Shown here piece after piece: positions 1 to 64,000 of a stretch of DNA of 64,000 nt (positions are counted from its first letter, which is position 1; the number at the start of each line of letters is the position of its first letter). The notes under the pieces are model-generated. The model was not told the origin of the DNA, ran no database searches, and saw only the letters and a program-made list of their open reading frames with translations. The translations under genes were made by a program, and so were the position numbers. The DNA is from Mesostigma viride (taxonomy: Eukaryota; Streptophyta; Mesostigmatophyceae; Mesostigmatales; Mesostigmataceae). The stretch is taken from the NCBI GenBank assembly GCA_009746045.1, contig RPFO01000080.1, forward strand, positions 8,817,628-8,881,627, in the 5' to 3' direction.

Positions 1-28
1 GGAGGGGGAGGTCGCAGCCGAGAAATTC

Positions 29-521
29 ATGCAAGGTTTGAAGGCAGCGCTGGGAGGAATGGAGGGGGCGGGAAGCCACTTCAAGGCCTCGAAAGGGGTG
101 GCGCTGCCAAGCCGAGCCAAGAGCGTGAAATATCGGGTTTCGGAGCGGGTGCTGCCGGGGGTGTTGGAGGACGCCAGCGACAATGGGATGGGAATCCGGT
201 CGTGGGTCATGACGGTAAAGCCTGGAAATTGGCGGAACATGGAGAACAGGAAAATTGTCATGAACATTGCATTGGCCATGGACACCCTTCTCAAGGAGCT
301 GGGCTCAGCAGCCGGGGAGCTTGTGGGCATGGAGTACCTAATGAGGGTGGTGGCGGCCTTGCTGCAGGTGGAGGGCAAGGAGGGGGGGGTGGAAGGTGGC
401 CAGCCACCTCCTGCCATTGGGGGAGGAGGCTGCACTGTCAGCCACCCCGGCTGTCAAGGCAGCTCTCCAAACTGCCATCCTCTTGGACAAGCTCAGCAAG
501 GCTCAACAAGTAGGGAAATAG
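29..521 (+). pseudogene. Gag-like protein, element A (C-terminal half, frameshifted)
   Basis: I identify this as Gag by comparison with the other copies here. It shares the KGVALP start of the conserved block, an LPxxL segment, and the NxALAMDxLLKELG...MEYLxRVVxxLLxVE core, which aligns with VCNNLTYILDVAIQELG...FEYLARVVEAFLMVE of element C. The frame open from position 29 is lost at a run of G near 390. The proper C-terminus then continues in another frame (LPLGEEAALSATPAVKAA...) to a TAG at 519-521. Function in capsid or RNA packaging is inferred from position only; no zinc knuckle is seen. The upstream end is outside the window. Confidence 0.6.
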
Positions 522-2690
522 AATCCCAGCGGGACCGCTCCCTTTTCCCGCTGCCATACCCACTTAGGCCAGCGTACACCGCGTGGGGCAGGGTGAGATC
601 GGCACGCCGGCGACAGCGTGCCACGCGCCGCCACCGCGAGTACACACTGCAATGCAAGGTAGTGCGTTGGCTTAATTGGCTGTGGGGGGGGGGCAAGACC
701 CTCCTCCTAACCCTAGAGGGGCGTGCTCTAAGGGGAGGGAGGAGGCCCTTGCGAGGGTCAAGAGGCACTGCACCTGGCACAGTCGCCGCGTAGGGGGCGT
801 TGCGACAGGCCAGGAGCAAGAAGGTGCTGATGCAATATATGGGAAGCAGAATAAGTATGAACAACTGCGCGCGGACGCGGTGAGTCTACCAAAGGCGGAG
901 GTGGCGGGGAAGGCACGGCTGCTCGACCTGTTGGCTATGCGGCCGAGCTGGCGGGAGATATATGCCAGCGAAGAGAACTGCATCAAGCCAGCGGTCGTGG
1001 CGAGCGCAAAGTATTGGAATGTGCCCAAGCCCAGCCGGGGATGCTCCATGGCTGAATGGGGCAAGCTCATGAGCCGGGCAGCGGGCGTGGGCATGGTGGC
1101 GTTCCGGGAGAGGCGGCCCAAGTGGGTGGATGGCTGCTTTGGAGTGGCCAAGGGGGTGGGTGAGCTTCGGTTCATCGTCAACAGGAAGCTGGGCAACCTG
1201 CTGTGGGTGGACCCCCCAAGATCCTGCTACCCCACCTGGGCATCCTCGTGGAGGTCTACATCAAAGGCTGGTGCTACTGCGCCAAGAGCGACCTCGTGTC
1301 ATACTACTATTCCATCGAGGTGCCCGAGTGGTGGTGGGACTACCAAGGGCTTCCTAGTGTGTGGTCGACTAGCGTAGGTCTGGCAGGGCCCAGGCGGAAG
1401 GTGTGGCCCGTGCTCAAGGTGCTGGCCATGGGACATTCCCATGCGGTGGCGCTGGGGGAGGCCATCCATGAGATGGTGCTCTACATGACCGGTGCCCTGG
1501 ATCCGAGGCGCCAGGTCAACTACCTCTCAAGCGCAGGTGAGCTCACCTTGGTGCGCGACGAGTGTGGCCAGCCACTGCGCTTGGCCATCGAGTACAAGGA
1601 GGAGCGCGCCGGGGAGCTTCAGATTGACCTGGAAAACCCCCCTGCCCCCATGCTGTCCATCACCATTGATGACTTGGTGGCCAGCAACGGGCGGACCTGC
1701 GAGGCGGTGAACCAGCTCATCACGCGCGCTATTGAGGAAGGCTACCTCCCTAACAACCTTGTGCCGTCTAAGGAGAAGACTAAGATGGCGAGCCTGGAAG
1801 GGGACGAGCTAGAAGCCCTAGGGGTGGTGCACCGACGGAACGGCGTGCTGGAACCAACGGTCAAGCAGCTCAACCTTGTGATCGCCCACACGCAGGCTAT
1901 ACTCACTCGAGGCCGAGCTACGGCCGAGGGGCTGGCTGCCGTCTTGGGGCGGTGGTTGTGGCTGCAGATGTTAAGCCGCAGCTGCTTGTCCATTTGGCAG
2001 CAATGTTTCAAATTCATCAGCCTGCAAGGGTGGGGGCAGCGATCCTGGGTGCTGTGGGCCGGGGTGCGGGAGGAGTTAGAGTGTGCCCTGGCCTTGGCTC
2101 CCATGCTAAGGGTTGACCGAAGCGCACCTTTGGCCCGTGAGGTGGTTGCATCTGACGCGTCCACCTACGGGCAAGGTGTCGTGTACGCAACCATGGAGCC
2201 GGGCGATGTGACGGAGCTGGCGAGGGCACGAGAGGTGCGGGGGTACCCGACTTTGCTCATACCAAGTGAGGTGGCCTACGCTGGCCCTAGGCCACTGAGC
2301 GCGCGGGCGCAACAAGCAATCACTAGCCAGCAATGGCGGGTTGGGGTCCGGAGTCGTTGGCGGGATCCGGGGATGCACATCAACGAGAAGGAGGTGCGGG
2401 CTGCAGTGAAGGGCGTGGAGAGGAGTGCGCGCAGCTTGGCAAACCGAGGCAAGCGGGTGGTGAGGTTGGTGGACTCCACCGCGGCGTTGGGCTGCTTGGC
2501 TAAGGGGCGGTCCTCATCCCACAAGCTCAACAAGCAGTGCCGCCGCTTGTGCGCGCTGACCCTCGCCACGGGAGTCGTTCCCAGTGGGTGTGGACGCCGA
2601 GTGCACTTCAACCAGCCGATGGCGTTTCTCGCGGCCAATCCATGGCGACTTTCTTGGCAGGCTGGGTGCGCGACCTGACCGCGGAAGGCA
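518..2690 (+). pseudogene. Pol of element A: reverse transcriptase and RNase H, frameshifted
   Basis: The Pol frame overlaps the Gag stop in the -1 frame and starts with a basic segment containing FPLP and WLNWLWGG, shared by all copies here. Frame changes occur near 685 (G-run), near 1205 and near 2580. RT landmarks are a motif A-like KSDLVSYYYSIEV (about 1285-1320), the IDDL catalytic motif (about 1665-1676), and NLVPSKEKT in place of the GLVVNEKK seen in the better copies. RNase H shows SDAST (about 2152), INEKE (2380), LVDSTA (2466) and PADGVSR near its end. The chain would copy element RNA and remove RNA from the hybrid. It is not translatable as one chain as written. Confidence 0.8.
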
Positions 2691-2710
2691 TCCATCCTAA
2701 CCCGGGGCCC
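2687..2710 (+). other. Degenerate 2A-like motif, element A
   Basis: The residues are GIHPNPGP, at the same junction between RNase H and recombinase where B1, B2 and C have GDVESNPGP. NPGP is kept; the D and E of the D-V/I-E-x-NPGP consensus are replaced. The preceding DLTA is kept. Skipping activity is therefore doubtful. Confidence 0.6.
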
Positions 2711-3640
2711 CCTGCACCTGTTAGCTACCTTCCATTGCTAGAGGGGAAAGTAAAGCCGGCTACTTTGCTGGCCTACCGTCGTGGTCTTGATTCCCTCTTG
2801 ACTTGGTGGGAGGCTGGTGGGCGGGCGGACGGGTCATCGTCACGAGCTGACACCCTTGAGGAGACATTTTGTGCGTATGTCGCCTGGGCTCATTTTCGGG
2901 GGTACAGCCGCCAAGTGTGTGTCAATGCCTTGATGGGGTTGCAACTTTATTATCCCGGTATGGTGAAGCGGTGGGACTTGGCCCGTGGCGTCCTCGCTGG
3001 GTGGAAAACACTTGTGCCCCCCCGTGCCCCTCCTCCCATTCCATGGGAGGCGGCGTTTGCACTTGCCAGCACGATGGTCATGCAAGGTCAGCGCCTTGCG
3101 GGCCTGCTGGTTGTCATCGTGTTCCGCCATTACCTGCGAATCTCGGAGGCGCTGAACCTCCGTGTTGGCCATGTGCGCCTCCAGCCTGACGTTCGGCTTG
3201 GGCCGGCTCAACGGGGCGCCCTACTGCTGAGGTCTACCAAGACCTCTAAGGGCAAGACTCAGTCAGTGGTGGTAGAAGATGTGATGTCTGAAACCATCCT
3301 CCGTCACTGCATCGCGGGTAAGCACGCTTGGGAGGCCGTGTTCCCTTTCACCTACCCGCAATTCCGGCGCATTTGGCAGGCTGCGAGTCAGGCCTTGGGG
3401 GTCGCCCAGATTTTCACCATTCACGGGCTGCGGCATGGAGGTGCCACTCACGATTTCCTCGCGGGTCGCAGCATGGGGGACATCCAGGGCCGGGGGCGCT
3501 GGCTTAGCAGCTCCACGGTTGCCCATTATGTGGGCTTGCACCGCAGTTTGGAGGTGCAGCTGCCTGAGGTTATTCTTCGGGCCATGGCCGCCTGCCCCCC
3601 TCGGGCCTGGCGGGCTATTTTGAAATTGCCCTCCACCTAA
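2708..3640 (+). CDS. Tyrosine recombinase of element A
   Basis: This open frame has the full tyrosine-recombinase signature. It has a conserved LLAYRRGLDSLLTWW core-binding start, the first catalytic Arg in YLRISEALNLRVG (Arg codon at 3137), a Lys in RSTKTSKGK, the HGLRHGGAT box with the HxxR pair, GRGRW, and the nucleophile in VAHYVGLHRS (about 3523-3552). All six catalytic positions are present. In DIRS-type elements this enzyme inserts a circular DNA copy into the genome in place of an integrase. The given start is the codon after the degenerate 2A motif. The open frame extends upstream to 2537 and holds the end of RNase H, so the protein is probably made as part of Pol. Confidence 0.85.
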   Translation, partial: PPAPVSYLPLLEGKVKPATLLAYRRGLDSLLTWWEAGGRADGSSSRADTLEETFCAYVAWAHFRGYSRQVCVNALMGLQLYYPGMVKRWDLARGVLAGWKTLVPPRAPPPIPWEAAFALASTMVMQGQRLAGLLVVIVFRHYLRISEALNLRVGHVRLQPDVRLGPAQRGALLLRSTKTSKGKTQSVVVEDVMSETILRHCIAGKHAWEAVFPFTYPQFRRIWQAASQALGVAQIFTIHGLRHGGATHDFLAGRSMGDIQGRGRWLSSSTVAHYVGLHRSLEVQLPEVILRAMAACPPRAWRAILKLPST

Positions 3641-4058
3641 TTTGGTTGTTCATTTCTCTGTCATTATGCTAGGTTCTTTGCCCCTGGCATGGATCGCCAG
3701 GGAGGGATATAAGGGTAAGGCTAGCCTTTGCCAAGCAATAAGTGTTCCCATGAGCATCGGCGGCCGGGATGTGGCCTGCCTTTTGTATGTGCTCCACTCA
3801 TTGTTTTAATAAAGAGTCTGGTTACCCTGGAGTTCCACGGTTAATAGAATCGTGGTTCTCTGAACATAGTTTCTTTATAGTGAGATGGAAGGGTAGCCGC
3901 TATAGCTAGGTTATTGGGTTCACATGACATACCTTTTGAGGCCGGTGCGGCCTGATCCGGATCATTCGTGGCCAAAACTTTGGCCAGTTTTTCTTGGCCA
4001 GGTGGCAGGAGCTAACGTTGAGATATAAACCTGCCACTGTCTAGGTTTCTTGGCTCAT
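3640..4058 (+). repeat. 3' untranslated and terminal region of element A (repeat T)
   Basis: It contains a short hairpin (CCCTGGC / GCCAGGG, about 3675-3703) and AATAAA near 3810, as expected of an element 3' end. The stretch 3700-4058 recurs in inverted orientation at 6302-6379 and 12464-12530, split by the LINE, and again at 12706-12957. That shows it is a mobile terminal repeat. Confidence 0.7.
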
Positions 4059-4140
4059 GGCGTAGTGTTCTTTTAAACCTCCATAGCCGTTGGACCATGC
4101 CCCGTGGCCCAAGTCGCAGGTGTAGTAATTGATGTGTATG

Positions 4141-4570
4141 CCTCATGCCTCAGGACACAGGACTCAGGACTCAGGACTCGGGACTCGGGACTCGGGACTC
4201 AGGACTCAGGACTCGGGACTCAGGACTCAGGACTCAGGACCCAGGACCCAGGACCCAGGACCCAGGACCCAGGACCCAGGAATCAGGAATCAGGAATCAG
4301 GACCCACGACCCACGACCCACGACCCACAGGGCAGGGCAGCGCAGAACAGGGAAGGACAGGATAGGCCAGGGCAGGGCAGGGCAGGGCAGAACAGGACAG
4401 GGCAGGGCAGGGCAGGGCAGGGCAGGGCAGGGCAGGGCAGGGCAGGGCAGGGCAGGGCAGGGCAGGGCAGGGCAGGGCAGGGCACAACAGGGCAGAGCAG
4501 GGCAGGGCAGGACAGGGCAGAGCAGGGCATGGTAGGACAGGGCAGAACAGGGCAGGGCAGGGCATGGCAT
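4141..4570. repeat. Compound minisatellite: GGACTCA heptamers, then GGGCA pentamers
   Basis: From about 4150 to 4325 there are back-to-back 7-mers of the form GGACTCA/GGACTCG/GGACCCA. From about 4330 to 4570 there are mostly perfect GGGCA pentamers with scattered AACA/GACA variants. Long open frames on both strands here are only the period-7 and period-5 repeats read through and are not genes. Confidence 0.95.
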
Positions 4571-4729
4571 GATGTGATGTGATATGCTCTGCGTTAGTGG
4601 AAAGAGTGGTATGCTTTGTGCTTGCCTCCGCCACATGCCAGTGCTTAAACTGTAACTTAGTTAGTTAGATAATAAATTTATTAAATGAATATATATACTC
4701 TCCAAGGGAAGAGTAATTTGCTCTTCCGT

Positions 4730-5941
4730 TCATATGTTATGACATGGCATGCCGCGGCATGCTCTGACGTCCTCATCCCTGTCCCTTCTGCTGTCATCCT
4801 GCGCACTCGCTGTCCATGCAGGCTCCCACCTCATCCGGCCCAACCGGCACGTGGAGGGCCCCACCTGTGGCCTGGTCCCGCTCGGCTCCGCGTGCGCGGC
4901 GCTGACCACCACCGGCCTGCGATGGAACCTTGGTACGGGAGATGCCTGCCCATGCGGGTCCCTGGTGGCCGCGTGGCTGGTGGCTGCTTGCTTGCGGTTG
5001 CCAGGGGGAGCTGCCTGCCCAGCCACAGCACACCTAGCTGTGGTCGTCGACATTTGAGACGGGGTATCCCCTGGGATCGCATCTGTGAAGATATCAAGCA
5101 GAATGCAATGGGCGTTTGCGTCGGAAATTGTGCGGGCAGCCAGGAAAATGTTGTTGTAGCATGTGTTTGGCACCACCCACGCTTGTGCGCATGCTACCAT
5201 CGCAAGCACTTGGGCAGCTGGCAGTACAGCCGCCTGCTGGGTCGCGTGGTCGGGCCAGCCACCGCAAACTGCAGCTGTCCCGTTGCTGCAGCACATGATA
5301 CGTGCTCCGTCGGTATTATGGTGGCCAACTTGGTCCGCAAGGTCAAGGGCAGCAGGTGACCCGTGCTCCTTTGTTGCTGCCTTCTGTTCGTCCCCATGGC
5401 TGCATGCCACGCCATCCCTTGCTCCATGCGGATTTCTCACCTGTGCAATGATGCTCCATGCAGATCCCTCACCTGCGCATCATGGCCTGTAGACGATTGC
5501 CTTCCCACCATCCGCAAGCTTAGACACGTGTCGTTCATGCGGCTGATGTTTCCATCAATCTTTGGCTTGTGATGCTGCATTCTGTTTGCCCTGCTGGGTT
5601 GAGCGCGCAGACAATGCGCCCCTCGAGTTTGGCAAGCTGGTCAGCACATCCAACGAGATTGTTGCAGACGAGGTGACGGTGAACACGTCACACCCGCTGC
5701 TGTGGATGACAGTGCTGCGTGACCAACGCGGCCGCATCGAGCCGTACGAGCCGTACGTGTAGGCAAAGGCCATGCACATGATTGTGTCGGCCACGCAGCC
5801 ACACAAGCAGGGCACGGAGCCCCACCTGCAATCACCTGCTTGCGTGGTTACCCAGAGTGCGTACTTGCCGGCTGGCTCATAAAGCGTGGATAAGGCCAGT
5901 GCTGCCATCTGTGGAGCACCCTGAGCTGGGCGGCTAAGCAT
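4730..5941 (-). other. Possible exons of an unrecognised minus-strand gene
   Basis: Two minus-strand stretches are open: 5440 to 4730 (236 codons) and 5941 to 5555 (128 codons). Their translations have ordinary composition, for example SDANAHCILLDIFTDAIPGD and KYALWVTTQAGDCRWG, unlike the repeat-driven frames nearby. I recognise no family and cannot fix splice sites, and plus-strand frames overlap both. They could be exons of a host gene or an eroded transposon gene. Confidence 0.3.
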
Positions 5942-6301
5942 TTGACAGCGTGTGTGATAGAGACAAGCGGGTCACTCGGTAGTCTAGGGTCACGGTCACC
6001 CGTAATAGGCATGCGGGGTGCTCCTGCCTTCAGATCGGACTACCATGCCCTGGATGGGTGAGAGTTATGCAGCCATTGGTTGGAAACAATGCGGTGTTGT
6101 ATCTAGTTTGAAAAGGCTGGCAGTTTTTACTCCCTTGGAATGAGCTTGACGCTGTCCAAGGATTTACACTCCTGCATATGACAAGACTGTTATAACAAGA
6201 CGGCCGCATGTAGGACGCACTGGCCCGTTGTCCTGCTGGCTGGCTCTGAAGGCCAGAAGTGTGTCGTGTCGAATTTACTTAAGTTGTGAGACCAATGTTT
6301 G
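5942..6301. other. No gene seen
   Basis: Nothing recognisable is in this interval on either strand. Confidence 0.5.
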
Positions 6302-6379
6302 TTGGAACTCCAGGGTAACCACTCTTTATTAAAGCAATGAGTGGAGCGCACACAAAAGGCAGGCCACATCCCGGCCACC
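6302..6379 (-). repeat. Left part of an inverted repeat-T copy, split by the LINE
   Basis: It matches the reverse complement of about 3755-3840 (GGAACTCCAGGGTAACC, then AATGAGTGGAGC). It breaks off at ATCCCGGCCACC and resumes with the same 12 bases at 12462, on the far side of the LINE. Confidence 0.8.
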
Positions 6380-6422
6380 GTGACACCGTGACACCGTGAC
6401 ACCGTGACACCGTGACACGATG
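6380..6422 (+). repeat. Short tandem repeat at the LINE 5' end
   Basis: Five near-perfect copies of the 9-mer ACCGTGACA lie directly after the left target duplication. They may be element 5' sequence or filler from target-primed insertion. Confidence 0.8.
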
Positions 6423-6767
6423 GCACCATAACGCTAGTATTTTACGATTTTGTATGGTGTTTTGTAGGCTGCTGATCAAGGCTGCTGATCAAAATAGGCG
6501 CGAAAATTATGCCGAGCTATGGCTGCCGAGAATGCTCATAACTTTCGACTCAGGCCATGAAATTTAGTCGGGTTTGTTGCATTCGACTCGTTTTTTGACG
6601 ACGAACATGCTGGTATAATTTCCGGCAGCTATCGTCCCCGATTTCGTACGTTCTCGACCTCGGCCTGCCCAGCAGATATCGCTATTTTCGACTCGATATG
6701 GCGGCATTCTCTTCGTGAACAGCACGCCTGCGCCCCCCGCCCAGCATTCGACATCTTCCCCGTAGCT

Positions 6768-7998
6768 ATGGAGACTGCTAGGACACCTGCCGCCCGAGAA
6801 CCCCGCTCGCTGGAAGACGTTCTTGCCGCAGCCAGCCCCCTCGTCGGCACCGCTCCCGCCGCTCCCAAGAAGCCGCGTACCACGGAAATCACTTCCATGG
6901 CCGCCGAGGCTACCCCCACGCCTGAAACTTCACCGCCCTCACCGTCTGATTTAACCAAATATACAAGCCTCGATCGCCTGCAACCGGCCGACATTGCGGC
7001 AATTTTCACCATGCCGGTCGGCAACGTGCTGCAAATCCTCAAACTTCGATACGCCGCCGACGAGCCCATCCCCATCCGCCACCCCAACACCGGCGCAGTT
7101 GTGGATGACCCCCCCGAGGGGTGGCAGCACTGGGGCGACGACCAGCTACGTACGCACCTCCTGCCTCTTTACATGCTGCCCTGAACTCTGCAAACCGCTG
7201 GCGCCCATCGCGGCCGCATCCGACACCTCGGCCGATGCCGACACCCCTGCCGGCGCAGCCGACTCCACTGAGCTGCAGGCGCTCACCTCTGAGCTCAAGT
7301 CTGTGCAAGGTGCGCTCAAGTCTTTGGCTGCTAACTCTGCTGTCACCCAAGCCACATTGCTGGAATTAAAGGCGGCCATGGCCACCTCCCCCCCCAAGCG
7401 GGTCACGTTCGCGGATGCGGCGGGGAAGAACCTGGATGCCATAGTCGCCCAGGCGGCTAAGTCAGCTGCCACCGCAGTCGCGTCACAGAATGTGGCTCAG
7501 CTCCGCCAACGCAATATCATTCTCAAGGATTTTGACAAGGACAAGCATGACACCGCACGCGCACTTACCGAGGCCTTGCGGGGACCCGCGTTCTTGGGGT
7601 TGCTGCAGCTGCAGGATCACGTGACCATTGAAAGGGCCATTCGCCTGCCAGGCCCAGCTGGCCTGGTTTTGGTCACCATGGCCCACGTGAATGACCAGAA
7701 ACGGGTCATGGGCGCCCGTCGCCTGCTCAAGGGCAGCCCCATCAGCATGGACGAGGACTACACCCCTGCACAGCTGGCGGCAAGGAGCAAGCTCTGGAAT
7801 CACGCGAAGGTCGTGGCCATCCGGGAGGGGTACGTACCAGGGGGGAAGCGTGTGCAGATGCGTTTGAAGTCGGATGGTCGCTGGGTTGCCTCCCTTGACG
7901 GTGTTGAGATTAACACCACGGATGCAGAGTCTCGTAGTGAGCCTCGTAGTGAGCCTCGTGGTGCGAAGCGTGCTGCCTCCGGTGGTGTCCGTAGGTAG
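6768..7998 (+). pseudogene. LINE ORF1 protein (RRM-like nucleic-acid-binding), frameshifted
   Basis: It begins at an ATG (METARTPAAREP) and reads in one frame to a stop at 7184. The protein then continues in a second frame open to 7998, so there is one frame change near 7150-7190. The middle is Ala/Leu-rich with heptad-like spacing (SELKSVQGALKSLAANSAV), a probable coiled coil. The C-terminal third (NIILKDFDKD..., IERAIRLPG..., LVTMAHVNDQKRVMGARRLL, ...YTPAQLAARSKLW) follows the RRM plus C-terminal domain plan of L1-type ORF1p, an RNA-binding chaperone of the LINE particle. The 71-bp gap to ORF2 is typical of these elements. Confidence 0.75.
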
Positions 7999-8068
7999 AC
8001 AACCTTCCTCGTCGGCTCGCGGCTAACAGGCTTCGGAGACAGCCTCTAAACAGTCCCGTTCCACTACC

Positions 8069-9280
8069 ATGCATCGACCTAACAGTCGACTGAGACACAT
8101 GGCGGTGCCGGTATCTCGGGCTAGAACGACAGCTCTCAGCAGCAAGATTAGCAACACCCAACGCATGCTAGATTTCCTACGCCTCTGCGTTGCGCAAGCA
8201 TCCCCGAATACCCAGAGCAGGCGGCAGGCTCGCATCCTACGCCTGCAGGACAAAATAAATGCGATGAAAAGCACTCTTTCCACCGCTTCCCTTCCCCCCT
8301 CCGTTCCACCCCCACCTCCATTCCCCGCCGCACCCACCCCCACCACCCATCGTCGTTCTCCCCTGGTGGGCCAGCAGGCATCCTTGGCCCTTGCCACTTT
8401 TAACACCCGCACATTGCTAGATGACGACCATAGCTGCCGGATTGAGGAGCTAGTCGCTTTTTGCATTGAGCATCGTGTATCTATATTAGGTGTCCAGGAA
8501 CACCGTCGCACGGTGCCACTTGGCCTGGTGAGCACTGCTCGCTTGGCGGGTGGCTGGCGGTTTTACTTCGCTGGCAGCGGTACGCCTGGCCAAGGTGGTG
8601 TTGGTCTTTTGTGTTCGCCGCTAGCAGTTGCTAGCCTCAGCACGCTTAAGTTCCTCACCCCACGCCTGATGGTAGCACATTTCACCTCTGTCGAGGGGCG
8701 GTCTAAACACCACTTCACGGTGGGGGTGGGCTACGCACCCCACAGTGGTCTACCTGAGTCGGCCCGTGAGGAGTTCTTCGAATCTTTGCATGACCTTGAG
8801 AGGGTCACTCCGGCCCGCCACTTTTTGGTTATGCTGCTCGACGCCAATGCTACGCTCCCTGTGGGCACTGCTGGCAGTCGCTTTGCGCCTGCTGACACGG
8901 AAGCTAACACCAACACTCCCCTTTTCTCTGCCTTTTTGCGGGATAGCGGGATGGTTGCTGTCAACTGCCAATTCCAACGTCCCTCACAGGACTTGGTCAC
9001 TTTTCGTGGCCCTAACGGCCGTCAGGCCTGTCTGGACTACGTGGTGGTACGGCAGCCCAGGTGCACCTCGGTTCTGGACGCCCGAGTGTTTGACACGCCC
9101 ACGGTGTGCTCTGACCACCGGTTGGTGCGCGCGACCCTTCGGCTCCGGTTCCACGTCCCCGCGCGCCGCGCAGCACTGGTCCGCCCTGACTGGTCTGCTC
9201 TACGTCCGGTCAAGGGAGATCCTGAGGACTGGACGGACGCCGAGCACGAGCGGAACCGGTGCCGACGGGAGTACCTGTCG
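8069..9280 (+). pseudogene. LINE ORF2, apurinic-type endonuclease part
   Basis: The ATG at 8069 opens a frame into an exonuclease-endonuclease-phosphatase fold. Landmarks are ATFNTRTLLDD, the metal-binding Glu in GVQEHRR (residue 144), GGVGLLCSP, VMLLDANATL, CLDYVVV, and the terminal SDHRLV box (S348-D349-H350). This domain nicks target DNA to prime reverse transcription. The last true ORF2 codons are at about 9280. Beyond that the frame runs into the inserted inverted-repeat element and ends at 9403, so the polypeptide is truncated before the RT. Confidence 0.88.
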
Positions 9281-10065
9281 CATTACAATTCGTTCAAGTG
9301 GCCCGCCGGAGCGGCTGTACAATTTTTCCCAGTGAGCGCGCTGCCAAGTGTACTTGTGGGCAAATTTTTAGGTGCCCCGTCACTTCGAGGTACTAAAAAT
9401 TAGGCTACGGTACGAATTCAGCGAATTTCAGCGAATTTTCAGTCGAACCAAAGGAAGTGACGGCAACTACCAAAAAGTTTCCGTTACGAATTTTCAGCCC
9501 AACACTCGCGCAAAATGAAGTGACGGCAACTACCAAAAAGTTTCCGTTACGAATTTTCACTCCCACACGTTTGCACAAGAGGAAGTGACGGCAACTACCA
9601 AAAAGTTTCCGTTACGAATTTTCAGTCCCACACTTTGCGCAAATTTTAGTAGGGCTGCACGCAAGCTACCTTTCAAAATTTTGCGCTAGTATGGAACGCA
9701 TTTCATTCGTCTGGAGGAACGCTGCCCGCCAACTACCCCCGTTCAGAATGTTCCGCCGAAATTTACTTGAGATTTGGAAATCTGAACGTGCGCGCAAATT
9801 TTAGTAGGGCTGCACGCAAGCTACCTTTCAAAATTTTGCGCAAGTATGGAACGCAATTCATTCGTCCGGAGGAATGCTGCTCGTCAACTGCCCCCGTTCA
9901 GAAAGTTGCGCCGAACTTTACTTGAGATTTGGAAATCTGAACGTGCGGTTGGAGTTTCGCGGGGAAACCCAAGTTCCCGAGTAATTCACCAATGACGCGC
10001 TTCGAACACTTGCCCGCTAAAACCTAAGCAGCCGCTCCGGCTGGCCACTTAAACGAAACGGGATG
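9281..10065. mobile_element. 785-bp non-autonomous inverted-repeat element inside LINE ORF2
   Basis: The ends are inverted copies. The left end reads TTCGTTCAAGTGGCCCGCCG and continues with GAGCGGCTG; the right end, reverse-complemented, reads TTCGTTTAAGTGGCCAGCCG followed by GAGCGGCTG. Both begin at a CAT. There is no coding capacity. The interior holds three about 66-bp tandem units with AGTGACGGCAACTACCAAAA (about 9455-9635) and two copies of a block with AGTAGGGCTGCACGCAAGC (9645 and 9800). I find no clear target duplication. A 197-bp end of the same family lies at 60702-60898. It is a MITE-like or larger deleted DNA transposon. Confidence 0.8.
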
Positions 10066-12328
10066 GCCCTGGACGCCCGGGCGGACGTCGACGAGCTGGA
10101 CCAGGGTGCCCCCAACGCAGCCATTTTTGCGGGCTTTGCGGCCCGTGCCCCGTTGCTGGCGGCCCGGCACCTGCCGGTCATGCCCCGCCGCCGCCCCGGC
10201 CCGCTCTACCGCCAGGACCCCAAGGTCTTGGCCGCCCGGCACCGCCTCAAGCGTAACCGGGACCCGCTGCAGAAACCAATGATTGCTCAAGGCCGCCCTT
10301 GTGGAGGCCTACGAGCACGCTCAGGACGCGGAGGCGGCCCAGTGCATCGCGGATGCCAAGGCCTGCCAGGCCCGCAACCAGGGCAAGGACATGTGGTACC
10401 ACCTCGACCGGCTCGGAGGCCGGCGGCAGCGCACCCCGGTGGAGCACACGGGGGACGGCACGGCGCCGGTCAGCCTTGACCGCTGGTTGGCCCACAATGT
10501 TTCCTTGACCGGTGGGGCTCGCGCCCCCCCCCCGCCGCTGCACCCCGAGACGGCCGCCCGCCTCGGGGTCGCCGGACCCCCGCCGCCGCCAGCGCCCCCC
10601 TCCTCGGCCGCGGACTACCAAGTCCCCGCCTTGCAGGAGGGCTGCCTTGCCACTGACGACGTCGTACCCCCCTTCACTTTGAAGGAATTGGACGGCGCCC
10701 TTGCTCGCCTGCGGTACGACGCAGCGGTCGGTGCCGACCACCTTTCTGCTGAGCTGCTGAAGACCCCTGATCTGGCGGTTAGGGATCTTCTGCTGGCGTT
10801 CTGCAACCGTGTCCTGCTCTCTGACGAGCCTCCGCCTGCTGAGTGGCAGACGGCCATCCGCGTCATGCTGTACAAGAAGGGCTCTGCTGCTGACCCCGGC
10901 AACTACCGGGGTGTCTGCCTCCAGAGCGCCGCGCTGAAGGTCTTCATGCGCATGATGCTGCACAGGCTCCGCGCCGCGCTGGACCCACACCTGGGTGAGT
11001 CTCAGATGGGTTTCCGTCGTGGTCGTAACACTGTCATGGCTGTGTTTGTCGCGCGCCGGTTGATGGAGGAGGTGCGTCGACTTCCCCCTGACAGTTTGCC
11101 ATTGGTCTTCATTTTTGTTGACTATATCAAGGCCTTTGACACGGTTCTCTGGGAGGCTCTTTGGGCCATCCTAGCTCTGGATCGGGTACCACCTGCGTTT
11201 ATTGCTGCCATTCGCCGACTGTATGAGGGCTCACAGGCAGTAGTGCGGACTGCGGAGGGCACCACTCCACCATTCCCCCTTCACCACGGGGTGTGGCAAG
11301 GTTGTGTCCTGTCCCCATACCTGTTCATTATTGTCGTGGATCACGTCATGCGCCGGGCACGTGCGCGCTTTACTGCTCTTAAGGGGTTCGAGCCAGGCTT
11401 GGACATCCTTAACGTGAAAGAGCACGGCGGGGTTAGACCTGGGTACCGCCTTGCCGACCTGATTTATGCGGATGATACCACCCTCATCGAGAGCCCCGAG
11501 CACATTCAGACCTGGCTGGACTGCCTGGGCCTGGAGGCGCGGGCGGTGGGGTTGGAGATTAGTGTCAAGACTGAGGCGATGGTGATCGGGGCATCCAGTA
11601 AACCACCGCTGCCGCGCCTGCTCGACGGGACGGAGGTCCCGTTCCGCGACCGCTTCAAGCTGTTGGGGAGCTGGCTTCCTGACACCGCCGACGATGTGGA
11701 CACCCGCATCGCCCTCGCCTGGGCCAAGCTCCGTTCGCTCACACCTTACTGGCGCTCGAAGGGCCTGGACGGGCACCGCAAACGCATGCTCTTCAAGGTC
11801 CTCGTCCTCACGGTGCTCACGTATGGCGCCGAGGCGTGGACCCTCCCACCCAAACTGGCAGCTCGGCTCGACGGCACAGTTTACAGGATGCTCCGGCAGG
11901 TCCTTAACGTAGGTTTTTCCGAGCGTCCGTCATCAGAGTCTTTGTATCATGGCATGCCCCGTGTTTCGGACGAGATTAGGCAGCGTAGGATAGCATTTGT
12001 AGGACACCTTGCCCACACCAGCCAGGTCGACACCACCCTTGGTCTGGCCGGCCCCCAGCGGCTTGGACAGCCAGGGCGGCATATTCTGACCTGGCCTGGC
12101 CCCGCGGACATTCCCCAAAGGGTAGGGAAACCTGTCACCAACTACGTTCAGATGTTGCTGGACGACCTAGTGGTCCCAGCCCAGTTTGAGCACCGCATCC
12201 ACTCTCTCTCCCGTCTTTGGACTGCCATGCAGGACAAGACGCGGTGGAAGAAGATTGTCAAGGCGCACACGCCCGACCCTGTGGGCAAGCCACCTCCCCC
12301 CAAGCGGAGGAGGCGTTTTGATGAGTAG
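10066..12328 (+). pseudogene. LINE ORF2, reverse transcriptase part
   Basis: After the insertion the protein resumes (MALDARADVDELDQGAP) in a frame that shifts once near 10275. It then reads openly from about 10283 to the stop at 12328. RT landmarks, counted from 10283, are VMLYKKGSAADPGNYRG, motif A VDYIKAFD (Asp280), GVWQGCVLSPYLF, and the catalytic YADD (395-398, bases 11465-11476). A thumb region and a C-terminal basic tail (GKPPPPKRRRRFDE) follow. It would perform target-primed reverse transcription. Without the upstream endonuclease in the same chain this copy is non-functional. Confidence 0.9.
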
Positions 12329-12461
12329 TGTAGTTAGGCTTTTCTAGATAGAGTTAGGATAGTTCGATCACGCGGCTTCCTCCTGGCACCCCATACATCA
12401 TGGAATATGTGCTACATGACCCCCCCACGGAGGCATGTTATAATTTAATTTAATTTTTTTA

Positions 12462-12957
12462 ATCCCGGCCACCAATGCTCATGGGAAACACTTACTGCTT
12501 GTCAAGCTACAGTAGCCTTACCCCCAAAAAGCGCAGGGAGGGTGGGCGGGAAAAGAATAGAGGCAGACCTTGGCTAGATGGGTTTGTTTTTGTCTTTTTT
12601 GCGTGTCACGCGGCCTTGGCCAGGCCAGCATTTTCTCACCACACAAATTTTGCGCCTGACAGATTATGCAAATTGGCCAATAGGCATGGTAATTACTACG
12701 AATCCTAGACGGTGGCAGGTTTGTATCTCAAGGTAGCTCTCGCCACCTGGCCAGCAAACTGGCCAAATCTTTTGCCGCTGCCGATCCGGGTCAGGCCGCA
12801 CCAGCCTCAAAAGGTATGTCACGTGAACACTATGACCTAGCAGTTGTAGCCACCCTTCTATATCACTATAAAGAAACTACGTTCACAAAACCACAGTTCT
12901 ATATTGACCGTGGAACTCCAGGGTAACCAGACAATGAGTGGAGCACATCCAAAAGGC
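12462..12957 (-). repeat. Inverted copies of element A repeat T
   Basis: 12464-12530 continues the repeat-T copy interrupted by the LINE (reverse complement of about 3705-3775). After about 170 unrelated bases, 12706-12957 is a second inverted match covering about 3755-4058 (CCTAGACGGTGGCAGG to GGTAACCAG), diverged by many substitutions. Together they look like the terminal region of an inverted element A relative. Confidence 0.7.
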
Positions 12958-13916
12958 CTCCGTAAGTATAAGTAAGTACTTGCGTGTCATTGGCATGCCA
13001 CGGAGTACTATGCTAATCTTATTAGAAAATAATTACACGAAAGTTACAAAAATCGTCTGCATCATTAATTAATTAATTAATAGACACGTGACTGCGTCAC
13101 ATGAGCATAAGTCCTCAGTGGGAGGGGAACATGCATGGGATGGAATGGATGGTGTAAGCTATCTAGGGCCTAGTTGCAGGGGTGTGGGCACCGCGGCCCG
13201 AATCGCTATGAATGCCATACGCGGTCACACGCGGAGCCCCCACAGACTTGGGGGTGGTCTCCTTCATCACTACTGGTCTCCTTCATCACTTCTGCATCAT
13301 GCCCCAACCATATCAAGGAGACAACCAATTAATTAAGGAGACAACCAGCGCATGTAGTCACTAGAGGGGGATATATTCCTTATCTGAGCTGTCCTCTACT
13401 GTAACGGCAGACGAGGCGGTAGTGTAGCGGCTATCCTCAGAGGCAATAACCTGCACCTGCGGCCTTCTATCCTGCATACTAGCAGTGGGCCGCGGGGCCC
13501 GTGGGGATAAAACGGGAGCATGCCCCTCAGGAAGGTGCTTATTGCAGACGGCAGCCCGTTTCTCCTTGTCTATCATGCGGGCGCCGAGTATACAGATAGT
13601 CCCAGAAGCCCTGCATTCTCAAGCAGTTGTGTCGCATAGGTCCGGGTTGCGCCGCATCGGTACGGGGCGCGCGTAAGTTTGCCCCGTGCTGTTATGTAGG
13701 GTACGCGAGTATCATACGTCTGACTATTCATACGTCAATCATACGTTTGGCCTCATTCATGTGTCATTCATACTGCATTAAATACGTGCCCCCCCCCCCC
13801 CCCTGCCAAAGTGCAGCTTGCAAGCGCGACTGCCTTCAAGATGCAAGAATGAAGGATAAGAAACTGCCATGGACTATGCATCCAGGCTTATGCTCACGTA
13901 ACGCCCCTCGCTGCAG
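12958..13916. other. No gene seen; short repeats only
   Basis: It holds (TTAA)n near 13066-13081 and paired GGTCTCCTTCATCACT motifs at 13253-13290. Two AAGGAGACAACCA motifs at 13315-13350 belong to a dispersed motif seen also near 23818, 26465-26625 and 27626. A run of C lies at 13789-13803. The short open frames have no family likeness. Confidence 0.5.
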
Positions 13917-14598
13917 ATGTGGCAGCTGTGGGCCGCACGCTGGCTGCTGAGCTCCCCGCCATTTCCACCGCCACCTCCACCCTCCTCACCTCCACCCCAC
14001 CCCCCCACCGCCTCCACCGACGCCATCACCGCCCAGCTCCGCGACATCGACAAGCGCCTCCAGGACAACGCCATCGCCATCGAGTGCCTGCAAAACACCG
14101 CAGGCCTCACCGCCCAGGCGGTGAAGGACATTGCCGCCAAGCCAGCCCCCGCTGGCCCGGCTGGCAATGCCCCTCCCACCCAGACCTGGGCGGACATGCT
14201 CAAGCAACACACCACCTCCACCACCTCCACCACCTCCGCCGTCGCAGCACAACTACAGCAGCAGACGCTCGACCTCCGCGAGGAGGCCGAGATCGCCGAG
14301 GGCAGCCTCAACGTCATCGTCAAGAACTTCGACCTGGTGGAAGGTGAGAATTCCGTGACGCTTGCACAGGCGTTTGAGAGAGAAATCCTTGGTCGCATGG
14401 GCCTTCTTGGTGAGATCAAGCTGGTCGCCCACCGCCTTCCCCGCTCGTGGGGTAAGGCAGGGGCGCCCCCGCTTCTTCTCACATTTATAAGAACCCGGCG
14501 GACAAGATTTCTTTTCTCAGACGCCGCAAGCGGCTCGAGAAGACTCACTTCACCCTGGACGACGACTTGACCCTGGCGCAGCAACAACGGCACAGTTA
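13917..14598 (+). pseudogene. LINE ORF1-like fragment (second LINE family)
   Basis: The frame has a Pro-rich start, then TAQLRDIDKRLQDNAIAIEC (coiled-coil-like), then SLNVIVKNFDLVEGENSVTL, an RRM-type start resembling NIILKDFDKD of the nearby LINE ORF1. It then has AHRLPRSWGKA. Near 14475 the likely C-terminus (FLRRRKRLEKTHFTLDDDLT) moves to another frame and stops at 14598. No ORF2 follows, so it is a truncated copy. Evidence is limited to domain layout. Confidence 0.5.
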
Positions 14599-15449
14599 AA
14601 CAGAGCAGATTTGGGGCTAAAAGCATTCATACAGCAGGCATGGAAAATTGCTGCAAGAGGCACTGATGTCACTGATACACTCGTGAAACAACGATGTATA
14701 AACGACAGATTCCCGTGCAAACGACATGCAAACACGTTGCCGTACCTGGCTCGATCACGACCTTTCGGGGTTCTGCTGGACAGGACCCTCATATCTCACA
14801 CGGGCTAATGCTTTCCAGGCGTAGGCCGCCATAGCCGTATAATAATTAATGCATGCATCAGCCATGATTACCAGTTTTATGTTCTGTGCAAAGATTACCT
14901 ATAAACGCATACGAATTCACAGGGACGCTGCTGCAGATGTCCCGTACCAAAACTGGGTGCTCGGGCTGGCGCAGAATGCCCGGCTGCCATAAGAAGAAAA
15001 TCGAAATATGAAATGCAATTACTCATCTGGTGCTGGTGACCAAGAAATCAGTAATTTAGTACCTGTATTTTCCCAATGCTATACATCTGGCCACCCCTGA
15101 CCTACAAAAATCACGCATCATCATTCTGAGCAACATTCTGAACCGTTACAAGCCGCGAGACGCAAATTTCCTTGATAACGGCACGCTGGCAACCATATCT
15201 AGTTACGCGCGCGCGATCGGTGAAATTTTCCCGCCAAAGTCACGTGATGCTTTCTCTATACACATTGTAATTACCAGGCTATGGCGAATATTACCCCCAA
15301 ACCTATGCATCACCTTCGCCCCTAAGTGTTCCCAGACCCACCGGACAACTTCCCTCCGTCACGGGTGGCGCGGGGCTCCTGGAACTAAGCGCCACGCCAC
15401 TGGGGGTCAAACACTTCAATATATCGAACTGTTTCCTGATTATGGGTTA
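14599..15449. other. No gene seen
   Basis: AT-balanced sequence without a supported open frame, RNA gene or repeat. Confidence 0.5.
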
Positions 15450-17250
15450 ACCCTTGGATGGTGTCCAACTGGTTCCTAAAAGTAGTTACCAGTTGCACTT
15501 TGCATTATAAGGTCCACAAACCAACCTAATAACAGTTTTACCATCCATATTGGGACCAAAGCACACACATACATGTAGTTACTTGGGGGTCATGCCATTG
15601 GTCATGTTGCACTGTCCTATGGGTACATATTTAAGGACCCCCCCCCCAGGGCGGGGCGCTGGGTGCGAGACATGACACACTCAGTATCATGCATTATTGG
15701 ACGTTTAGACGGTGAAGTTGACCCTGGCCTCGTAAAGGCAGTTGCACAGGTAGCTGGGCATGGCTATACTGAACACTGACACCGGAGCTAGGTTGTCCCA
15801 GCTAGGGACCCATCAGGCAGATCTAAAAATAGCTGGTCACTAAAAATAGGGACCAGTTTCCTTGGTACAATTGCTGTCATTACAAGACAAGTTTCCTAGT
15901 CCATATTGTCGAAAAGCATCATAGATGGCAAGGCATGCGTAGTTTCATCAATCCCAGCCTACAGAACATGCACTATAGCACCCAAACATAGATAACAACG
16001 CCAATGCACAGCTGCACTCCTACGTATCATGGCATGGTACAAGGGTGAAGACTATAGCCAACACACTAACTACCTTATGCTCATTTTTTCTCACATGGCG
16101 ATGCTCTAATAAGGGTGTTCCAAAAGGCCTAGCATGGTGACAATACTAGTTGCAGCTCATTTTATGCTGGGCTTGCAATATTAGCCGGCAATATTAGCGC
16201 GCTAATCATACGAAGCAACAACACAGCAACAAGAGGCATTGTCACGGTAGTGGTGATCTTTGAGCTTTACATGTTGCCGTGTAAAGCTCAAAATCATCAC
16301 TAACGTGCGGCTTCAACTATATTTCATGTTGGTGTGAAGAAATAAAACCATAGGGTAGCTAGCAAGGGCTAATAGTAAGTATGACACTTAGTCTGCCAAG
16401 GCCCAAGTGCACACGTCGCAAGGGGGTGCAAGGGGCTGTGTTATACATGCATCCAAAACATGAGAAACGATCTCCACGTGCATGGCCAAAGTGAAAGAAT
16501 ATAGAGACAATGCGCTGACATGGTGTTTTATGCCAGCAAGGCACTGGGGCTTCCATGCTTGTTACATGGAGTGACTGCACAATGGCGCACGCTTCCCATA
16601 CCAGGAAAGCAAAAAGGCCAACCTAAAACAGGTCCGAATACCAATTGTCTTGAAGTTCTTAGGCAGTAAAAACCATCGTGATACCATAAAACACTTTTCT
16701 AAATGTTATATCAATCATTATTTTAGTATATTTGGTGTAAACACGGCTAATCATGAAGAAAACGGATGAAAAACTGATCGCAGTGGTTGTGTGCAACAAC
16801 CACATTTGACCAATCCATAGAGTAGTAAAATAGTGACTTTTAGCCTATCAAATTTTCGATTACAGGTCCAAGAATACTTACCGAACGATAGAACAGCTTT
16901 ACCTTGTCAATGGCCGACACTGGGATACTAAACTGCGCCAGGTCGAAACCGCAAATTATGGGTCTTGCGGGAGTTAGCACGCCGGAGGCAAGAAGGTGCC
17001 TCGCGACTTTCCCGGCCCAATGATGAGAGCTAATGGAATATGCGAGACACAATATATAAAAACTATTCGTGGCGAAACATCCCATGCATGATACGACGTA
17101 CGTCAAACATAATTTATACGTCAAACAACAAGATCTAGCTCCATCATCACCGCCCAGACAAAACACGCGTCCTGCTGCAATAAAATCCAGCCCGAGATAA
17201 CTGCGCGTGACTGCACGGCTATAGCATTTTTATAACGTATAAATTATGCC
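15450..17250 (-). repeat. Dispersed repeat N, diverged copy
   Basis: Several blocks match 24144-25262 in the same order. They are the segment with GGGACCAAAGCACAC near 15550, the CAAGGGGGTGCAAGGGG block near 16418, CAGCAAGGCACTGGGG near 16533, and the block ending GCTATAGCATTTTT near 17218. The relative at 24-25 kb lies inside a 3.4-kb element with terminal inverted repeats, so this is probably a decayed copy of that transposon's interior. A remnant exon is annotated separately. Confidence 0.6.
16882..16941 (-). pseudogene. Remnant first exon of the repeat-N gene
   Basis: On the minus strand LAQFSIPVSAIDKVKLFYRS is followed directly by GTAAGT. At 24909-24968 the relative reads MAQFSVPADTVNKVKSLYHS, followed by GTAAGT. 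The 20 codons and the splice donor are conserved with mainly conservative changes, while the surrounding DNA is more diverged. That argues for former coding function. The ATG is lost here. Gene identity is unknown. Confidence 0.4.
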
Positions 17251-18677
17251 TACAAAATGTGTAACGGATCCATGCATCGCTGCTCCTACACCAATCAATT
17301 TTCTGCACCGCCATAGCCTCAAAGTTGCATGCGCGTCAATATTTTACATCCACGTTTCGTCCCATTTTACTGGGTACCCCCTGTACTTTGGTACTTCATG
17401 CCTCCCTGTACACTGGTCCAAATATAGTGATGTCCGGTTGCAAGCTGGTAGTACACATCTAGATCTAGCAGCAGATCTAATAATATCATGGATACTACTT
17501 CTGGCATTCGCGCCAGCTCGGTTCTAAAACTGGTTACGATTTGTAGTTACCAGTAAAACTAGAAATAGGTAGCAGTACCATTTAAGGTTTAAGCATAGAA
17601 CAAAGCAGTTATCAACCAATATGTCCTGATTCTCACATTTCAGCCGATGTCGTTGTCTCATTTATAATACATTGAAACTCTAACATAAGACATGATGAGA
17701 TAACCAAGTCGGCTGATGGCATCCTTATGTAACCCCTAAATGGGCACAAATACTGCCGATGCATCGGCTGTAACTTCACAATTTTGCAAACCAGATGCCA
17801 TCCAACCTATACCCATAATAATCCAATGGCTGTCCTTGGGGGCCAAGCATGTCCATGAGTTGCCCTTCAGGTTGACATATCACAACCTTACACATCTGCA
17901 GGGTAGGCCATGTATAACTACCGTCAAAGTCAGGGGGGTCAAGTCGCGCACATTCATTTTTGGTAGAATGTGCATTTTGAATTATGTTATAAGACCTAGG
18001 CACCTATCACTTCAGGGATGAAAAACAACTAGTTGCTGAACAGTTTGAGCCAAGTGATTGGGGTCATCATTTGGTTGGGTATACCAGCACTTACACCCAG
18101 TACAGCCAATAGGGGTACCGTTGGTAAAAAGCAACCAAGAGGGTAGGGGCGGGCATACTACCTCAGTACTTATATGGCCACCCACCATGCCATACATTTC
18201 CCTTCCACAATGATGGGGAAACATAACTGCATCATCACACTGCCCTTTAACATGGCACGTATGTGCAGGTACCACCTTGTCCATGCACGTAGGTAACGTG
18301 GTACGGATACCCTACACAAGGCATGCATTCTAGGAGGCAGGCACCAACAAACTAGTGATTCCAGCCTATTTGAGCTTGCCCTAGCAAGGATAAACTAGGC
18401 CTAACTAAGCTGCTATAGCTTGCCAGGTGATGGCCAGCACATGCACCTGGTGGCACATGCTGACAATGGAAAGCTTTTACTCATCATTTACATTCTTGAT
18501 GATGCCACAGAGACCGGCCAACTGCCTCAGTGACACTCATGCAATATGCGTGTGGGAAATGTATAACATGCATATATGGTGGAGGTATTCAAACCATACA
18601 GCCTCTCACTAAAACTTATCACCATCACACTGTGGCAGGTCTACTGACTGAGGGAAGCATCTAAAAATGGTGTTTTG
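17251..18677. other. No confident gene; eroded minus-strand open stretches
   Basis: Minus-strand frames at 18284-18012 (with PSWLLFTNGTPIGCTGCKCW) and 18003-17776 (with GQLMDMLGPQGQPLDYYGYR) read like protein and may be parts of one decayed coding region. I recognise no family, and they could be chance. Confidence 0.25.
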
Positions 18678-19142
18678 GTTGATCTTACGATCTGGATTCC
18701 CTGATTTGCGACTAAGGGGAGCGGAGTGCGAGTCGGTGCCGCTGCCTCATGGCTGATCTGCGAGAAATGCTCCTGCAAAGGGTGAAAGTCCCTGCAAATG
18801 ACCTCTGGACTGCTTCCAAGTACTTGGATGTAGTTCAAAGTACTTCATTGGTACTACAGGGTAGTACAATCTACTTCAAACTAGTTCAAACTAGCTCAGG
18901 CTAGTAAAGATTCGATCAGGTGTAGCACAACCTGCCTAGGAGGTGGTATGACCACCTGGGTTGAAGTAGACAGTGACTAAACGTAGAACAATGTCGAAAG
19001 AATCAGTACAAATGGGTTCTTTGTAGTTCAGTGGCACCTGGGCGCCGCGCCAGTACTGTACCGGACTTGCATCCGTCACCGTGCGCATGCAATGCAGCCA
19101 ATTTATTGAGGAAGACATGGCGGCGCATGCTTTATCAGTTTT
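18678..19142 (+). repeat. Terminal direct repeat R, 5' copy of B1
   Basis: It starts GTTGATCTTACGATCTGG and ends TTTATCAGTTTT. It is 473 bp in the fullest copies (34403-34875, 35921-36392, 40077-40549, 48639-49111) and 465 bp here owing to an 8-bp deletion near 19030. It is followed by the gag leader. Confidence 0.9.
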
Positions 19143-19235
19143 CTTTGCCGTTTCTTGGTAAAAATCACTCGTTCTTTTTGCGCTCTTTAAAGCTCGATAA
19201 TTTCCACGTCATATTAAGTGATTTCGCAGCAAAAA

Positions 19236-20271
19236 ATGGGGTCGAATGAGCCCATTCCGAGAGGTTTCGCGCAAACTGCACGAAATCTTTATTTTGCAGC
19301 AAATAAGGATAGCACTTCGTTGGCCACTTTGATAGTGGGTTCCCTCGGTCCTGCCTACAAGGCAAGACTTGCAGCTTCTTCAAAAAGTCCCTTAGACTCA
19401 TTAGGACGGTATTTGGTGAGTGTGGGATATGAAATAGAAGCTAGCAGCGAGCCAGCACAACTGGGAAAGAATATCGCGTTTTCCTTGGAGCACAAACTGC
19501 AAGAGGGGTTCCTGGCCGAAATGGGGGCCGAGGAGGGCTTCGTAGGCTCTGAGGAGGCCGAAGATATGTTGGGGGACATGTCTGGGGCCTCTGGAGATGA
19601 GCAGAATGATGGGGCGCCTCAAGCTGCGAATTTTTCCAATGATTTGGCAAAAACTGCGGCAACCATGGGCAACATGAGCATAGAAGCCCTAGGATCGGCT
19701 CAGGAGACTGGCGCAGGTCTCCCAGGGGGTGGGGAGACTGTTGGCAGAGGTGCCACGCCATTTGCTGGGCGAGGGAAGGTGGTGGGAGGCACCCCCTTGG
19801 TGGCTGGAGGGGCCAGGGGAAAGGGGGTAGGGGGCACGGCCCCAACTGTGGTGGGGGGGCGCAGCGGTGGCAAGGGAGGGGCTGCGGGGGCCCACCTGTT
19901 GGCCATGGACCCCTCCATGATGGCCCGCATGGGCGCCGTCATGGGTGGACAGGGGGTGATGGGTGCGGGGGGGGTGGGGGGGGGCCCTGCCGGCTTGCAG
20001 GGAGGAGGGCACCCCCCATTGGGCCCTGCACTGCGAGTGCCGGGTGGGCACACCCCTCAAACCCACCCCGGGATAGCCCCACTGTGGGCTGGTGGCCTGC
20101 ACGCCACGGGGGTAGCCCCTCCATGGGGGTACACCAGTGGGGCAGGGGAAGGAGCAGTGCCAGGGGGCGGTTACTGGGTGCCTGCACCCCCCCCGGGGTA
20201 CTGGGGAGCCGGGTGGCCGGGGGCTGGAGGCCCAGGCACTGGGGAAGAGCCCCGGGGCGGCCAGGGGGGAT
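19236..20271 (+). pseudogene. Gag of B1, N-terminal part, cut by the cargo
   Basis: The first ATG in frame is at 19236 (MGSNEPIPRGFAQ). Residues about 10-90 (NLYFAANKDSTSLATLIVGS, then LGPAYKARL) align by eye with the Gag N-terminus of element C (KSYFQGGKELLTTLKFLTEYLGPNWAQRL), an alpha-helical block likely to be capsid-like. An acidic stretch follows, then a long Gly/Pro-rich, probably disordered region. The frame runs into the inverted-repeat cargo at 20272 and stops at 20276. The rest of Gag resumes after 29902. Confidence 0.7.
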
Positions 20272-20316
20272 CATAGCAATACCCCACCACACTCATCGAA
20301 AATGGCTGTGTTTGAG

Positions 20317-21760
20317 ACCCCCCGAAAAACACCGGTTCCATCAAGGTACATTAACTTTGTTCGTCCGATTTCGGCCGTTTTTTCCATCGACGCACCTGGC
20401 TTCGAGTTCAAACCTTACTTCGAACCTACTTCAGATCCGGACTTAATTACCTCGGATCAAAACGGGAGGGAAAACGGTTAAAAAGGGTAGAAAAACGGAA
20501 ACCAACGGATCGAAACGGAAACGTGACCGGGACGAACTGACCGACAGACCGGGGGTTACAGGGGCGGACACGCGACGGTCACTGCCGGTTACGAGCTGGG
20601 CATTACAGTGACCGAGACTCGGAGGTCGTCATCTCGATTTTTCCCGCGACACCACAGACGAAAACGACGAAAACACCCATGGCGGTCGAGTATCAGCTAG
20701 CGTTTTGAAACTTGCGTCACTGCAGCCGCTCGAGGTGTCAAAACGAAGCTTACATCACGGTTAATCCATGGAATAATTTTGGAATGATAAGAGCTGTGAT
20801 TGCGACGAGGGAATAGAACGGGACAAATTGTTTTTTGCAGCGCACCATTTTTTTCGCGAAAACCAGATTTCTCGGTGGTACGTGCCTAAAAGTCCTGGTT
20901 ACGAGAGGAGATGAAAATCCCGGCACGATAGCTCATATTATGCGTTACAATATCCCCGAAAACGTTAGTGTTTTCGTTTTCTGAGTTTCGCTTTTTATTA
21001 TCCGGCGTTCGCCTGAATAAATATGGGGTGCGAAATCCGTCTGTTTCTTGCTTCGTACAATACATGTCTTTGTCGTCAGATCATTAGCTCTTTAGGCTAT
21101 GCCCGACCTTCCTGTACTGCCCAGCCTGCGGCAATAAGCCAGCAGGACATATGGCGTGCCCAAGATTCCGCGCAAACGTCGCTAATGGTCTTCCGAATGT
21201 GCAGTAAGTGCGGTAAAAGCTGCGAAAATTGCTTATTATGGCAGTAGAAAGCTCTTTGCGACCGTGTTTTCCAAGCGAGTTCATTGTTCCTTTGACGCTA
21301 GATACAAAAGGCAAAGGGGGTCGTCATTTTTTATTAGTCGGCAATGCGGTTTCGAGATGTGATGGGTCGGGCAGACGACCACGCCACGACCCGCTGGGCT
21401 CACGCTTCGCATCTCCCGGCAGCCATAAAGAAGCGCAGATTAAGCGAGGTGAGCGAGCTAGAGGCCCCAGAGTCGTTGCTAAGGCAAGGCAGCTTCTCAA
21501 AGGGTAGAGAGCTGGATTAATAAGACTTTCTCAAGGGCATTATGCAGTGGTTATTGCCACCTTGTCCAGATATTTGCCCTTGTCTTTCTGATTTATATAC
21601 TGTTTCAAAGAGGGAAAGGAGAACGTTTGCGACGTTGTTTCTCATTCATTACTATGAAGAAAATGCCTTTGCAATTGCTTACAACGAGATGGAAGCTGCC
21701 TCACGCAAATTAGCCAGGCAATGCAAGTGATGCAAGGTGAGGCCATGCATGGCTGATATT
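20317..21760. other. Cargo left arm, no recognised gene
   Basis: AT-moderate unique-looking DNA. Small open frames occur (for example 21023-21247, with a CxxC...CxxC-like MCSKCGKSCENC), but none is supported by homology or splice signals. The cysteine pattern alone is weak evidence for a zinc-binding remnant. Confidence 0.4.
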
Positions 21761-21769
21761 GCCTTCATG

Positions 21770-22030
21770 CGTGAGTTGAGCAGGTGGCTGGCTGGGCGTG
21801 TGGCTGGCTAGGTGAGCGGGGCGTTTATGGGGGGTTGCGATGGTGCGGACATGCGAGGGCAAATGGGCGGGCTCATGCCTAGCTGGTTTGGGTGTTGGGT
21901 AGTTAGGTGGTTCGGTAATTGGGTTGTCGAGTGGTTAGGTGGTTGTGTTGCTGGGTGACTGGTTGGTTGGTTGGTTGGTTGGTTGGTTGGTTGCCCAGGA
22001 AGTCTTGTGTGGGAGGCTTAGGCTATAGAT
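21770..22030. repeat. GT-rich low-complexity DNA, left block
   Basis: It contains TGGTTGGTTGG and GGTGGTTGGG-type runs. The same texture resumes at 25490-26380 on the other side of the 3.4-kb inverted-repeat element, which therefore inserted into a GT-rich tract. The G-rich strand could form quadruplexes. Confidence 0.8.
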
Positions 22031-22979
22031 GCTTCAAGGGATGCCTAGGCGTAGGTGGGTTCAATGGCAGGTGGCTGGCTGAAAGGTGAATGCCTTGGTT
22101 ACAGGGGTCACCCGCAGTATCGCAACAAGAATCGCAACTCAAAAAAAAATATTTTATCATCCACTTCGATTAAGGGCAGGTATGGGCACACCATGGCACC
22201 TTCACTTTTCAAAAGTGATGTTTGGATGAAAAATGGGAGCGTGCTCGAGTATCGCAACACCTAGTTCCGCAACTGAAAACCCACCAATTCTAGAGTTCCG
22301 CAATGCAACACAATCGCAACAAACCTGGCAAGTATACCAAAAGTACGCCGTACACGTGCGCCGGAAGGAATAAATTGTCGCCAATCGGCGTGCAGGATCC
22401 GATATGTACTTGCAATAGTTACCGCCGTTGACGATTGATTGGCCGCGCGGTGTTCAGTTCAGTTCAGTGGGATTCATCGCGCGGAATTCAGTGCAATAAT
22501 GAACAAAAACATAAGTGTGCCGCCTCTTCATTGAATAATCAACGACCTATAATTAGTCTACAACCACTAACCTTTCGTTATCAAACAGTTCCCTAATCAT
22601 CACGCGCGTCATCGTCTCGTCATTGCGCGTCATTACCCCGTCATTGTCCCGCCGACATTACACAGCTATGGTCTTGAGGTATAGTCGGCGCCGTGGCATG
22701 TTAAACAAACTGCGTTGTTTCATTCACAGTGTGGTTTCATTATGTCGCTCTTTCGAACGGGGATGCATTAGGCAACAATACTGGACAGATTCTGAAAGAG
22801 GGTGTGTTTGTGAAGTGGGGATGGCAGCGGCCCAGCATTTGCTGGCCGTGCGGGTGCAACTTTGAGGCGACTACATATATCGCCCTGAACCGTCTTTGTT
22901 AAAGCGGTGAGACAGTCCAGTGTTACAGTCCGGCCGCAGGCCGGGCAAGGGAAATGCTGTGTTCACCATGATGCTGCGG

Positions 22980-23725
22980 GCCGAGGATGGGTGGCTGCAT
23001 GGAAACGTGAATGCTTGCATCGAATGGATGGCGGTGTCTGCATGCATGGATTGCACGTGAATGTTCGCAGGATGGGTGGTAATTGCATGGATGCTCGCAG
23101 GATGGGTGCTAATTACACGAATCGATATTGCATTAATGCTTGCAGGGATGGATGGTGTTTGCATGCGTGGATACGTGAATGCTTGCAGGGATGGGTGGTG
23201 TTTGCATGCATGGATACGTAAATGCTTGCAGGGATGGATGGTGTTTGCATGCATGAATGTGTGAATGCTTGCATTGGTGGTTGGTGTTTGCATGCATGGA
23301 TGGGTGGTGTTTGCATGCATGGATACCTGAAAGCTTGGGGTGGATGGTGTTTGCATGCATGGATACGTGAATGCTTGCATGGGTGGATGGTGTTTGCATG
23401 CATGGATGCGTGAATGCTTGCACGGATGGGTGGTGTTTGCATGCATGGATACGTGAATGCTTGCCTGGGTGGATGGTGTTTGCATGCATGGATACGTGAA
23501 TGCTTGCACGGATGGGTGGTGTTTGCATGCATGGATTCGTGAATGCTAGCATGGATGGATGGTGTTTGCATGCATGAATGTGTGAATGCTTGGGGTGGAT
23601 GGTGTTTGCATGCATGGATACGTGAATGCTTGCGTGGATGGATGGTGTTTGCATGCATGGATGCGTGAATGCTTGCAGGGATGGAAGTGATTGCATGCAT
23701 GGATACGCGAATGCATGCATGAATG
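22980..23725. repeat. 43-bp minisatellite
   Basis: About 16 variable units contain GGATGGTGTTTGCATGCATG followed by GATACGTGAATGCTTGCA. Because 43 is not a multiple of 3, a minus-strand frame cycles through all three phases (HACKHHP, QAFTYPCMQTP, ASIHVSMHANT). It stays open in each for about 200 codons. I regard these frames as repeat read-through, not genes. Confidence 0.9.
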
Positions 23726-24143
23726 CGACCGAGGACAGTGTAAGCACCTTTTAGGGATTAATATAGTGGTGAATATGGGCAGGCCCCCTGACCCATGTGA
23801 GTTATACATGTATTCAAGGAGACAACGATTCCAGTCCATGGCAGGATATATAAAGGATACCAACCCCAAGTCGGTGGGGGTATGCATGTGACCCAATTCA
23901 GTACAAGTGTAATAACAGTGATTCGGGCCGTGGTGTCAGCAACCCTGTCACTCAAGGTTACATTATAGATACTCATTCCATCTCCGCCTCCACATCATTG
24001 AGGATGTAATATACGCGACAACTATTAATGTTCGCATGGCGGTCACGCGACGCCTGATCAACGCGTAGCGTCTGCGTGTCGTAATTTAATTTTTTAATAT
24101 TAATGCACAGTCACCATTTTACCGCGTGCTGGCCTGCACTTAG

Positions 24144-25262
24144 CCCTTGGATGACCAGTGTGTAACTCTACCCCTAATTATGGCTGGTTGCACCTTGCAT
24201 GATAATGTCCAGAAACCAGCCTGATAACAATCTAGTGTCCATACTGGGACCAAAGCACACGCATATAGGGAGTTACTTCGGGGTCATGTCATTAGTCATG
24301 TTGCAATGTCCTATATGTCCTATGGGTGCTAAATACAGCACTAATCTCAGGGGGGTGCACGGGTGCGATAAAAAAGACACTTGCAATGCAATGTTAAGTG
24401 ATAATGCAATATTGGACGTCTTCACAAACCAAGGCCCAAATGCACACGTAGCAAGGGGGTGCAAGGGGCGGTGTTACCCATGCATCCAGAACATGAGAAA
24501 TGACCTCCATTTGCATGCCTAGGATGAAAATATACAAACACTGCATCGAACTTCTTTTCTACGTCAGCAAGGCACTGGGGCCTCCATAGATGTTGCACGG
24601 ACTGCACAACTGCACAGGCGTCCTTTACTAGCAAAGCCAAAAGGCTGACAAAAAACTGGCCATGATACCATCTTTCCTGAAGAATTTAGGCAATAGAAAC
24701 CATCGTGCTACCATCTACAACTCCTTTAGATGTTAAATCAATCGTCATTCTAGAAAATTAGGTACAGACGCAGCTAATCATGAACAAAACTGATGAAAAT
24801 CTTACGACGACGGTTGTACAAAACCACAACCACAAACTAGTACACAGGAGTAGTAAGTTAGCGAACTTAACACCACAAACCTTCAACAACGTGTCCGAGA
24901 TTACTTACCGAATGATATAACGACTTTACCTTGTTGACGGTATCCGCAGGTACACTAAACTGCGCCATGCCGAAACCGCAAAAAGAAGGCTAGCGGAAAG
25001 CTAGCAATCTCATGACAGAAAGGCAATCTCATCACGGCGTCGAGACTTTCCTGGCCCTGAACGATGATGAAATACGCGAAATACATCATACGAAAACAAC
25101 TGGTTGCGAAAAATTCAATGATACAGAAGCTAATAACAAGTGCTGCCTTTCATCGTCACCCCCGTGATGATTAACGCGTGTAGACGCAGTAAAAACCAGC
25201 CTGAGATAATGTGCGCATCATTAGATGTTGCGCGACTGCGGCTATAGCATTTTTCTGACGCC
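24144..25262 (-). repeat. Dispersed repeat N, interior of the 3.4-kb element
   Basis: Homologous in blocks to 15450-17250. It carries the exon described at 24909-24968. Confidence 0.65.
24909..24968 (-). CDS. Possible first exon of the 3.4-kb element's gene
   Basis: The minus-strand ATG at 24968 opens MAQFSVPADTVNKVKSLYHS. It ends exactly at a GTAAGT donor (codon phase 0). A diverged relative at 16882-16941 keeps 12 of 20 residues and the donor. No downstream exon was identified and the product is unknown. Confidence 0.4.
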
Positions 25263-25489
25263 GCTCATTTCAGTTCGGTTGATTCTTCGCGCCGGTCAGC
25301 CAAGGAGTGACATACTTCACGTCGGGGTTTATCTTTAGTTGCGATACCACGCGTTTGCCGTTTCGCAACTTTTCGTCCAAATCGGTCCTCGCAAGAATCG
25401 CAACAAAAGTGTTTTTTGGTCCTCCTGGAAAGTTGCGTAGTTGCGATTCTTGTTGCGATACTGCGGGTGACCCCTGTAATGGCTGGCCG

Positions 25490-26380
25490 AGTAGCTAGGA
25501 GCACAGGCAGCTGGAGAGGGTGGCTGGCTGGCTGGCTGGTCATGGTGGGTGGATAAGTACAAGGGTGGTCGGTCATAGGTAGATGTCCAGGTGGCTGGGT
25601 GATTGATAGGCTTTGGGGACTGCGAAGTGGGTGGGTTGTTGGATTCGTGAGTGAAACAATGGCACGGTATTGAGGGTGGTGGGTTGGTGGTTGGTTGGTT
25701 AGGGATGCGTGTGTGTGGGTGGGTTGGTGGGTAGGCCATTGGTGGTTGGTGGCTGGTGGATGCGTAGATGACTATGTGGGTGGGTGGGCGAAGGGACGGG
25801 TAGATGGACGGGTGCGCGCACAGATATGGATGCGTGGATGGGTTTATGGTTGGGACCGTCTCACCTATCGCGAGTGAAGGGCTGTGCACGTTGGGGGTGA
25901 GGTAGGTGGGTGGGTGGCTGAGAAAATGCATGTGTGGGTGGGTCAGTGGGTGGGTCAGTGGGTATAAGGGTGTGGGGGCAGTGAGTGGTTGAGTGGGTAC
26001 TTGTAGGTGCGTGGGTGGGTCAAGGGTGGGCGGCCGCATGGGTGCATGTGGGGCCAGCTGGCTGGGTGTTTAGGCGGTTGGGTGATTGGGTGGTTGGCTC
26101 ATTGGATGGGTGAATGCCTCCTTATTACCTGATTGGTATGTGGGTTGCGCAGGTGCCTTGGTGGGTGGGTGGATGTCCAAGTGGGTTGGTAGGTGGTTGG
26201 GTGTCTAGGTGCACGCGTGGTTATAAAAGGTGGGTTAGCACGTGCGCAGCTGGCTGGGTGGGTGGGTCACTGGGTGGGTGGACGGGTGGGTGTCTAGGTG
26301 TACGGGCACGCGAGTGTGTGAGTAGTTGTGTGGGTGGGTGGCCAGGTGGCTGCATGGGTGGGCGACTGCATGGGTGGCTC
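25490..26380. repeat. GT-rich low-complexity DNA, right block
   Basis: Dense GTGGGTGGGTGG and GGTTGG runs. Trp/Gly- or Pro/Thr-rich frames on both strands reflect composition only. Confidence 0.85.
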
Positions 26381-26463
26381 AGTGCGCACAAAGTGCAAGT
26401 GATGGAGACATGGGATATTCCAATGCCGTATCATGTGAGCATACGCCCGATTTCTGGCCTGCG

Positions 26464-26625
26464 CTGGTTGTCTCCTTGATAATAACAATAGTGTGCTGGT
26501 TGTCTCCTTGATATGATTTCTGGCCTGCGCTGGTTGTCTCCTTGATAATAGTAATCTGGTTGTCTCCTTGATAATAGTAGTCTGGTTGTCTCCTTGATAT
26601 ATCTGGTTGTCTCCTTGATATAAGG
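26464..26625. repeat. Array of a 17-base motif CTGGTTGTCTCCTTGAT
   Basis: Six copies of the motif lie in about 160 bases with irregular spacers of 4 to about 30 bases (GATATGATTTCTGGCCTGCG and shorter). The same motif, usually as ATCAAGGAGACAAC, is scattered at 13310-13350, near 23818 and at 27626-27640. Confidence 0.85.
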
Positions 26626-26749
26626 CCTGCATGCAATCTAAGCTCAATTACTAATCTGAATTGATATACATGATTCCAAGTTGTAGTTAGTGTGAGTCAC
26701 GAGTTACACTCCTGTGTCAAAGATGCTAACTAATACTGCTACCACCCAT

Positions 26750-26996
26750 TAAATGAAATGAAATTAAATTATAACATGACTCCATTGGGAGATCATGTAG
26801 CACATATTCCCGTGGATGGATGGAGGGGGGGACAAAGCCGCGAAACCGAACTAATCTAACTCTAAGCTAATCTAATCTAGAAAACCCTACCTATTCTACT
26901 CAGCAAAGCGCCCCTTCCGCTTGGGGGGAGGGGGCTTGCCCACAGGGGCGGGCGTATGAGCCTGGACAATGGTCTTCCACCTCCTCTTGTCCTGCA
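26750..26996 (-). mobile_element. 5'-truncated LINE copy (3' end only)
   Basis: On the minus strand it encodes MQDKRRWKTIVQAHTPAPVG to KRKGRFAE, matching the ORF2 C-terminus of the LINE at 6380-12461. The LINE 3' untranslated sequence and A/T tail follow. It is flanked by a perfect 13-bp target duplication TGCTACCACCCAT (26737-26749 and 26997-27009). Confidence 0.9.
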
Positions 26997-27371
26997 TGCT
27001 ACCACCCATAACATCATTAAATCGGAATAGCCAATGTCCATGAATAAAAAAAAAATGAATAAATATAAATGAATGTCCAGGCATAGTTGTCTCACTTCAT
27101 GAATGAGCGGAGATATGTTCCTAATTTAATTTTTTAATTTTAATATCAATGACACGGCATATTTTGAAAGCCAACATGAATTGAGAATGAACGGTTGTAC
27201 CAATGCATGGTAATGCTAGCTGTCCGCTACTCAACCACTAATGGCCAACCATGACGGTTTTACGAATGGCATGGAAGTTCTGCTAGTCAACCATGAATGG
27301 CCTAACATTTCCACAATCACTGCATACCACCTAGCTAACTAACTAAATAATACATGAAGAGAGCTAGGGTA

Positions 27372-27625
27372 GAGAGCTTAGACTAAATTAAATTAAAATT
27401 AAATTATAACATGCCTCCGTTGGGAGATCATGTAGCACATATTCCATGATGGATGGTGGAGTGGAGAGAGCCGCGTAATCTAACTAACCTAACGCTAATC
27501 TACCTAGTCTAGAAAAATCCTAACTACCCTACTCATCAAAACGCCTCCTCCTCTTGGGGGGAGGTGGCTTGCCCACAGGGTCGGGCGTGTGAGCCTTGAC
27601 AATCTTCTGCCACCGCGTCTTGTTA
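27372..27625 (-). mobile_element. Second 5'-truncated LINE copy
   Basis: The LINE 3' end is inverted (KAHTPDPVGKPPPPKRRRR on the minus strand, near 27540-27600). It ends at CGCGTCTTGTTAT, where a copy of the AAGGAGACAAC motif sits between two GTCTTGTTAT direct repeats. Confidence 0.8.
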
Positions 27626-27658
27626 TCAAGGAGACAACAAGTCTTGTTATGCTTAGAC

Positions 27659-28103
27659 GTGGCGCCCCCGCAGGACTGCGACCAGCCCAGCCTGGCCGGC
27701 ACCTCCTGACGTGGGCTGGGCCCAGTGATGTTAGACGCCGCAAGGCCCGCACCTTCAAGGAACAGCTAGTGGAGGACATGGGGGGCCTAGGCCTCTCCGT
27801 GATTTGGAAGAAGATGATGGACAAGGCCAAGTGGGCCCAGGTCATAGAGGACAACGAGCCCCCCCAGTGGGGAAGCGCCCGCGTGTGCAATCCCGCGGGA
27901 GGCACGCCAGATAGCTACCCCTAGGGCAGCGGGCGGTTGCCTAGATAGATGTTGTAGTTAGAATGCTGTTAGATAGATGTAGTATGTAGCCAATGTAGAT
28001 TAGACCGGTAGGAATGTTTGCACCCATCCATCCATCCATCCATCCATCGGGGTTAATGCTCCGTGACTCCCCAACGGGAGCACGAGTCTAATTAATTAAT
28101 TAA
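27659..28103 (+). mobile_element. 5'-truncated copy of a related LINE
   Basis: The frame RRGAPAGLRPAQPGRHLLTW to GTPDSYP (stop at 27924) parallels GLAGPQRLGQPGRHILTWPG near the end of the full LINE's ORF2. It then has CATC repeats and a TAATTAATTAA tail. A perfect 12-bp target duplication TTATGCTTAGAC flanks it (27647-27658 and 28104-28115). Confidence 0.85.
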
Positions 28104-28209
28104 TTATGCTTAGACTAGAGTTGGCTTGATGTCGTAGATAGATTAGACCGGTAGGATTGTGTGTCCCCACCCATCCATCCATCGGGGTCAGAGTTCCATT
28201 ATACGTAAT

Positions 28210-28515
28210 ACGCGGTTATACGCGCAGGGTCCGTATAAAGTATAATACGGTATAATACGGTATAGTACACGATCGTACGTGACCACTAGATTTGATGGTT
28301 TTCAGGGCTGTTTCAACCATTTCTCACTCACTGACATGTTTGTGACACTAATAAGCATAGAATACACAGTTGGCTCACTGGCTCACTGGCTCACTGCCCT
28401 ACAAGGAACATATGATTTTACTGTCGTTCAACAAAGTAATCATACACGCATGCCGCATGGAGTCTAGTGTCCCTAGACCCACGATAAAACATCGCACACA
28501 TGCACGTTGAAGACA
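28210..28515. other. No gene; short TATACG/GTATAATACG repeats at its left end
   Basis: 28200-28275 has several TATAATACGG-like repeats. Three GGCTCACT copies lie near 28372-28395. Nothing else is seen. Confidence 0.5.
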
Positions 28516-28520
28516 CTTAC

Positions 28521-29102
28521 CATGCAAAGAAATACTCATTCATGCAATATATAGGCAAATAATGTATGAGCCAGCTGTGCATCGTGCAAGTTGCTGCCCT
28601 TTGCAGTGAAAGCATACCGGCTCTGCCTGACCCCTGCATGCCGGTTAGCCATACCATATTTCTATACCTACTTTTTGATAGAAAAAGAAGGGCCAAGAAA
28701 CTGGGGAACAAATCGAGCTTCTACAATGCTGCACAACCACCATGCCAATACCTGACTTCCAGAAGGTTTGCACAGCTTTGCTACCATCAAGTAAACAAAG
28801 AAAGCTGCAGCAATGATGTCCGCAATTCTCACAGCACAGGTCCGGTATGTGCAGCAGTCACGGTGCATTGATAAATCGGCATCAACTTGGCTCATACGAG
28901 CTATCCTGAAGACTGCCTGAGCAGCCAAGGTAATCCACAAACTATCGTGGCGAATGGTTACACGAGCGGCCCTCTTTATGTATATAACAACCAAACCTTG
29001 ACGGACCACTGGAACCGCGGCCGTCGTGACGCTTTGCAGTTGTAAAATATTCGAAGCCTCGGATTCGTGAGTACACGATAAAGAATAGACACCAGAAGCC
29101 AT
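28521..29102 (-). CDS. Possible spliced ORF of unknown function in the cargo right arm
   Basis: The minus-strand ATG at 29102 opens MASGVYSLSCTHESEASNIL and reads 117 codons to 28752, where CAG is followed by GTATTG. A TGCATGCAG acceptor at 28634 leads in the same phase to GSGRAGMLSLQRAATCTMHS and on to 28521, where GCATG is followed by GTAAGTG. The first exon has a hydrophobic stretch (IADIIAAAFFVYLMVAKLC), a possible membrane segment. I recognise no family and the last exon is not identified. It could be a captured host fragment or chance. The copy at 58489-59070 is the same. Confidence 0.35.
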
Positions 29103-29857
29103 ACAGTCTGCAAGCCTACACTAATACTAACAAAGACCTGAGAGCCCTACAGCTGGCCTCAATCCGTACCACTAAAGGTGCAAATGAAAGCCTGCCCCAT
29201 TTTCTGACGCTTCTTAAACTGCGCATCATCGTCATGACCAACCAAGGCTGCGATTCTTGATGAAATTTTAGAGTGCCTGCCGCTTCAAATTTCAATATTC
29301 CCATAAGTTTGCTCACCTTTCAGTTAACGCTCACCTTCCTGTTAACTAGTGTCCATATCTGACCATGTCCGAGGCAAGGGCCATCAAATTTTGCACGCCT
29401 CCCAGCGCCTCCTAAGTATTTGCACCTTAGGAATACAGTACACCCACAGTACGCCCTGTCGGCTTTGAACAAGCCATGAGGCAAGTATTATACTCCTTTT
29501 AGGTACCCACCGAAAGTCGTATGTGAGCACGCTCGTTGCACGTTTGGCGAAATTTCCCCTTGGATTAATATTAAAACGAGTTCGCCTTATTAGTCTCCAC
29601 CTTCCTGCCTGCCCTGCCACGGAGGCAGGTGGTCACTATAACTCGCGGTTCCATTGTACGGTTACGGATACGGTCCATGACAACTCGTACGGTGCGTGAA
29701 ATCCCTCGTACGGGCGACAAAATTCCTTCATACGGTCCATGACAACATCCTACAGTTTCGGTTCTTTTAGTTTCCGTTACGCGATTTTAGGTACCGCGCT
29801 GTGGTTCGACGGTACTTGGGGACCGAAAAGGACTGAACCGGTCGCGAAAAATATACC
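29103..29857. other. Cargo right arm, no gene seen
   Basis: It holds short GTACGG-type repeats near 29657-29740, just inside the right terminal inverted repeat. Confidence 0.5.
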
Positions 29858-29902
29858 CTCAAACACAGCCATTTTCGATGAGTGTGGTGGGGTATTGCTA
29901 TG

Positions 29903-30771
29903 GGGTGATGGCCCCCGCGTCCGTGGCGGGGGACGAGGAGCCTGCAGAGGGGTATCCCTTGCACAGCTCACACCCAGCGGCCCAGCAAGGGGCGCGGGGG
30001 GGTGGGACAATCCTGCCCGGCGCCAAACCAGTGGCCCCAGCACCGGCGCGAGCCAAGACAGCCAAGTGTCCCAAGTGCCGCCATCGCACGTGCCGTTGCA
30101 GCAGCAGCAGCAGCGGCAGCAGCAGCAGCGACAGCAGCAGCGACTCGGGCCGGCGCAGCAGCAGCCGGCGCCGCAGGGACCGCCTACCGGGTCGCGCCGA
30201 CCCAGCGAGCGGCCAGGTGTTGGCTGTGCCCATGACCAAGGGGGTCGCCCTGCCGGGGACTGCCACCAGCATCCCTTGGGAGGTGGAGTACTACCGGTAC
30301 AAGCTGCGGGTGCTGCCCGAGTACCTGCAAACGGCCAAGGACCGGTACGGGGGCAGTCTGCGGGCCCGGCTGGAGGGCCTGAAGCCCATGTTCATCCGTG
30401 GGCCAGGCCAGACCAGCGGGTGGCAGAGTCGCGAGCACATGGACATCGCGGTCAACCTGTGCCACGCCCTGGACGTGGCGGTGAAGGAGCTGGGAGTCAC
30501 GGCGGTGACCGAGCTCGCGTGCATGGAGTACTTTGCACGCATCGTGGAGTCACTCATGGTGGTGGAGAGCGAGCGGGGCCAGGGCGCGTGGGTCGCCCAG
30601 GCCGCCTTCGTGCTGCCGGTGGTGGAGAGCGGCAGCCAGCGGACGAAGGCGGCGCGACGGGCTCTCAAGGCCGCCAAGAAGGAGCACGACGCGCGGGTCA
30701 GCGCGGCGGTGCTGGCCAAGGTGGATGGGGGGGCGGTGGCCTCCTCCTCCGCCAGCAACAAGCAGAAGTGA
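29903..30771 (+). pseudogene. Gag of B1, C-terminal part, after the cargo
   Basis: It resumes with MAPASVAGDEEPAEGYPLHS. A Cys/His patch (KCPKCRHRTCRC) follows, then an (AGC)n-coded Ser/Arg-rich segment. The conserved Gag block follows: KGVALP, the KLRVLPEYL region, and NLCHALDVAVKELG...CMEYFARIVESLMVVE. It ends in a Lys/Ala-rich tail at a TGA (30769-30771). The CxxC...CxC patch could bind metal and nucleic acid but is not a standard zinc knuckle. Pol begins in the -1 frame over the stop. Confidence 0.7.
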
Positions 30772-33700
30772 GGGGGCGCGGCGTGTTCCCCCTCCCAGTT
30801 CCGGCCGTCCAGCCCCTCGACCGGTCCCGCCTGCGCTCACGACGCAGGCTGCAGCGAGCCACGCGGCGGCGGGCACGCTTGCTGCTCATGGTCCGGCTCG
30901 TGGAAGGCCTGAACTGGATGTGGGGGGGACACGGGAACCGCCTGTGGGGGCGGCCGGGTGTGGGGCGGGGCCAGCAATGGCCACGCCTGCCGGCGGGCCC
31001 CCAGGGCGCGGCACTAGCGGGGCGACGGCAACGGCTCCCTGCACCGCTGCCCAGCAGGCGGCCCTACAAGGGCTGGAGATTGCCGCCCAGGTCCATGAGC
31101 GCCGGCTGAGAGCCGTAGCGGCAGAGGACCTGGTGCATGACGTTGAGTCTGGGCCCTATGGGCCCGACGGGCAATATGAAATGATTGTCCCAGAGAGACT
31201 TGCGCTGCCCGCGGGCGGAGTGGCGGGCAGCGTGCCGCTGATGGACTGCCTCCCCCCCAGTGGAGGGAGGTATATGGCAACATAAAAAATATTTTGAGGG
31301 AGGAGGAGGTAGTGCAGCCAGGGCGTCGACGGCGAGTGACGCATGGCTGTGCGAGCGACACAGAGTACGCGCGCCTGAGCGTGCGGCTGGCGGAGACCGG
31401 GATGACAGAGTACAGCGAGGAGGAGCCCCCGGTCACCAACGGCCTGTTCGGCGTGCCCAAGCGCGATCCAGGGGTGGTGGACCCGTCAGCCCAGCGCCAG
31501 CGACTCATCTGCAACATGGTGCAGAGCAACGACAAGTTCCTCACCCCTGGCGGCTGTTACCTGCCAGATGTGGGGGCGGTGGCCGAGATGGCAGGGGGCG
31601 CGCCCAGCTACTCGAGCAAAACGGACCTGGAGACGTACTACTACCGCTTCTCCGTGCCAACGGAGTGGCGGGAGTGGTTCGCGCTGCCCCCAGTCTGGTC
31701 GGACGAGGTCGGCCAGCCCGGGGAGCGCCGCCGGCTCTATCCCAGGTTCCGTGTTCTGGTGATGGGGTGGTCTCACTCGGTCCTGCTGGCGCAGGTGGCG
31801 CACATGCAGACCCTGTTCGGGCCGGGGAAGCTGAACCCCGGGCTGAGTGTGAGCGTCCCGATGCATCAGCTCGGGGTGCGCACAGTGCGTGAGGGAGGAC
31901 GGGAGTGGATGGAGTTGGTGGGGGCCGCCGAACTTGACTGGCAGCTGCTGCCCGAGGACCCTCCTCGGCCGGCGCAGTTGGTCATGATCGACGACCTGGG
32001 CACCACACACGCGCGCAGCGCAGCGGAGGCGAACGCGCTGCTGGACCGCGCATGCACCGAGTGCTACGCGCCAGCTGGCCTGGTGGTGAATGAGAAAAAG
32101 GTCGAGCGGGCGCGGGAGGTCAAGCTGTGGAGATCCTGGGCATCGAGTTTCACCAAGATGGGAGCTTGTGGCCGTCGGCGAAGCGACTGGCCCTCCTGGT
32201 CCACGACACCGAGGCGGTGCTGGCCCGGGGACGTGCAAGCTACCATGAGTTGGCCTCCCTACTGGGACGCTGGGTATGGATCCAGCTGCTGCGCAGGAGT
32301 CTGCTAAGCACCTGGTTCCACGCCTACAGGATGCTCCACCAAGTGCTGGCCCTCCGCAAGGGAGGACGCTTCCAACTCTGGGCAAGTGTGCGCCGGGAGC
32401 TCTGGGCGGCTGTCTGCCTGGCTCCCCTGGTGCATGCGCAGCGCAACCAGCCACTGGACACCACCGTCGTGGCCAGTGACGCGTCGAGCCGGGGCTCCGG
32501 TGTGGTGTACGCCCGTCTGGCAGAGGCAGACGTGAAGGCTTTGTCCAACTGCCGCGAAATGAAGGGGTGGAAGACTCTGTGTGTCGGGTCGGAAGAGGTC
32601 GGTGTGGAGCGAACGGGGGAGAGGGAACATCGGGCGGTGGCGACCGCCCGCTGGCGTGTGGCGGTGAAACACCGGTGGAGGGACGCGGGGGCGCACATCA
32701 ATGAGAAAGAGGCGCGCGCAGCCGTGCAGAGCCTGGAGTGGGGGCTGCGCACGCGGGCGCGGTGGGGGCGACGGCACGTACGGCTGGTGGATAACACCGC
32801 CGTTCTGGGCGCAGTGGTGAAGGGGCGGTCATCATCTTACCGCCTCAACACGTGGTGCCGCCGCGCTGCCGCCCTGGGCTGTGCCAGCAACACCAGGTAC
32901 CACTGGGTGTACATCCGCTCGGAGCGAAACCCCGCTGACGCGCCCAGCCGGGGCCGGTGGGTGCGGGACCTTACCGCCGATGGCGATGTGGAGAGTAACC
33001 CGGGGCCGGGAGGGCGGCAGGAACTGCTGGAGAGCACCGTGCTGCCCGCGACCCTGCGCAGCTACCATCGCGCAGTGATCGCGTACCTCCTGTGGGCTGA
33101 GCCCTATGGTGCTGTACCGCCGGAGGAAGCGGAGAGCGTGTTCTGCGAGTGGCTCGTGTCTGTCTACGAGGATGGAGGGGGAGCAGGGCGTTCCATGTGC
33201 ATGAGGGCGCTGTGTGGGCTGCAACTGTACTACCCCAGCCAAGTGCAGGGGTGGCGCGAGGCCCGCCGGCTCCTGTACGGGTGGCAGCGACGCGTGCAAA
33301 CGCATAGCCCCAATCCGGTGCCGTGGGAGCTGCTCTACCTGGTGGTGCAGATCCTCCGCTGGCAGGGGGCGCCCATGGCAGCAGCCGTGTGCGTCATCAC
33401 TTTCCAGCAATACCTGCGCATCGGGGAGGCCTTCAAGCTCCGAGTGGGGGACGTGGCACTGCGTGGCGACCGTCGCCTGGGGCAGCGGGGACTGGGCGCG
33501 CTTCTTCTGCGGGATCCCAAGACAGCCAAGGGGGGTGCACAGGCGGTGGTGGTGCAGGATCCCCTCTCGCTGTACGTGCTCGAGCGCCTGTGCGCTGGGC
33601 GGGAGCCCGAGGAGCCCTTGTTTGGGAGCCTCAACTACAGCCAGTTCTCTCGTCGGTGGCACGCGGCGTGGGATGTTCTGGGCCTGCGGGGGATGTTTCC

Positions 33701-33911
33701 GCCCTACTCCATGCGACATGGTGGGGCAACGTACGACTACCTGCAGGGCGTTTCACTCCCAGACATCCAGAAGCGCGGGCGTTGGCGCCAGTTCAAGTCG
33801 GTGGACCACTACGTGGGCCTGCACCGTGCTCTAGCGGTGCAAGTGCCGCGGTGGGTGTGGTTGCTGGCTGAGGAGTTCCCCCCCGCTCAGTGGAGTTCAC
33901 ACTGGCAGTAG
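30768..33911 (+). pseudogene. Pol of B1: RT, RNase H, 2A and tyrosine recombinase, with two frame breaks
   Basis: The first segment (VRGRGVFPLP..., GLNWMWGG, CTAAQQAALQGLEIAAQ) is in the -1 frame to Gag and open to 31285. The RT continues in a different frame from a run of seven C (31252-31258). A second break near 32119 is a 1-bp deletion relative to B2. Landmarks are KTDLETYYYRF, MIDDLG, GLVVNEKK, LGIEFHQDG, then RNase H SDASS, INEKE, LVDNTA and NPADAPSR, the 2A motif at 32982-33008, and recombinase YLRIGEAF, YSMRHGGAT, RGRW and VDHYVGLHRA. The frame from 32127 to 33911 is open. Confidence 0.88.
32982..33008 (+). other. 2A ribosome-skipping motif, B1
   Basis: GDVESNPGP preceded by WVRDLTAD. 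It fits the D-V/I-E-x-NPG|P consensus. The predicted skip is between Gly and the last Pro (33005|33006), which releases the recombinase with an N-terminal Pro. Confidence 0.85.
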
Positions 33912-33989
33912 CCAGTGTGGGGATGCGCCTGCCCCGGTCTAGGCCGGGGGGCGCAGTATAAAACGATGCAGCTCCGTTGGAGGAGTCGG

Positions 33990-34198
33990 CAGGGCGCACT
34001 CCAGCGGACACGCTGGGGCCCTGCTGGTTTTGGGCGTCGCGCCATCATCCTGATTTCCGGTTTGGCTCAACTTCGACCGTATCCTGCCTTGGACAGAGCC
34101 GGCGGGGCGCACTCTAGTGGATACACTAGGGCTCTGCGGGTACCTGCGTTGACAGGTGCAGGGGAGGCGCACTCTAGCAGCCACGCTAGGGCTTCCCC
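33990..34198 (+). ncRNA. Three tandem covarying hairpins, B1 3' region
   Basis: H1 33990-34023, H2 34094-34136, H3 34161-34198. Each has an outer stem, a shared GCACT bulge, an inner stem and a GAYA or similar loop. Inner stems are CCAGCG/CGCTGG, CTAGTG/CACTAG and CTAGC/GCTAG. Outer stems are CAGGGC/GCCCTG, CAGAGCC/GGCTCTG and GGGGAGGC/GCTTCCCC. Both sides change together. Confidence 0.75.
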
Positions 34199-34246
34199 CT
34201 CTACAACCACTCCAGATGCGGCCGGGGACGGCCAGGTTGGAGATGC

Positions 34247-34402
34247 GGGTGTTATATGGTGGCAGCCGCCTGGGACTTGCGCACAATTTGCCAGTCTCTC
34301 GGTCTACCAAGGCCTGCAAGCGGCTTAAGCATATAATTTTGCAATAAACAAGTTCTGGTGCCTTCTCAAACAAAGTGAACCTGAAAGCATGCACAGAGGA
34401 TG
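34247..34402 (+). repeat. Segment S of B1 (3' untranslated, AATAAA)
   Basis: It starts GGGTGTTATATGGTGGCAGC, contains GCAATAAACAAGTTCTGG and ends CAGAGGATG directly before R. It also occurs at 34925-35078 and 39921-40076; element C has a diverged version. It probably holds the polyadenylation signal. Confidence 0.8.
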
Positions 34403-34875
34403 GTTGATCTTACGATCTGGATTCCCTGATTTGCGACTAAGGGGAGCGGAGTGCGAGTCGGTGCCGCTGCCTCATGGCTGATCTGCGAGAAATGCTCCTG
34501 GAAAGGGTGAAAGTCCCTGCAAATGACCTCTGGACTGCTTCCAAGTACTTGGATGTAGTTCAAAGTACTTCATTGGTACTACAGGGTAGTACAATCTACT
34601 TCAAACTAGTTCAAACTAGCTCAGGCTAGTAAAGATTCGTTCAGGTGTAGCACAACCTGCCTAGGAGGTGGTATGACCACCTGGGTTGAAGTAGACAGTG
34701 ACTAAACGTAGTACAATGTCGAAAGAATCAGTACAAATGGGTTCTTTGTAGTACAACTGTTCAGTGGCACCTGGGCGCCGCGCCAGTATTGTACTGGACT
34801 TGCATCCGTCACCGTGCGCATGCAATGCAGCCAATTTATTGAGGAAGACATGGCGGCGCATGCTTTATCAGTTTT
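34403..34875 (+). repeat. Terminal direct repeat R, 3' copy of B1
   Basis: Matches 18678-19142 apart from an 8-bp indel and a few substitutions. A CCCACCC-rich tail to about 34898 follows; the same tail follows R at 40549 but not the 5' copies. Confidence 0.9.
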
Positions 34876-34924
34876 CCCCACCCACCCACCCTCTTTTGTT
34901 TGTTTGTTCGTTTGTTGTCTCTGG

Positions 34925-35078
34925 GGGTGTTATATGGTGGCAGCCGCCTGGGACTTGCGCACCATTTGCCAGTCTCTCGGTCTACCAAGGCCTGCAAGCG
35001 GCTTAAGCATATAATTTTGCAATAAACAAGTTCTGGTGCCTTCTCAAACAAAGTGAACCTGAAAGCATGCACAGAGGA
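34925..35078 (+). repeat. Second copy of segment S beyond R
   Basis: Nearly identical to 34247-34400 but not followed by R. With R it forms an S-R-S arrangement like the B1-A2-B2 end of split-direct-repeat (PAT/Ngaro-type) elements. It could instead be the stump of another element. Confidence 0.75.
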
Positions 35079-35129
35079 GTGGTGGTGGATGTGTACAAAG
35101 ACCAAGTAGCATCCCGTTTTCAGCGCCTT

Positions 35130-35642
35130 GTCCAGTTGGATAGGTGACGTGGGGCTTATGAGCCCAATGTGGGGCATGATGTTTGGCTGCACAAGGAAGG
35201 TGCCCTGGGTAAGCCTGGCAGGTGGCTTGGTCCAGCCAAGGTCATTTCTTGTGATGCTGCTATGCGTAAATGCGTGGTGGACTATGAGGGCACTGAGGTC
35301 ACTATGGCTTGGAATAGGGTGAAGCCCTACATGCGTGATGTGGAGGCTTGGTCTAGAGTGTTGGAGTTGTACTCCGAACCTAGCAGGCTCTCTAGCACTG
35401 TGACTCCTCCTTCCTCTTCGGCTCCTGTATGTGGCAATGCAGGGGACAGCGGTACTGGCGCGCCTAGTGGGGCAGCTGAGTTGGAGTTGCAGAGTGGGGA
35501 CTATGATGACGATGTTGCTGTGGTAGCACACCACTTACACACCCTAGGGGTAGAACAGGCAGAGAGCTTGCGCGACAGCTTGCCTAACCTCCCCCCTTCT
35601 GGCGTTGGTCGGGAGGATCCCTGCGTTGGTAGGGATCGATAG
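35130..35642 (+). pseudogene. Integrase C-terminal-like fragment of an LTR retrotransposon
   Basis: The frame (ORF from about 35169) reads HDVWLHKEGALGKPGRWLGP, then AKVISCD...CVVDYEGTEV, then AWNRVKPY. This resembles the SH3-like C-terminal domain of retroviral-type integrases, in which W-x-GPAKV and a final RV-x-PY recur. It is followed by a Ser/Pro-rich acidic tail. Catalytic integrase domains are not present upstream, so the fragment is truncated. Assignment rests on this short motif only. Confidence 0.4.
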
Positions 35643-35920
35643 TACTCAGGGCAGTTCGTGTCTTGAGCGCCCAAGCCGTAAGGGCTTTCTCACCCTTGCT
35701 GTAGAAAGGTTGATGTGTAAACCTCCTACAGAGGCTTTGCAAAATCCCGTCAAGGCAGCGATGGTATCCGCATTTGGTACCTTGGGTGATCAGCATGGTA
35801 TGAGGATGTTGGTAGATACGCAGGCGAGAACCTCCATAGAATCCCTGCACTACAATCCTGTGAGACCCTCAGTGCACTGGGAGTGTGTGACTGATTTTGC
35901 TGGCTCAACGAAGTTCCCTG
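35643..35920 (+). pseudogene. Retropepsin-like fragment, N-terminal half, split by B2
   Basis: RMLVDTQARTSI resembles the catalytic D-T-G-A/S motif of retroviral-type aspartic proteases, with Gln in place of Gly, which should impair it. The coding sequence is broken at 35920 by element B2 and appears to resume at about 40577 (SHGVIDVNVLG...GPPILGQNFL), where ILGxxFL is the second retropepsin landmark. It belongs to an old LTR retrotransposon. Confidence 0.5.
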
Positions 35921-36392
35921 GTTGATCTTACGATCTGGATTCCCTGATTTGCGACTAAGGGGAGCGGAGTGCGAGTCGGTGCCGCTGCCTCATGGCTGAT
36001 CTGCGAGAAATGCTCCTGGAAAGGGTGAAAGTCCCTGAAAATGACCTCTGGACTGTTTCCAAGTACTTGGATGTAGTTCAAAGTACTTCATTGGTACTAC
36101 AGGGTAGTACAATCTACTTCAAACTAGTTCAAACTAGCTCAGGCTGGTAAAGATTCGTTCAGGTGTAGCACAACCTGCCTAGGAGGTGGTATGACCACCT
36201 GGGTTGAAGTAGACAGTGACTAAACGTAGTACAATGTCGAAAGAATCAGTACAAGTGGGTTCTTTGTAGTACAACTGTTCAGTGGCACCTGGGCGCCGCG
36301 CCAGTACTGTACCGGACTTGCATCCGTCACCGTGCGCATGCAATGCAGCCAATTTATTGAGGAAGACATGGCGGCGCATGCTTTATCAGTTT
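35921..36392 (+). repeat. Terminal direct repeat R, 5' copy of B2
   Basis: Begins GTTGATCTTACGATCTGG and ends ATCAGTTT. Joined directly to the last codons of gag by an internal deletion. Confidence 0.9.
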
Positions 36393-36442
36393 AGGAGGAC
36401 AAGGCGGAGGGAGGAGTGGCGGGCTCTTCCCAGAAGAAGTGA
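36393..36442 (+). pseudogene. Last codons of gag in B2
   Basis: EDKAEGGVAGSSQKK and a TGA (36440-36442) correspond to the KVDGGAVASSSASNKQK end of Gag in B1. All upstream gag sequence is missing. Confidence 0.65.
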
Positions 36443-36960
36443 GAGGGCGAGGTGTATTCCCCCTCCCAGAGGTGGCCATCAAGCCCCTCGACCGCGCGCG
36501 CCTACGGTCCCGACGTAGGTATCAGCGGGCCATGCGGCGGCGGGCCCTGCTCCTGCGCAGCGCGCGAATCGTGGATGGCCTCAACTGGTTGTGGAGGGGA
36601 GCACAGGAACCGCCTGAAACGGGTCCTGTCGGTGGCATGCGGATGGCTTTGCCCGCACCTGTTGCCCAGGAGCCCGCGGGTTGCGGTACCAGCGGGGTGT
36701 CCTTAGTGACCCCCTGCACTGCGGCCCAGCAGGCGGCCCTACAAGGGCTGGAGATTGCCGCCCAGGTCCATGAGCGCCGGCTGAGAGCCGTAGCGGCAGA
36801 GGACCTGGTGCATGACGTTGAGTCTGGGCCCTATGGGCCCGACGGGCAATATGAAATAATTGCCCCGGAGAGACTTGCGCTGCCCGCGGGCGGAGTGGCG
36901 GGCAACGTGCCGCTGATGGACTGCCTCCCCCCCAGTGGAGGGAGGTATATGGCAATATAA
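36439..36960 (+). CDS. Pol of B2, N-terminal region upstream of the RT
   Basis: Open in the -1 frame relative to the gag remnant, overlapping its TGA; a GTG, not an ATG, lies at the overlap. It has a basic, helical block (RLRSRRRYQRAMRRRALLLR, GLNWLWRG) and TAAQQAALQGLEIAAQVHER, both conserved in all copies here. It ends at 36960 because of a run of seven C (36927-36933). After a -1 step there the chain would read QWREVYGNIKNILREE and join the 871-codon frame. In element C the same junction is continuous without any step. Role unknown, perhaps an RT connection or RNA-binding segment. Confidence 0.6.
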   Translation: MRGRGVFPLPEVAIKPLDRARLRSRRRYQRAMRRRALLLRSARIVDGLNWLWRGAQEPPETGPVGGMRMALPAPVAQEPAGCGTSGVSLVTPCTAAQQAALQGLEIAAQVHERRLRAVAAEDLVHDVESGPYGPDGQYEIIAPERLALPAGGVAGNVPLMDCLPPSGGRYMAI

Positions 36961-36968
36961 AAAATATT

Positions 36969-39584
36969 TTGAGGGAAGAGGCAGCGCAGCCAGGGCGTCG
37001 ACGGCGAGTAACGCATGGCTGTGCGAGCGACACGGAGTACGCGCGCCTGAGCGTGCGGCTGGCGGAGACGGGGATGACAGAGTATAGCGAGGAGGAACCA
37101 CCGGTCACCAACGGCCTGTTCGGCGTGCCCAAGCGCGATCCAGGGGTGGTGGACCCGTCAGCCCAGCGCCAGCGACTCATCTGCAACATGGTGCAGAGCA
37201 ACGACAAGTTCCTCACCCCTGGCAGCTGTTACCTGCCAGATGTGGGGGCGGTGGCCGAGATGGCAGGGGGCGCGCCCAGCTACTCGAGTAAAACGGACCT
37301 GGAGACGTACTACTACCGCTTCTCTGTGCCAACGGAGTGGCGGAAGTGGTTCGCGCTGCCCCCAGTCTGGTCAGACGAGGTCGGCCAACCAGGGGAGCGC
37401 CGCCGGCTCTATCCCAGGTTCCGTGTTCTGGTGATGGGGTGGTCCCACTCGGTCCTGCTGGCGCAGGTGGCGCACATGCAGACCCTGTTCGGGCCGGGGA
37501 AGCTGAACCCCGGGCTGAGTGTGAGCGTCCCGATGCATCAGCTCGGGGTGCGCACAGTGCGTGAGGGAGGACGGGAGTGGATGGAGTTGGTGGGGGCCGC
37601 CGAGCTTGACTGGCAGCTGCTGCCCGAGGACCCTCCTCGGCCGGCGCAGTTGGTCATGATCGACGATCTGGGCACCACACACGCGCGCAGCGCAGCGGAG
37701 GCGAACGCGCTGCTGGACCGCGCATGCACCGAGTGCTACGCGCCAGCTGGCCTGGTGGTGAATGAGAAAAAGGTCGAGCGGGCGCGAGAGGGCCAAGCTG
37801 TGGAGATCCTGGGCATCGAGTTTCACCAAGATGGGAGCTTGTGGCCGTCAGCGAAGCGACTAGCCCTCCTCGTCCATGACACTGAGGCGGTGCTGGCCCG
37901 GGGACGAGCAAGCTACCATGAGCTGGCCTCCCTACTGGGACGCTGGGTATGGATCCAACTGCTTCGCAGGAGTCTGCTAAGCATCTGGTTCCATGCCTAC
38001 AGGATGCTCCACCAAGTGCTGGCCCTCCGCAAGGGAGGACGCTTCCAACTCTGGGCAAGTGTGCGCCGGGAGCTCTGGGCGGCTGTCTGCCTGGCTCCCC
38101 TGGTGCATGCGCAGCGCAACCAGCCGCTAGACACCACCGTCGTGGCCAGTGACGCGTCGAGCCGGGGCTCCGGTGTGGTGTACGCCCGTCTGGCAGAGGC
38201 AGACGTGAAAGCTTTGTCCAACTGCCGTGAGATGAAGGGGTGGAAGACTCTGTGTGTCGGGTCGGAAGAGGTCGGTGTGGAGCGAACGGGGGAGAGGGAA
38301 CATCGGGCGGTGGCGACCGCCCGCTGGCGTGTGGCGGTGAAACACCGGTGGAGGGACGCGGGGGCGCACATCAATGAGAAAGAGGCGCGCGCAGCCGTGC
38401 AGAGCCTGGGGTGGGGGCTGCGCACGCGGGCGCGGTGGGGGCGACGGCACGTACGGCTGGTGGATAGCTCCGCCGTTCTGGGCGCAGTGGTGAAGGGGCG
38501 GTCATCATCTTACCGCCTCAACACGTGGTGCCGCCGCGCTGCCGCCCTGGGCTGTGCCAGCAACACCAGGTACCACTGGGTGTACATCCGCTCGGAGCGA
38601 AACCCCGCGGACGCGCCCAGCCGGGGCCGGTGGGTGCGGGACCTTACCGCCGATGGCGATGTGGAGAGTAACCCGGGGCCTGGAGGGCGGCAGGAGCTAC
38701 TGGAGAGCACCGTGCTGCCCGCGACCCTGCGCAGCTACCATCGCGCAGTGATCGCGTACCTCCTGTGGGCTGAGCCCTATGGTGCTGTACCGCCGGAGGA
38801 AGCGGAGAGCGTGTTCTGCGAGTGGCTCGTGTCTGTCTACGAGGATGGAGGGGGAGCAGGGCGTTCCATGTGCATGAGGGCGCTGTGTGGGCTGCAACTG
38901 TACTACCCCAGCCAAGTGCAGGGGTGGCGCGAGGCCCGCCGGCTCCTCTACGGGTGGCAGCGACGCGTGCAAACGCATAGCCCCAATCCGGTGCCGTGGG
39001 AGCTGCTCTACCTGGTGGTGCAGATCCTCCGCTGGCAGGGGGCGCCCATGGCAGCAGCCGTGTGCGTCATCACTTTCCAGCAATACCTGCGCATCGGGGA
39101 GGCCTTCAAGCTCCGAGTGGGGGACGTGGCGCTGCGCGGCGACCGTCGCCTGGGGCAGCGAGGCCTGGGCGCGCTTCTTCTGCGGGATCCCAAGACAGCC
39201 AAGGGGGGTGCACAGGCGGTGGTGGTGCAGGATCCCCTCTCGCTGTACGTGCTCGAGCGCCTGTGCGCTGGGCGGGAGCCCGAGGAGCCCTTGTTTGGGA
39301 GCCTCAACTACAGCCAGTTCTCTCGTCGGTGGCACGCGGCGTGGGATGTTCTGGGCCTGCGGGGGATGTTTCCGCCCTACTCCATGCGACATGGTGGGGC
39401 AACGTACGACTACCTGCAGGGCGTTTCACTCCCAGACATCCAGAAGCGCGGGCGTTGGCGCCAGTTCAAGTCGGTGGACCACTACGTGGGCCTGCACCGT
39501 GCTCTAGCGGTGCAAGTGCCGCGGTGGGTGTGGTTGCTGGCTGAGGAGTTCCCCCCCGCTCAGTGGAGTTCACACTGGCAGTAG
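36969..39584 (+). CDS. Pol of B2: reverse transcriptase, RNase H, 2A, tyrosine recombinase (871 codons)
   Basis: The frame is open from a TTG and has no ATG start of its own, so translation must come from the upstream frame. RT: Asp in SSKTDLETYYY (110), catalytic IDD (231-233), GLVVNEKK (261-268), EILGIEF (279-285). RNase H: SDAS (Asp395), INEKE (469-472), LVDSS (Asp499), NPADAPSR (Asp548). The 2A motif GDVESNPGP ends at Pro571. Recombinase (571-871): Arg708 in YLRIGEAF, Lys742/745, YSMRHGG (Arg807, with Tyr instead of the usual His at 804), Trp830 and nucleophile Tyr839 in DHYVGLH. Domain order is that of DIRS-type elements. This is the best-preserved copy. It probably yields RT-RNase H and recombinase as separate proteins through the 2A. 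Confidence 0.92.
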   Translation: MREEAAQPGRRRRVTHGCASDTEYARLSVRLAETGMTEYSEEEPPVTNGLFGVPKRDPGVVDPSAQRQRLICNMVQSNDKFLTPGSCYLPDVGAVAEMAGGAPSYSSKTDLETYYYRFSVPTEWRKWFALPPVWSDEVGQPGERRRLYPRFRVLVMGWSHSVLLAQVAHMQTLFGPGKLNPGLSVSVPMHQLGVRTVREGGREWMELVGAAELDWQLLPEDPPRPAQLVMIDDLGTTHARSAAEANALLDRACTECYAPAGLVVNEKKVERAREGQAVEILGIEFHQDGSLWPSAKRLALLVHDTEAVLARGRASYHELASLLGRWVWIQLLRRSLLSIWFHAYRMLHQVLALRKGGRFQLWASVRRELWAAVCLAPLVHAQRNQPLDTTVVASDASSRGSGVVYARLAEADVKALSNCREMKGWKTLCVGSEEVGVERTGEREHRAVATARWRVAVKHRWRDAGAHINEKEARAAVQSLGWGLRTRARWGRRHVRLVDSSAVLGAVVKGRSSSYRLNTWCRRAAALGCASNTRYHWVYIRSERNPADAPSRGRWVRDLTADGDVESNPGPGGRQELLESTVLPATLRSYHRAVIAYLLWAEPYGAVPPEEAESVFCEWLVSVYEDGGGAGRSMCMRALCGLQLYYPSQVQGWREARRLLYGWQRRVQTHSPNPVPWELLYLVVQILRWQGAPMAAAVCVITFQQYLRIGEAFKLRVGDVALRGDRRLGQRGLGALLLRDPKTAKGGAQAVVVQDPLSLYVLERLCAGREPEEPLFGSLNYSQFSRRWHAAWDVLGLRGMFPPYSMRHGGATYDYLQGVSLPDIQKRGRWRQFKSVDHYVGLHRALAVQVPRWVWLLAEEFPPAQWSSHWQ
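38655..38681 (+). other. 2A ribosome-skipping motif, B2
   Basis: GDVESNPGP at residues 563-571 of the open pol frame, between the RNase H NPADAPSR and the recombinase. The predicted skip lies between bases 38678 and 38679, leaving a 301-residue recombinase. Confidence 0.88.
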
Positions 39585-39663
39585 CCAGTGTGGGGATGCG
39601 CCTGCCCCGGTCTAGGCCGGGGGGGCGCAGTATAAAACGATGCAGCTCCGTTGGAGGAGTCGG

Positions 39664-39872
39664 CAGGGCGCACTCCAGTGGACACGCTGGGGCCCTGCTG
39701 GTTTTGGGCGTCGCGCCATCATCCTGATTTCCGGTTTGGCTCACCTTCGACCGTATCCTGCCTTGGACAGAGCCGGCGGGGCGCACTCTAGTGGATACAC
39801 TAGGGCTCTGCGGGTACCTGCGTTGACAGGTGCAGGGGAGGCGCACTCTAGCAGCCACGCTAGGGCTTCCCC
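39664..39872 (+). ncRNA. Three tandem covarying hairpins, B2 3' region
   Basis: H1 39664-39697, H2 39768-39810, H3 39835-39872. Same as in B1, except that the H1 inner stem reads CCAGTG/CGCTGG, a C-to-T change that still pairs as G-U in RNA. Confidence 0.75.
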
Positions 39873-39920
39873 CTCTACAACCACTCCAGATGCGGCCGGG
39901 GACGGCCAGGTTGGAGATGC

Positions 39921-40076
39921 GGGTGTTATATGGTGGCAGCCGCCTGGGACTTGCGCACAATTTGCCAGTCTCTCGGTCTACCAAGGCCTGCAAGCGGCTT
40001 AAGCATATAATTTTGCAATAAACAAGTTCTGGTGCCTTCTCAAACAAAGTGAACCTGAAAGCATGCACAGAGGATG
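39921..40076 (+). repeat. Segment S of B2
   Basis: Same as 34247-34402, with AATAAA near 40017. Confidence 0.8.
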
Positions 40077-40549
40077 GTTGATCTTACGATCTGGATTCCC
40101 TGATTTGCGACTAAGGGGAGCGGAGTGCGAGTCGGTGCCGCTGCCTCATGGCTGATCTGCGAGAAATGCTCCTGGAAAGGGTGAAAGTCCCTGAAAATGA
40201 CCTCTGGACTGTTTCCAAGTACTTGGATGTAGTTCAAAGTACTTCATTGGTACTACAGGGTAGTACAATCTACTTCAAACTAGTTCAAACTAGCTCAGGC
40301 TAGTAAAGATTCGTTCAGGTGTAGCACAACCTGCCTAGGAGGTGGTATGACCACCTGGGTTGAAGTAGACAGTGACTAAACGTAGTACAATGTCGAAAGA
40401 ATCAGTACAAGTGGGTTCTTTGTAGTACAACTGTTCAGTGGCACCTGGGCGCCGCGCCAGTACTGTACCGGACTTGCATCCGTCACCGTGCGCATGCAAT
40501 GCAGCCAATTTATTGAGGAAGACATGGCGGCGCATGCTTTATCAGTTTT
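40077..40549 (+). repeat. Terminal direct repeat R, 3' copy of B2
   Basis: Followed by a CCCACCC-rich, T-rich tail to about 40575, where the split retropepsin frame resumes. Confidence 0.9.
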
Positions 40550-40576
40550 CCCCACCCACCCACCCTCTTTTTTTTG

Positions 40577-40716
40577 TTTCACATGGTGTCATTGATGTCA
40601 ATGTGCTGGGGGTGCTAGTTGAGTTTTGCGTGGTGGAAGGGTATAGTGGTCCACCAATCCTTGGTCAGAACTTCCTTGTACGGGAGGATGTTATTGCAAC
40701 TCAGACTATAATTTAA
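40577..40716 (+). pseudogene. Retropepsin-like fragment, C-terminal half
   Basis: SHGVIDVNVLGVLVEFCVVE then GPPILGQNFL then a stop at 40714-40716. ILGxxFL is typical near the second half of retroviral-type proteases. Removing B2 joins it to the fragment ending at 35920. Confidence 0.5.
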
Positions 40717-41748
40717 ATCGTCCACAAAAATTTCCTGGCTTGGTTCCTACCACCATTGCTAATACACTAACATGTTTGTGCCAAAATCGACCCTCCGCGA
40801 GAAGGCGATCTGCGACCCATTTGTGTTGTGCCGCTGTGCTACAGCGCTACACATAACAACTTGCGCAGAAAATTTTCACAGCCTTTAAGCATAACTAACA
40901 ACCTTTCGTTTTTGATACTGGGCGCCCGAAATTATAAACGCACGTGAAAACGCCGGCCACGATTGTCAGGTCGCCATATCCACCTCACATCATTCCCGCA
41001 CCCACTTTTTCGCTCCAAAATCGGTTATATTTTTGGTCGAGGTACCTACTTTCCCGCGCATCTACCCGGTAGTACCCGGGTACGGAATCCGGGTGCCATG
41101 TGCCGGTACCACAGATCGGGTACATCACGGCGGGTACCGTCCACATGGGGTTCGGACCATATAGTGACCCCCCCTACCCGGTACCTCGGTTATAGTGACC
41201 TCTAGGACAAATTAGGACAAAGTCCTAAATTTAGGACCGTGGGAGCGCTAACATTAAATGTTCCTTTAGGACTTCAGTGCTTACTACAGATTCAGGATCT
41301 CATCTCTGGATTCTACCAGGCTGTGTGTGGTGTTGTTCTGTTTCGTGTGACTAGGATGGATACGAATATCTCGTTTGGAATCCCATGATTTTGATTGGTT
41401 CTCTTCATGCTAAGGTTGATGCAAGCTCGACAAGCACTTCGATATCAAGGACGTGGGGTCGCCATTGTTGACACGTTGGTTTTGATCCATCATGGTATAA
41501 TAAAGCTTGTCTTTGTTGTCCATTCATAAGAGCCCTTTGATACTAGACTGCTTTCAGTTCCACAGAAGACGTCTAGGGCACAAGCTTGTCTTTGTGTCTA
41601 CAAGGGGTGTGGTTCATAATGTGCTGTGGAATCTCCATCTCAACGTCGCCTGGATACTTGAAGATCTGTGACTCAGGAAGGCAACCCAGGTAAAGATCTT
41701 TCATACGTGGACTATGGATGATGTGGATGATAATTTTTAGTCGTTACA
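40717..41748. other. No gene; may include an LTR
   Basis: It has repeated GGTACC/CCCGGTA motifs near 41065-41185. The A/T-rich stretch before the primer-binding-like site at 41749 is where a 5' LTR would lie, but I could not find its second copy in the window. Confidence 0.35.
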
Positions 41749-41760
41749 TTGGTATCGGAG
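41749..41760 (+). promoter_or_regulatory. Primer-binding-site-like motif (initiator Met tRNA)
   Basis: TTGGTATCGGAG resembles the TGGTATCAGAG site just after the 5' LTR in many plant-type LTR retrotransposons. Confidence 0.45.
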
Positions 41761-42036
41761 GATCTCTACTTCGGTGTTTCTCTTGAGTCGTAACCTTCCG
41801 GGCAGTACAATGTTGAAAAGATGTCTACCATCCGGGAAGAATCATGGAGTTGCGGAAAACTTCAGGTAATAAAGAGAGAGACATATCCTTACGTGACTGT
41901 CTTGCTCTTTCTGACCGGAAGTCAGCCGTAACCGTTGTTTCTACTAGTAGTAGACGATCCCGACCCCATGTGGTGGTATGAGTAGTTCAAAGACACAAGA
42001 TTTCACCTTTGCCCCCTACGGATCCAGGTGAAGGAG

Positions 42037-42470
42037 ATGGCTTCATCTCATTCACCTCTCTCTAGGGAAGGTGGTGCGCGAACTACTCGTACTCCACGGC
42101 GTCAACTTGATTTTGATCGTACTTCTATGTCTGAAGTGAGGTAGGCCTCGGTGTCCGTCGGGCCAAAGTTTTCTGTCATCGCGTCTGGCATCCAACCAGG
42201 CGAGCCATCTCTAACTGGCGTGGGTCAAGGAGGAGGATCGCTGTCGCCTAGGATTCCGGGCAAGCGAACTCTAGTGCCTAGTGCATCTTCATCCTTTCTT
42301 TTTCCTGTTGACACCACGCCAGGACGAGAAGGGGCCTGATTAGCAGCGGATCGTCTCTCAGCACCAAAGATCAAACTAGAGCGAGATGAACAACACGCAG
42401 CGATGTATAGAAAGATGGTGGAGGAGGTGGAACAGGATGTGGGAAGACTTCGTCAGAGGATTGAGGATGG
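42037..42470 (+). pseudogene. Start of an LTR-retrotransposon gag-like frame, cut by element C
   Basis: ATG at 42037 (MASSHSPLSREGGARTTRTP) about 280 bp after the primer-binding-like site, stopping at a TAG after SMSEVR. Later pieces in other frames include YRKMVEEVEQDVGRLRQRIE (about 42400-42465), a coiled-coil-like segment. The frame is interrupted at 42471 by element C. The identity is inferred from position after the tRNA-site motif. Confidence 0.35.
42445..42470. repeat. 26-bp direct repeat, left of element C
   Basis: Perfect copy of 48614-48639 (begins AGACTTCGTCAGAGGATTGA). The pair brackets element C exactly. Confidence 0.9.
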
Positions 42471-42978
42471 GAAAACTGATAAGCTGGCTTGGCAGCCATC
42501 ACCACCTTGAAATACATCGCATCAACGTTGCATCCGTGACACACGCAAGTGCGGCGCCCCGCTGGCGCGGCGCTCCATGTAAGAATGACCTCAGAATACT
42601 ACTGTACTAGATCTAGGACCCTGATACTACTTTTTTCAACATTGTACTACATTTTTATGATGTCACACATGTTCTGTCATGCCAGAACCGTTCAGCAACC
42701 ACCTGGCATATCTTGAGGGTCCCTGGATACTAGTTGAAGTAGATTGAACTCGTTTGAACTAGTTTGTACTACCTGTACTAATTTTGAACTAGTTCGAACT
42801 ACATCTGAGGCCCATCCAAGGCTGTCAGACCCTCCAGAGAGGGCGTGGCCACCCCGTTTGGCTCCCGCATGTCGACTTGCACCACTGGGCAACGGTGTAG
42901 CGCCTCCAAGGTAGCGGCGCACCTCCATCCCTCCGCTCCCCCAGGCAAAATCAGGGAATCCCGATCGTAAGATCAATC
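42471..42978 (-). repeat. Terminal direct repeat R', 3' copy of element C
   Basis: 508 bp, near-identical to 48106-48613 (a few substitutions, for example near 42681 and 42795). Contains repeated GAACTAGTTTGAACT-type palindromic motifs also seen in R. Confidence 0.9.
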
Positions 42979-43205
42979 ATCCACTGTGCATTGCCTAGGT
43001 CCACTTCTGGTTGAAGGGCACCAGAACTTGTTTATTACACTATATGTTGAAGCCGACCGGACTTAGTAGACAGAGAGACATAAAATATTTTTTGGCAGTC
43101 CCTGGCCGCCGCTTCCACTTGACCCGCATCTCCAACCTGGCCGCAGGCCGTACATCTGGAAACCGCGTCAGGAGCCATGGGAGGGCACATCCTTACCCTC
43201 CAGCT

Positions 43206-43243
43206 GGTGAAGCCCTAGCGTGTCCGCTAGAGTGCGCCTCACC
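43206..43243 (-). ncRNA. Covarying hairpin, element C
   Basis: Single copy of the hairpin found three times in B1 and B2: outer stem GGTGAGGC/GCTTCACC, bulge GCACT, inner stem CTAGCG/CGCTAG, loop GACA. It overlaps the last codons of the open pol frame. Confidence 0.7.
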
Positions 43244-44158
43244 GAAGTATGGCCGAAATCTACGGCCCAAAGTGACGACGCCAGTCACGGGGGGCAGTCT
43301 GCCCGCGAGGTCCCACACCACCTGGGGCACCCGCACCTGCAGGGCGCGGTGGAGCCCCACGTAATGGTCCACGGACGAAAACTGGCGCCACCGGCCACGC
43401 TTTTGGATGTCCGCGATTGGTACCCCGCGCAGGTAGTCATGGGTGGCCCCCCCGTGGCGCATGCTGTAGGGTGAAAACATCCCCCGCAAGCCAAGGAGGT
43501 CCCAGGCGGCGTGCCACCGCCGCAAGAAACGGCTGTAGCTGAGTGCGCCAAAGAGCAGCTCCTCGTGCGCCCGCCCAGCACACAGGGCGCCAAGCAACGT
43601 GAGTGAAAGGGGCTCAACAACCACCACTGCCTGGGCCTGGCCCTTGGCTGTCTTGGGGTCGCGTAGCAGCAGCGCACCCTGGTTACTGGGCCCCAGGCGG
43701 AAGTCCCCGCGCAGAGCCACGTCCCCCACGCGAAGCTTGAACGCTTCTCCGATGCGCAAGTATTGCTGAAAAACAATGATGCAGCAGCAGGCAGCTAATA
43801 TCGAGCCTTGTGCACGAAGAATGTTTGCCACGAGGTACAGTAGCTGCCACGGGACGGGGTGAGGGCTCTGCACGGGAACTCGTCGCGCCCAGCCGGCCAG
43901 CAAGCGACGCGCCTCGTACCACCCCTTAATCTCGTTGGGGAAGTACAGCTGCAGCCCGCATAATGCGCGCACAACCATGGTCCGGCTTCCCCCTTCCTCA
44001 TACACGCTGACCAGCCACTCACAAAAGACGCCTTCCGCCTCCGTCTTGGCCACGGGAGCGAGGGGTTGACCATACTCCACGTACGCCCTCAGCGCTCGGT
44101 GATATGCAGCTAGCGTGCTGGGCTGCACAGTGGCCTCCAGCAATTCCTGCCGCCCATG

Positions 44159-44185
44159 TGGCCCCGGATTGCTCTCCACGTCGCC
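44159..44185 (-). other. 2A ribosome-skipping motif, element C
   Basis: GDVESNPGP preceded by WVRNLTAD. Flanks differ from B1/B2 (HGRQELLEAT follows), while the nine core residues are unchanged. Confidence 0.87.
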
Positions 44186-46345
44186 ATCCGCAGTGAGGTT
44201 GCGCACCCATCGACCACGACTGGGCGCGTCGGCCGGGTTGCGCTCCGACCTCACATACACCCAGTGGTAGCGGGTGTTGCTGGCCAGCCCTAGCGCGATC
44301 GCCCGGCGGCACCAGGCGTTCAGCCGGTAGGACGACGAACGCCCTTTGACGAGCGCACCGACAACTGCCGAATTGTCCACCAGCCGCACGTGACGTTGCT
44401 GCCAGTGAACCTGTGAGCGCAGGCCCCACTCGATCCCTTGCACAGCCGCACGAATCTCCTTCTCGTTGATGTGGGCCGAGGGATCGAGCCACCGGTGGGC
44501 AAGAGCGGTGCGCCACTGCGCCGCTGCCATGGCTCGGTGCTCAATCTCCCCTGTGCGCTCCACGCTGGCCGTCTCAGAGTCCACACAGAGCGTCTTCCAG
44601 CCCTTCCGCTCCCGACAGTTGGACAGGCCACGCACCGCAGGCGCCTCCCACCGGCTGTACACCACCCCAGAACCGTGGGTTGACGCATCAGTGGCCACCA
44701 CGGTGCAGCTCAGGGGCTGGTCGCGCTGCGCATGCACCAGCGGGGCCAAGTCCATTGCAGCCTGGAGCTCTTCCCTTACACTACCCCACAGCCGATAGCT
44801 CCAGCCCCGCTTGTGCACCAGGACTTGCTGCAGCAAGCGGTAGGCGTGAAACCAGATGGACAGTAGACCCCGACGCAGCAAGTGGACCCACACCCACCGT
44901 CCCAGCAACGAGGCCAGTTGGTGGTAAGTGGCCCGTCCACGCCCCAGCATTGCCTGCGTGTCGCGCACCAAGGCCGCCATCCGGGCCGCGCTCGGCCGCA
45001 TGGACCCGTCCTGGCAGAACTCAATCCCCAAGATTTCCACCGGGCGCCCCTCCTCAGCTCTCTCCACCTTCTTCTCGTTGACCACCAACCCCTTGGGACC
45101 GTAGCTCTCCTCGCACGCCTTGGTGAGCACGGCGTTGGTCTCCTCCGCGCTCCGCCCATGGGTGACCCCCAGATCATCGATCATGACCAGCTGAGCGGGA
45201 TGTGGGGGATCCTCCGGCAGCAGCCGCCACGCTGCACTGGCTGCGCTCTCCACCAACTCCAGCCGGTCCATCCCCGCGCACTGTGCGCACCCCCATCAAG
45301 TGCATGGGATATGACAGCCCTCTCTTGGCATCGAGCACCCCGCCCCGTAGAGACAGTGCAGGTGGGCAACCTGTGCAAGGACCACCGAGTGGCTCCAGCC
45401 CATGACAAGGACCCGGAACCTGGGGTACAACTTTCGCCGTCGTCCCAGCTGGCCGACCTCATCGGACCACACGGGGGGCAGCGAGAAATAGGGGCGCCAG
45501 CTCTCAGGTACCTCGAACCGGTAATAGTAGGTGTCAAGGTCTGTCTTGCCCGAATAGCATGGCGCCCCCACACTCAGCTCAGCGACCTCGCCCAAGTTAG
45601 GCAGGTAACAGGTAGGCGGCTTGAGGAAGCGCCGGTTGCACGGCACCATATTCCCTATAAACCGCTGCCGTCGTTCGCTGGGCTCCACAACCCCGGGGTC
45701 TTTCTTGGGGACGGCAAAACAGCCGTTCACCACAGGGGCGCCTCCTCACTGTACTCGATCATCCGCGTCTCCGCCAGCCTGATGCTCAGTCGTGCGTACG
45801 CCGCATCGCTTGCACAACCATGAGACACCCGGCCCCGCCGCATCCACGCCCCCGCCTCCGCGTCGCATCTTTGTAGAATGTTGTTTATGTCCTCATACGT
45901 CCTCTGCCATGCCTCCGGCAGGCAGTCCAGCAGCTTGACACTACCTGCAGCTCCTCCTTTTGGCAGTGCCAGCCTCTCCGGGTCAATAATTTCGTATTGA
46001 CCGCCCGGCCCGTATGGCGCGGGCTCTGCGTCCCCCGTGTCTGTCGCCTCCGCTACGGCGGTAAGCCGGCGGTTGTAGACGCGGGCAGCATCCTCCATCC
46101 CTTGTAGGGCGGCCCTTTGGGCGACGGTGCAGGGGCTCGCAGTAATAGCCTGCTGCTGCACCGCCGGTCCACCGGACCGTTCCCGGGTCCTGCCCCACAG
46201 CCAGTTCAGGCCCCTTGTGGCCCGCTCTTGACACCGCAGCCTTGCTCTGGCACGCAGAGCGCGCTGCAGCCTGCGGTTGGATCGCAGGCGGCTGCGGTCG
46301 AGCGGGGGACCATCTTCACTGGCAGCGGGAGCACACCCCTGCCCC

Positions 46346-47090
46346 TCACTTGTCCTTTTTGGCCGCCGCCGCCGCCGCCGATGCCAGCTCCGCCTCCTGG
46401 CGAGCCGCCTTCCGCGCTGCCCGGGCTGCTGCGCTTCCAATAGTACTGCCCTCCACCAGTGGCAGCAGGTGCATCGCCCCGTTGTTCCAGCCGCTGGTCT
46501 TCTCCACCATGAGGAACGCCTCGACCACACGCGCCAGGTACTCGAAGCAGGCCAGCTCCGTCACCACATCCTCCCCCAGCTCTTGGATGGCCACATCCAG
46601 AATGTAGGTCAGGTTGTTGCACACCAGATGGTGCGTGCTGTTCTTCCACCCGCGGGGGGCTCCCGGTGCAGCCCCAACGCCCTCCTGCTCCTTGCGAAGG
46701 GCCAAGCGGGCCTGCAGGCTCCCGTGCGCGACCTGGCGCGCATCCAGCACCTGCAGCGGCAGCACCCTGTCGTCGCGGTCCTTGACCAACAGGCGCCAGG
46801 CCACTTTGAAAGCTCGCCGGGGGAGACGCACCCCCTTGGTGGTTCGGCGCAGGTCTCTCTCCCTCACACGCTCCCGCGATCGACGCGAGCTCCGCTGGGA
46901 GGAGTCCCGACTCGTGCTCCGGCTGCTGGACCGCTGCCGCTCCTTGCGACGCTCGCGGGAGCGATCCCGACGCCCCTTGGGCTCCGCAGAACGGCCCCTG
47001 CCATGCCCACGTCGCTCCCGGGACTTGTCGCGGCGCGACCGAGCGCCACCCCTGCCCCTGCCACGGCCTCTGCTCTCGCTGTCGGAGCTG

Positions 47091-47153
<63 letters not shown>

Positions 47154-47864
47154 GCGACTCTCGTCGCTCCCACTGCTGGTGTCTGTCGAGCCTGGGCTGC
47201 TCCCGCGCCGCGCGCGTCTCTTCTCCTGGCGCTTGCTCTTCGGATGGCCCTTGCCCCCCTTGTCCTCGCGCTGGCTCTTCCCTTTCCTCGCGTCCCTCCT
47301 CTTCCCCCGCGCCAGGGCTTGCAACTCCGCTCCGATGAGCTCGCGGACGCCCGCCAGAAGGGCAGCATTCTCTGCCAGCTTTCGGTTCCTGCCCTGAGAC
47401 TTCTTTCCCTTGGCGCGAGCAGCAGCAGGGGCCAGCTGCTCGCGCGCGTCCAAAAAATCCTCAGAGCTCGTCGCGTCCTCCTCTTCCTCGTCGGTGCCGT
47501 TGCTGGGAGGATCCTTTCGGGTCCTTTCGCCCCTGGCTGGACCAGTCTTCCCCTTGCCCCCAGTGGCCACTGGGGGCTTCTTCATCTCTAGAGTAATGGC
47601 CTTGCACAACATGGAACCCATGTCGGAATCACTTGACCCCTCACTAATCTGGAGCCCTGCAGTCTTGAGAAACTGTCCCAAGGATGTCAAACGACCCTCA
47701 GACATAGTAGTAAGCCTTTGGGCCCAGTTTGGACCGAGATACTCAGTCAAGAACTTCAAAGTCGTTAACAACTCCTTGCCCCCCTGAAAATACGATTTTT
47801 TCACATTTAATAAGAAATCTCGGTCTACTGCCTCAAGGGTGGTGTCTTCGTGATCACTAGCCAT
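46346..47864 (-). pseudogene. Gag of element C, with a frame switch in a CTG repeat
   Basis: ATG at 47864 (MASDHEDTTLEAVDRDFLLN). The N-terminal block KSYFQGGKELLTTLKFLTEY matches Gag of B1. Then come Lys-rich and acidic segments (TDEEEEDATSSEDFLDAREQ), a basic region, and a poly-Ser tract coded by AGC repeats at 47151-47092. After the tract the sensible protein lies in another frame: SR-rich (SRERRKERQRSSSRSTSRDS), then KGVRLP, the VLPLQVL segment and NNLTYILDVAIQELG...CFEYLARVVEAFLMVE, ending KKDK and TGA (46346-46348). Best complete view of the Gag domain order in this window. Confidence 0.75.
47092..47151. repeat. (CTG)20 trinucleotide repeat in gag of element C
   Basis: About 20 perfect CTG units, read as AGC (Ser) or GCA (Ala) on the minus strand. 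The gag frame changes across it. Confidence 0.95.
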
Positions 47865-48105
47865 TATAGAATTCAAAGATGAAGAAATTTCTCACAACTA
47901 GGCTCAATATTCCGCAATCTTGGAGACTGAGAAAAATTTCGGACTGAAAATTTGTCACTCAGTTCTACCTTGCGGACTTTTACTCCCGTTGCGCAAACCC
48001 GTCAAAACTTGGTGCGAAAACCGTCAAAATGATGTCGGCTATTGTCTCACGATTAGTTTGACACCAACTTTGTCAAAAACGGTGAAGTATTGCTCTAGTT
48101 GTGTT

Positions 48106-48613
48106 GAAAACTGATAAGCTGGCTTGGCAGCCATCACCACCTTGAAATACATCGCATCAACGTTGCATCCGTGACACACGCAAGTGCGGCGCCCCGCTGG
48201 CGCGGCGCTCCATGTAAGAATGACCTCAGAATACTACTGTACTAGATCTAGGACCCTGATACTACTTTTTTCAACATTGTACTACATTTTTATGATGTCA
48301 CACATGTTCTGTCATGCCAGAACCCTTCAGCAACCACCTGGCATATCTTGAGGGTCCCTGGATACTAGTTGAAGTAGATTGAACTCGTTTGAACTAGTTT
48401 GTACTACCTGTACTAATTTTGAACTAGTTTGAACTACATTTGAGGCCCATCCAAGGCTGTCAGACCCTCCAGAGAGGGCGTGGCCACCCCGTTTGGCTCC
48501 CGCATGTCGACTTGCACCACTGGGCAACGGTGTAGCGCCTCCAAGGTAGCGGCGCACCTCCATCCCTCCGCTCCCCCAGGCAAAATCAGGGAATCCCGAT
48601 CGTAAGATCAATC
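48106..48613 (-). repeat. Terminal direct repeat R', 5' copy of element C
   Basis: 508 bp, the partner of 42471-42978. The gag ATG lies 242 bp inside it. Confidence 0.9.
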
Positions 48614-48639
48614 AGACTTCGTCAGAGGATTGAGGATGG
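48614..48639. repeat. 26-bp direct repeat, right of element C
   Basis: Same 26 bases as 42445-42470. Its last base is the first base of R of element B3. Confidence 0.9.
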
Positions 48640-49111
48640 TTGATCTTACGATCTGGATTCCCTGATTTGCGACTAAGGGGAGCGGAGTGCGAGTCGGTGC
48701 CGCTGCCTCATGGCTGATCTGCGAGAAATGCTCATGGAAAGGGTGAAAGTCCCTGCAAATGACCTCTGGACTGCTTCCAAGTACTTGGATGTAGTTCAAA
48801 GTATTTCATTGGTACTACAGGGTAGTACAATCTACTTCAAACTAGTTCAAACTAGCTCAGGCTAGTAAAGATTCGTTCAGGTGTAGCACAACCTGCCTAG
48901 GAGGTGGTATGACCTCCTGGGTTGAAGTAGACAGTGACTAAACGTAGTACAATGTCGAAAGAATCAGTACAAATGGGTTCTTTGTAGTACAACTGTTCAG
49001 TGGCACCTGGGCGCCGCGCCAGTACTGTACCGGACTTGCATCCGTCACCGTGCGCATGCAATGCAGCCAATTTATTGAGGAAGACATGGCGGCGCATGCT
49101 TTATCAGTTTT
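48639..49111 (+). repeat. Terminal direct repeat R of B3
   Basis: 473 bp, without the 8-bp deletion of the B1 5' copy, with private variants (CTCATGGAAAGG, GTATTTCATT, GACCTCCTGG). Confidence 0.9.
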
Positions 49112-49204
49112 CTTTGCCGTTTCTTGGTCAAAATCACTCGTTCTTTTTGCGCTCTTTAAAGCTCGATAATTTCCACGTCATATTAAGTGATTTCGCAGCA
49201 AAAA

Positions 49205-50239
49205 ATGGGGTCGAATGAGCCCATTCCGAGAGGTTTCGCGCAAACTGCACGAAATCTTTATTTTGCAGCAAATAAGGATAGCACTTCGTTGGCCACTTTG
49301 ATAGTGGGTTCCCTCGGTCCTGCCTACAAGGCAAGACTTGCAGCTTCTTCAAAAAGTCCCTTAGACTCATTAGGACGGTATTTGGTGAGTGTGGGATATG
49401 AAATAGAAGCTAGCAGCGAGCCAGCACAACTGGGAAAGAATATCGCGTTTTCCTTGGAGCACAAACTGCCAGAGGGGTTCCTGGCCGAAATGGGGGCCGA
49501 GGAGGGCTTCGTAGGCTCTGAGGAGGCCGAAGATATGTTGGGGGACATGTCTGGGGCCTCTGGAGATGAGCAGAATGATGGGGCGCCTCAAGCTGCGAAT
49601 TTTTCCAATGATTTGGCAAAATTTGCGGCAACCATGGGCAACATGAGCATAGAAGCCCTAGGATCGGCTCAGGAGACTGGCACAGGTCTCCCAGGGGGTG
49701 GGGAGACTGTTGGCAGAGGTGCCACGCCATTTGCTGGGCGAGGGAAGGTGGTGGGAGGCACCCCCTGGTGGCTGGAGGGGCCAGGGGAAAGGGGGTAGGG
49801 GGCACGGCCCCAACTGTGGGGGGGGGGCGCAGCGGTGGCAAGGGAGGGGCTGCGGGGGCCCACCTGTTGGCCATGGACCCCTCCATGATGGCCCGCATGG
49901 GCGCCGTCATGGGAGGACAGGGGGTGATGGGTGCGGGGGGGGTGGGGGGGGGCCCTGCCGGCTTGCAGGGAGGAGGGCACCCCCCATTGGGCCCTGCACT
50001 GCGAGTGCCGGGTGGGCACACCCCTCAAACCCACCCCGGGATAGCCCCACTGTGGGCTGGTGGCCTGCACGCCACGGGGGTAGCCCCTCCATGGGGGTAC
50101 ACCAGTGGGGCAGGGGAAGGAGCAGTGCCAGGGGGCGGTTACTGGGTGCCTGCCCCCCCCCCGGGGTACTGGGGAGCCGGGTGGCCGGGGGCTCGAGGCC
50201 CAGGCACTGGGGAAGAGCCCCGGGGCGGCCAGGGGGGAT
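49205..50239 (+). pseudogene. Gag of B3, N-terminal part, frameshifted and cut by the cargo
   Basis: ATG at 49205 (MGSNEPIPRGFAQ). Same domains as the B1 counterpart. One T is missing in CCCCCTGG near 49767, so the frame ends at 49798 and the Gly-rich continuation is in another frame to 50244. Amino-acid changes against B1 include Gln to Pro in HKLQEG/HKLPEG. Confidence 0.7.
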
Positions 50240-52069
50240 CATAGCAATACCCCACCACACTCATCGAAAATGGCTGTGTTTGAGACCCCCCGAAAAACAC
50301 CGGTTCCATCAAGGTACATTAACTTTGTTCGTCCGATTTCGGCCGTTTTTTCCATCGACGCACCTGGCTTCGAGTTCAAACCTTACTTCGAACCTACTTC
50401 AGATCCGGACTTAATTACCTCGGATCAAAACGGGAGGGAAAACGGTTAAAAAGGGTAGAAAAACGGAAACCAACGGATCGAAACGGAAACGTGACCGGGA
50501 CGAACTGACCGACAGACCGGGGGTTACAGGGGCGGACACGCGACGGTCACTGCCGGTTACGAGCTGGGCATTACAGTGACCGAGACTCGGAGGTCGTCAT
50601 CTCGATTTTTCCCGCGACACCACAGACGAAAACGACGAAAACACCCATGGCGGTCGAGTATCAGCTAGCGTTTTGAAACTTGCGTCACTGCAGCCGCTCG
50701 AGGTGTCAAAACGAAGCTTACATCACGGTTAATCCATGGAATAATTTTGGAATGATAAGAGCTGTGATTGCGACGAGGGAATAGAACGGGACAAATTGTT
50801 TTTTGCAGCGCACCATTTTTTTCGCGAAAACCAGATTTCTCGGTGGTACGTGCCTAAAAGTCCTGGTTACGAGAGGAGATGAAAATCCCGGCACGATAGC
50901 TCATATTATGCGTTACAATATCCCCGAAAACGTTAGTGTTTTCGTTTTCTGAGTTTCGCTTTTTATTATCCGGCGTTCGCCTGAATAAATATGGGGTGCG
51001 AAATCCGTCTGTTTCTTGCTTCGTACAATACATGTCTTTGTCGTCAGATCATTAGCTCTTTAGGCTATGCCCGACCTTCCTGTACTGCCCAGCCTGCGGC
51101 AATAAGCCAGCAGGACATATGGCGTGCCCAAGATTCCGCGCAAACGTCGCTAATGGTCTTCCGAATGTGCAGTAAGTGCGGTAAAAGCTGCGAAAATTGC
51201 TTATTATGGCAGTAGAAAGCTCTTTGCGACCGTGTTTTCCAAGCGAGTTCATTGTTCCTTTGACGCTAGATACAAAAGGCAAAGGGGGTCGTCATTTTTT
51301 ATTAGTCGGCAATGCGGTTTCGAGATGTGATGGGTCGGGCAGACGACCACGCCACGACCCGCTGGGCTCACGCTTCGCATCTCCCGGCAGCCATAAAGAA
51401 GCGCAGATTAAGCGAGGTGAGCGAGCTAGAGGCCCCAGAGTCGTTGCTAAGGCAAGGCAGCTTCTCAAAGGGTAGAGAGCTGGATTAATAAGACTTTCTC
51501 AAGGGCATTATGCAGTGGTTATTGCCACCTTGTCCAGATATTTGCCCTTGTCTTTCTGATTTATATACTGTTTCAAAGAGGGAAAGGAGAACGTTTGCGA
51601 CGTTGTTTCTCATTCATTACTATGAAGAAAATGCCTTTGCAATTGCTTACAACGAGATGGAAGCTGCCTCACGCAAATTAGCCAGGCAATGCAAGTGATG
51701 CAAGGTGAGGCCATGCATGGCTGATATTGCCTTCATGCGTGAGTTGAGCAGGTGGCTGGCTGGGCGTGTGGCTGGCTAGGTGAGCGGGGCGTTTATGGGG
51801 GGTTGCGATGGTGCGGACATGCGAGGGCAAATGGGCGGGCTCATGCCTAGCTGGTTTGGGTGTTGGGTAGTTAGGTGGTTCGGTAATTGGGTTGTCGAGT
51901 GGTTAGGTGGTTGTGTTGCTGGGTGACTGGTTGGTTGGTTGGTTGGTTGGTTGGTTGGTTGCCCAGGAAGTCTTGTGTGGGAGGCTTAGGCTATAGATGC
52001 TTCAAGGGATGCCTAGGCGTAGGTGGGTTCAATGGCAGGTGGCTGGCTGAAAGGTGAATGCCTTGGTTA

Positions 52070-55000
52070 CAGGGGTCACCCGCAGTATCGCAACAAGAAT
52101 CGCAACTCAAAAAAAAATATTTTATCATCCACTTCGATTAAGGGCAGGTATGGGCACACCATGGCACCTTCACTTTTCAAAAGTGATGTTTGGATGAAAA
52201 ATGGGAGCGTGCTCGAGTATCGCAACACCTAGTTCCGCAACTGAAAACCCACCAATTCTAGAGTTCCGCAATGCAACACAATCGCAACAAACCTGGCAAG
52301 TATACCAAAAGTACGCCGTACACGTGCGCCGGAAGGAATAAATTGTCGCCAATCGGCGTGCAGGATCCGATATGTACTTGCAATAGTTACCGCCGTTGAC
52401 GATTGATTGGCCGCGCGGTGTTCAGTTCAGTTCAGTGGGATTCATCGCGCGGAATTCAGTGCAATAATGAACAAAAACATAAGTGTGCCGCCTCTTCATT
52501 GAATAATCAACGACCTATAATTAGTCTACAACCACTAACCTTTCGTTATCAAACAGTTCCCTAATCATCACGCGCGTCATCGTCTCGTCATTGCGCGTCA
52601 TTACCCCGTCATTGTCCCGCCGACATTACACAGCTATGGTCTTGAGGTATAGTCGGCGCCGTGGCATGTTAAACAAACTGCGTTGTTTCATTCACAGTGT
52701 GGTTTCATTATGTCGCTCTTTCGAACGGGGATGCATTAGGCAACAATACTGGACAGATTCTGAAAGAGGGTGTGTTTGTGAAGTGGGGATGGCAGCGGCC
52801 CAGCATTTGCTGGCCGTGCGGGTGCAACTTTGAGGCGACTACATATATCGCCCTGAACCGTCTTTGTTAAAGCGGTGAGACAGTCCAGTGTTACAGTCCG
52901 GCCGCAGGCCGGGCAAGGGAAATGCTGTGTTCACCATGATGCTGCGGGCCGAGGATGGGTGGCTGCATGGAAACGTGAATGCTTGCATCGAATGGATGGC
53001 GGTGTCTGCATGCATGGATTGCACGTGAATGTTCGCAGGATGGGTGGTAATTGCATGGATGCTCGCAGGATGGGTGCTAATTACACGAATCGATATTGCA
53101 TTAATGCTTGCAGGGATGGATGGTGTTTGCATGCGTGGATACGTGAATGCTTGCAGGGATGGGTGGTGTTTGCATGCATGGATACGTAAATGCTTGCAGG
53201 GATGGATGGTGTTTGCATGCATGAATGTGTGAATGCTTGCATTGGTGGTTGGTGTTTGCATGCATGGATGGGTGGTGTTTGCATGCATGGATACCTGAAA
53301 GCTTGGGGTGGATGGTGTTTGCATGCATGGATACGTGAATGCTTGCATGGGTGGATGGTGTTTGCATGCATGGATGCGTGAATGCTTGCACGGATGGGTG
53401 GTGTTTGCATGCATGGATACGTGAATGCTTGCCTGGGTGGATGGTGTTTGCATGCATGGATACGTGAATGCTTGCACGGATGGGTGGTGTTTGCATGCAT
53501 GGATTCGTGAATGCTAGCATGGATGGATGGTGTTTGCATGCATGAATGTGTGAATGCTTGGGGTGGATGGTGTTTGCATGCATGGATACGTGAATGCTTG
53601 CGTGGATGGATGGTGTTTGCATGCATGGATGCGTGAATGCTTGCAGGGATGGAAGTGATTGCATGCATGGATACGCGAATGCATGCATGAATGCGACCGA
53701 GGACAGTGTAAGCACCTTTTAGGGATTAATATAGTGGTGAATATGGGCAGGCCCCCTGACCCATGTGAGTTATACATGTATTCAAGGAGACAACGATTCC
53801 AGTCCATGGCAGGATATATAAAGGATACCAACCCCAAGTCGGTGGGGGTATGCATGTGACCCAATTCAGTACAAGTGTAATAACAGTGATTCGGGCCGTG
53901 GTGTCAGCAACCCTGTCACTCAAGGTTACATTATAGATACTCATTCCATCTCCGCCTCCACATCATTGAGGATGTAATATACGCGACAACTATTAATGTT
54001 CGCATGGCGGTCACGCGACGCCTGATCAACGCGTAGCGTCTGCGTGTCGTAATTTAATTTTTTAATATTAATGCACAGTCACCATTTTACCGCGTGCTGG
54101 CCTGCACTTAGCCCTTGGATGACCAGTGTGTAACTCTACCCCTAATTATGGCTGGTTGCACCTTGCATGATAATGTCCAGAAACCAGCCTGATAACAATC
54201 TAGTGTCCATACTGGGACCAAAGCACACGCATATAGGGAGTTACTTCGGGGTCATGTCATTAGTCATGTTGCAATGTCCTATATGTCCTATGGGTGCTAA
54301 ATACAGCACTAATCTCAGGGGGGTGCACGGGTGCGATAAAAAAGACACTTGCAATGCAATGTTAAGTGATAATGCAATATTGGACGTCTTCACAAACCAA
54401 GGCCCAAATGCACACGTAGCAAGGGGGTGCAAGGGGCGGTGTTACCCATGCATCCAGAACATGAGAAATGACCTCCATTTGCATGCCTAGGATGAAAATA
54501 TACAAACACTGCATCGAACTTCTTTTCTACGTCAGCAAGGCACTGGGGCCTCCATAGATGTTGCACGGACTGCACAACTGCACAGGCGTCCTTTACTAGC
54601 AAAGCCAAAAGGCTGACAAAAAACTGGCCATGATACCATCTTTCCTGAAGAATTTAGGCAATAGAAACCATCGTGCTACCATCTACAACTCCTTTAGATG
54701 TTAAATCAATCGTCATTCTAGAAAATTAGGTACAGACGCAGCTAATCATGAACAAAACTGATGAAAATCTTACGACGACGGTTGTACAAAACCACAACCA
54801 CAAACTAGTACACAGGAGTAGTAAGTTAGCGAACTTAACACCACAAACCTTCAACAACGTGTCCGAGATTACTTACCGAATGATATAACGACTTTACCTT
54901 GTTGACGGTATCCGCAGGTACACTAAACTGCGCCATGCCGAAACCGCAAAAAGAAGGCTAGCGGAAAGCTAGCAATCTCATGACAGAAAGGCAATCTCAT

Positions 55001-55444
55001 CACGGCGTCGAGACTTTCCTGGCCCTGAACGATGATGAAATACGCGAAATACATCATACGAAAACAACTGGTTGCGAAAAATTCAATGATACAGAAGCTA
55101 ATAACAAGTGCTGCCTTTCATCGTCACCCCCGTGATGATTAACGCGTGTAGACGCAGTAAAAACCAGCCTGAGATAATGTGCGCATCATTAGATGTTGCG
55201 CGACTGCGGCTATAGCATTTTTCTGACGCCGCTCATTTCAGTTCGGTTGATTCTTCGCGCCGGTCAGCCAAGGAGTGACATACTTCACGTCGGGGTGTAT
55301 CTTTAGTTGCGATACCACGCGTTTGCCGTTTCGCAACTTTTCGTCCAAATCGGTCCTCGCAAGAATCGCAACAAAAGTGTTTTTTGGTCCTCCTGGAAAG
55401 TTGCGTAGTTGCGATTCTTGTTGCGATACTGCGGGTGACCCCTG
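52070..55444. mobile_element. Second copy of the 3.4-kb TA-flanked inverted-repeat element
   Basis: Same 38-bp ends and TA flanks as 22102-25476. It contains the possible MAQFSVPADTVNKVKSLYHS exon at 54877-54936 on the minus strand. Confidence 0.85.
52948..53693. repeat. 43-bp minisatellite, second copy
   Basis: Unit-for-unit match to 22980-23725. Confidence 0.9.
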
Positions 55445-55457
55445 TAATGGCTGGCCG

Positions 55458-56348
55458 AGTAGCTAGGAGCACAGGCAGCTGGAGAGGGTGGCTGGCTGGC
55501 TGGCTGGTCATGGTGGGTGGATAAGTACAAGGGTGGTCGGTCATAGGTAGATGTCCAGGTGGCTGGGTGATTGATAGGCTTTGGGGACTGCGAAGTGGGT
55601 GGGTTGTTGGATTCGTGAGTGAAACAATGGCACGGTATTGAGGGTGGTGGGTTGGTGGTTGGTTGGTTAGGGATGCGTGTGTGTGGGTGGGTTGGTGGGT
55701 AGGCCATTGGTGGTTGGTGGCTGGTGGATGCGTAGATGACTATGTGGGTGGGTGGGCGAAGGGACGGGTAGATGGACGGGTGCGCGCACAGATATGGATG
55801 CGTGGATGGGTTTATGGTTGGGACCGTCTCACCTATCGCGAGTGAAGGGCTGTGCACGTTGGGGGTGAGGTAGGTGGGTGGGTGGCTGAGAAAATGCATG
55901 TGTGGGTGGGTCAGTGGGTGGGTCAGTGGGTATAAGGGTGTGGGGGCAGTGAGTGGTTGAGTGGGTACTTGTAGGTGCGTGGGTGGGTCAAGGGTGGGCG
56001 GCCGCATGGGTGCATGTGGGGCCAGCTGGCTGGGTGTTTAGGCGGTTGGGTGATTGGGTGGTTGGCTCATTGGATGGGTGAATGCCTCCTTATTACCTGA
56101 TTGGTATGTGGGTTGCGCAGGTGCCTTGGTGGGTGGGTGGATGTCCAAGTGGGTTGGTAGGTGGTTGGGTGTCTAGGTGCACGCGTGGTTATAAAAGGTG
56201 GGTTAGCACGTGCGCAGCTGGCTGGGTGGGTGGGTCACTGGGTGGGTGGACGGGTGGGTGTCTAGGTGTACGGGCACGCGAGTGTGTGAGTAGTTGTGTG
56301 GGTGGGTGGCCAGGTGGCTGCATGGGTGGGCGACTGCATGGGTGGCTC
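55458..56348. repeat. GT-rich low-complexity DNA, second copy (right block)
   Basis: Same as 25490-26380; the left block copy is at 51738-51998. Confidence 0.85.
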
Positions 56349-56431
56349 AGTGCGCACAAAGTGCAAGTGATGGAGACATGGGATATTCCAATGCCGTATC
56401 ATGTGAGCATACGCCCGATTTCTGGCCTGCG

Positions 56432-56593
56432 CTGGTTGTCTCCTTGATAATAACAATAGTGTGCTGGTTGTCTCCTTGATATGATTTCTGGCCTGCGCTG
56501 GTTGTCTCCTTGATAATAGTAATCTGGTTGTCTCCTTGATAATAGTAGTCTGGTTGTCTCCTTGATATATCTGGTTGTCTCCTTGATATAAGG
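56432..56593. repeat. CTGGTTGTCTCCTTGAT array, second copy
   Basis: Same six motif copies and spacers as 26464-26625. Confidence 0.85.
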
Positions 56594-56717
56594 CCTGCAT
56601 GCAATCTAAGCTCAATTACTAATCTGAATTGATATACATGATTCCAAGTTGTAGTTAGTGTGAGTCACGAGTTACACTCCTGTGTCAAAGATGCTAACTA
56701 ATACTGCTACCACCCAT

Positions 56718-58071
56718 TAAATGAAATGAAATTAAATTATAACATGACTCCATTGGGAGATCATGTAGCACATATTCCCGTGGATGGATGGAGGGGGGGA
56801 CAAAGCCGCGAAACCGAACTAATCTAACTCTAAGCTAATCTAATCTAGAAAACCCTACCTATTCTACTCAGCAAAGCGCCCCTTCCGCTTGGGGGGAGGG
56901 GGCTTGCCCACAGGGGCGGGCGTATGAGCCTGGACAATGGTCTTCCACCTCCTCTTGTCCTGCATGCTACCACCCATAACATCATTAAATCGGAATAGCC
57001 AATGTCCATGAATAAAAAAAAAATGAATAAATATAAATGAATGTCCAGGCATAGTTGTCTCACTTCATGAATGAGCGGAGATATGTTCCTAATTTAATTT
57101 TTTAATTTTAATATCAATGACACGGCATATTTTGAAAGCCAACATGAATTGAGAATGAACGGTTGTACCAATGCATGGTAATGCTAGCTGTCCGCTACTC
57201 AACCACTAATGGCCAACCATGACGGTTTTACGAATGGCATGGAAGTTCTGCTAGTCAACCATGAATGGCCTAACATTTCCACAATCACTGCATACCACCT
57301 AGCTAACTAACTAAATAATACATGAAGAGAGCTAGGGTAGAGAGCTTAGACTAAATTAAATTAAAATTAAATTATAACATGCCTCCGTTGGGAGATCATG
57401 TAGCACATATTCCATGATGGATGGTGGAGTGGAGAGAGCCGCGTAATCTAACTAACCTAACGCTAATCTACCTAGTCTAGAAAAATCCTAACTACCCTAC
57501 TCATCAAAACGCCTCCTCCTCTTGGGGGGAGGTGGCTTGCCCACAGGGTCGGGCGTGTGAGCCTTGACAATCTTCTGCCACCGCGTCTTGTTATCAAGGA
57601 GACAACAAGTCTTGTTATGCTTAGACGTGGCGCCCCCGCAGGACTGCGACCAGCCCAGCCTGGCCGGCACCTCCTGACGTGGGCTGGGCCCAGTGATGTT
57701 AGACGCCGCAAGGCCCGCACCTTCAAGGAACAGCTAGTGGAGGACATGGGGGGCCTAGGCCTCTCCGTGATTTGGAAGAAGATGATGGACAAGGCCAAGT
57801 GGGCCCAGGTCATAGAGGACAACGAGCCCCCCCAGTGGGGAAGCGCCCGCGTGTGCAATCCCGCGGGAGGCACGCCAGATAGCTACCCCTAGGGCAGCGG
57901 GCGGTTGCCTAGATAGATGTTGTAGTTAGAATGCTGTTAGATAGATGTAGTATGTAGCCAATGTAGATTAGACCGGTAGGAATGTTTGCACCCATCCATC
58001 CATCCATCCATCCATCGGGGTTAATGCTCCGTGACTCCCCAACGGGAGCACGAGTCTAATTAATTAATTAA
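56718..58071. mobile_element. Three LINE fragments, second copy
   Basis: 56718-56964 (-), about 57340-57593 (-) and 57627-58071 (+) correspond to 26750-26996, 27372-27625 and 27659-28103, with the same target duplications. Confidence 0.85.
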
Positions 58072-58488
58072 TTATGCTTAGACTAGAGTTGGCTTGATGT
58101 CGTAGATAGATTAGACCGGTAGGATTGTGTGTCCCCACCCATCCATCCATCGGGGTCAGAGTTCCATTATACGTAATACGCGGTTATACGCGCAGGGTCC
58201 GTATAAAGTATAATACGGTATAATACGGTATAGTACACGATCGTACGTGACCACTAGATTTGATGGTTTTCAGGGCTGTTTCAACCATTTCTCACTCACT
58301 GACATGTTTGTGACACTAATAAGCATAGAATACACAGTTGGCTCACTGGCTCACTGGCTCACTGCCCTACAAGGAACATATGATTTTACTGTCGTTCAAC
58401 AAAGTAATCATACACGCATGCCGCATGGAGTCTAGTGTCCCTAGACCCACGATAAAACATCGCACACATGCACGTTGAAGACACTTAC

Positions 58489-59070
58489 CATGCAAAGAAA
58501 TACTCATTCATGCAATATATAGGCAAATAATGTATGAGCCAGCTGTGCATCGTGCAAGTTGCTGCCCTTTGCAGTGAAAGCATACCGGCTCTGCCTGACC
58601 CCTGCATGCCGGTTAGCCATACCATATTTCTATACCTACTTTTTGATAGAAAAAGAAGGGCCAAGAAACTGGGGAACAAATCGAGCTTCTACAATGCTGC
58701 ACAACCACCATGCCAATACCTGACTTCCAGAAGGTTTGCACAGCTTTGCTACCATCAAGTAAACAAAGAAAGCTGCAGCAATGATGTCCGCAATTCTCAC
58801 AGCACAGGTCCGGTATGTGCAGCAGTCACGGTGCATTGATAAATCGGCATCAACTTGGCTCATACGAGCTATCCTGAAGACTGCCTGAGCAGCCAAGGTA
58901 ATCCACAAACTATCGTGGCGAATGGTTACACGAGCGGCCCTCTTTATGTATATAACAACCAAACCTTGACGGACCACTGGAACCGCGGCCGTCGTGACGC
59001 TTTGCAGTTGTAAAATATTCGAAGCCTCGGATTCGTGAGTACACGATAAAGAATAGACACCAGAAGCCAT
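58489..59070 (-). CDS. Possible spliced ORF in the cargo, second copy
   Basis: Same as 28521-29102: ATG at 59070, putative exon 1 to 58720, exon 2 at 58601-58489. Identity with the first copy is uninformative about function because the whole cargo is nearly identical. Confidence 0.35.
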
Positions 59071-59870
59071 ACAGTCTGCAAGCCTACACTAATACTAACA
59101 AAGACCTGAGAGCCCTACAGCTGGCCTCAATCCGTACCACTAAAGGTGCAAATGAAAGCCTGCCCCATTTTCTGACGCTTCTTAAACTGCGCATCATCGT
59201 CATAACCAACCAAGGCTGCGATTCTTGATGAAATTTTAGAGTGCCTGCCGCTTCAAATTTCAATATTCCCATAAGTTTGCTCACCTTTCAGTTAACGCTC
59301 ACCTTCCTGTTAACTAGTGTCCATATCTGACCATGTCCGAGGCAAGGGCCATCAAATTTTGCACGCCTCCCAGCGCCTCCTAAGTATTTGCACCTTAGGA
59401 ATACAGTACACCCACAGTACGCCCTGTCGGCTTTGAACAAGCCATGAGGCAAGTATTATACTCCTTTTAGGTACCCACCGAAAGTCGTATGTGAGCACGC
59501 TCGTTGCACGTTTGGCGAAATTTCCCCTTGGATTAATATTAAAACGAGTTCGCCTTATTAGTCTCCACCTTCCTGCCTGCCCTGCCACGGAGGCAGGTGG
59601 TCACTATAACTCGCGGTTCCATTGTACGGTTACGGATACGGTCCATGACAACTCGTACGGTGCGTGAAATCCCTCGTACGGGCGACAAAATTCCTTCATA
59701 CGGTCCATGACAACATCCTACAGTTTCAGTTCTTTTAGTTTCCGTTACGCGATTTTAGGTACCGCGCTGTGGTTCGACGGTACTTGGGGACCGAAAAGGA
59801 CTGAACCGGTCGCGAAAAATATACCCTCAAACACAGCCATTTTCGATGAGTGTGGTGGGGTATTGCTATG

Positions 59871-60701
59871 GGGTGATGGCCCCCGCGTCCGTGGCGGGGG
59901 ACGAGGAGCCTGCAGAGGGGTATCCCTTGCACAGCTCACACCCAGCGGCCCAGCAAGGGGCGCGGGGGGGTGGGACAATCCTGCCCGGCGCCAAACCAGT
60001 GGCCCCAGCACCGGCGCGAGCCAAGACAGCCAAGTGTCCCAAGTGCCGCCATCGCACGTGCCGTTGCAGCAGCAGCAGCAGCGGCAGCAGCAGCAGCGAC
60101 AGCAGCAGCGACTCGGGCCGGCGCAGCAGCAGCCGGCGCCGCAGGGACCGCCTACCGGGTCGCGCCGACCCAGCGAGCGGCCAGGTGTTGGCTGTGCCCA
60201 TGACCAAGGGGGTCGCCCTGCCGGGGACTGCCACCAGCATCCCTTGGGAGGTGGAGTACTACCGGTACAAGCTGCGGGTGCTGCCCGAGTACCTGCAAAC
60301 GGCCAAGGACCGGTACGGGGGCAGTCTGCGGGCCCGGCTGGAGGGCCTGAAGCCCATGTTCATCCGTGGGCCAGGCCAGACCAGCGGGTGGCAGAGTCGC
60401 GAGCACATGGACATCGCGGTCAACCTGTGCCACGCCCTGGACGTGGCGGTGAAGGAGCTGGGAGTCACGGCGGTGACCGAGCTCGCGTGCATGGAGTACT
60501 TTGCACGCATCGTGGAGTCACTCATGGTGGTGGAGAGCGAGCGGGGCCAGGGCGCGTGGGTCGCCCAGGCCGCCTTCGTGCTGCCGGTGGTGGAGAGCGG
60601 CAGCCAGCGGACGAAGGCGGCGCGACGGGCTCTCAAGGCCGCCAAGAAGGAGCACGACGCGCGGGTCAGCGCGGCGGTGCTGGCCAAGGTGGATGGGGGG
60701 G
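59871..60701 (+). pseudogene. Gag of B3, C-terminal part, truncated
   Basis: Same sequence as 29903-30733, up to the codons for LAKVDGGA. The frame then runs into the inverted-repeat element end at 60702 and stops at 60847. Confidence 0.75.
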
Positions 60702-60898
60702 CGCATCAAGTTTCGTTTAAGTGGCCAGCCGGAGCGGCTGTTGAATTTTTAGCGGGCAAGTGTTCGAAGCGCATCATTGGCGGATTACTTGCGAACTTGG
60801 GTTCCCCCGCGAAACTCCAACCGCACGTTCATGATTTCCAAATCTGAAGTAAAGTTCGACGAAACTTTCTGAACGGGGGCAACTGACGGGCAGCCGGT
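60702..60898. mobile_element. End fragment of the 785-bp-type inverted-repeat element
   Basis: Starts CATCAAGTTTCGTTTAAGTG and matches the reverse complement of about 9870-10065 with scattered changes, then stops matching at about 60898. The opposite end is missing. Its outer edge is the right breakpoint of B3. Confidence 0.85.
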
Positions 60899-61913
60899 TG
60901 GCCCTGGCACAGGGAACTGTCAGAGGACCAACCAGCGCACGTACCGTACTGTCACGCACAAATGCTGGGCAAAAATGTTTCTAAGGTTTCGCGAGATTCC
61001 CCCATAAAACTTGGGAAGTTCAAGCACGACTCCCTGTCGACCCAGTCTGACCCGCATCGTTGACATTACTGTACTGTATTTTTGGCTGGACGATGCATAG
61101 CAACGTAAATTACGTTGTTTTAGACGTTAGGGACGTTGAACGGCACTTGGAGGTCATGGCTGCCAGCCAGAGTGGTCGAGGAGGATAAATGTAGGGAGAA
61201 ATATGATTGTTTTGCAAGTTTTAGACCTGATTTTAAGTCGTGCGTGTTGTGGCGTTGCGCCGGTCGCCGCGAAATTTGAATTTCTTGTCCAATGGGTGCG
61301 CAGAAACTGGGAAAACGGGCTCGAGGGTCAGGACGTTGCATTATATTGCTTTTGAAAACTCGCAGCGGGATGCGACCGTATGCCCGAGCTTCGGAAAAGG
61401 TGCTATAAGGTAATTTTGGTTTCCTGCAGTTTGTCGTAAAGCACCTGTGCATTTCGGCGCAGTTACTCTGTGTGCAGGCCTTGCGAGTGCCCAGGCGACC
61501 CGGGAACTGGCGCGACCTAACTGCCGACGACATTCCGAATGACGAAATAAGGTGGGTTTTTTTGTTGAAGCGTGGATGCTGATTAGACTGCTTAAGATTG
61601 CTGGCGCATGCCAGGTTAATCTTTGTCAAGTTCCTGGCATTTCAAGTTCCTTTGCCGGCCACAACAAGCGCTGCCCCTTGCAGGCAACACCGTGTCGGCT
61701 TTTTCTAGGCTTTAAGGCCAGGCTTTGGTTTAATTAGTCACGTGCCGTGGTGCAATGTGCTGCACTGTCGTTTAGAAACAATGTGCAGCACTGCCACGCC
61801 TGCGATGCCACGTCTCGGTGCACGCAGTATTGGTGCATCACGTTCGTATACGCGCCCTGCACTGCCGTCGCAATTTATCGCAGTGAACTTGTGTCCCGCA
61901 CTCGCCTGACGCT
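60899..61913. other. Mostly non-coding; one possible small exon
   Basis: 61478-61551 is open between a GTGCAG acceptor and a GTGGGT donor (ALRVPRRPGNWRDLTADDIP) and could be an upstream exon of the following gene, but its phase does not fit the next ATG. Otherwise nothing is recognised. Confidence 0.3.
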
Positions 61914-64000
61914 ATGAACATGCGTAGTATCGTTTCTGCAATGCAAAATGTACCCGTTTGCTGCATGCAGATGCCTGATAAAATCTCCCAAAGGCAACAG
62001 CCAGTGGCAACGTTGGCCACCCTCGTGGAAGGTACGTACATGGCAACAAACCCACGTGGACATCCTTTCCATGCATTTTAGGCCTCCTTCTAGGTTGAAG
62101 ACTTTACAGCTTTAAGTGGCTCCATGCATTTTGATACTGCTGGCGTGCTTTAATTTACAATTGAAGCCATTACTGGTTCTGAACTGGAAAAAACCTTGTG
62201 TTCCAACATAAACTTCCTTTTCAGTTTACATTCCTCGTTCTCCCTCACAGCTCATCCTTCAGATATTCACTAGCCCAGCTGAGATTCTCACAGGCTTTGA
62301 AATAATATATTCTCACAGCATTGGGAAAAACGGTCTTGTGTTGTGAGCAGTTGTGTGCCTAGGATATTAGCAATGACGTGACTGTTTTACTTGTGCAATT
62401 GAGCAAATGGAGGTAGGCCTCTTGCATGTAATTTAGTGCACCGAGTGCATTGGTAGCTGTATGTTAATAATGGAGTTGGTTCTTTGCTTTGGAATTGTTT
62501 CTTTGCTTAGAACTCTGCGATTCATCTGAAGGGGAGGGGACATCCCTAGCACCCCACCAAAAATACCTTTTATAAATGTAATGCATTTGAAGCATATCCA
62601 ATAATGCTTGGGGACCGTGAAGATGATGTTTGTTGGGCATTTATCCCACTGCACTTGTTGGGGGTACTTTTTTGTTGGGGGTTATTGGGGGTTACCCCCA
62701 ACCACGCACCGGTGGTGAGCTAAAGAAAACGACGCTATTTAGGACGAATATTATCATTTAGGAGAATGGGCAAACCGTTCTTATGCAAACCACGTACTCC
62801 CATGTAGCTGCCCCCTTGGTGAAACATTGTGGCTATTCAGCTCAGTAAAAGAATGAGTATTCCTCATAGTTAATCAGTTTCTCTCCCAAAGTCGCGTCTT
62901 TTTTCCCTCTTAATTAGTGAAATCAGACCAATCACATTGTAAAATGATCAACACCACGTACTTGTATTCAAAACTGGCCGAGGGCCGAGGGGGCTGAACC
63001 GCACTGCTGCAAAATTTCAGCTCGTTATGATGGCAAATTCCTTTGTTAATAATAGGGGGTCTTGTTTCTCATATTTTTGCAGTCTTGGGTTTATTTTTTC
63101 TTGCTTGGTGCATGCATTTGTAGCTCACCATTGGTGTATGGTGGGGGCGGGGTAGTACCCTCAACTAGTGGTGTCATCAACAATTAGTCGCTATAGTTAC
63201 AGGTTCCAATCAACACAGAGACTTCCCAATTGACATAGGAATGATATGAAATAAAAGCTGAATTTTTACTCACTCAAAAAAAATCTACCCACTACGGTCC
63301 CCTGAAACCCTCATATTGATTTGTGTCCACCACTACCTTGTTCCATGCAGCGTTACGTGTTCACCAAGTCCTGCTGGAAGACCATTTGAGCAATACGGGC
63401 AAGCACAATAAGATAGAAATAGCTGGCCTCACCGATGGTGAAGTCATGGCCTTCAAGGGCCTCGCTCGCCATTTGGGATTTGTAAATGCTCTGCCAGCTG
63501 GGATGGATGGAAGCATCCCAGACTTGATTCGGGCAATATTGAAAGGGTTCCTACTGCCCCTCTCCGATGCAGATGGCGCTCTATTGGAAGAGCGAGGACA
63601 GTGGGCAGCGAGAGAGCAACAGCTCCTCGCATCCATCGCGCAGCTCCAGGCTGACTTGGCCTTTAGACAAGGCGTGCTTAACACCAGCATCAAAGACTAC
63701 CTGGAGCTGCAAGATGAGATCAAGACCTTGCAAGAGGAGGATGCCCGGGAGCCGAGGGCAGCCCTGAAGAGGAAGCTGGAGGAGGTTACGGCGGAGTGCG
63801 CCCAGCTGGACGCCGAGGTGGACCGCAAGAAGGAGAAGCTCAAGGAAATGGAGAAGTGGCCAGTTTTTGAGCTGCAGAGGGAGCTGGATCGCTCCCGCAG
63901 GTGTCTCACCATGAATGCAGATGGTGAACTGGCTGATGTGGTCCACAGGCGCAACAAGAAGACCTTGGTAACGAGGCGAGATGCTCTGCTGGGTGCGCGG
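61914..64000 (+). CDS. 5' part of a host-like gene for a coiled-coil protein (two exons, runs off the window)
   Basis: ATG at 61914 (MNMRSIVSAMQNVPVCCMQM), preceded by an in-frame TGA at 61884. Exon 1 is 61914-62031, then a GTACGT donor. The intron ends at TTCCATGCAG (63350). Exon 2 runs from 63351 past the window end. The split codon joins cleanly (G|CG, Ala), giving TLVEALRVHQVLLEDHLSNT, and exon 2 stays open for 216 codons. From about residue 115 the sequence is rich in Glu, Lys, Leu and Gln with heptad spacing (AALKRKLEEVTAECAQLDAE), a long coiled coil. I recognise no family. Its lack of similarity to anything else in the window suggests a single-copy host gene. Confidence 0.6.
62032..63350 (+). 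other. Predicted intron of the coiled-coil gene
   Basis: 1319 bp, GT...AG, AT-richer than the flanking exons, with no repeats of the families described here. Confidence 0.5.

Follow-up and report, generated by a model that had tools for sequence, protein, structure and literature searches.

A candidate 2A/StopGo signal between RNase H and tyrosine recombinase in retrotransposons of Mesostigma viride

A 64,000-nucleotide stretch of the genome of the streptophyte alga Mesostigma viride (hereafter the window) contains retrotransposon Pol sequences in which RNase H (RH) is followed by the peptide GDVESNPGP and then by a tyrosine recombinase (YR). This raises the question of whether the peptide acts as a 2A/StopGo signal, parting the reverse transcriptase (RT)-RH protein from the recombinase during translation, or whether the joint is a linker, a protease site or an RNA signal.

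An earlier note on this DNA had placed GDVESNPGP at the RH/YR boundary in three copies. The peptide is indeed encoded at 32982-33008 (+), 38655-38681 (+) and 44185-44159 (-), referred to here as copies A, B and C, and in all three it is in frame with RH upstream and YR downstream. Copy C, unlike the other two, is read from the minus strand. Copies A and B are almost the same sequence (99.3% amino-acid identity over 597 codons), and the copy C protein is 72% identical to copy B. The core is the same in copies B and C, as had been claimed, with four synonymous changes and no amino-acid change in its nine codons. A degenerate-codon pattern for the peptide matched these three window sites only, and 100 dinucleotide-preserving shuffles of the window gave a mean of 0.00 matches (largest 0), so a chance origin was ruled out. 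With the near-identical copies A and B counted as one, there are two versions of the GDVESNPGP family in the window, alongside a diverged fourth element. This element, at about 2.7 kb, carries WVRDLTAEGIHPNPGP with NPGP at 2699, and its core, GIHPNPGP, makes two departures from D(V/I)ExNPGP. Two fetched proteins labelled jgi/Mesvir1, which we take to denote M. viride, correspond to these loci: P0003 was 100% identical over the query region, and P0008 matched window positions 1968-3637 at 100% in two adjoining frames. The segments that carry the motif are as follows.

32958 to 33008, plus strand: 2A segment of copy A, same as that of copy B, within a Pol match at 30768-33908 with several frame breaks
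38631 to 38681, plus strand: 2A/StopGo segment of copy B, WVRDLTADGDVESNPGP, found by codon pattern; pLDDT below 50 at model residues 555-572
44159 to 44209, minus strand: 2A segment of copy C, WVRNLTADGDVESNPGP, within a Pol match at 46344-43289
2504 to 3640, plus strand: frame of the diverged element with WVRDLTAEGIHPNPGP and YR; RT-RH lies in the neighbouring frame 1164-2678

The available text of Li et al. (2026; PMC12846837) widens the StopGo core to (D/G/C/N)(V/I)ExNPGP and defines upstream classes. There, motif 4 is WV(R/K)DLTx[acidic]G, with DLTxDG before p12 = D and Ser favoured at p15, and motif 1 has Pro at p15 and puts (R/K)DLTxE ahead of G; the examples tested from the two classes reached almost 100% activity in reticulocyte lysate. 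The window motif with its upstream residues, WVRDLTADG-DVESNPGP, fits motif 4 as given in that text, and the motif 1 form was found in P0010, P0054 and P0055. The same source reports that a form with H at p14 is more than 95% active, and a form with G at p12 active, each in its own context. Both P0008 and the 2.7 kb element have H at p14, which P0008 combines with G at p12. In the Mesostigma-type relatives the core varies at the free position only (S, A, R or T). The window copies present the core octapeptide, a known upstream class and an in-frame site between RH and YR.

These observations bear on how the joint would work. Very probably, the Pol of this YR retrotransposon, apparently of the split-direct-repeat kind, has a working 2A/StopGo that gives two enzymes from one frame. 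A ribosome translating WVRDLTADGDVESNPG would let go of the RT-RNase H product with no stop codon involved, then continue from Pro into the tyrosine recombinase as a second protein; in copy B the predicted skip lies before 38679, parting the final Gly codon from the Pro codon. Separation by the true 2As is a well-supported prediction that agrees with the known StopGo rules, and we infer the skipping in the host, its efficiency and the benefit of separation to transposition. It may instead be that skipping is partial, leaking by design to yield free enzymes plus some fusion that takes the recombinase into the particle. Sea-urchin proteins with partial 2A separation and a functional role provide a precedent in the accessible part of Li et al. 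(PMC12846837), but the tested member of the motif 4 class was almost fully active there, and we consider a designed leak unlikely.

Separation by the 2A is also supported by the structure model of P0002, which draws on 45 relatives and has a mean pLDDT of 87.4. Only residues 2-11, 429-433 and 555-572 fall below 50 pLDDT, and the last stretch, which equals WVRDLTADGDVESNPGP plus one residue, lies between RH and YR; in the model, the 2A motif is in a flexible joint. In a hand-picked alignment of 45 Pols, which has no dinoflagellate LLLL-type rows, no column between Arg552 and Tyr590 is invariant other than Gly570 and Pro571. In a Foldseek search with the P0002 model, the best match to the RT/RH part was the HERV-K RT (E 1.6e-11), and among the 50 matches listed all were RT and none YR. 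RVT_1 scored above its cut-off in the relative P0010, as did Phage_integrase above its curated cut-off, whereas the latter fell below it in P0002 (E 3.5e-4).

The earlier note had called the element at 36969-39584 intact across the motif and its Pol DIRS-type, and both points need qualification. The parts of the element and its repeats are listed here.

36855 to 39584, plus strand: frame of the copy B Pol, uninterrupted across RT, RH, 2A and YR (frame analysis)
38682 to 39584, plus strand: YR portion of copy B, with a Pfam Phage_integrase hit to residues 700-840 below the curated cut-off
35919 to 36392, plus strand: repeat A1 of copy B, 99.8% identical to 40075-40548
39918 to 40078, plus strand: repeat B1 of copy B, abutting A2 (repeat comparison)
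40075 to 40548, plus strand: repeat A2 of copy B (repeat comparison)
34244 to 35083, plus strand: repeats of copy A, with B1 at 34244-34404, A2 at 34401-34905 and B2 at 34922-35083

The copy B frame is open across the motif, but the whole Pol match spans 36439-39581 and is broken near 36927-36936. Because this match begins 47 bases past the upstream repeat, copy B has no room for gag. The Pol of copy A is broken in more places. RT, RH and YR are all present, as a DIRS-type Pol would have, but the repeats appear to be split direct repeats of the PAT/Ngaro kind rather than in the inverted layout of DIRS1. A1, B1 and A2 were found at copy B and B1, A2 and B2 at copy A, with all four in no single copy; copies A and B together give the A1-ORFs-B1A2B2 plan of PAT/Ngaro elements. 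No inverted repeat pair was detected in the window at a minimum length of 100 (shorter ones would escape). A gag-like frame at 46206-47891 (-) lies upstream of the copy C Pol and matched no Pfam family above cut-off; long Ser/Gln runs occur in several frames. A Pfam scan of P0002, P0004, P0005 and P0007 found no methyltransferase domain, and a precomputed listing gives a cytosine methyltransferase domain (PF00145) in the related RH-containing proteins P0026, P0030 and P0033. Elsewhere in the window, a 12 kb stretch occurs twice (18676-30735 and 48637-60703, 99.8% identity), reflecting either a recent duplication or an assembly effect, and 52953-53693 and 22985-23725 hold a tandem array whose unit measures about 43 bases.

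The earlier note had proposed a search of YR-retrotransposon Pols for the 2A core at the RH/YR boundary. Three protein searches, in each of which about 8000 candidates were scored with retrieval words from regions including the motif, gave 276 proteins with overlaps (51 listed; the best 120 of 126; the best 120 of 316), or a survey set of 277 with P0002. Using domain HMMs built from the survey proteins, with HMM seeds and class patterns that used the motifs, we classed these, among the matches listed, as 211 with RH then YR and 66 with RH only. The 2A core (His allowed at p14 or p16) was at the joint in 132 of the 211 listed fusions, comprising 120 of an LLLL type and 12 of a DLT type, while only 1 of the 66 listed RH-only proteins had it (P0009, with 38 residues beyond RH). 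Most of the listed RH-only proteins (62/66) end no more than 48 residues past RH.

Of the 110 listed relatives first found by a dinoflagellate-type query, 108 carry (N/H)PGP at the joint, preceded mostly by LLLLxG, another known StopGo class; the LLLL-type members include the Symbiodinium protein P0262. The LLLL-type recombinase is homologous to that of the Mesostigma type, whose HMM matched all 120 of the listed LLLL-type proteins (profile comparison probability 99.6). By a simple pattern, the recombinase's first catalytic Arg is replaced by His (LHPxE) in 118 of 120 listed dinoflagellate-type proteins (such as P0018 and P0169-P0278). The Mesostigma-type alignment found no relative among viral contigs. 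A search with a degenerate WVRDLT-2A pattern had no matches.

The proposal that a 2A parts RT-RNase H from the recombinase within one frame is therefore the best-supported reading, given the tested class, the flexible joint and the recurrence in distant elements. Among the 79 listed fusions lacking the 2A core, 62 have another Gly-Pro-ended motif, chiefly FDSTLG(F/Y)PGEGP (37); the others are GEAxxPGP (14) and GDGP-type (11). The remaining 17 comprise three decayed 2As (P0169, P0202, P0255), three proteins ending GDGP (P0104, P0109, P0142) and 11 with nothing recognisable, suggesting that some fused Pols may work unsplit.

In P0056-P0100 and P0105-P0119, FDSTLG(F/Y)PGEGP, SSDxxGDGP or R(V/I)GEAxxPGP occupies the 2A position. 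In the P0058 model, FDSTLGxPGEGP falls within the joint at 656-686, which is predicted with low confidence. This motif is doubled in tandem in P0075 and P0077 (2/37), and away from the joint it was found in none of the 277 survey proteins. For the DNA of this class, there was no exact pattern match in viral contigs and no relative in prokaryote genomes. The recombinase core in the alignment of this class gave one short, weak match, in a 19.5 kb IMG/VR contig (L001:3001-3129, 43% identity). In a 73-row quick tree with the joint excluded, P0010 (WVRDLTEEGIEPNPGP) pairs with P0057 (FDSTLGFPGEGP) with support 99, and the six joint classes need 16 changes where the minimum is 5. A 46-row quick tree places P0010, P0054 and P0055 as sister to P0056 and P0057, inside the FDSTLGxPGEGP class (class C). 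Keeping the 13 class C rows together was rejected (p-AU 2.5e-7), for a group that was named after the tree was seen. Identity among these proteins is 56-65% in RH and 60-63% in YR. A second swap pair, P0105 (RVGEASNPGP) and P0109 (NSDGDGP), is 63% identical in RH and 66% in YR. Because a 2A has replaced FDSTLG(F/Y)PGEGP inside the latter's own clade, the Gly-Pro motifs may be unrecognised StopGo signals. From their position, conservation and replacement, the non-2A motifs may also free RT-RH from YR. We tentatively suggest that the RH-YR joint of YR retrotransposons could be a StopGo hot spot at which several signals are new and lack NPGP (PGEGP, GDGP).

Selection on the motif could not be argued from the window copies. 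Between copies B and C, 62 of 645 17-codon windows have at least 16 of 17 residues identical, which is the level of the motif plus its upstream residues; with so many windows equally conserved, these copies alone are too weak as proof of special selection. In a 4-row Mesostigma-type alignment the motif window ranks 67 of 437. To check conservation without motif-based choice, rows were picked by relatedness and dereplicated. Gly-Pro is present at the joint of all 56 dereplicated relatives of P0018 (at least 45% identity), in which the 9-residue window ranks 15 of 496. The 37 dereplicated relatives of P0058 (at least 40%) comprise 28 of class C, seven of class D (GDGP) and two with a true 2A, and in all 37 the Gly-Pro falls in one shared pair of columns, while the 14 columns that follow average 0.46. 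The class C window ranks 2 of 436 with motif-picked rows versus 43 of 435 with relatedness-picked rows, in part because the latter set includes D and 2A rows. For class B (GEAxxPGP), the eight relatedness-picked rows all keep Gly-Pro, but the window ranks only 229 of 478, versus 1 of 452 with motif-picked rows. Among linkers of up to 120 residues (202 of the 211 listed fusions), 195 contain Gly-Pro, whereas 300 shuffles gave a mean of 100.2 and a largest count of 120; after dereplication the figures are 60 of 65 and a mean of 30.3 (largest 41). Pro-Gly is enriched in the linkers likewise.

It could be argued that the motif is a relic, an old 2A that is now a mere linker in a single RT-RH-YR protein: the window copies are mostly damaged, 11 of the 211 listed fusions have no recognisable motif, and three dinoflagellate-type proteins have decayed or lost cores. 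A relic should decay in distant lineages, however, and the P0018 relatives keep the Gly-Pro throughout; RH-only relatives, moreover, stop where the motif would be. We regard this as highly improbable. Cleavage after translation by a motif-recognising protease would suit motifs that vary among clades and sit in a flexible joint, as protease sites often do. Yet no protease family was detected in the Pol and gag proteins scanned, and the feature common to all classes is the Gly-Pro pair, the bond at which StopGo acts and an unusual one for proteases, making this equally hard to favour. That the conserved letters are an RNA signal rather than a peptide is scarcely credible even though no DNA was found for the other motif classes in viral contigs and prokaryote genomes, because copies B and C keep the core peptide despite their synonymous changes and Rfam has no match in the window.

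If the 2A does separate the two enzymes, a virus-type recoding signal is placed at the heart of a retrotransposon enzyme set and offers a simple route from fused Pol to free recombinase that needs neither a protease nor a second frame. These natural families, in which a known 2A and an unfamiliar motif ending in Gly-Pro take each other's place, also make a search for StopGo signals beyond NPGP testable by the standard two-reporter assay. The earlier note knew of no description of a 2A between RT-RNase H and a tyrosine recombinase, and no report of a 2A in a YR retrotransposon was found in the literature searched, of which the longer result lists were covered in part. The papers listed for PGEGP, judged by title and the start of the abstract, included none on transposons.

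In 2013, Odon et al. reportedly described 2A-like sequences in APE-type non-LTR retrotransposons, which resemble the Mesostigma element in having a 2A in a retroelement. Those elements are said to be LINE-type, without a recombinase and with the 2A on the N-terminal side. The DIRS1, PAT and Ngaro elements share RT, RH and YR with those described here, and PAT and Ngaro have the A1-ORFs-B1A2B2 split direct repeats that the Mesostigma copies appear to show in combination. In the available parts of their descriptions (PMC3266345, PMC8547959), the YR of DIRS-order elements is in its own, often overlapping, reading frame, as the earlier note had said, whereas the Mesostigma YR is fused behind the 2A in one frame. 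SymbioDIRS-Dnmt3 of Symbiodinium is a dinoflagellate DIRS-like element that likewise has RT, RH and YR, but with the recombinase in a separate frame, and the accessible text makes no mention of skipping (PMC5890265). The viral 2A/StopGo signals of FMDV, teschovirus and others share the core D(V/I)ExNPGP, the single open frame between two products and the upstream classes (DLTxDG before p12 = D, (R/K)DLTxE before p12 = G, and LLLLSG-like). The source treats RNA-virus data, and DIRS, recombinase and reverse transcriptase are absent from its available text (PMC12846837). Unlike the viral signals, the Mesostigma motif is in YR retrotransposons, between RT-RNase H and the recombinase, and there StopGo seems to be a known mechanism in a new place.
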